A DNA stretch of 25,748 bases from a virus: positions 1 to 25,748 of IMG/VR virus record IMGVR_UViG_3300037587_000256; one strand, 5' to 3'. Positions 1 through 25,748 of this stretch are shown here, piece by piece (within the stretch, counting starts at the first letter, position 1; every line of letters begins with the position of its first letter). The notes beneath the pieces are model-generated. The model was not told the DNA's origin. It worked only from the letters and a program-made list of their open reading frames with translations, and searched no databases. The translations under genes and the position numbers were made by a program.

Positions 1-380
1 CTGTTATCCATAGAGTCAGCGTCTTTGGTATCGTCAATCAGAAACAGGCCATTAAGCGCATACTTCCTGGCATAACTTGACGCGGTGCCGGTGATCTGTG
101 AATCATCCATCCCTTTCTTTGTGAGTGATTCGCGAGCAAGTGCAGAGTTTGAGACAGACTCCTTGCCATCGGTAAGCGTCACCGTAGCCTTGACATAGAT
201 GCGGTCGCCAATCATCTGAACATCATCAGTGATAGTCACAACCAGGTCGCCAAGGACAAGCTTCAGCCCCTCAAGGATATCCTCGCAGCTTCGATAGTTG
301 TATTTTCCGAAACTGTTGTACTGGTTCTTCGGCGCTTTTAAATCCTTCTGGATCTTCGCAAGCTTCGTATAGATAGTCAT
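1..380 (-). CDS. erf: ERF-family single-strand annealing recombinase, C-terminus cut by window edge
   Basis: Homologous-recombination protein that anneals complementary single strands, used by phages such as P22 for genome circularisation and repair. The 126 visible residues start MTIYTKLAKIQKDLKAPKNQ. They carry two ERF-family hallmarks: SFGKYNYRSCEDILEGLKLV at about residues 22-41, and ITGTASSYARKYALNGLFLI at about 96-115, followed by DDTKDAD. The frame is open at position 1, so the C-terminal part lies outside the window. The start at 380 has a GGGAGG site about ten bases upstream, and its ATGA overlaps the stop of the preceding 59-codon gene, so translation is probably coupled. It is the last visible gene of the leftward arm. 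Family assignment is from remembered motifs and is strong. Confidence 0.92.
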   Translation of the reverse strand, partial: MTIYTKLAKIQKDLKAPKNQYNSFGKYNYRSCEDILEGLKLVLGDLVVTITDDVQMIGDRIYVKATVTLTDGKESVSNSALARESLTKKGMDDSQITGTASSYARKYALNGLFLIDDTKDADSMDN

Positions 381-556
381 GGCTGCATCGCCTCCCGCTT
401 AGCTTCATCAAGCTGCAATAGCTCCATTTCGTATTTAAACGCCACGTAATGCACGGTGCCTTTTTCGAAAGGGTTGGACTCTTCGCCCTGCCCATCAGCA
501 AACTGCACCTTTGCCGCGTTGATTGGATCGATCTGAAAGAACTCTGAGCTACTCAT
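377..556 (-). CDS. small phage protein of unknown function, upstream of erf
   Basis: A 59-residue protein starting MSSSEFFQIDPINAAKVQFA and ending DEAKREAMQP. It is preceded by a GGAGAG site, overlaps the upstream gene by 8 bases and overlaps erf by ATGA, the tight packing expected of a real phage gene. The composition is acidic with no cysteines or membrane segment, and residues about 38-56 look helical. It is encoded in the same transcript as erf, so a recombination-accessory role is possible but only from position. I do not recognise the family. Confidence 0.7.
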   Translation of the reverse strand: MSSSEFFQIDPINAAKVQFADGQGEESNPFEKGTVHYVAFKYEMELLQLDEAKREAMQP

Positions 557-842
557 CGTGGCTCTCCGGTTTATGTTCGATGGATTTGAGCTGCTGGATC
601 TGGTCCATAATCACCCGCACCGCCGCCGCTGACTCTGCCTGGATGTCCTCTGCGCGATTCTCAAGCCCTTGCACTACCTTGGCGGTTGGGTCGTCTTGAG
701 GAACGTCTACGGTGAACTCATGCTCACTGAGGCACGTATATCCGGTGCATGTGCTGAAGTCCGACCCAGACAGGATAACCCGTCCATCGCCGACTAAGAC
801 TACGAACATTGTGCCTGTTACTGTCTCTGGTAATTTAATCAT
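549..842 (-). CDS. hypothetical phage protein
   Basis: A 97-residue protein starting MIKLPETVTGTMFVVLVGDG. The N-terminal half looks beta-rich (MFVVLVGDGRVILSGSDF) and includes a CTGYTCLSEHEF segment. The C-terminal half is acidic and probably helical (AEDIQAESAAAVRVIMDQIQ) with a charged tail. The start at 842 has an AAAGGAGAACGAG leader, a strong ribosome site. It overlaps the next gene by 8 bases. No family is recognised; it is a member of the leftward early arm. Confidence 0.75.
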   Translation of the reverse strand: MIKLPETVTGTMFVVLVGDGRVILSGSDFSTCTGYTCLSEHEFTVDVPQDDPTAKVVQGLENRAEDIQAESAAAVRVIMDQIQQLKSIEHKPESHDE

Positions 843-873
843 CTCGTTCTCCTTTGTTGGCCGCTATCTGTTG

Positions 874-1095
874 CTAGACTTCTACGGTCTTCATTTCACC
901 GCAGTTTGCACACCGCAAGACCCTGTGAAAGCTCATAATGTGGCCAGTAAACCTGTTTGATGTGTTGTATGAGGACTCCACCTCCCAGCTATGGGTGCAT
1001 ACTTTCTTTGGCGCTGCTGATGCTTTCCCGCATTTTTCGCAATATTGAAACCCATCGCCACCTACCTTCCCGTACTTATGCCTGCATCCGAACAT
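874..1095 (-). CDS. small zinc-ribbon-like protein
   Basis: A 73-residue protein starting MFGCRHKYGKVGGDGFQYCE. It has two CxxC pairs (CEKCGK near residue 19 and CANCGE near residue 63) plus C4/H6 and a CTHSW motif, so it probably binds one or two zinc ions. The frame is open far upstream to 1389, but that extension overlaps two other genes; the ATG at 1095 has a GGAGAGAG site four bases upstream and was chosen. The 40-residue gene before it ends 11 bases upstream. Such ribbons occur in nucleic-acid-binding or regulatory phage proteins; the target is unknown. Confidence 0.7.
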   Translation of the reverse strand: MFGCRHKYGKVGGDGFQYCEKCGKASAAPKKVCTHSWEVESSYNTSNRFTGHIMSFHRVLRCANCGEMKTVEV

Positions 1096-1106
1096 CTCAC
1101 TCTCTC

Positions 1107-1229
1107 CTATCCAATCGCCGCCGCCATATGATCCAACTCCGCTTCCAGACACATAGCCGCTGTCACAAAGACTATGAACGCTAGAACCCAGCATGCTGTT
1201 TTGATGCGCTTCCGTGTTTGTCTGGTCAT
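1107..1229 (-). CDS. tiny single-pass membrane protein
   Basis: A 40-residue reading frame starting MTRQTRKRIKTACWVLAFIV. A very basic N-terminus (residues 1-11) is followed by one hydrophobic segment (about 12-28, WVLAFIVFVTAAM) and a short acidic tail. The start at 1229 follows an AACGAGGA ribosome-site leader that is also found before other leftward genes, which is the main argument that it is real. It fills the gap between the 65-residue membrane protein gene and the zinc-ribbon gene. Function unknown; it could be an inner-membrane modifier, but nothing identifies a target. Confidence 0.55.
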   Translation of the reverse strand: MTRQTRKRIKTACWVLAFIVFVTAAMCLEAELDHMAAAIG

Positions 1230-1253
1230 GATGGCGGTCCTCGTTGTGGTTGG

Positions 1254-1451
1254 TTACTTGCCGCGCACCATACCTATAAAGATGATGCTGATAAGGTATG
1301 ACCACGGCGTGTGGGGGATGTAGAAACTGGCACCGCCCATCTCGGCAAGCCAGTTGACACTCCATAAGAAAATCATCGGAGCTAGACACAGCAACCCTAT
1401 GACTAAGATGATTATTCCGACAACGCCGATACTTTTGATAAGCTTTTCCAT
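1254..1451 (-). CDS. small membrane protein, two predicted segments
   Basis: A 65-residue protein starting MEKLIKSIGVVGIIILVIGL. The first membrane segment spans about residues 9-31 and the second about 46-62 (WSYLISIIFIGMV), joined by a WLAEMGGASFYIPHTP loop. An in-frame ATG two codons upstream (1457) lies only one base from the GAGAGAG site, so the ATG at 1451, seven bases away, is preferred. Small two-segment proteins with an IPHTPWSYL-like second segment recur in phage early regions with no assigned role. A holin is not supported by the context, since no endolysin is nearby. Confidence 0.7.
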   Translation of the reverse strand: MEKLIKSIGVVGIIILVIGLLCLAPMIFLWSVNWLAEMGGASFYIPHTPWSYLISIIFIGMVRGK

Positions 1452-1488
1452 ATCCATTCTCTCTCTGTTGTTTACCGTATAGCCGTGA

Positions 1489-1689
1489 TTAGGCTTCAGT
1501 AATTGTTACTGGCCTGACATCTGTAAGCGGACTCAAGTCCGACAATGGCAGCAGACCTCCACCATCATGCGCGTTGAATCCAAATACAAAAGCCCCATCA
1601 AGGTCGGTGCATTTGTAGCCATGAACTAGCACAGGCGTTTCTTCTGACTCATTGTGCAAATGATAAAAACCTTCTTTAAGGTCGCTCAT
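1489..1689 (-). CDS. hypothetical phage protein
   Basis: A 66-residue protein starting MSDLKEGFYHLHNESEETPV. It looks mostly beta-stranded and may be a small single-domain fold (VLVHGYKCTDLDGAFVFGFN). The start follows the repeated ACCACAACGAGGATTGAGAG leader, a strong ribosome site shared with neighbours. There is no signal peptide, membrane segment or catalytic motif. Family not recognised. Confidence 0.7.
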   Translation of the reverse strand: MSDLKEGFYHLHNESEETPVLVHGYKCTDLDGAFVFGFNAHDGGGLLPLSDLSPLTDVRPVTITEA

Positions 1690-1727
1690 CTCTCAATCCT
1701 CGTTGTGGTGCTACCTACTTAGCTGCG

Positions 1728-2222
1728 TTAGGTGGCTAGTGCTTGTTTCAACTGCATGGCCACTTCACGCGACACTGTGCTAATAAATACCTCTTCTGGC
1801 ATATCCATCAACGCTTGCTTTGTGATCGCGTAACCGATTTGGCCTGTTTCTTGGTGACGAACTCGAACATGGATGGAGCCACCAAACGCATCGTCCAGAA
1901 CCTCTGTTGTCATGCAGTGAAGTTCATGGACGTAAAAAGGCATCATCTCTATCGGTGATGACCGCCCTATCATTGGTGCGCCGATAGATTGCAGCTTCTC
2001 CAGCCTTACGCTATCCATTCGACTTGTTCTAATCTCGACAGGATCAAAGCCAGTGAAGTGCTTATCAAGTATCTGACTCACGTCGTGAAGCTGGCCCTCA
2101 AGCAATCTAATGTGGCGACGGTTTAACATCAGAGATTCATCAGCCGTGATAATCCTATACTCAGCCTTCAACAACTCAGCCTTAGCTTGGCGCTTTTGAT
2201 TTCTGCCGTAACGCTTGCTCAT
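1728..2222 (-). CDS. conserved-looking phage hypothetical protein with N-terminal coiled coil
   Basis: A 164-residue protein starting MSKRYGRNQKRQAKAELLKA. The first 20 residues are strongly basic, followed by a likely coiled coil to about residue 55 (heptad-like leucines around LLEGQLHDVSQILDKHF). The rest is mixed alpha/beta with RVRHQETGQIGYAITKQAL near the C-terminus. Proteins opening with MSKR(Y/F)GRNQKR are frequent in phage early arms, but I know of no function. A basic head plus coiled coil suits a nucleic-acid-associated or oligomeric protein (inference). The start has an ACGAACGAGGA leader, and a terminator-like hairpin lies about 40 bases upstream. Confidence 0.8.
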   Translation of the reverse strand: MSKRYGRNQKRQAKAELLKAEYRIITADESLMLNRRHIRLLEGQLHDVSQILDKHFTGFDPVEIRTSRMDSVRLEKLQSIGAPMIGRSSPIEMMPFYVHELHCMTTEVLDDAFGGSIHVRVRHQETGQIGYAITKQALMDMPEEVFISTVSREVAMQLKQALAT

Positions 2223-2263
2223 CTCTGCGTCCTCGTTCGTTATTGGTGTGCTTCTACCAGCAA

Positions 2264-2281
2264 AGCCCGAATTAACGGGCT
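2264..2281 (-). terminator. terminator-like hairpin between leftward genes
   Basis: Perfect 6-bp stem: AGCCCG (2264-2269) and CGGGCT (2276-2281) around an AATTAA loop. Read leftward it is followed by TTTG only, a short U tract, so it probably attenuates rather than stops transcription. It sits between the stop at 2291 and the gene starting at 2222. The same stem and loop pattern recurs at 2736-2749 and 2821-2838. Confidence 0.5.
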
Positions 2282-2290
2282 GGGTGGTGG

Positions 2291-2692
2291 TTACTTGCTC
2301 TCAGATTCCTTCAGGTAGTCATCCATAAACTTCTCTAAAACTTCTAGCGACTTGCTACCAATCCGAGCAGCCTCGTCTGTCTGCGCCAGCTCTGTAGCGC
2401 CATAAGCAGCCAGCATTTTGTACGCCGTGTTTTTGCTTGGCAGGAATGACTCAAGCAGGACCAGCACGATAAAAGTCGTCAGCATCCATTTAAAAATGCT
2501 GTTGTATGCCAAATTGGTCCGCTTGCCTTTGTAGCAACCGGAATCCTCATTGTCTGAGTCGTAGGTGCTATAGTTAGCTTGCCTGAACCCAACCAATCCC
2601 GCTGAGCAAATTAACGTCAGAAAGGCTAAGGCCCCGTATCCTCCGCCAGAAGAAAGCACGTCGATAAAATAAATAATCCAAATTAAGTCCAT
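2291..2692 (-). CDS. membrane protein, two predicted segments, cytoplasm-type helical tail
   Basis: A 133-residue protein starting MDLIWIIYFIDVLSSGGGYG. Hydrophobic segments lie at about residues 2-13 and 19-36 (possibly one long hairpin or helix) and about 69-84 (LTTFIVLVLLESFLP). They are followed by an amphipathic helical tail rich in alanine and charged residues. The SxNTAYKMLAAYGATELAQ region is typical of small phage membrane proteins with an LPS-K-T-Y-M motif that I have seen only as hypothetical. The start follows AACGAACGAGGA. No signal for superinfection exclusion or lysis can be read directly; that remains speculation. Confidence 0.75.
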   Translation of the reverse strand: MDLIWIIYFIDVLSSGGGYGALAFLTLICSAGLVGFRQANYSTYDSDNEDSGCYKGKRTNLAYNSIFKWMLTTFIVLVLLESFLPSKNTAYKMLAAYGATELAQTDEAARIGSKSLEVLEKFMDDYLKESESK

Positions 2693-2730
2693 CTCTGATT
2701 CCTCGTTCGTTTTCGTTTTGGTGTTACCGA

Positions 2731-2753
2731 CGAAACCGCAATCAAGCGGCTCG
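2731..2753 (-). terminator. weak terminator-like hairpin, second copy
   Basis: Core stem CCGC (2736-2739) and GCGG (2746-2749) with an AATCAA loop, extended by CGA/TCG (2731-2733 with 2751-2753) across a mismatch. Read leftward it is followed by TTTCG. It is a degenerate relative of the hairpins at 2264 and 2821, and lies in the 205-base gap between the genes at 2862 and 2692. Confidence 0.35.
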
Positions 2754-2820
2754 TGGGCGGGAGTTACCCCTGCGGTGCATCGTCGTGTCCTCTGGCGTTC
2801 TGGTGTATTTGCACCTCAAA

Positions 2821-2838
2821 GCCCGCAATTAAGCGGGC
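2821..2838 (-). terminator. terminator-like hairpin after the first leftward gene
   Basis: Perfect 6-bp stem GCCCGC (2821-2826) and GCGGGC (2833-2838) around AATTAA, followed leftward by TTTGAGG. It begins 24 bases after the stop at 2862. The U tract is short, so it may act as a partial terminator or mRNA-end stabiliser. It is the best-formed of the three copies in this arm. Confidence 0.55.
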
Positions 2839-2861
2839 GCAGTGTGGTGGGCCAGTGGCGG

Positions 2862-3056
2862 CTAGCTAACAATGCTCCACCCTTCCTGCCAGCTATTACT
2901 GTCCCGTAATGCCCAGAACTCACCAGGAGGGCATAAGACACCATCTTCAAACTCATACCATAAGCTAGTGAGTTTCATCCATTCGCGGCCAGTGAAGTTG
3001 GGGTGAGTTACCTTTTCCCCGTTCCTCATCGCTCCTATAGCTTCGTGCTTTGTCAT
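2862..3056 (-). CDS. small phage early protein
   Basis: A 64-residue protein starting MTKHEAIGAMRNGEKVTHPN, with a FTGREWMKL segment and a tryptophan-rich C-terminus (EFWALRDSNSWQEGW). Short phage proteins with an M-T-K-x-E-A-...-G-x-K-V-T-H-...-F opening are very common in early arms; their function is unknown to me. A GTG at 3092 would add 12 residues and is preceded by AACGAGG, but the proposed -10 box overlaps it. The ATG at 3056, with AGGA eight bases upstream, is therefore preferred; the choice is uncertain. It is the first gene of the leftward transcript. Confidence 0.7.
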   Translation of the reverse strand: MTKHEAIGAMRNGEKVTHPNFTGREWMKLTSLWYEFEDGVLCPPGEFWALRDSNSWQEGWSIVS

Positions 3057-3090
3057 GGCTGCTGTCCTGTCTGCGTTTTTGGTATGCCTC

Positions 3091-3119
3091 ACTGTAGCGC
3101 CTCGTTATGATTAGTTCAA
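3091..3119 (-). promoter_or_regulatory. candidate leftward early promoter
   Basis: On the minus strand, TTGAAC (3114-3119) is separated by 17 bases from TACAGT (3091-3096), a moderate match to the sigma-70 consensus (four of six at each box). Transcription would begin near 3084, about 28 bases before the ATG at 3056. It lies back to back with the rightward promoter. It is the only reasonable leftward pair I found in this gap, but the score is modest. Confidence 0.4.
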
Positions 3120-3137
3120 GACCTTTCGCATTAATTA

Positions 3138-3166
3138 TTGACTCTTTCGGATCGCCGCCATACTAT
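3138..3166 (+). promoter_or_regulatory. strong rightward early promoter
   Basis: TTGACT (3138-3143), a 17-base spacer and TACTAT (3161-3166): five of six consensus positions at -35 and four of six at -10, with ideal spacing. The expected start is near 3173, giving a leader of about 22 bases before the first regulator gene at 3195. Two CTTTCG direct repeats (3123-3128 and 3144-3149, 21 bases apart) flank and abut the -35 box and are candidate operator half-sites. Confidence 0.75.
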
Positions 3167-3194
3167 AGATGAAACTCAACCACGGGGAATAAGT

Positions 3195-3392
3195 ATGAAT
3201 ATCGGTAAATCAATCCAGATCGCCTTGATCGACAAGGGATGGCAGAAGAAAGACCTGGCAGACAAGATGGGTGTGACAAGATCGACTATCAGCAACCTCG
3301 TAAAGTCCAGCACTTGCACCGGTCAAGCTCTCGATAACCTCTGTGAAGTGTTCGATATGAAGGCGTCTGACTTTATCGCGCTGGGAGAATAG
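3195..3392 (+). CDS. Cro/XRE-type small DNA-binding regulator
   Basis: A 65-residue helix-turn-helix protein starting MNIGKSIQIALIDKGWQKKD. The HTH covers about residues 16-38 (KKDLADKMGVTRSTISNLV), typical of the XRE family, and the protein has no C-terminal dimerisation or cleavage domain. The frame is open back to 3138 with a TTG, but that overlaps the promoter; the ATG at 3195 with GGGGAATAAGT upstream is right. It is the first gene of the rightward operon, so it probably binds the control region between the two arms and represses early transcription like Cro. Its end (DMKASDFIALGE) closely resembles that of the second XRE gene at 4159. Confidence 0.88.
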   Translation: MNIGKSIQIALIDKGWQKKDLADKMGVTRSTISNLVKSSTCTGQALDNLCEVFDMKASDFIALGE

Positions 3393-3394
3393 TG

Positions 3395-3766
3395 ATGCTG
3401 GATAAGCAATGTGGTCGATGCAAAGGTACGGGGTATGTCTCAAACCCAGACACAGGGACTATCGGTTGCAGCCTGTGCGCTGGATGCTATGGGTCTGGTA
3501 AAGAGCCTGAAGTCAAGGTGCATATCCTCTCTGCTGAAGTGACGCTGCACGATAAGCCTAGATATATAGCTTGGCCTACAGGGAATAGCGATGTGCATGG
3601 CTACAAAATTGTTGAAGTGGCTAGGGCTAACGGCTTTGTATCACGGCATCCCGCCTGCTCCATAATGTGGGACTTCTATCGAGATGGACTCCGACATTTA
3701 AACAAAGACCGATTCATCGCCTACCGCGTTATAGAGCAGGAGGGAGATCGAAATGAAACATCTTAA
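3395..3766 (+). CDS. DnaJ-type zinc-finger protein
   Basis: A 123-residue protein starting MLDKQCGRCKGTGYVSNPDT. CGRCKGTG near residue 6 and CAGCYGSG near residue 27 form a DnaJ-like CxxCxGxG pair that should bind zinc; no J domain is present. The C-terminal two thirds (from about residue 40) looks like a compact alpha/beta domain with RYIAWPTGNSDVHGYKIVEV. A GTG at 3392 is possible, but the ATG at 3395 has better spacing from GGGAGA. It overlaps the next gene by 14 bases. It may modulate protein or nucleic-acid interactions; the specific role is unknown. Confidence 0.75.
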   Translation: MLDKQCGRCKGTGYVSNPDTGTIGCSLCAGCYGSGKEPEVKVHILSAEVTLHDKPRYIAWPTGNSDVHGYKIVEVARANGFVSRHPACSIMWDFYRDGLRHLNKDRFIAYRVIEQEGDRNETS

Positions 3767-4166
3767 GGGGCAGATCACCATCTCTCGGCCTACCTGGGGA
3801 GACGGGAGGAAGACGATACAGATCACGGTAAAGGACTGCGGCTCTAGAGTGTCTTTCTTAACGGTAGATATCAGTTACGAAGATTTTGCCGAGTGCCTCA
3901 CAGGTATGTCTAACGTTACATGCTCGCTTGAGACCAGGGGCCTACATAACGTCGGCAAAGTCAGGGAGACTGAGCCTTTAACTTTTAAAATGCCGTCTAA
4001 GTACGGAGGAAAGAAGGAGGCACGACAAGAAGTTGTTAAGCATACTCCTGAAGGATGGACCGCAGACAACTACTTCGGAAGCCAAGACAGCTTCTTCTAT
4101 GTCGAAGACCAGCAGTGGGCGCGAACGTCAATCAGCCGATGGGTAGAGGATGAATCCAATGAGTAG
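3753..4166 (+). CDS. hypothetical phage protein between the two regulators
   Basis: A 137-residue protein starting MKHLKGQITISRPTWGDGRK. The N-terminal half is beta-rich (ITISRP, KTIQITVKDCGSRVSFLTVD). The C-terminal half is polar with EGWTADNYFGSQDSFFYVED. The start has an excellent GGAGGGAG site. It overlaps the next gene's start region. It resembles hypothetical proteins found in phage replication operons, but I cannot assign a function. Confidence 0.75.
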   Translation: MKHLKGQITISRPTWGDGRKTIQITVKDCGSRVSFLTVDISYEDFAECLTGMSNVTCSLETRGLHNVGKVRETEPLTFKMPSKYGGKKEARQEVVKHTPEGWTADNYFGSQDSFFYVEDQQWARTSISRWVEDESNE

Positions 4167-4368
4167 CATCAACACCGGTCTATCCCTAACCCGCGCCCTT
4201 AAGCTCAAGCGCAGATCCCAGAAGTGGCTAGCCATGACAATCGGCGTGGCTCCCAATGCCATCAGCGCTATGACGAGGCGAGAATCTGCCAGGTTGTTCC
4301 TTATCGATTGCATCTGTACGGCGCTGGATATGAAGGTATCTGAGTTCTTTGCGCTGGGTGAGGGGTAG
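4159..4368 (+). CDS. second Cro/CII-like XRE regulator
   Basis: A 69-residue helix-turn-helix protein starting MSSINTGLSLTRALKLKRRS. The HTH is about residues 19-41 (QKWLAMTIGVAPNAISAMTR). The end, LDMKVSEFFALGEG, matches the end of the regulator at 3195, so the two are likely distant duplicates. An ATG at 4150 is too close to the GAGG site; 4159, nine bases away, was chosen. Its position just before O is that of lambda cII, suggesting a second regulator of early or lysogeny promoters; sequence does not show whether it activates or represses. Confidence 0.82.
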   Translation: MSSINTGLSLTRALKLKRRSQKWLAMTIGVAPNAISAMTRRESARLFLIDCICTALDMKVSEFFALGEG

Positions 4369-4376
4369 CTACGACG

Positions 4377-5276
4377 ATGACAGGCTGGGTCAAATTATAC
4401 CGGTCTTTGGCTGAGCATGAACTATGGCTGGCTGAGCCTTTCACTTACGGGCAGGCATGGGCTGATCTTGTGATGTGCACTAATCACGCCCCTGGTTCAT
4501 TCATGGTCAAAAGGCAACGGGTAGCTCTTGAGAGAGGGCAAATTGGGTGGTCAGAAATAACGATGACACAGCGCTGGAAGTGGTCGAGAGGGAAGGTTAG
4601 AAGATTTCTGAAGCGACTCGAAAGCGATGGTATGATAAAGCAACAAACGGGACATCTGACTAGCGTTATAACTATCTGTAACTACAACGAATATCAGGGA
4701 GAGCCAAAGCAAGACGGTACATCTGATAGTACAGCAGACGGTACACCTGACGGACATCTGACGGTACATGAGACGGTACACAAACAAGAATGTAAAGAAT
4801 TAAAAGAACGTAAAGAACTTAAACCAACACTTGATCAAACAAACCTTGATCGACTGTTCAACTTCTTCTACTCAGCCTATCCAAAAAAGGTTGATAAGCA
4901 AAAAGCCGTGCAGAAGTTTGGAGTAATCTTCAGAGGCAAGGAGCCAGCACAGGCAGATGAATTGCTAGACCTGATCATCATCAACATTGAACAACGAATT
5001 GCAGCTGGTGGGTGGGACTTGCTCAACAAGCAATACATACCGAGCCCAGCTAAATACTTGTTAAACAAATTATGGGAAGACGAAATCATAGGGGCACCGA
5101 ATGGGCAACATCGACAAACATCTAGCCAACCAGGGCAGATCGACCACCAAGATACCACCTGGGGCGACGAATTCCTCGATCAACCAGCAGACCATTCAAC
5201 TGGTCAACAAGATCTTCGACCGGCTGAGAGCGATTTACCCCGCTTGGAAGCAAGCTATCCCCACAACCGCCGCTGA
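4377..5276 (+). CDS. O: lambda O-like replication initiator
   Basis: Origin-binding initiator of 299 residues, the same length as I recall for lambda O. The N-terminal part (about 1-105) contains a winged helix (MTQRWKWSRGKVRRFLKRLE) that should bind the iterons. A polar linker (about 113-138) is encoded by the iteron array itself. The conserved phage replication C-terminal domain spans about 155-240 (LFNFFYSAYPKKVDKQKAVQ and PSPAKYLLNKLWEDE). The last 58 codons overlap P in another frame and look low-complexity (rich in Q, D, P), as expected for an overprinted tail. It starts eight bases after the second XRE gene and should recruit P with host DnaB. Confidence 0.88.
   Translation: MTGWVKLYRSLAEHELWLAEPFTYGQAWADLVMCTNHAPGSFMVKRQRVALERGQIGWSEITMTQRWKWSRGKVRRFLKRLESDGMIKQQTGHLTSVITICNYNEYQGEPKQDGTSDSTADGTPDGHLTVHETVHKQECKELKERKELKPTLDQTNLDRLFNFFYSAYPKKVDKQKAVQKFGVIFRGKEPAQADELLDLIIINIEQRIAAGGWDLLNKQYIPSPAKYLLNKLWEDEIIGAPNGQHRQTSSQPGQIDHQDTTWGDEFLDQPADHSTGQQDLRPAESDLPRLEASYPHNRR
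4713..4782 (+). repeat. iteron array inside O, predicted replication origin
   Basis: Repeats of GACGGTACAtcTGA begin at 4713, 4725 (degenerate), 4737, 4749 (one base shorter), 4760 and 4772: spacings of 12, 12, 12, 11 and 12 bases. A related ACGGGACATCTGAC stands alone at 4647. The 11-base step changes the reading frame: the first copies read as DGT, the last two as TVH. The bases are therefore conserved although the encoded residues are not. Lambda's origin likewise lies within O as iterons followed by A+T-rich DNA. Confidence 0.8.
4783..4830. other. A+T-rich origin unwinding element
   Basis: Directly after the last iteron the top strand becomes strongly A-rich for about 50 bases (repeated AAAGAA and TTAAAAGAACGTAAAGAAC runs). 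By analogy with lambda this would be the segment opened when O binds the iterons. The encoded residues are a lysine/glutamate-rich stretch of the O linker. Confidence 0.6.
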
Positions 5277-5790
5277 GCAGGCTGCAAAAAAAGAGTGGCT
5301 CGGTGGTCTGATGGATGCAGGTATCTCTGACTATTCGCTGATTGAGGCTGGTCTGAACGCCTGCCGTGGCTCTGGGTCGCCTTTCTGGCCAACAGTAGGC
5401 CAGTTCATAGGCTTCTGCCATAAAGCCGCCAGTGAGCAAATGGGGGCGCTAGAGACGATGGACGCATATAAGCATCTGATTGGCTATTACGCCATGCCGC
5501 TTCAGAACCGAGACGTTTGCGATCTGAACCCAATTATCTACCACTTGGTGTCAGACCAAGGCTTTGACGTTTTCGCATTCAAAGAGATGTCAGGAGAGAA
5601 AGCGGTCAAATACTTCTCCAAGCACTACCGATCAGTTTTGAAATATCTCGTTGCTGGTGGCGAAATGCGAAAGCCGGTTCAGGTGGATATGCGTATCGAC
5701 AACCCTTCAGGGGTAACGCATAAGGGTCGCGTCAGCAAAGAGGCGGCAAAGAAGAATATCGAAGCGATGAGGCAGATGCTTAGATCGTGA
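5101..5790 (+). CDS. P: lambda P-like helicase loader
   Basis: A 229-residue protein (lambda P is 233 from memory), starting MGNIDKHLANQGRSTTKIPP. It would bind host DnaB and deliver it to the O-bound origin. Core signatures: QQTIQLVNKIFDRLRAIYPA at about 28-47, FWPTVGQFIGFCHKAA at about 97-112, and a basic helical end (SKEAAKKNIEAMRQMLRS). The ATG at 5101 follows GGGGC and leaves the N-terminal length expected for the family. The first 176 bases overlap O in a different frame, far more than the few bases of overlap in lambda. No downstream ATG would keep the conserved core. Confidence 0.85.
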   Translation: MGNIDKHLANQGRSTTKIPPGATNSSINQQTIQLVNKIFDRLRAIYPAWKQAIPTTAAEQAAKKEWLGGLMDAGISDYSLIEAGLNACRGSGSPFWPTVGQFIGFCHKAASEQMGALETMDAYKHLIGYYAMPLQNRDVCDLNPIIYHLVSDQGFDVFAFKEMSGEKAVKYFSKHYRSVLKYLVAGGEMRKPVQVDMRIDNPSGVTHKGRVSKEAAKKNIEAMRQMLRS

Positions 5791-5821
5791 TGGCTGAAAA
5801 CTACCTGTAGCGGAGGTTTAG

Positions 5822-5992
5822 ATGGACAAGTTTAAGAAAGTAATTGCGGTGGTGATAATGGCTTTTTTTGGCGCATTCTGCCTATTCGCTGTTTGGCAGG
5901 TCGCGTTAATATTCCCGGTTCTAGCTATAGGAACAGTGATCGTTTTTGTTTGTGGTCTAGCTATAGATTGGGCCTCGAGGCAGCTGGGATAG
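5822..5992 (+). CDS. small two-segment membrane protein
   Basis: A 56-residue reading frame starting MDKFKKVIAVVIMAFFGAFC. Two hydrophobic stretches at about residues 7-24 and 27-48 are separated by a short turn around WQVALIFP; the N-terminus is basic. An ideal GCGGAGG site six bases upstream supports it. It follows P by 31 bases in the same operon. No holin context is present and the function is unknown. Confidence 0.65.
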   Translation: MDKFKKVIAVVIMAFFGAFCLFAVWQVALIFPVLAIGTVIVFVCGLAIDWASRQLG

Positions 5993-6048
5993 ATATAAAT
6001 TGATTCTGGCCAAGACGTTTGGCGGTTATTAAAGCGAGAGGGTGAGTG

Positions 6049-6249
6049 ATGGACCAACAAGATTTCATACAAAGCAACGTCAAATCCACTTTGATCGAAG
6101 AGGGGTCTTCGGCATACATCGCAGAGAATTGTGGCAGACAGGCCGCTAAGGATTGGGCTCAGTGCGCCAGTTGCAAAGGGTCGATGTTTAAATACTTAAT
6201 AACCAAGGCCAGAGCATCGGCCAAGCAGATGAAGAAGGCAGAATCATGA
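6049..6249 (+). CDS. small phage protein
   Basis: A 66-residue, probably helical protein starting MDQQDFIQSNVKSTLIEEGS, with a CASCK pair at about residues 39-43 and a basic tail (KARASAKQMKKAE). The GTG at 6046 also fits the frame, but the ATG at 6049 has better spacing from GAGAGGG. Its ATGA overlaps the start of the next gene. The two-cysteine motif is too small to claim a zinc site on its own. Family not recognised. Confidence 0.65.
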   Translation: MDQQDFIQSNVKSTLIEEGSSAYIAENCGRQAAKDWAQCASCKGSMFKYLITKARASAKQMKKAES

Positions 6250-6533
6250 AGAAAGAAATCCAGACAGTAACTATCAGTCAGACTGGCGGATCGTTTGACA
6301 GGGTTGACGATGCGGCGGTTATCATCGAAACGAAGTCCTACATACAAAAACAGGTAGGTATCTATTCGAGGGGTGGGTATCTATTTGCAGGCATCGGGGG
6401 TGGTTTCGTTATCCTGAAGGCGAGTAAAGGGACGTCTTCACCGTCGTACAAGTGGATTGAGATTATCCCACTAAACAACACTGAGTTTAAATATCTAGCG
6501 CCACATGCTGGATATCTTGAGCTAGTCGATTAG
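6246..6533 (+). CDS. hypothetical phage protein
   Basis: A 95-residue protein starting MKKEIQTVTISQTGGSFDRV. It appears beta-rich, with a glycine-rich middle (YLFAGIGGGFVILKASKG) and an aromatic WIEIIPL segment. Its start overlaps the previous stop (ATGA), with GAAGAAGG upstream, so translation is probably coupled. It ends a tight cluster; a 91-base gap follows. No known family. Confidence 0.65.
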   Translation: MKKEIQTVTISQTGGSFDRVDDAAVIIETKSYIQKQVGIYSRGGYLFAGIGGGFVILKASKGTSSPSYKWIEIIPLNNTEFKYLAPHAGYLELVD

Positions 6534-6541
6534 CTAGAAAC

Positions 6542-6556
6542 TAGGAATTATTCCTA
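6542..6556. promoter_or_regulatory. 15-bp perfect palindrome in intergenic gap
   Basis: TAGGAATTATTCCTA is a perfect inverted repeat around a central T. It begins eight bases after the stop at 6533 and 68 bases before the next gene. Its length and symmetry suit an operator for a small dimeric regulator such as the two XRE proteins. A TACTAT box follows at 6568-6573 without a convincing -35, so a promoter here is only possible. Confidence 0.35.
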
Positions 6557-6624
6557 CATCGAAGGTCTACTATCGCACACGCGTCAGGGGTCCATACTTA
6601 GATAAACAACAGGGAGAATTCACC

Positions 6625-6810
6625 ATGAACTCACTAAAGGACGCCAAGGGTAACAGCATGGAAATCGGCGATCCTGTTGTCATCAAAGACGGTGCTAGCT
6701 TCTTCTGGATCGTGAAGTCGTTTGCCTGCCAGCCGGGCCATGTGATGATCGAGGATGAGTTGGGCAAAATTCGAGAGCAAGACGCCACGAGTCTGATTAA
6801 ATTGGGTTAG
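6625..6810 (+). CDS. small hypothetical protein, SH3-like by composition
   Basis: A 61-residue protein starting MNSLKDAKGNSMEIGDPVVI. The pattern of a short lead, GDPVVIKDG and then strands with conserved-looking glycines suggests a small SH3-like barrel, but this is inference. A CAGGGAGAATTCACC leader precedes it, after the palindrome-containing gap. It has no catalytic residues or membrane segment. Confidence 0.65.
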   Translation: MNSLKDAKGNSMEIGDPVVIKDGASFFWIVKSFACQPGHVMIEDELGKIREQDATSLIKLG

Positions 6811-6858
6811 GCGTGTATTTGGTGGCGTGTAGGTGTGAAATTTAACCGGGAGACTGAT

Positions 6859-7293
6859 ATGAGCGAAAGAAAGGAGAATAAGCCTAGTGTAGATACCTTG
6901 TTGGCTTTTGTGGTTACTGCTGATCACTGCGAGGCGAGCATTCTAGTTTTCGCTAACAAACGATCAGCAGCAAAGTCATTTGCGCGTTATACGCCGTGGC
7001 TGTGTGATTTTGATTGGATTGATCTCCGGTGCCGTAGGGAGCCTTCGGTAGATAAGCATTCCGATGAGTTTGGCGCTGGTGCTTTCGAGTGCGATAACGA
7101 AGCGCAGCAGAGAATCATGCGCGAGCTTGGTTGGTATGAGATTGATATGGCGCTTGATGAGTGTGCAGAGTGTGGACTGTATGAATGGTCAAGCCTGCCA
7201 GAAAGCGAATTACATCACCCTATTAACGGCGACCCACTCTGGATTTATGACGGCCCAGTTTGTACAGGATGCAAAGAAACTCAACAGCCATAA
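6859..7293 (+). CDS. hypothetical protein with C-terminal zinc-ribbon motif
   Basis: A 144-residue protein starting MSERKENKPSVDTLLAFVVT. The first 100 residues are mixed alpha/beta (ILVFANKRSAAKSFARYTPW). The end carries CAECG at about residue 101 and CTGCK at about 136, likely binding zinc. A GTG at 6835 is in frame, but the ATG at 6859 has a GGGAG site six bases upstream. A hairpin follows immediately after the stop. Function unknown; nucleic-acid or protein binding is plausible. Confidence 0.68.
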   Translation: MSERKENKPSVDTLLAFVVTADHCEASILVFANKRSAAKSFARYTPWLCDFDWIDLRCRREPSVDKHSDEFGAGAFECDNEAQQRIMRELGWYEIDMALDECAECGLYEWSSLPESELHHPINGDPLWIYDGPVCTGCKETQQP

Positions 7294-7297
7294 AAAA

Positions 7298-7315
7298 GCC
7301 CGACGCGAATCGGGC
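7298..7315 (-). terminator. intrinsic terminator pointing against the rightward operon
   Basis: Perfect 6-bp stem GCCCGA (7298-7303) and TCGGGC (7310-7315) around CGCGAA. On the minus strand it is followed by six Ts, a full intrinsic terminator; on the plus strand it is followed by AACAAGG, so it should not stop the operon. It lies between two rightward genes, so its natural direction is antisense to them. Confidence 0.6.
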
Positions 7316-7330
7316 AACAAGGATATAAAT

Positions 7331-7660
7331 ATGCAAAACGATAATAACGACAAATGTCGCAACACTCAAGCGGAGATCGAGCGAGAGGGTCACGCCGGGC
7401 AGCACGATGCCGATGGTGCGCCCTACCACAACACACAGGCTGAGGTTGTACGTGCACGCGTGGAAGAGTTGATGGACGCCGATAGTACCGATGAGGACTC
7501 AATTGTGGTCCTGCTTGAATCTGAGCGGTTCGTGAAGGTATTCCGCAAAGTCCTCAGCCATCGCCACTCAAACCCTCGCTGCCATGACCAACTGCTTAAC
7601 GACACGATCAACATGGTAAGCGTAACCGAAACCGTTTTAACTGAATACTTGGAGAATTGA
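7331..7660 (+). CDS. hypothetical polar phage protein
   Basis: A 109-residue protein starting MQNDNNDKCRNTQAEIEREG. The first 45 residues are disordered-looking with two NTQAE motifs (residues 11-15 and about 36-40). The second half is helical (VVRARVEELMDADSTDEDSI, then LLESERFVKVFRKVLSHRH). The frame is open upstream to 7064, but that part overlaps the previous gene; the ATG at 7331 follows AAGGATATAAAT. Family not recognised. Confidence 0.6.
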   Translation: MQNDNNDKCRNTQAEIEREGHAGQHDADGAPYHNTQAEVVRARVEELMDADSTDEDSIVVLLESERFVKVFRKVLSHRHSNPRCHDQLLNDTINMVSVTETVLTEYLEN

Positions 7661-7662
7661 TC

Positions 7663-7884
7663 ATGAGCGTATCAACAACCAGCGTGATCATTGAGCGCAT
7701 CCGGGCTGCAACTATGAAAAGCCCGATTGCGATTTTTAAGACTGAGTGCAAGGGCAGTTATAACGCCGTTTTCGCCAGTACCATTTTCACCAAAATGAAA
7801 ATAGAGTGTCGGGATGAAGCATTGCTTGGCATATATTTCGGTGTTTCAGGAATTAATGACTTCGTTAGAGACACGCGGGGGTGA
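7663..7884 (+). CDS. small hypothetical protein
   Basis: A 73-residue protein starting MSVSTTSVIIERIRAATMKS. It is mixed alpha/beta with a central FKTECKGSYNAVFASTIF stretch. The ATG has GGAG eight bases upstream; an in-frame TTG at 7657 overlaps the previous stop and is less likely. The stop overlaps the GTG of the sigma-like gene (GTGA), so the two are probably translated together. No known family. Confidence 0.62.
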   Translation: MSVSTTSVIIERIRAATMKSPIAIFKTECKGSYNAVFASTIFTKMKIECRDEALLGIYFGVSGINDFVRDTRG

Positions 7885-8378
7885 CTCCTGAAGCGTTTGA
7901 GCAGGCCTTGACGCCATCGGTCTACATGCGCATGCGTAGGCTGACATCAAACATGTCTCACTATTGGTCTGAAGATATCGCGCAAGAGGCGGCACTATCA
8001 GCTTGGTTGAGTTGCGATAAGTTCAGGGGTGACTGTGACTTCGAGGGCTGGCTCATGCGTATAGTTAACAATACAGGGCTTAATTTTCGGGGCGGCTTAG
8101 TAAACACTTTCCGGCGCAGCATGGTTTATGATTCACAGCCAGTGTTTGATGACATACAAGGTGATCTTTCACACTCAGAAGGCCCGTGTAATATGCTTGA
8201 GGCCGGGCGTCGCTTAAAGCTGATATGCGACCGGCTACAGGCGATGAAACCTGCTGCAAGGGACATGTTCCTGAAATATCGACTGACACCGATCAGCTAT
8301 CAAGAATTGGTAGGTCAGGTGCCGAAGTATAAATCCAGGCTGACCCGAGCAACAGCCCGACTATTGGAGATTGAGTGA
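7881..8378 (+). CDS. ECF-type sigma-factor-like protein, candidate late regulator
   Basis: A 165-residue protein read from a GTG, starting [20 protein letters not shown]. Region 2 signature at about residues 29-63: [20 protein letters not shown], then [11 protein letters not shown], like the DIxQExFLRAW and FxxWLxRIxxN patterns of extracytoplasmic-type sigma factors. Region 4-like end at about 117-163: [20 protein letters not shown], then a [13 protein letters not shown] recognition-helix-type tail; the middle turn is divergent. In a lambda-type map this follows the replication genes, near where a late activator would sit. It may direct host RNA polymerase to the leftward late operon (inference). 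An anti-sigma-type regulator is the main alternative. Confidence 0.78.
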
Positions 8379-8566
8379 TGAGTGACCCAGCCAGCTTTAA
8401 ACAAGGCGATCCAGTCAGGAAGAAGAGCGGGGCGCAATGGGCGGGGCGAGTTGTCGGGTTCTACAGCACTGTGTTAACGCCGGTAGGGTACTGCGTAGAG
8501 AGCAAGTGTCATCCGGGTTCTGTGCAGATTTACCCCGCTAAGGCTTTGGAGTTAGACGATGACTAA
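8378..8566 (+). CDS. DfrB/R67-type dihydrofolate reductase homologue
   Basis: A 62-residue protein starting [20 protein letters not shown]. From about residue 7 it follows the plasmid R67 (type II, trimethoprim-insensitive) enzyme nearly position by position: [29 protein letters not shown] then [12 protein letters not shown]. With an offset of 17 against remembered R67 numbering, K15, W21, H45, S48, Q50, I51 and Y52 match K32, W38, H62, S65, Q67, I68 and Y69, including the VQIY active-site strand; F28 replaces W45. The disordered R67 N-terminus is absent. R67 works as a tetramer of SH3-like barrels reducing dihydrofolate with NADPH. The ATG at 8378 overlaps the sigma-like gene's stop by one base. 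Enzyme activity is inferred, not shown. Confidence 0.85.
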
Positions 8567-8660
8567 CCTACTAATCGGATTTGCAGCAGGGTGCATTGTT
8601 ACAGCCGCGATACTTTACAGGCTTTACGATATGCCAGAGACGAAGGAGAACGAGGGATGA
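8559..8660 (+). CDS. tiny single-pass membrane protein
   Basis: A 33-residue frame starting [20 protein letters not shown], with one hydrophobic helix (residues 3-20) and a short acidic tail. It has GGAG upstream, overlaps the reductase-like gene by eight bases and ends in the ATGA that starts the next gene. This three-gene chaining is the main evidence that it is translated. Its role may be only coupling, or an unknown membrane function. Confidence 0.5.
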
Positions 8661-9124
8661 GTTACACCGCTGATGTGATAAAAGAAGACATGCAGGCGCT
8701 GCTTGATTGTGGTGCTATCGAGCGTGAAGACCTTGAGCGAACAGTTAAGTTCGTAAACAGCCAAAACACCTCGCTGATGAAAGAGCGCGACGAGTTGGCG
8801 GCAAAGGTGATCGAGCTGGAGAAAACGCTAACCACCAGTTATGACTTGGTTGTTGAGGCGATGGCGGATAAGCAGCAATACGACTGGCATTGTCGAGCCA
8901 CGGCATCAACTAACCGCAGCTATGACATATTGCCACGACAACGCGCAGCATCTCTCAAGCTTCACGACGTTGGATTGCTGCGAAAATGGGCAGCGCAGTT
9001 TGGGAGGGAGGCATATCCAGATTATGAGGACAAATTCGGCGAAGGGCATTATCTAGCCTTGACGAATGTTTCTCGCATGCTGCATCTCGAAGCGAACAAA
9101 ATCGAAGAGGAGGCCGACCAATGA
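8657..9124 (+). CDS. coiled-coil phage protein
   Basis: A 155-residue protein starting [21 protein letters not shown] heptad-like segment at about 35-60 (LMKERDELAAKVIELEKTL) is followed by a longer helical region ending in LLRKWAAQFGREAYP and EANKIEEEAD. The frame is open upstream to 8591, but the ATG at 8657 has GGAGAACGAGGG upstream and overlaps the previous stop. Coiled-coil proteins of this type are common in phage accessory blocks without an assigned role. Its stop overlaps the next start (ATGA). Confidence 0.7.
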   Translation: MSYTADVIKEDMQALLDCGAIEREDLERTVKFVNSQNTSLMKERDELAAKVIELEKTLTTSYDLVVEAMADKQQYDWHCRATASTNRSYDILPRQRAASLKLHDVGLLRKWAAQFGREAYPDYEDKFGEGHYLALTNVSRMLHLEANKIEEEADQ

Positions 9125-9336
9125 ACAACGTATCCGACCTTGACGCAGTAAGAGCAAGCCGCTTAATTGATCAATACCTATCAGCGCGTCCCTATATCGA
9201 CCCAGAAGCAGCACAGCGCATCAGGGATGTAATATCTGCAGGCTATGAGAGGGAGCGCGACAATATGGGTTTGGCCGAGTATGTCGGGGCAGTGTTGGGT
9301 CAGATAGCGGTTAATGAAGTGAAGTCCAGTGAGTGA
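9121..9336 (+). CDS. small hypothetical helical protein
   Basis: A 71-residue, mostly helical, acidic protein starting MNNVSDLDAVRASRLIDQYL. Its ATGA overlap with the preceding gene, plus GAGGAGG a few bases upstream, supports the start. There is no catalytic or binding motif. It is followed by the only sizeable gap in this part of the operon (9337-9456). Confidence 0.65.
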   Translation: MNNVSDLDAVRASRLIDQYLSARPYIDPEAAQRIRDVISAGYERERDNMGLAEYVGAVLGQIAVNEVKSSE

Positions 9337-9456
9337 TTGCGCCTTCGCCTGAAAGGGACTATGGTACTTAAGCGGATAGGGCATCGAACCCGAAGCCAGG
9401 ACTCAATCACCTGTTCCGCCTCGTTCTGATTGATAACCTTTGATTGAGAGGTTCGC
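9337..9456 (+). other. 120-base non-coding leader before the homing endonuclease
   Basis: No convincing reading frame. Possible RNA structure: GTGATTG (9334-9340) can pair with CAATCAC (9405-9411), and GGC-a-TCG with CGA-a-GCC encloses a short loop near 9380-9397. TGATTGA recurs downstream of the first pair. The element may have arrived with the endonuclease gene at 9457. No group I intron core could be identified by eye. Confidence 0.35.
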
Positions 9457-9963
9457 ATGATCACACAAGCAAAACTCAAAGAATTACTTCACTACAATCC
9501 AGATACTGGCGTGTTTACGTGGCTGGTCAACAAAGGCTCTCGTGCTCCTGCTGGCTCTGAAGCAGGAAACATCCATCAAGACGGGCGTACTAGTTATCGA
9601 TTGATAATGATAGATGGCGCGAGTCATAAGGCTCACCGCCTTGCCTGGCTGTATGTCCATGGAGAGTTTCCCAAAAACGATATCGGCCACGAAGATCATG
9701 ACGGCCTGCACAATTGGATCAGCAACCTGCGAGACGTGACGAACAGCGAGAATAACAAGAACAAATCGCTTAGTTGTAATAACACTTCAGGCGTTGTGGG
9801 CGTCAGTTTACACAAGGGTACTGGCAAATGGCGGGCTCAAATAAGCACAGAATCTGGAAGAAAGCATCTCGGGTATTTCACCAATAAAGAAGACGCGATC
9901 GAAGCCGCAAAGGCTGCACGGGTTAAATATGGCTATCACGAAAACCACGGATCAACCCGATGA
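9457..9963 (+). CDS. HNH homing endonuclease with C-terminal AP2 domain
   Basis: A free-standing homing endonuclease of 168 residues, starting MITQAKLKELLHYNPDTGVF. It opens with the LLxYxPxTGxFxW motif usual in this family. The HNH region (about 65-105) reads KAHRLAWLYVHGEFPKNDIG, then HEDHDGLHNWISNLRDVTNS. The AP2-like DNA-binding domain (about 110-160) has SGVVGVSLHKGTGKWRAQIS and HLGYFTNKEDAIEAAKAARV. Its stop overlaps the ninB start by four bases, and a 120-base non-coding leader precedes it, so it looks like an insertion into the recombination cluster. It cuts DNA to spread its own gene; the target is not identifiable here. Confidence 0.9.
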   Translation: MITQAKLKELLHYNPDTGVFTWLVNKGSRAPAGSEAGNIHQDGRTSYRLIMIDGASHKAHRLAWLYVHGEFPKNDIGHEDHDGLHNWISNLRDVTNSENNKNKSLSCNNTSGVVGVSLHKGTGKWRAQISTESGRKHLGYFTNKEDAIEAAKAARVKYGYHENHGSTR

Positions 9964-10457
9964 GTAGGCTATTCACGATTAAGACAAGTGGTGATAGACG
10001 CCCCGTTTTAACGGCGCTCTGGGATTACGTAGGCGAAGTCTTGCGCGGCGGCGCCCTAGACATAACCGTTGCCAGAGCCTCTAAGACGCGCCTACAGGAG
10101 TCTCGCTATCACGCCATGATCGGCGACATCTTCAAGCAGGTTGAATTCAAAGACGAGCATGACAACCCTATTAAATCAGATCGCGAGTGGCTCAAAGCGG
10201 TTCTGATCGATGACTTTGGGCAAGAGATGTTGCTAGCTGGAACGCCATTGGCTAAACCCGGCCGGTCAGTGATGAGCCTGGATAGAGTGAGGATTATTCA
10301 GATTCGACCCTCAAGCTCAGATTTTAGAGTCAAAGAGGCGTCTCAATTTATCGAGTACCTTTTTGCATTTGGTGCGCAAGAAAATGTCAGCTGGACAGAT
10401 CCAGAAACACAGGCGCAATATAGAGACTACTTTGAGCGGGTATCTAACGGAGGATGA
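9960..10457 (+). CDS. ninB: NinB-like recombination protein
   Basis: A 165-residue protein starting MSRLFTIKTSGDRRPVLTAL. The KTRLQESRYHAMIGDIFKQV segment (about 42-61) matches the NinB pattern of a basic x-Q-x-R-x-x-x-W/H-x-x-L/I-G-D-x-x-x-Q-V. The end (FIEYLFAFGAQENVSWTDPE, about 128-147) matches its AFG....WSD signature. In lambda, NinB (Orf) is a recombination mediator that loads on single-stranded DNA with SSB. The start sits in the overlap with the endonuclease stop and the upstream SD is weak, so it may be coupled. Confidence 0.83.
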   Translation: MSRLFTIKTSGDRRPVLTALWDYVGEVLRGGALDITVARASKTRLQESRYHAMIGDIFKQVEFKDEHDNPIKSDREWLKAVLIDDFGQEMLLAGTPLAKPGRSVMSLDRVRIIQIRPSSSDFRVKEASQFIEYLFAFGAQENVSWTDPETQAQYRDYFERVSNGG

Positions 10458-10461
10458 GGGG

Positions 10462-10995
10462 ATGACAGAAAGCGATATTATTATGGCTCTTGCTAATTAT
10501 GGCGACCACATTCGGCGCTATGAGTTGATGCTACCCAATGTATTTATTCAGCACGATAGCGAAGCCGATCTGTTCTGTATTCGCAAATCAGGGTTGTGTG
10601 ATGAGTTTGAAGTCAAAACCTCTCGATCTGATTTTCTGGCCGACAAAAAGAAGTTCATCCACTATCGTGGGCCGTCGAAAGAAGAGCAGATCAATTACAT
10701 GCAAACACGCTGGGAAGATAGAGCGCAGCAGCCTTGGTACAAGCCAAAGCACCAAGCGCTTATCGATGGCAATATGTGCGTTAATTACTTCTGGTACGCT
10801 GTTGCTGAAGGAGTGGCGTCTGTCGATGACATCCCGGAATTTGCCGGACTAATAACTTTGGCAGAAGGTAAGCGGCTTCGGATAATAAAATCGCCAAGTC
10901 GGCTACATAGATACAAGATGTCAATTGAGGACCGATATAAGATAGCTAGGAAATCTACCTACCGGTTCTGGAAGCTTAAGAATCAGATGGCTTAG
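10462..10995 (+). CDS. PD-(D/E)XK-like nuclease, MmcB-related
   Basis: A 177-residue protein starting MTESDIIMALANYGDHIRRY. EADLFCIRKSG at about residues 33-43 and DEFEVKTSRSDFLADKKK at about 46-63 supply the D and ExK of a PD-(D/E)XK nuclease core, in a layout seen in MmcB-like DNA-repair proteins. The C-terminus is basic (YKIARKSTYRFWKLKNQ). The frame is open upstream to 10363, but the ATG at 10462 follows GGAGGATGAGGGG and lies just after ninB. It probably trims or cuts DNA during recombination; the nuclease class is a motif-level inference. Confidence 0.68.
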   Translation: MTESDIIMALANYGDHIRRYELMLPNVFIQHDSEADLFCIRKSGLCDEFEVKTSRSDFLADKKKFIHYRGPSKEEQINYMQTRWEDRAQQPWYKPKHQALIDGNMCVNYFWYAVAEGVASVDDIPEFAGLITLAEGKRLRIIKSPSRLHRYKMSIEDRYKIARKSTYRFWKLKNQMA

Positions 10996-11010
10996 CAACG
11001 GAGGCAAGCA

Positions 11011-11187
11011 ATGAACAACGTACAAGCAGCAGTAGATTACATCATGGAGCGACGTATGCGCACAGTGCGGCAAGATAGCGATATGCAACCAGACGCCGCG
11101 TTTGCTAAGCGTATTGCAATAGAGAACAAGCTCGATAAGATTGAGCATAATAAGCAGCTTCGGGATGATTACGGGATTGCTGAGTGA
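11011..11187 (+). CDS. small helical hypothetical protein
   Basis: A 58-residue highly charged protein starting MNNVQAAVDYIMERRMRTVR. It is likely helical throughout, with an EHNKQLRDDYG end. The CGGAGG site eight bases upstream is strong. It follows the nuclease gene by 15 bases in the recombination cluster. No family recognised. Confidence 0.6.
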   Translation: MNNVQAAVDYIMERRMRTVRQDSDMQPDAAFAKRIAIENKLDKIEHNKQLRDDYGIAE

Positions 11188-11199
11188 TAGGAGACGAGT

Positions 11200-11403
11200 A
11201 TGAATATTAACCATGCAGATTCCCTGTACCAAGTAGCATCAGGGCAAATAGAGAATCCCTCTATTGAACTCGAAATCGAGGGAGAGAAACAGAAATTCGA
11301 AGGCCGTGACGCCCGTGTTTTTGCCATAGGCATCTTGGCTGGACTGAAGATTGGCCGCGACAATGTTCAAGCTAATTTAGAAACGAATTTTAGCGACAAA
11401 TAA
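11200..11403 (+). CDS. small hypothetical protein
   Basis: A 67-residue protein starting MNINHADSLYQVASGQIENP. An acidic middle (SIELEIEGEKQKFEGRDARV) is followed by a short hydrophobic helix (FAIGILAGLKIG) that is too short to be a sure membrane segment. A GATAGGAGACGAGT leader supports the start. Function unknown. Confidence 0.62.
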   Translation: MNINHADSLYQVASGQIENPSIELEIEGEKQKFEGRDARVFAIGILAGLKIGRDNVQANLETNFSDK

Positions 11404-11441
11404 CCCCAGATATCGGGACAACGTATAGAGAGGAGGATGTG

Positions 11442-11669
11442 ATGACTGATTTGAACGAGAAACAACCGCCTTCAATACCCAACGACAATGTATGTGTTTG
11501 GGACTTAGTGCTGGTAGATATGCGCGACCGGGACGACATGGGTGAAAGGAAACACAACACCCGACTCCAGCCGCACAACGGGCGAGATTGCTTAGTTGAC
11601 GCTTACCAAGAAGCCTTAGATATGATCGTGTACTTGCGGCAAGCAATATATGAACGCGACGGTGCATAA
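11442..11669 (+). CDS. conserved-looking phage hypothetical protein
   Basis: A 75-residue protein starting MTDLNEKQPPSIPNDNVCVW. The end reads LQPHNGRDCLVDAYQEALDM then IVYLRQAIYERD, a motif (HNGRD..VDAY.EALD...YLRQ) that I have seen recurrently in phage early proteins with no assigned role. GAGGAGGATGTG precedes the ATG; the same leader sits before the HNH gene at 11698. An in-frame GTG at 11439 is a weaker start. Confidence 0.72.
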   Translation: MTDLNEKQPPSIPNDNVCVWDLVLVDMRDRDDMGERKHNTRLQPHNGRDCLVDAYQEALDMIVYLRQAIYERDGA

Positions 11670-11697
11670 CAACCAGCTAACAGGTGAGGAGGATGTG

Positions 11698-12123
11698 ATG
11701 GGTGCTATAAAAACAACACAGGCTGATAAGGCTTTTTCAAAGTGTATCAGGGAGCGTGCAAATTGGACTTGTGAGCGATGTGGCAAGTATTACCCTGAAG
11801 GCTCTAGGAACGGCATAGAGTGCTCTCACCACCATTCAAGGGGTAACTGGTCTATCCGGTTCGATCCAATGAATGCCGAATGCCTGTGCACCGGTTGCCA
11901 CTTCCTGGAGGGTGGGACACAACAACGCAGGGAGACAGTCTTGACAGATGCCGAACAAGACCTGCTATTTGAGAAGATGCGGGATACTTCTCTAGGCCGT
12001 GAAGCGAGGAAGACGAAAGGTAAAGGGCCGATTGCTAAGCACTACCGGGATGAACATGCGAAGATGGTTGATCTGCGCGATGAATTTAACGCTGGCAGAT
12101 TGGAGTTTATTGGGTATTATTAG
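11698..12123 (+). CDS. HNH / NinG-like recombination nuclease
   Basis: A 141-residue protein starting MGAIKTTQADKAFSKCIRER. CERCGKYYPEGSRNGIECSH (about 25-44), then HHSRGNWSIRFDPMN and LCTGCHFLEGG, form a zinc-binding HNH-type motif (two CxxC pairs, histidines and an N). This layout is shared by NinG-like proteins, though lambda NinG differs in spacing. NinG (Rap) is a Holliday-junction endonuclease, which suits its place after NinB and the nuclease. The open frame extends to 11650, but GAGGAGGATGTG supports the ATG at 11698. A plain HNH endonuclease is the alternative. Confidence 0.7.
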   Translation: MGAIKTTQADKAFSKCIRERANWTCERCGKYYPEGSRNGIECSHHHSRGNWSIRFDPMNAECLCTGCHFLEGGTQQRRETVLTDAEQDLLFEKMRDTSLGREARKTKGKGPIAKHYRDEHAKMVDLRDEFNAGRLEFIGYY

Positions 12124-12146
12124 AGACACGGAATAGGGAGATGGAT

Positions 12147-12404
12147 ATGAGTAACGTTATCAGTTTGGTCAACGCCCGAGCAGAAAGAGACGGATCATTC
12201 GTCAACAACAATTACGGGTTTATTCGCAATTGCATCATAGACCTTCGGCCTGGCGAGGATATAACCTATATAAACAACAATGGGGCAGAAGTTATCGGGC
12301 TTGATGGGTACGCAATTATCCCCAAAGAAGAATACGTGGCTTTAAGGAAGGCAGCCCACGAAGGGCTTACCTTTTGGCAGAAGGTCAAACTTCTATTTGG
12401 ATAA
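12147..12404 (+). CDS. small hypothetical protein
   Basis: An 85-residue protein starting MSNVISLVNARAERDGSFVN. Its MSNVISL opening resembles short phage regulators and NinX-type proteins, but no domain is clear. The tail (HEGLTFWQKVKLLFG) may be an amphipathic helix. The ATG at 12141 touches the GGGAG site, so the ATG at 12147 is chosen. Function unknown. Confidence 0.62.
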   Translation: MSNVISLVNARAERDGSFVNNNYGFIRNCIIDLRPGEDITYINNNGAEVIGLDGYAIIPKEEYVALRKAAHEGLTFWQKVKLLFG

Positions 12405-12428
12405 AATCAATAAGACGGAGGAATCACC

Positions 12429-12659
12429 ATGCTCAAGAAAGGATATGAAGAACGTCGCAACCAGATCACCCAAGAAGCCCCAGAAGGAGCCACGCATTTC
12501 AAAGAAGAATGCAGCAAATGGAACGCTCATTACATCAAGCAGATGTATGCAATGTTTGATGAGCCGCTTACCCCAGCCTTCGTTTATTGCGATGACTGCT
12601 GGACCTATGAGGCTCACCAGCATGCGGATCTTTCAGAGATGATTGACCTAAGGCAATAA
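12429..12659 (+). CDS. last gene of the rightward operon, hypothetical
   Basis: A 76-residue protein starting MLKKGYEERRNQITQEAPEG. It is polar with aromatic residues, and a single YCDDCWTYEAH segment (CxxC at about residues 54-57) could hold a metal with nearby histidines. The ACGGAGG site nine bases upstream is strong. It ends four bases before the hairpin that separates it from the convergent tailspike gene. No family recognised. Confidence 0.66.
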   Translation: MLKKGYEERRNQITQEAPEGATHFKEECSKWNAHYIKQMYAMFDEPLTPAFVYCDDCWTYEAHQHADLSEMIDLRQ

Positions 12660-12662
12660 AAC

Positions 12663-12681
12663 AGGGGCTGCAATAGCCCCT
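12663..12681. terminator. terminator between convergent operons
   Basis: Stem AGGGGCT (12663-12669) and AGCCCCT (12675-12681) around GCAAT. Read leftward it is followed by a TGTTTTATT tract, so it is a good intrinsic terminator for the late operon. Read rightward the tail is CTATTC, weaker, so the early operon may be stopped only partly. Confidence 0.75.
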
Positions 12682-12685
12682 CTAT

Positions 12686-14758
12686 TCACTCCATGAAGAT
12701 GGTGATACCGGCAGGTGTCGAGCTAAGGATAAACGTTCCGTCATTGCTCCCCGCTCTGCCGTATATCTGGACAGCCTCGCCAGCAGTAACCGCAACCGTG
12801 GTGGTAAAGTTGAGCTGTTGAGAGCCTGAAGTGCTAACAATCCCGTCTTGCCATTCGATGGTATCGGCTAGCACATCGTCTATACGAATCTCTATGAATA
12901 TCGGGTCTGTGGTGATAATCGACCGAAATGGTGCAGAGAATCTAACAGTACAAAGACCGGTATGCGGGACCGTGTATTCGTCGTTGGCATTGCTCCACAA
13001 CCCGAAGTCATCCCATGTGCTGGAGAAGCTGATCTTCTGTGCAGCTATGTCTAGAGCGTTGGAGGCGTCAGACTTGATAAATACCTTGTTGGTGTTATCG
13101 ATTGCTCCTTGATGAGAAGCAGCAGTTACATGCCCGTCTTCAATCAACACATTCCTTTCTCTGCTGGTGCCAAGAAAGTTCGCCTTCGTAACATTCGACA
13201 CGTCATCGCCACCAGCAAACAGGAACCGGATATTGGCAACGTTGTCCTCTGTCGTGGCGCTGTCGGTCGTAGTGATGCCGTTGATAGCCGCACCCGCAGC
13301 AGAATCAACCCTAGCGATGATGTTCAAGTTGTTCTGTGCTGCGAATCCAGACACGCTTGAGTTTATAAAAATCATATCGGTAGCGCGGAAGGTATTACCA
13401 CCTACACCCAGAGTGCCGTTCTGGATAATCCGAGTATCAATGTCATTCTTATACCCGTCTATAATAAGATCTCGGCCCCAGTTGTTATCAAGCTCAATCC
13501 CTTGTACGCGAACGTTATGTTGAGTGAATCCAGTTGCGTGGGCTAAAAATAGGCCGAACCCATCTGCACCGTTAACGCCGTTGCTTGCCCCGTTACCCGA
13601 GATTGTCCCTGATGTAATGTGGTGAGCCGCGCCTGGCAGAAAAACTCCACCCATCGCATTCGTAATGATATAAAAATCGCTCATCCTTAGCGTTAGGGAT
13701 GGGGTCTCGATGTTGACGCCAATGCCGGTTCCTCCTGATGATGTGAAGCCGATAAGGCGGAATTCACCACAGGAATAACGGTCAGGCTGTGCATTAAGGG
13801 TCGCGTCAAGAGGTATTGAGAACCCGTTACCTTTTAGGGCGGTCTCGTCATAGTTGATAGACTCCCCAAACCACGCGGAGTATATCTCAGCCCCTGCTGC
13901 GCCTGACGGGCTTGACCCGTCTGTGGTGACAGTCATTTCATTTAGCTTGAATCCTGTGAATCTAGCGCCAATAGTATCTCCCAGCAAAGCTGCCTGAGCT
14001 ACAGTAGGACGGTGACGCAACCAGCTACCAGCAAATCGGTTAATTACTGTTGTTTTGTTCTTGCCTAAACCTATAAAAGAGTTAGTAGGCTGAATGATAT
14101 CCGTTTCGTTTACAGAAGTGCGGGCCTCCACTTGGTTGTTAATGATAAACGTATTCTCACCAAGCTTTGTGCCGGTGGTGCTATCTGCGGCTACCAGTGC
14201 GGCTTGGATCTCTACATCGGTAAAGGTTGTGCCATCGGTAGAGAAGTCATCAGCCCAAACGCCGTTTAGAGGTAACGCAAAGAAACCACCAGTCAGGGCG
14301 ATCTTTGTGGTGGCCGTGACAACCTGCCAATCACCATAACCAGTTGACAGAATCTGACCGGCAGAAAATGTTACCGTCGATCCATCTAGTGCGGTGCCGG
14401 TCTGCATGTCGGCAACGTTATCAAAGACCAATGTGATTGAAGACGTGTCAGACAGTGGATCGGCATTTAGATTGTCTGCGAACTGAATAGCGTTGGATGT
14501 ATCGTTTGCGTCAGCTTCTGCAGCAGTTGGGAAAAGCCACAGATCATATCGCCCGTTGATAAACGGAATCAGCCGGGCGCTACCGGCAGTAACAGGGAAT
14601 CCCAGAGAGTCTAATTGAAACTTGGCAACAGTTGTCCCGCCCGTGGCATCTGTGGCCATTACCAGAGGCGTAGTTGTTCCCTGCTCAAAGGCTTTCAGCC
14701 ACTGATTAGGGAAGTCCTCATATTGAGGGATTGTTAGTGCTATCGGTGCGAATGCCAT
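12686..14758 (-). CDS. tailspike with head-binding domain, beta-helix and C1q-like end
   Basis: A 690-residue host-recognition protein starting MAFAPIALTIPQYEDFPNQW. Residues 1-105 are a virion-attachment domain (FEQGTTTPLVMATDATGGTT, then GRYDLWLFPTAAEADANDT). About 170-550 is a right-handed beta-helix-like region with repeated short strands and asparagine/glycine turns, as in pectin-lyase-fold tailspikes. About 555-690 looks like a C1q/TNF-type jelly roll (VFIKSDASN, FSSTWDDFGLWSN, ending GITIFME). It probably forms a trimer that binds or degrades surface glycan; catalytic residues could not be picked out. AGGAG lies nine bases upstream, and the gene directly follows the ejection-protein gene. 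It is the last gene of the late operon. Confidence 0.85.
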   Translation of the reverse strand: MAFAPIALTIPQYEDFPNQWLKAFEQGTTTPLVMATDATGGTTVAKFQLDSLGFPVTAGSARLIPFINGRYDLWLFPTAAEADANDTSNAIQFADNLNADPLSDTSSITLVFDNVADMQTGTALDGSTVTFSAGQILSTGYGDWQVVTATTKIALTGGFFALPLNGVWADDFSTDGTTFTDVEIQAALVAADSTTGTKLGENTFIINNQVEARTSVNETDIIQPTNSFIGLGKNKTTVINRFAGSWLRHRPTVAQAALLGDTIGARFTGFKLNEMTVTTDGSSPSGAAGAEIYSAWFGESINYDETALKGNGFSIPLDATLNAQPDRYSCGEFRLIGFTSSGGTGIGVNIETPSLTLRMSDFYIITNAMGGVFLPGAAHHITSGTISGNGASNGVNGADGFGLFLAHATGFTQHNVRVQGIELDNNWGRDLIIDGYKNDIDTRIIQNGTLGVGGNTFRATDMIFINSSVSGFAAQNNLNIIARVDSAAGAAINGITTTDSATTEDNVANIRFLFAGGDDVSNVTKANFLGTSRERNVLIEDGHVTAASHQGAIDNTNKVFIKSDASNALDIAAQKISFSSTWDDFGLWSNANDEYTVPHTGLCTVRFSAPFRSIITTDPIFIEIRIDDVLADTIEWQDGIVSTSGSQQLNFTTTVAVTAGEAVQIYGRAGSNDGTFILSSTPAGITIFME

Positions 14759-16579
14759 CTATTGTTGCTCCTGCTGTGCCTGTATCGTCGCTGCTGTTGC
14801 TGCACCGGCTGAAAGGATCAAGTTTCTCTCTGCTGCGCTTCCAGGCTTAGAGTTAGCAAGCTTTATCAGTAGATTCCTGACCGCCGCGCTCTCGTAAGCC
14901 CTTGTGACCACAGCAAGGGAGCCTGCAGTGATGATCGTTGTTAACGGATCTGCAACTGCCCCGCCCCCTACTGCTAGCGGAATAATCTGCTGCCCCGTCG
15001 GGGTTGAAACAGCCGCCTGCTGCGCCCTACGCGTCGCGTCTAATAGCCTACTCAGCCCTTCTACACGTTTTTTGTCGTTGCCTTTAAAAAACACGCCGAT
15101 AGCCTTCTGATAATTAGGTTTGAGCAAAGTCGTTGCCAATCTGTCTGGGTTTGGAGACGCAAAGAAACCGCTATCTGTAAGGGCGCTCCTTATAATCGCT
15201 GCTTTCGCCGATTCTTTACCCTTGGGCGTAAGGCTTTTGTTTAGCCGTTGTAGTTCGCTAATCTTGCCACCCTTAAGGATTGGCCCAACCTTCTCTGGAG
15301 TGATGTCGCCAGTCTCGATCAGCCTCTTCAGCTCTGTATTTTTGACATTCCCCAGTTCGAACGCAAACTTACGATTCGACGCAAGCCAGTCCTTTGCCGC
15401 CTTCTTGTCGTTCTTTCTGGCAAAAGCGATCATATCTTTATCAATAGCCGACTTTATCGACTGCAGCGCCCCTGCTGCTCTGGCGTCGTCACTTCTCCTC
15501 GCTGCCTTTAGGTCGCTTATAACCTCTTGACGGATATCTTTGACTACACTAAAGTCATTACCATCAATTGAACCACTAATATTATTAAGGTTGTCGATCT
15601 GCGATGAGTCTGCTTTCAGTCCTAATCTTGCTTGTCTATCTAATTGTTTCTGAATAGCTGCTTGAGTCTTGGCTACAGGAACATCACCAAAAGGCACTAG
15701 TGTGTCTATGGATCTGTTCCGCTGCTCTGACGCTATAGACAACTCATCAGCATTCTTCTTTTTAAGTGATTTGACGATATCCGCCTCGAACGGAGCATCT
15801 AGATCAGCATTGAATTCATCGGCCAACTCCACCACGATATCTGATCTAGCACGCTGCTGTGCTGCCCTCTTATTACCAGTACCAAGCGGCCCTAGCTTCT
15901 CGCTAAGCTGCTGTAAGCTTTTCCCAGCAAAGCTATCAGGAGGCAATATGTCTGTTGTCAATATAGGGGTGTTTAACTCTTTCCCAGACTGCAATATAGC
16001 AGCCTGTTCCGGGCTAGGCTTTGCCTTGCTAGCACGCCGAAGTCTTCCCGCCCCTTTCGCTGGTAATCCACCAGCAACCATCAGTAACCCCTCAAATGCG
16101 GCCTCCCCTACTGCCCCACCAATCGGCCCTGCAATATCAAAACCAGCCTCACCTGTTGCTTTTCTGCCTTTCTCTAACACATCCACAACTGGTTCCAGTG
16201 TTTCACCCAGCGCCTGCAGACCTGCTTTGCCTTGCGCCGAGGTGGGCTGAAAGGTCAGAGCATTACGAACTGTCTCTACCGCTTTTGCACCAGCCTCCGG
16301 CCCTTCAGCAATCGTGGCTGCAATTCCTGTAAGACCTGCTAGCGGCTCTGCAATGGCTCCTGTGGCCAGTGTTAAGGCAGGATCGACGAACGTTTCAAGC
16401 CCGACTTCAGGCTTTGGGATCAAGTCAGGATTACGCTGCTGTGCTCTGGCTAAGATATTAGGGTCAATTTGAGGATCTGCGCCTATCTGTCTCTTTACAG
16501 TCGCCTGTATAACATTTGGATCAGTCCCGTCTGGGAACTCCAAAACAGTTCCGTCAGCTAGTTGAGCCTGGATTGTCAT
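14759..16579 (-). CDS. ejection (DNA-transfer) protein in P22 gp16 position
   Basis: A 606-residue protein starting MTIQAQLADGTVLEFPDGTD. The N-terminal PDGTDPNVIQATVKRQIGAD motif is frequent in internal virion proteins of podoviruses. The following region is alanine/glycine-rich with hydrophobic helices (LATGAIAEPLAGLTGIAATI; IAGPIGGAVGEAAFEGLLMV) suited to membrane insertion. The middle third is long charged helices. The C-terminal part again has hydrophobic stretches (LAVGGGAVADPLTTIITAGS). In P22-type particles such proteins leave the virion before DNA and help form a conduit through the envelope. The start overlaps the previous stop (ATGA). No lytic transglycosylase motif was found. Confidence 0.68.
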   Translation of the reverse strand: MTIQAQLADGTVLEFPDGTDPNVIQATVKRQIGADPQIDPNILARAQQRNPDLIPKPEVGLETFVDPALTLATGAIAEPLAGLTGIAATIAEGPEAGAKAVETVRNALTFQPTSAQGKAGLQALGETLEPVVDVLEKGRKATGEAGFDIAGPIGGAVGEAAFEGLLMVAGGLPAKGAGRLRRASKAKPSPEQAAILQSGKELNTPILTTDILPPDSFAGKSLQQLSEKLGPLGTGNKRAAQQRARSDIVVELADEFNADLDAPFEADIVKSLKKKNADELSIASEQRNRSIDTLVPFGDVPVAKTQAAIQKQLDRQARLGLKADSSQIDNLNNISGSIDGNDFSVVKDIRQEVISDLKAARRSDDARAAGALQSIKSAIDKDMIAFARKNDKKAAKDWLASNRKFAFELGNVKNTELKRLIETGDITPEKVGPILKGGKISELQRLNKSLTPKGKESAKAAIIRSALTDSGFFASPNPDRLATTLLKPNYQKAIGVFFKGNDKKRVEGLSRLLDATRRAQQAAVSTPTGQQIIPLAVGGGAVADPLTTIITAGSLAVVTRAYESAAVRNLLIKLANSKPGSAAERNLILSAGAATAATIQAQQEQQ

Positions 16580-17784
16580 TGCACTAGATTCCCTTGGGCG
16601 TCGAATTTCAACACTGTTGGAGTCGTGACAGCAGCTGCCGCTGGTTCTGCAGTACCGGCTGGCTGCGCCTCTCGCGTCTTCTTCCGCAAGAACCCCGCCT
16701 GCGTACCCCCCGTATCAAGGAAATCAATCTGCTCTTGGAAGTAGTTGAGTAGCTTCGTCTGTGCTACTTGTCGGGCCTGTAGGTGAGCGATCAATTGAGG
16801 CCCGTCTAATCCAGTTGGTAGAGCGATCTGCTTGGCTAAATCCAACTCACCTTCGGACAGTGCGCCAAATGCAACTGCGCCGATGACATCAAGCGCCAAT
16901 TCTCCCTGTATCTGATCAAGCTCAACAGATGCAGCCTTGATTGATGGGAATCTACGCTCAATCGCTCCTGTGCCTGCTCCTGCCTCAACCGCTTTGATGG
17001 CTCGGTCAAGGTTTCTAATGTTCTGGGCGATCTTGCCGACTCTCTCGAATCCGCTATCAATAGCTTTAGCTCTTGATGCTCCGGTCTTCTTGCCAAACTC
17101 TTCCGCCTGTTTAATCTGGGCTTGGCTCTCTGCTACCTGAGTAGTGAGGGATGGATCACCAGAAATTCGTTCGGCTGCTGATATACCTGCTCTCGGCTCA
17201 AGCCCCAGCTTAATAGCAGCCGCCTGCCCTTTTTTCGTTTTTAACTCGGGATCAGCATCAACTATAGCGGTTAGATTCGCAAACTCTCTCTGTCCTGCGC
17301 TTCCTGTCGGAGCCTGTAGCTGCTTGAAGGCATCTATGCTTTGCTGCATACGTTGGGCAAGTAATTTAGGGTTGCTGTCTAATAGCTTAAGTGCCTCGTC
17401 AACCTCAGTAGTATCAACCCGCTCCCCTTGCCTTGCTGCCTCTACTAAACCCTGTCTGCGTTGCTGTAAGAGCGCTCTGGTACCCTCTATGTCGCCAGCC
17501 GCCAATGCGGGGAGTGCTTGCTGGGAAAATTGAGCGATAGAGTTAAGCCGCGCCGTGTTCCGTTCATCAAGCTGCTGCGTAGGGGTCGCTACTCCCCGCT
17601 CTGCCGTAGTTACTTGCGCCTCTAGCAGGCGGTCACGCAATGGCTGGAGCTGCTGGTTAAGCTCCTGCTGCTGTCTCTGTTGCTGTATTTGCTCAAGCCG
17701 CTGAACATTCAACAACGCATTGCCGAATGAAGCGCCCACATCTGTAGGACGCCCCGCAAGTAGTACTCTAGGATCTGCTGCCAT
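16576..17784 (-). CDS. ejection (DNA-transfer) protein in P22 gp20 position
   Basis: A 402-residue, nearly all-helical protein starting MAADPRVLLAGRPTDVGASF. A glutamine-rich coiled coil (RLEQIQQQRQQQELNQQLQP, about 29-48) is followed by long charged helices with DAFKQLQAPTGSAGQREFAN near 150-170. The C-terminus has KLLNYFQEQIDFLDTGGTQA then a basic, alanine-rich tail. The coiled-coil, helical composition and order in the operon fit gp20-like ejection proteins. It overlaps its neighbours by one to four bases. Confidence 0.66.
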   Translation of the reverse strand: MAADPRVLLAGRPTDVGASFGNALLNVQRLEQIQQQRQQQELNQQLQPLRDRLLEAQVTTAERGVATPTQQLDERNTARLNSIAQFSQQALPALAAGDIEGTRALLQQRRQGLVEAARQGERVDTTEVDEALKLLDSNPKLLAQRMQQSIDAFKQLQAPTGSAGQREFANLTAIVDADPELKTKKGQAAAIKLGLEPRAGISAAERISGDPSLTTQVAESQAQIKQAEEFGKKTGASRAKAIDSGFERVGKIAQNIRNLDRAIKAVEAGAGTGAIERRFPSIKAASVELDQIQGELALDVIGAVAFGALSEGELDLAKQIALPTGLDGPQLIAHLQARQVAQTKLLNYFQEQIDFLDTGGTQAGFLRKKTREAQPAGTAEPAAAAVTTPTVLKFDAQGNLVQ

Positions 17785-18476
17785 TAGAGTCCGGCTCCCC
17801 CGCCCTGACCAACCGAACCTGGGGCACCTGGTGATATGAATCTGGTTGGTGTTAATCCAGTTGTTACCGCACCACCTCCCCCGCCAAATCCACCGCTTGC
17901 TCCAAGCGTTGCCAAGTTGATAAGATTTGATGTCCCTGCTGCCCGTGCGTTAGCTACGCCAATACCGCCCGCAGCATTGATATTGCCGACATCTTGAAGC
18001 AGAGGAGATATATTAGAGGTTGCCCCAATCTCAACGTTAGCCTGTTGGCCCGCTACGCCCCGCCCAAAGTCCAATAGACCCGCAATGCTTCGCTTCTGAT
18101 CGCCTATCAATGGAGATGCTGACAGCAATACGTTCTTGCTCAGTTGCTCAAGGGTATCGCCCGCACTCAGCCGCCCTCTCGCTGCTGCCAGCTTCTGAGT
18201 GCCTGTCTGTGCCTGCTCTAGCGCTAGGCTGAATAAAGGGTTGCTCTGTAGGAAGTCGAATTGTTGCTGAGGGTCGGTTAGGAAGCTTGCTTGCTCCAAC
18301 CCTTGCTGGCCAGGTGCGCCAAACGGCTGTAGAAACTCCTGCGCCCGTCCTGCGCCTGCCTCTTGCCGGGCGATGGCCTCTTGCGTGGCTTGCACCTGCG
18401 CTACACGCCCTGCTTCAGCAGCATCCGCGGCAGATGATCCAGTAATAGCGCCTATTGTGTTCTTAACAAATCCCAT
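17784..18476 (-). CDS. ejection (DNA-transfer) protein in P22 gp7 position
   Basis: A 230-residue protein starting MGFVKNTIGAITGSSAADAA. The N-terminal short hydrophobic segment is followed by a helical alanine/glutamine-rich region, a conserved-looking FLTDPQQQFDFLQSNPLFSL segment (about 65-84), then AAARGRLSAGDTLEQLSKNV. The C-terminal 50 residues are glycine-rich and flexible (GGFGGGGGAV). Small podovirus proteins with NPLF..AL and RG..S motifs accompany the two larger ejection proteins. The start overlaps the GNAT gene by 14 bases. Confidence 0.68.
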   Translation of the reverse strand: MGFVKNTIGAITGSSAADAAEAGRVAQVQATQEAIARQEAGAGRAQEFLQPFGAPGQQGLEQASFLTDPQQQFDFLQSNPLFSLALEQAQTGTQKLAAARGRLSAGDTLEQLSKNVLLSASPLIGDQKRSIAGLLDFGRGVAGQQANVEIGATSNISPLLQDVGNINAAGGIGVANARAAGTSNLINLATLGASGGFGGGGGAVTTGLTPTRFISPGAPGSVGQGGGAGL

Positions 18477-18912
18477 GATCTAACCTCAACACCTGTACGT
18501 TTGATAGTTTGCCGTCTTGAAGGTGTGCATCTTCTTTGATTTCGATGCACTTAAACCCAAACGATTCGGCAAATCTAACAACATTCCCATAAATACAGGG
18601 AATCTCGGCGTATATTGGCAAGTTCTTGGCTAGGCCGATGTCAAGCGCCATTCTTGCAAAGCTTAAAGCGTGCTCCTTCCTGAATTCTGGTAAAACCTGG
18701 ATGTGGCAGTAATATTTACTGTCAACCCAATGATACACCATAATCCCAACTGCATCATCTCCATAAATACCAACGATATAGTTGTGATCCTCCAGTGGTG
18801 GGGTGAATTCCTCTACCGGTGGGCAGTTATCATCTATGATCGTCCTGTATATCTCTGGGTGACAAAGTATCGACTTAATCAACCCAATGTCCTGTGTACT
18901 CTCTACGATCAT
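18463..18912 (-). CDS. GNAT-like protein in P22 gp14 position
   Basis: A 149-residue protein starting MIVESTQDIGLIKSILCHPE. The layout is GNAT-like: a central strand pair (NYIVGIYGDDAVGIMVYHWV), HIQVLPEFRKEHALSFARMA with the RKEHA in the acyl-CoA loop position (R-x-x-x-A type), and a YGNVVRFAESFGFK segment typical of the final GNAT helix and strand. P22 gene 14, a head-assembly factor in this place, belongs as I recall to DUF2824, which is GNAT-related. The canonical acetyl-CoA pocket is degenerate, so enzyme activity is uncertain. It starts in ATGA with the previous gene. Confidence 0.65.
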   Translation of the reverse strand: MIVESTQDIGLIKSILCHPEIYRTIIDDNCPPVEEFTPPLEDHNYIVGIYGDDAVGIMVYHWVDSKYYCHIQVLPEFRKEHALSFARMALDIGLAKNLPIYAEIPCIYGNVVRFAESFGFKCIEIKEDAHLQDGKLSNVQVLRLDHGIC

Positions 18913-19238
18913 GTAACTTCTGACCCTGATAGGACTGTGTTATAAGACGCTGCTACAGACGACTGTATCTTGATTGAGTCGCCTGCGTTGATCTTCAGTC
19001 CTGCCGCCTGGTCAACAGTCCAACTCTTGCCAATTCCTGCAGGTACTTTTCTGACTGCCAGAATCCTATCCGTAGTGCCATCGTTAAAATAGACGCTAAA
19101 TGTGTTAATCACTGCAGAGCCGTTTGTAACAACCAAGCTTAGGCCAGCCGCAACAGTGCCGGCCACGCCTGTGTGCAGAGTGGTTAGGTCTGTTGTGACT
19201 ACTGTTCTTGCGTCTAGATTTTGCGGTGCTCTTGCCAT
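18909..19238 (-). CDS. small virion structural protein
   Basis: A 109-residue beta-rich protein starting MARAPQNLDARTVVTTDLTT. It contains many threonine/serine/valine strands (LSLVVTNGSAVINTFSVYFN) and ends IQSSVAASYNTVLSGSEVT. The composition resembles decoration or tail-accessory proteins. It lies between a 104-residue unknown and the GNAT gene in the late operon and may occupy the needle/accessory slot. No catalytic motif; assignment from place and composition only. Confidence 0.5.
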   Translation of the reverse strand: MARAPQNLDARTVVTTDLTTLHTGVAGTVAAGLSLVVTNGSAVINTFSVYFNDGTTDRILAVRKVPAGIGKSWTVDQAAGLKINAGDSIKIQSSVAASYNTVLSGSEVT

Positions 19239-19242
19239 TCTC

Positions 19243-19557
19243 TCACCACTCGACTTTAATGGTCACGGTTGACAAAACAGGGCCGCTCATAGTGTTTGTA
19301 GCGCTCACTGTATATCCCTGATCAACGAGACACTCAACGACCTTGTTGAAATTGCTGAACGTGTCATCAGGTAGCTCTATATTTACCGCCCCGCTGATCA
19401 CCGATGCAGCCAGTTCTTTCTCTACAACGCGAAGGCCGGCAGTGGATGCAACTCCTATAAGAGTATCAAACTGCAACATCGGGGCTGCAGTCGTAGCCAT
19501 TATAGTGTTGTTGGTGTCGCTTTCTGTCGCTGCTGTTGTACTTGATCTAAGCGCCAT
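19243..19557 (-). CDS. small late protein
   Basis: A 104-residue protein starting MALRSSTTAATESDTNNTIM. A polar first 25 residues lead to a probable alpha/beta domain (VVEKELAASVISGAVNIELP, then FNKVVECLVDQGYTVSATN) ending TVTIKVEW. The FxxVVExLVDQGYTVS pattern looks like a compact fold often seen in small virion-associated proteins. The TAATG overlap with the preceding gene indicates coupling. Function unknown. Confidence 0.55.
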   Translation of the reverse strand: MALRSSTTAATESDTNNTIMATTAAPMLQFDTLIGVASTAGLRVVEKELAASVISGAVNIELPDDTFSNFNKVVECLVDQGYTVSATNTMSGPVLSTVTIKVEW

Positions 19558-20981
19558 TATTGATCCTCAAACCAAACAGTGGAGGCTTTCATCACTGAAG
19601 CCGCCCCTGATGTTGTGTTCATTGCTACGGTTAAGCTTTCCCCTGGCACTAATATCTGATTGAGCGCAGCGAAGTCCAAAGACCCTGGCTCACCCTCGGC
19701 TATGACATCCCCACCAGTCACCACGACCTGGTCGATAGCTGTCTGCATAATTGAATCAGCTGTGTCAAAGTTAGCGAATGTGAAACTCGACCCGGCTATA
19801 GGCGTTGCGTTTTTGATAACTTGTAAGTCAACAGGTTTGCCTGAATCTGTCGATGAACCCAGCACCCCGATGATAACTTCTGCCAAGTTCCTAATACCTC
19901 CGAACTCGTTTCTGTTCCGAAGCGTGATTATGTTTGTCGGAAGCAACCCCACACCTGCGGCCGTGTTTGCGTCGCCTTTCGACCCTGACGTATTGAGCTT
20001 CTTGCCCTCAATAAATCCACCAAAAGATGCTGACTCCACTCTAATCGCCGTGGCATTCCCTTTGTTCTCTGATGCAATGCCCAGCCTAAACGTTGGGTTT
20101 AAAAGAGTTGGATTATCACCTGTACCCGCCGCCTTAATGATATGGACGGCCTCAAAGTCTCCGGTATCTGGGTTCTCGGCCTTGAACTCTATAGCACCAC
20201 CGCCGAGATACTCGAAACTAATCTCATACGGCGTAAGCTTGTCGGGCGTTATCGTGAAATCAAAGTCTTCTGACCAGCTTGCTTCGGGGATGAAAGTCAC
20301 CGTCCACTCTACAGCCGCTTCAACCTGCGCCCAAGATGCCACTGCCGTCGCAGACGAGAATGCAAAAGAACCAACGGTGGCGCTTACCAGGTTCTGAACT
20401 GCAGTCACAGTTGCGCCTGTGCTGTCAAAGTCCCACAACTCAATCTGACTATTGAGAGACTGAGCCACCTCGTAAGCCGTGTGTGATGTCGAACCTGCTG
20501 TTAGTGCGACGGTGTAGCCTGTGCCATCTACGGTGACTGTGGCGCTCTCTATACCTCCAGCGCCTGTCGTTACAGTCAGAAGCTGAACCTCTTGGCGAGC
20601 AAACCGCCTGTACCAGATGCCAAAGACTAAGTCTTGGTAACCAAATGTTAGGGTATCGTTAAATCCGAGAAGACCGGCGTCCTGCTCGCTGCCTGTCGCT
20701 GGAGTGTCAAATTTGGCTGTGAATCTACCTTTCGCCCCCTGCCCTGGACGGTAGGTTAGTGCTCGCTCGCTAATGACAGAACCTAGAGAGGGCGTGGCCG
20801 CTCCGGTAACGGCGAAGAATTTGCTATCTAAAGATCCAGATGAACCTCCTCCGATGTTAATGCTGTCTGTCTGACCGAGCTGCCCATACTGGGTAGACAG
20901 CTGGATAACGGGTGTGTTCTCGGCAGTCGATAACTCCCCAAAGGCGGTCTTTTGTAGTAATTCTGGTACGTTGTTGCTCAT
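19557..20981 (-). CDS. large beta-rich virion structural protein
   Basis: A 474-residue protein starting MSNNVPELLQKTAFGELSTA. It has a structural-protein opening often seen in phage and marine-virus virions (NNVPELLQKTAFGELSTAE, then ALTYRPGQGAKGRFTAKF and FGYQDLVFGIWYRR). The rest is repetitive beta-sheet with glycine turns. A TTG at 20993 is in frame, but the ATG at 20981 overlaps the previous stop as ATGA and is preferred. I believe it is a tail or fibre-associated particle protein; the exact place in the particle is not known. Confidence 0.62.
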   Translation of the reverse strand: MSNNVPELLQKTAFGELSTAENTPVIQLSTQYGQLGQTDSINIGGGSSGSLDSKFFAVTGAATPSLGSVISERALTYRPGQGAKGRFTAKFDTPATGSEQDAGLLGFNDTLTFGYQDLVFGIWYRRFARQEVQLLTVTTGAGGIESATVTVDGTGYTVALTAGSTSHTAYEVAQSLNSQIELWDFDSTGATVTAVQNLVSATVGSFAFSSATAVASWAQVEAAVEWTVTFIPEASWSEDFDFTITPDKLTPYEISFEYLGGGAIEFKAENPDTGDFEAVHIIKAAGTGDNPTLLNPTFRLGIASENKGNATAIRVESASFGGFIEGKKLNTSGSKGDANTAAGVGLLPTNIITLRNRNEFGGIRNLAEVIIGVLGSSTDSGKPVDLQVIKNATPIAGSSFTFANFDTADSIMQTAIDQVVVTGGDVIAEGEPGSLDFAALNQILVPGESLTVAMNTTSGAASVMKASTVWFEDQ

Positions 20982-21451
20982 ATCACATGCCAACTATCAG
21001 TTTCTACGGTGTAAATGATGTCAAGGCTTGTATATTTGACGTTTATCCGCAACGTGGTATTGCCGTCGATCAGCTTACCGTTGCCATTAATAATTATCTG
21101 CCCCGCTGCTCGCTTAACCGTTGCTAGCTCCTGATCATCCGGCTCATCATTGAGGGTTATAGTGACCGCGTCTGTGCAGATAACGATATCACTGCCAATC
21201 GTGGTGTAATCGATGGCTGTCGGTATTACGTTCCTAAACTCTAGATCAGATATGCGGCTGAACAGCCCAAACAGACCATCTGTATCGACCTGGGAGTTGA
21301 CCGTCTCGTCTACGGAATCGTCAGCTCCACCTGTCCTTGTCCATAGCTGGAACAGCAGCCACTCTAGCTTCTCAAAGTAAGGCCGTAATTCCTTATCCGC
21401 GTTTATCTTTTTTGGTCGCCTGAACTGCGGTGGTGGATTGACTAAAGCCAT
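20978..21451 (-). CDS. structural protein following gp10, possible tail-needle-slot protein
   Basis: A 157-residue protein starting MALVNPPPQFRRPKKINADK. The N-terminal LRPYFEKLEWLLFQLWTRTG (about 22-41) is a helix with an LFQLW.RTGG.DD motif common in a small protein next to podovirus neck genes. The C-terminal part is beta-rich (AGQIIINGNGKLIDGNTTLR, then VETDSWHVI), resembling a fibre or trimer cap. In P22 the gene after gp10 is the needle gp26; homology is not visible, only position. It overlaps the next gene by ATGA. Confidence 0.55.
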   Translation of the reverse strand: MALVNPPPQFRRPKKINADKELRPYFEKLEWLLFQLWTRTGGADDSVDETVNSQVDTDGLFGLFSRISDLEFRNVIPTAIDYTTIGSDIVICTDAVTITLNDEPDDQELATVKRAAGQIIINGNGKLIDGNTTLRINVKYTSLDIIYTVETDSWHVI

Positions 21452-22866
21452 TATCTGCCCGCCAATCTGATATCAATCGAGCCTGAGTAAATCGAATAAT
21501 CAACGGCGTCTGATGTAGTGATGCGAATCATCAAGTCATAGAAGCTGATCATGGACCACCATTCTGCCCTGATGTTTGTCTCTCCCAGCCGCCCTATGCG
21601 AAGCCAATCACCTTCGCGCCATGATTTTCCGCCATCAGTAGAATACTCCAGCATGATCTTAGGGTCTTCGCCCTGCCCTGTAATCAGGCCAACGCCCATC
21701 TCCATTATCAATTCGAAGCGGGACATTTGCATGCGCTTACCGCGGTTGCCTATGTTCTCGCCGCTGATTGAGGCTAATACTCGGCGGCGCTGATAGACTG
21801 CTCCATTGTTGTCAAATCGGTTTATGTCTAATTCGTAAAGGTCGCCGGTCGCCTTATCACCGATCAGGTTCTTACCGAACACATTAACAAGAGAGGCTAT
21901 GTTGTAATCACCGCCCTCTGTGCCTGCTGACAGCTCGAACCAGCCATCGGTGCCAAGCTCCTCATTCAGGCACCAGGTCTGCTGGGCATCAGGGAAGTCT
22001 ATCGCGTAGAACTCTTTACCTTGGAATACGAAGGTATAGGCGAACGCATCATCTACTCTGTCATACCCTTCAACGGCGTTAGCTATAGCGGTCGATGATA
22101 TGCGCTCCTCTGCGCCCCCTCTTGCCCTGTAGACACTGCGATCAGACCCCAGCCAGTAGATGGCGTCCTTCGTGTTCGCTACTGAGTGAATAGCAGCACA
22201 GCCGATAGATATTAGTGAGCCTTCAACGTTATCAAATGGCGGTGATCCAACGCCTGAGTTGTAGATAAGCTGTACAGTGCGCTCACCAAGCAGATAGACC
22301 ACCTGGTCGAACGTGTAAGCCCGCACTAGGTTGTCGGGGGAAACCTCTGCTCCTGCCGCGTTTAGGCCTGATGCGCTCGATCCATCACCAACATCTGAAA
22401 CCACATACAGAGTGTCTTTTGTGTAGACGAACTGGTTGTTGATGATCGTGACAGCTTTAGACCCGTCGATATCTGGGTCAGTCACCTGGACTACTGTTGA
22501 TCCGTCATACCAAAACACGCTGGTTCCGGTAACAATAAACAGATTCACGCCGTCATTCGCAAAAATGCACCTGGCAGCGCCTGGTATCGTGCCTCTAGAT
22601 GTGTGGGTTCCGGTTGAATCAACCTGATACAGGGTGTTGCCTACCACACGAAACTCGACCTCGGCCATGTTTGTGCCGTTACGATCAGCACCGGCAGTAA
22701 CTGAATCGAACACGGTTTGACCAGGAAAGGACTTGATAACGAATTGATTCTTGCCACTCGGGACTACTTCGTGATACCAGTTGCGAGTCTCTTGCGATGA
22801 CAGAGGTCTAGACCGATCTTGATAGGACGGCCCCGCAATGTTGATTGGTATCGTCTGGAAGGCCAT
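21451..22866 (-). CDS. P22 gp10-like packaged-DNA stabilisation protein
   Basis: A 471-residue protein starting MAFQTIPINIAGPSYQDRSR. The N-terminus has the typical I-x-G-x-S-Y-x-D-R-S-x-x-x-x-x-Q-x-x-x-N-x-Y pattern (residues about 10-32). It is followed by propeller-like repeats (VEFRVVGNTLYQVDSTGTH; YWLGSDRSVYRARGGAEERI; LIGDKATGDLYELDINRFD) and ends MIRITTSDAVDYSIYSGSID. gp10 proteins plug the portal-adaptor channel and hold the genome in the head. It directly follows the adaptor gene, its usual place. Confidence 0.83.
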   Translation of the reverse strand: MAFQTIPINIAGPSYQDRSRPLSSQETRNWYHEVVPSGKNQFVIKSFPGQTVFDSVTAGADRNGTNMAEVEFRVVGNTLYQVDSTGTHTSRGTIPGAARCIFANDGVNLFIVTGTSVFWYDGSTVVQVTDPDIDGSKAVTIINNQFVYTKDTLYVVSDVGDGSSASGLNAAGAEVSPDNLVRAYTFDQVVYLLGERTVQLIYNSGVGSPPFDNVEGSLISIGCAAIHSVANTKDAIYWLGSDRSVYRARGGAEERISSTAIANAVEGYDRVDDAFAYTFVFQGKEFYAIDFPDAQQTWCLNEELGTDGWFELSAGTEGGDYNIASLVNVFGKNLIGDKATGDLYELDINRFDNNGAVYQRRRVLASISGENIGNRGKRMQMSRFELIMEMGVGLITGQGEDPKIMLEYSTDGGKSWREGDWLRIGRLGETNIRAEWWSMISFYDLMIRITTSDAVDYSIYSGSIDIRLAGR

Positions 22867-23502
22867 CTAAGGCGTGGCTCCGTCAACAGTCATCACAGGG
22901 GAGGGTCCGTATCTGCCAAGATCAGCTTTCTTGTTTGCTCCACGAATGGCGTTGATGAACTGGGTGAAGTACCTGGCAGCGTCTTGCTCTTTCTCTGCCC
23001 AGTTATTAAGCGCCCACAACGCACCAAACAGGTAGATAGTGGGGTGATCAGTTAACACTGTATTGGTAGGGTTGGCAGTTGATAGCGCTGTGAACTCCCT
23101 GATGTATTGAAGCTCTAGGTCATAATCGATGTCAGGGAATCGATCAAACTCTAGCTGACTTGTTACAGTGAAGAAACACGGTTGCCCGGCTGCGCTTAAT
23201 ACTCGCAGTTGGCTAGGTGTGCGGTAATCAATTTCAAAGTTCTCACCGTTGACGATCTGCAGGCTTAACTTTCGCATTGATTGGAAGCCATCAGGCAGGG
23301 CAACGAACCGGCTTGGTGTTGTAGAGTCCATCGTTGCTGTTGCTAGGGTTTCTTCTGAGCGGATCTTGAGCGGCTCGATCTGGTTGGCGTACATCTCAGA
23401 TTCTGCCAGTTGAATAAACGTGTCAATCTTCAGATCAACATCGCCTCGGTGTGACCAATCAATGATCTCTAGCTTGAGGTTTTCAAACGTATCTAGCGCC
23501 AT
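22867..23502 (-). CDS. head-tail adaptor (tail tubular A / gp4-slot protein)
   Basis: A 211-residue protein starting MALDTFENLKLEIIDWSHRG. The helical opening (TFENLKLEIIDWSHRGDVDL, then IDTFIQLAESEMYANQIEPL) is the typical start of phage SU10-type adaptor proteins. It is followed by a beta insertion (RFVALPDGFQSMRKLSLQIV) and a closing helix (LFGALWALNNWAEKEQDAAR). Such dodecameric adaptors sit under the portal and receive gp10. The start is separated from the upstream gene by a hairpin terminator, so it may have reduced or separate expression. Confidence 0.78.
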   Translation of the reverse strand: MALDTFENLKLEIIDWSHRGDVDLKIDTFIQLAESEMYANQIEPLKIRSEETLATATMDSTTPSRFVALPDGFQSMRKLSLQIVNGENFEIDYRTPSQLRVLSAAGQPCFFTVTSQLEFDRFPDIDYDLELQYIREFTALSTANPTNTVLTDHPTIYLFGALWALNNWAEKEQDAARYFTQFINAIRGANKKADLGRYGPSPVMTVDGATP

Positions 23503-23526
23503 TGTGTCACACCTGAATTAGATAAA

Positions 23527-23544
23527 AGGGGGATTGCTCCCCCT
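23527..23544 (-). terminator. intrinsic terminator inside the late region
   Basis: Stem AGGGGGA (23527-23533) and TCCCCCT (23538-23544) around TTGC, followed leftward by TTTATCT after the stem's closing T. It lies 24 bases before the adaptor gene and just after the small protein ending at 23551. It probably lowers transcription from the highly expressed capsid genes into the neck and tail genes. Confidence 0.78.
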
Positions 23545-23550
23545 CTGGTA

Positions 23551-23778
23551 TCACTCTTCTACGTTCTTCTTAGGCTTAGGCCCGGGCTTAGCTTTTGGCT
23601 TGTCGAGCCGGATCATCCATCGATGACTAAATTGTTCTTCCTCCGTAATGACAACAGGGTCACCCTTGTCGTCTTTTTCCAGAGAATGAGTCTTAGCTAC
23701 AATCTCGAACTCATCACCTTCACGGCGCTGTTCAATGCCGTAAACACCAATGCATCCTTCTTTAACCCGAACCTTCAT
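23551..23778 (-). CDS. small late protein with proline/lysine-rich tail
   Basis: A 75-residue protein starting MKVRVKEGCIGVYGIEQRRE. A small beta domain (VRVKEGCIGVYGIEQRREGD then EFEIVAKTHSLE) is followed by FSHRWMIRLDKPKAKPGPKP and an acidic end. The pattern of GxYxxxRRREGDxFxI...FSxRWMxxL is common in a tiny gene next to podovirus capsid cement genes, with no assigned role. It has an AAGGAGTG leader and is followed by a terminator. Confidence 0.68.
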   Translation of the reverse strand: MKVRVKEGCIGVYGIEQRREGDEFEIVAKTHSLEKDDKGDPVVITEEEQFSHRWMIRLDKPKAKPGPKPKKNVEE

Positions 23779-23788
23779 AGTTCACTCC

Positions 23789-24262
23789 TTAAGTGATGTC
23801 GAAGCCGTCAACGTAGTCGTTGGTTGCATCAACCATGCTCATCGGCATCAGAAATGCTGACATGGTGATGGTTGGCGTGTTACCCAGAGTGTCATACCGA
23901 ATGCCCAGGAACTGCTCACTCTCTGACAGCTTGGTAGGCGGAATCGGAATAAAGAAACTGAAGCCTGCTACAAGCAAGTCAGCATCCTGAGCCGGTGCAT
24001 CTGGAGTGCCAGATTCAAACACCCGACGACCGATCAACTGACGACCGGTAGACTGAGCAGCGTTGGACGCATACTCAACGTCAAAGGTGTAATCCTCATC
24101 ACCAGAGCCTTGATCCGCTGCCACGATGACAGTGAACATCACACACATTGGCTCACCATTACCAATCGACCGATCCTGTGAAAGATCGATCACGTTTGTA
24201 CCAACTGCGTCAGTCGTTACCGCCTGAGAGTCGGAGAACTGATTTTGCGCATCTAAGATCAT
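23789..24262 (-). CDS. Bbp16-type capsid cement protein
   Basis: A 157-residue protein starting MILDAQNQFSDSQAVTTDAV. The opening (MILDAQ..FSD.QAVT....NVIDL) is characteristic of the Bbp16-family cement protein of BPP-1 relatives, which lies right after the coat gene as here. It is beta-rich, with a polar insertion (ADQGSGDEDYTFDVEYASNA) and a PIPPTKLSESEQFLGIRYDT segment. Cement proteins sit on the capsid surface and stabilise it. The start has a TAGGAGAATCATA leader. Confidence 0.83.
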   Translation of the reverse strand: MILDAQNQFSDSQAVTTDAVGTNVIDLSQDRSIGNGEPMCVMFTVIVAADQGSGDEDYTFDVEYASNAAQSTGRQLIGRRVFESGTPDAPAQDADLLVAGFSFFIPIPPTKLSESEQFLGIRYDTLGNTPTITMSAFLMPMSMVDATNDYVDGFDIT

Positions 24263-24275
24263 TATGATTCTCCTA

Positions 24276-25292
24276 TTAAACTACGCGTGATTCGGACGTA
24301 CCCAGCGCATCAACGATGCGAACCGGAATACCCAGGAATCGAGTAGTGAAGATGGTGTCACCGAACTGGTTCAGACCTTCCTGAACTACTACGGCGCTAG
24401 ACGACTTCTCAAGCCCGATGATACGGAGATGAGACGCCACAGTGCGGTTGACGTAGAACGCGGTGTTAACGTTGTTCAGCGAAGGCAGGCGGTCAATTGC
24501 ACGGCTCATCATCTTGATGATTGAGGTAGCTGCGGTGATAGCCTGTGTGCCGGTCAGTGCAACCAGCGCAGGAGTGTCGATGTTCGCGACACGTACCGCA
24601 TAACGCCAATCCTTGACCACCAGCCCGTTCTTCCAGACAAACCGATCAGCGTAAGCACGGAACCGGTTATTGTTGCTGTCGAACGCATCGATAATGCCCA
24701 GATCTTCGTGCTCCAGGCCAGCCTTTGAACCCTTAGGGAAAATACCCATAATGGTACGCTGACCCCATCCAACCAGCAGGATCGAGTTGTTGTCTGAACC
24801 AGTACCACCGGCATCAAGGATATTCTGTGCGTTTACAGCAGACAAGTCGCTGTATCGAGGCAAGAAGCCTACGAACTCTTCAGGGTTTGCTGCGGTGCCG
24901 TTGATCAGGGTGTTAGCCATCGTTTGGTTCATAGACTCCATGAACCCTTCAGACTCACTCATACGATAGGCGTTGACGTTGCCGTTAAGCTCAGCCTCAT
25001 CCTTATCGACCTCTGACCGACCTTCCAACTGAGCGGTATTCTCAGTGATCTGCGCGGTGGTTGACTTGGACTTCGGGACACCTTGGTTCATCAGACGATA
25101 GACGACTGCAGGTAGACCGGTTCGGATGGTGGTTTGTTCGCCAGTTGGCAAATTGCCCTCTTTGACTAACATGTCAAGGAGGATTTCATTTGTTTGAGAC
25201 AGGATCTCAACTATTGATGCTGTCTTACCATCAGGATCAAGGCGCTTAGCCCAATCAGTCAGTGTAAGTACAACGTTGCCGATAGTAGCCAT
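24276..25292 (-). CDS. major capsid protein, BPP-1 GP48 type
   Basis: A 338-residue protein starting MATIGNVVLTLTDWAKRLDP. It closely follows the coat proteins of BPP-1-like podoviruses: DWAKRLDPDGKTASIVEILS (13-32), EGNLPTGEQTTIRTGLPAVV (about 45-64), STTAQITENTAQLEGRSEVD, and GIFPKGSKAGLEHEDLGIID; it probably adopts the HK97 fold. The GGAG eight bases upstream and its place between scaffold and cement genes agree. I read no N-terminal cleavage site, in keeping with a separate scaffold gene. Confidence 0.92.
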   Translation of the reverse strand: MATIGNVVLTLTDWAKRLDPDGKTASIVEILSQTNEILLDMLVKEGNLPTGEQTTIRTGLPAVVYRLMNQGVPKSKSTTAQITENTAQLEGRSEVDKDEAELNGNVNAYRMSESEGFMESMNQTMANTLINGTAANPEEFVGFLPRYSDLSAVNAQNILDAGGTGSDNNSILLVGWGQRTIMGIFPKGSKAGLEHEDLGIIDAFDSNNNRFRAYADRFVWKNGLVVKDWRYAVRVANIDTPALVALTGTQAITAATSIIKMMSRAIDRLPSLNNVNTAFYVNRTVASHLRIIGLEKSSSAVVVQEGLNQFGDTIFTTRFLGIPVRIVDALGTSESRVV

Positions 25293-25305
25293 AATTTAAA
25301 CTCCG

Positions 25306-25748
25306 TTACTTTCCATAAAAGTGTTCTTCGCGGGTCTTGACGGCTTTAAGCTGCCGAGCCTGCTTGCCAGGTTTAGTCACCAGAGTTGCTTTCTTAACCT
25401 TCGATTTGATCTTCGAGGCTTTACCCTGCAACTGATCAAACTTTGCGGCTTTCAAGCACGTTTGGATATATCTTGCTCTGAACATTCCCGCCACGTCTTC
25501 GTTAGTGAATCCGTTTGCTTGGAAATACTCGTTCATCAGCTTCTGATCGGCGTCATATGCCTTAGTTGCCTTGCCGTCTACCACCCAGGTCGGGTTGTTC
25601 TCAAGCATCTTGCCTTGTTCAGATACCAACTCATCATCCGTGTATGCCGGCTGACTTACGGCTTCAGACCTTAGTTTCTCAACCATCGCCTTCCGCTTGT
25701 CTGCCTTCTCCCTTTGAGCAATGCATTCCTCTGGATCATCTTCACGCA
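25306..25748 (-). CDS. scaffolding protein, N-terminus cut by window edge
   Basis: The last 147 residues of a highly charged helical protein read in from the right edge: REDDPEECIAQREKADKRKA (just upstream of the internal ATG at 25686), then KLRSEAVSQPAYTDDELVSE. The C-terminus is strongly basic (KASKIKSKVKKATLVTKPGK, then KTREEHFYGK), typical of the coat-binding end of scaffolds. It lies 13 bases before the coat gene. The frame is open at 25748, so the true start is outside; the internal methionine is not the likely start. Confidence 0.68.
   Translation of the reverse strand, partial: REDDPEECIAQREKADKRKAMVEKLRSEAVSQPAYTDDELVSEQGKMLENNPTWVVDGKATKAYDADQKLMNEYFQANGFTNEDVAGMFRARYIQTCLKAAKFDQLQGKASKIKSKVKKATLVTKPGKQARQLKAVKTREEHFYGK

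Follow-up and report, generated by a model that had tools for sequence, protein, structure and literature searches.

What does a gene resembling the trimethoprim-insensitive dihydrofolate reductase of plasmids do in a phage operon, and does it bear on where the integron-borne dfrB genes come from? Both the natural role and the origin of DfrB have been described as open (PMC9835603, PMC11662351). The gene in question lies in a 25,748-base linear virus fragment from IMG/VR, the whole of which we call the window. It is an intact plus-strand ORF with an ATG start and a TAA stop, and a GTG one codon upstream, at 8375, would also be possible as its start. The gene and the elements directly around it are:

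7881..8378, plus strand: sigma-70 region 2 protein (phage sigma-like factor), upstream of DfrB (Pfam Sigma70_r2 E 5.5e-8; phrog_1740 E 4e-7)
8366..8369, plus strand: GGAG Shine-Dalgarno, 8 nt before the DfrB ATG, read directly from the sequence
8378..8566, plus strand: DfrB/R67-type (PF06442) protein, 62 aa, SH3-like barrel with the complete active-site set (profile, residue and fold comparisons)
8559..8660, plus strand: 33-aa ORF with a hydrophobic segment, downstream of DfrB, its start overlapping DfrB by 8 nt

The TGA of the sigma-like gene (8376-8378) shares one base with the DfrB ATG, and the ATG of the following ORF (8559) starts inside the end of DfrB; the one-base overlap before and the eight-base overlap after the gene, as read in the original prediction, are exact in the sequence. 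A family search with the downstream 33-aa ORF gave zero matches. The wider surroundings are those of a phage:

3..380, minus strand: Erf-like ssDNA annealing protein, open at the window edge (phrog_155 E 5e-40)
4377..5276, plus strand: DnaD-like helicase loader / replication initiation protein (phrog_2514 E 2.6e-27)
5101..5790, plus strand: lambda P-like helicase loader (phrog_109 E 1.5e-35)
9960..10457, plus strand: NinB/Orf recombination mediator (phrog_72 E 1.3e-18)
11650..12123, plus strand: NinG/Rap-like endonuclease (phrog_5034 E 2e-14)
12686..25746, minus strand: late module with DNA ejection/transfer, virion structural, head closure Hc3, major head and scaffold proteins (PHROG matches)

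An HNH gene also lies on the early side, and relatives of the major head protein, up to 57% identical, occur in short-tailed phages of Proteobacteria. Judged from these matches, the window belongs to a short-tailed phage that carries DfrB among its early replication and recombination genes, and in relatives, too, DfrB is found within replication/nin-type modules. With phage genes around it and no cassette context found, the gene stands in a phage operon and not in an integron cassette, as had been proposed, and the window showed no thymidylate synthase, again in agreement with the earlier reading. At the DNA level, zero phage records were similar to positions 7000-10500. The closest relative of the window DfrB is encoded on another contig (L001) with 89% protein identity; between the two, DfrB, the 33-aa ORF and an ORF at 9121 are conserved, and the upstream genes are unrelated. 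Together with the absence of DfrB from 19 phages whose capsids are related to that of the window, this comparison marks DfrB as an exchangeable, accessory gene of the early region. The pair gives a dN/dS of about 0.11-0.17, and the window gene is under purifying selection.

The original prediction had recognised the structured core of the plasmid enzyme at about two thirds of positions, and identity to R67/DfrB indeed amounts to 65-70% over 54-58 residues. The Pfam profile DHFR_2 PF06442 (R67/DfrB), the family search by which the assignment was to be checked, matches with E 4.1e-25 and 87.9 bits, over its curated cut-off of 25. The NCBIfam model of clinical DfrB (NF000331 trim_DfrB) scores 94.7 bits, under its cut-off of 137, and for lack of the N-terminal extension its match begins at position 21 of the profile: R67 residues 1-21 are absent, as foreseen. 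Alignment to R67 recovered the predicted VQIY strand and the equivalents of K32, W38, H62, S65, Q67 and Y69; the full set of positions found comprises K32, W38, Y46, S59, H62, S65, V66, Q67, I68 and Y69. The interface residues W38, S59 and H62 are kept, and R67 W45 is replaced by F. In a PDB sequence search the best matches were R67 only (E 7e-21), and the AlphaFold model of the single chain (pLDDT 90.7) is an SH3-like barrel that agrees with the R67 crystals to 0.9-1.0 Å (TM 0.87-0.96), R67 making up the top seven PDB matches and ordinary SH3-like folds following below at E 0.03 or worse. Thus, the first observation was confirmed in every detail that was checked, and the profile E-values, taken with the 89%-identical relative and its dN/dS of about 0.11-0.17, exclude a chance resemblance.

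Phage-borne DfrB is already known, as homologues have been published (PMC9835603, PMC7265639, PMC12466917), and to these the window gene adds a compact, free-standing example. A tblastn search of phage records gave 27 matches, 26 of them convincing and one at E 0.5, and in IMG/VR the number of confirmed DfrB stretches is at least 228, 127 of them reached with the window protein alone as query. The 150 viral rows studied contain 119 different core DNA sequences, row counts being approximate as some viral contigs are present twice. Roughly half of the rows are free-standing, and in the other half DfrB is the C-terminal domain of a longer protein of variable make-up, with a few C-terminal extensions; in the fused N-terminal parts, no Pfam domain exceeded its cut-off. 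In half of the viral rows, the DfrB start and the stop of the gene before it share 4 nt, and translational chaining is thus usual for viral DfrB. Over 105 phage rows, K32, W38, Y46, S65, V66, Q67, Y69 and P70 are essentially invariant, a conservation forced in part by the motif-based retrieval of rows, although phage matches collected with no motif requirement still keep the VQ(I/V)Y strand. At position 62, 57% of phage rows have H and 42% have E. Furthermore, among phage pairs with a DNA identity of 80-95%, all 689 had a dN/dS below 1, with a median of 0.23.

Some members of the family deserve mention in their own right. An alphaproteobacterial subfamily (L130-L137) is free-standing, about 72 aa long, and has AAKKGRASW in place of VRKKSGAAW with VQIY intact. 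In Aeromonas phage AsC4_1, an unannotated DfrB core lies at the start of the linear record and is cut by its end (L209:1-140). In N4-like (Schitoviridae) Rhizobium phages (L207, L210, L211), DfrB adjoins the virion RNA polymerase gene, and GPVQIYP replaces GSVQIYP.

What, then, would the protein do? The reading that we favour, and regard as reasonably probable, is that the window gene encodes a working phage DfrB that tops up the reduced folate/pterin pool in phage DNA synthesis. Four of the 62-residue SH3-like barrels would assemble into one pore, where NADPH would reduce a 7,8-dihydropterin at its C6=N5 bond; the substrate known for DfrB is dihydrofolate, and other dihydropterins may be accepted as well. 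Since such a pore is unrelated to FolA, the enzyme should be insensitive to trimethoprim. Translationally chained behind the sigma-like factor, DfrB would be made early, along with the replication and recombination genes, and most likely would work with the host thymidylate synthase on the supply of reduced folates and pterins. Still, the need for an additional dihydrofolate reductase is not obvious, as FolA and ThyA occur in 25/25 host genomes tested, and a thymidylate synthase was found in only 5/50 DfrB phage records. ThyX and FolA were each found in 0/50 of these records, and coupling to any of these three phage enzymes was rejected as a general rule. Compensation for hosts lacking FolA was likewise rejected, all 25 genomes having both enzymes.

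The presence of host FolA would also suit a protein that has no enzymatic duty, namely a non-catalytic tetrameric SH3-like module for binding or scaffolding, conserved for assembly and ligand binding. Such a module is also favoured by the finding that in about half of the viral rows DfrB forms one domain of a longer protein of variable make-up, and by the fact that DfrB catalysis is proximity-based and uses no dedicated catalytic residue (PMC9835603). Nonetheless, the NADPH- and pterin-contacting VQIY and K32 are fixed, whereas the interface residues W45 and H62 vary, so that ligand contacts are held tighter than some assembly contacts, and several of the fused homologues remain able to confer resistance (PMC9835603). 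We consider the non-catalytic module unlikely.

The most interesting lead on the native role of DfrB came from its neighbours. A scan of 38 viral DfrB loci unexpectedly returned GTP cyclohydrolase and QueD-like proteins, and one clade of free-standing DfrB comprises 31 viral loci with FolE, QueD and QueE homologues beside the gene:

L019:4318-5190; L045:4504-6015; L077:4495-6010; and 28 further viral loci: DfrB in FolE/QueD/QueE clusters

DfrB abuts FolE, QueD or QueE in 22 of the 31 loci (14 distinct DfrB proteins), nearly always through a 4-nt ATGA overlap and in three arrangements, FolE-DfrB, QueD-DfrB and QueD-DfrB-QueE. FolE, QueD and QueE lead from GTP via 6-carboxy-tetrahydropterin to 7-carboxy-7-deazaguanine (Fig. 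1, PMC6884629). The chaining suggests dihydropterin reduction as the native chemistry of DfrB. The known DfrB reaction converts a 7,8-dihydro into a tetrahydro compound, which would suit the purpose of keeping the pterins of this pathway reduced. Phage DfrB might hence act natively in a pterin/7-deazaguanine pathway as a reductase of unconjugated dihydropterins, for instance by keeping 6-carboxy-tetrahydropterin reduced between QueD and QueE, with dihydrofolate activity and drug resistance as side effects. FolE accompanies DfrB in 11/50 DfrB records compared to 392/50,697 phage records overall, and a QueD-family protein does so in 12/50, yet these records are not independent, the FolE and QueD matches coming from a single clade, and 38/50 have neither. 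Moreover, the QueD-like proteins of this clade are divergent, QueC (0/21) and TGT (0/12) were not found, and neither FolE, QueD nor QueE was seen in the window fragment. The literature searched held no enzyme test of DfrB on such pterins and no published link between DfrB and the FolE/QueD/QueE pathway. Weighing these points, we regard a native role in this pathway as rather unlikely, and continue to favour the general supply of reduced folates and pterins for the window gene.

The second part of the question, the relation to clinical dfrB, starts from the observation that the window protein and the cassette-encoded enzymes have the PF06442 core in common at 65-70% identity, which might be explained by recent capture of a clinical dfrB cassette by the phage. 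Yet about a third of residues differ, the plasmid N-terminus is absent, no integron parts were seen nearby, and other phage proteins (89% and 77%) are closer to the window protein than any clinical DfrB, all of which renders such a capture highly improbable.

A scan of the genome collection for DfrB yielded 50 loci. In 22 of these cellular loci, mostly from Burkholderiales, the core is 88-100% identical to that of DfrB10, and the 21-aa N-terminus is shared. Their neighbours belong to acetyltransferase, glyoxalase, GFA, MAPEG and RibD families; these not being phage genes, a prophage origin of the Burkholderiales copies was rejected. Most other cellular DfrB genes appear to lie in prophages, as they stand beside integrases, repressors, RecT, Sak4 and NinB. 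L089 and L090 contain class 1 integron cassettes. Upstream, the flanks of the Burkholderiales genes (L091-L112) match one another over only about 40 nt, and downstream there is hardly any similarity; attC-like 3' ends are kept by a few copies (L100, L106), cassette borders having been read by eye; the short shared border and these 3' ends make the chromosomal genes look like inserted cassettes. As a side observation, the chromosomal Burkholderiales dfrB, described as non-mobile, have different neighbours in each genome (L091-L112). Clinical dfrB derives directly from the cassette lineage of Burkholderiales, which agrees with Kneis 2024 (PMC11662351).

Whether phages stand behind this lineage is a deeper matter. 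In an unrooted tree of 150 rows and 55 columns, the clinical and Burkholderiales rows form one shallow group (89/87) inside a well-supported set of 80 rows, 59 of them phage (99/93). Clinical DfrB thus nests in a mostly phage tree, but with 55 columns, no outgroup and AU tests at p 0.09-0.11 the direction is not established. Accordingly, of the proposed phage origin or at least phage reservoir for dfrB, the reservoir held up, with about 230 stretches in IMG/VR and 26 named phage records, and the origin did not reach that standing: a beginning of the family in phages is plausible but unproven. Better evidence for flow from phages to integrons comes from an identical DfrB-family protein, WP_257792703, in six Pseudomonas plasmids, with a class 1 integron in 3/3 inspected:

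L088:5974-6177; L258:5001-5183; L259:3983-4186; strand opposite to the other cassettes: WP_257792703-type gene in class 1 integrons

In its core, identity is 80-81% with the nearest phage proteins versus 62-64% with clinical DfrB, and the protein has no canonical DfrB N-terminus. By sequence, WP_257792703 represents a second, phage-like entry of DfrB into integrons. Joining both lines, we put forward as a tentative possibility, well short of an even chance, that DfrB is a native phage dihydropterin reductase, placed in a FolE-QueD-QueE operon in one group, that was recruited by integrons at least twice (Burkholderiales/clinical; WP_257792703) and so became trimethoprim resistance.

The compact phage DfrB and the clade chained to FolE, QueD and QueE make role and origin of DfrB testable, and integron dfrB could be traced back to phage lineages. 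Phages appear as a large, under-counted pool of this trimethoprim-insensitive enzyme.

Compared with known systems, the window protein is most reminiscent of R67/DfrB1 (PDB 1VIE, 2RK1), with which it has the barrel, the loop lengths, K32, W38, Y46, S59, H62, S65 and VQIY in common; R67, however, carries a 21-residue N-terminal extension and resides in an integron cassette, whereas the window protein is devoid of the extension and its gene is part of a phage operon. The chromosomal and cassette dfrB of Burkholderiales (Kneis 2024, PMC11662351) share the PF06442 core at up to 74% identity to the window protein (L101), but encode 78 aa with the canonical N-terminus and have no phage genes around them. 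PHROG 31682, for which no function is listed, matches the window protein over nearly its full length (E 7e-18). Among published phage homologues, DfrB-H3 (Pseudomonas phage) and DfrB-H4 (Vibrio phage; 58% to the window protein) of PMC9835603 correspond by organism and neighbours to our L086 and L085, respectively. Both share the SH3-like fold, VQIY, K32 and W38 with the window protein, but are domains of longer proteins, whereas the window protein is free-standing with its 62 aa. DfrB-H4 renders laboratory E. coli resistant to trimethoprim, while neither resistance nor visible expression was obtained with DfrB-H3 (PMC9835603); the window protein is closer to R67 than DfrB-H4, which has E at position 62.
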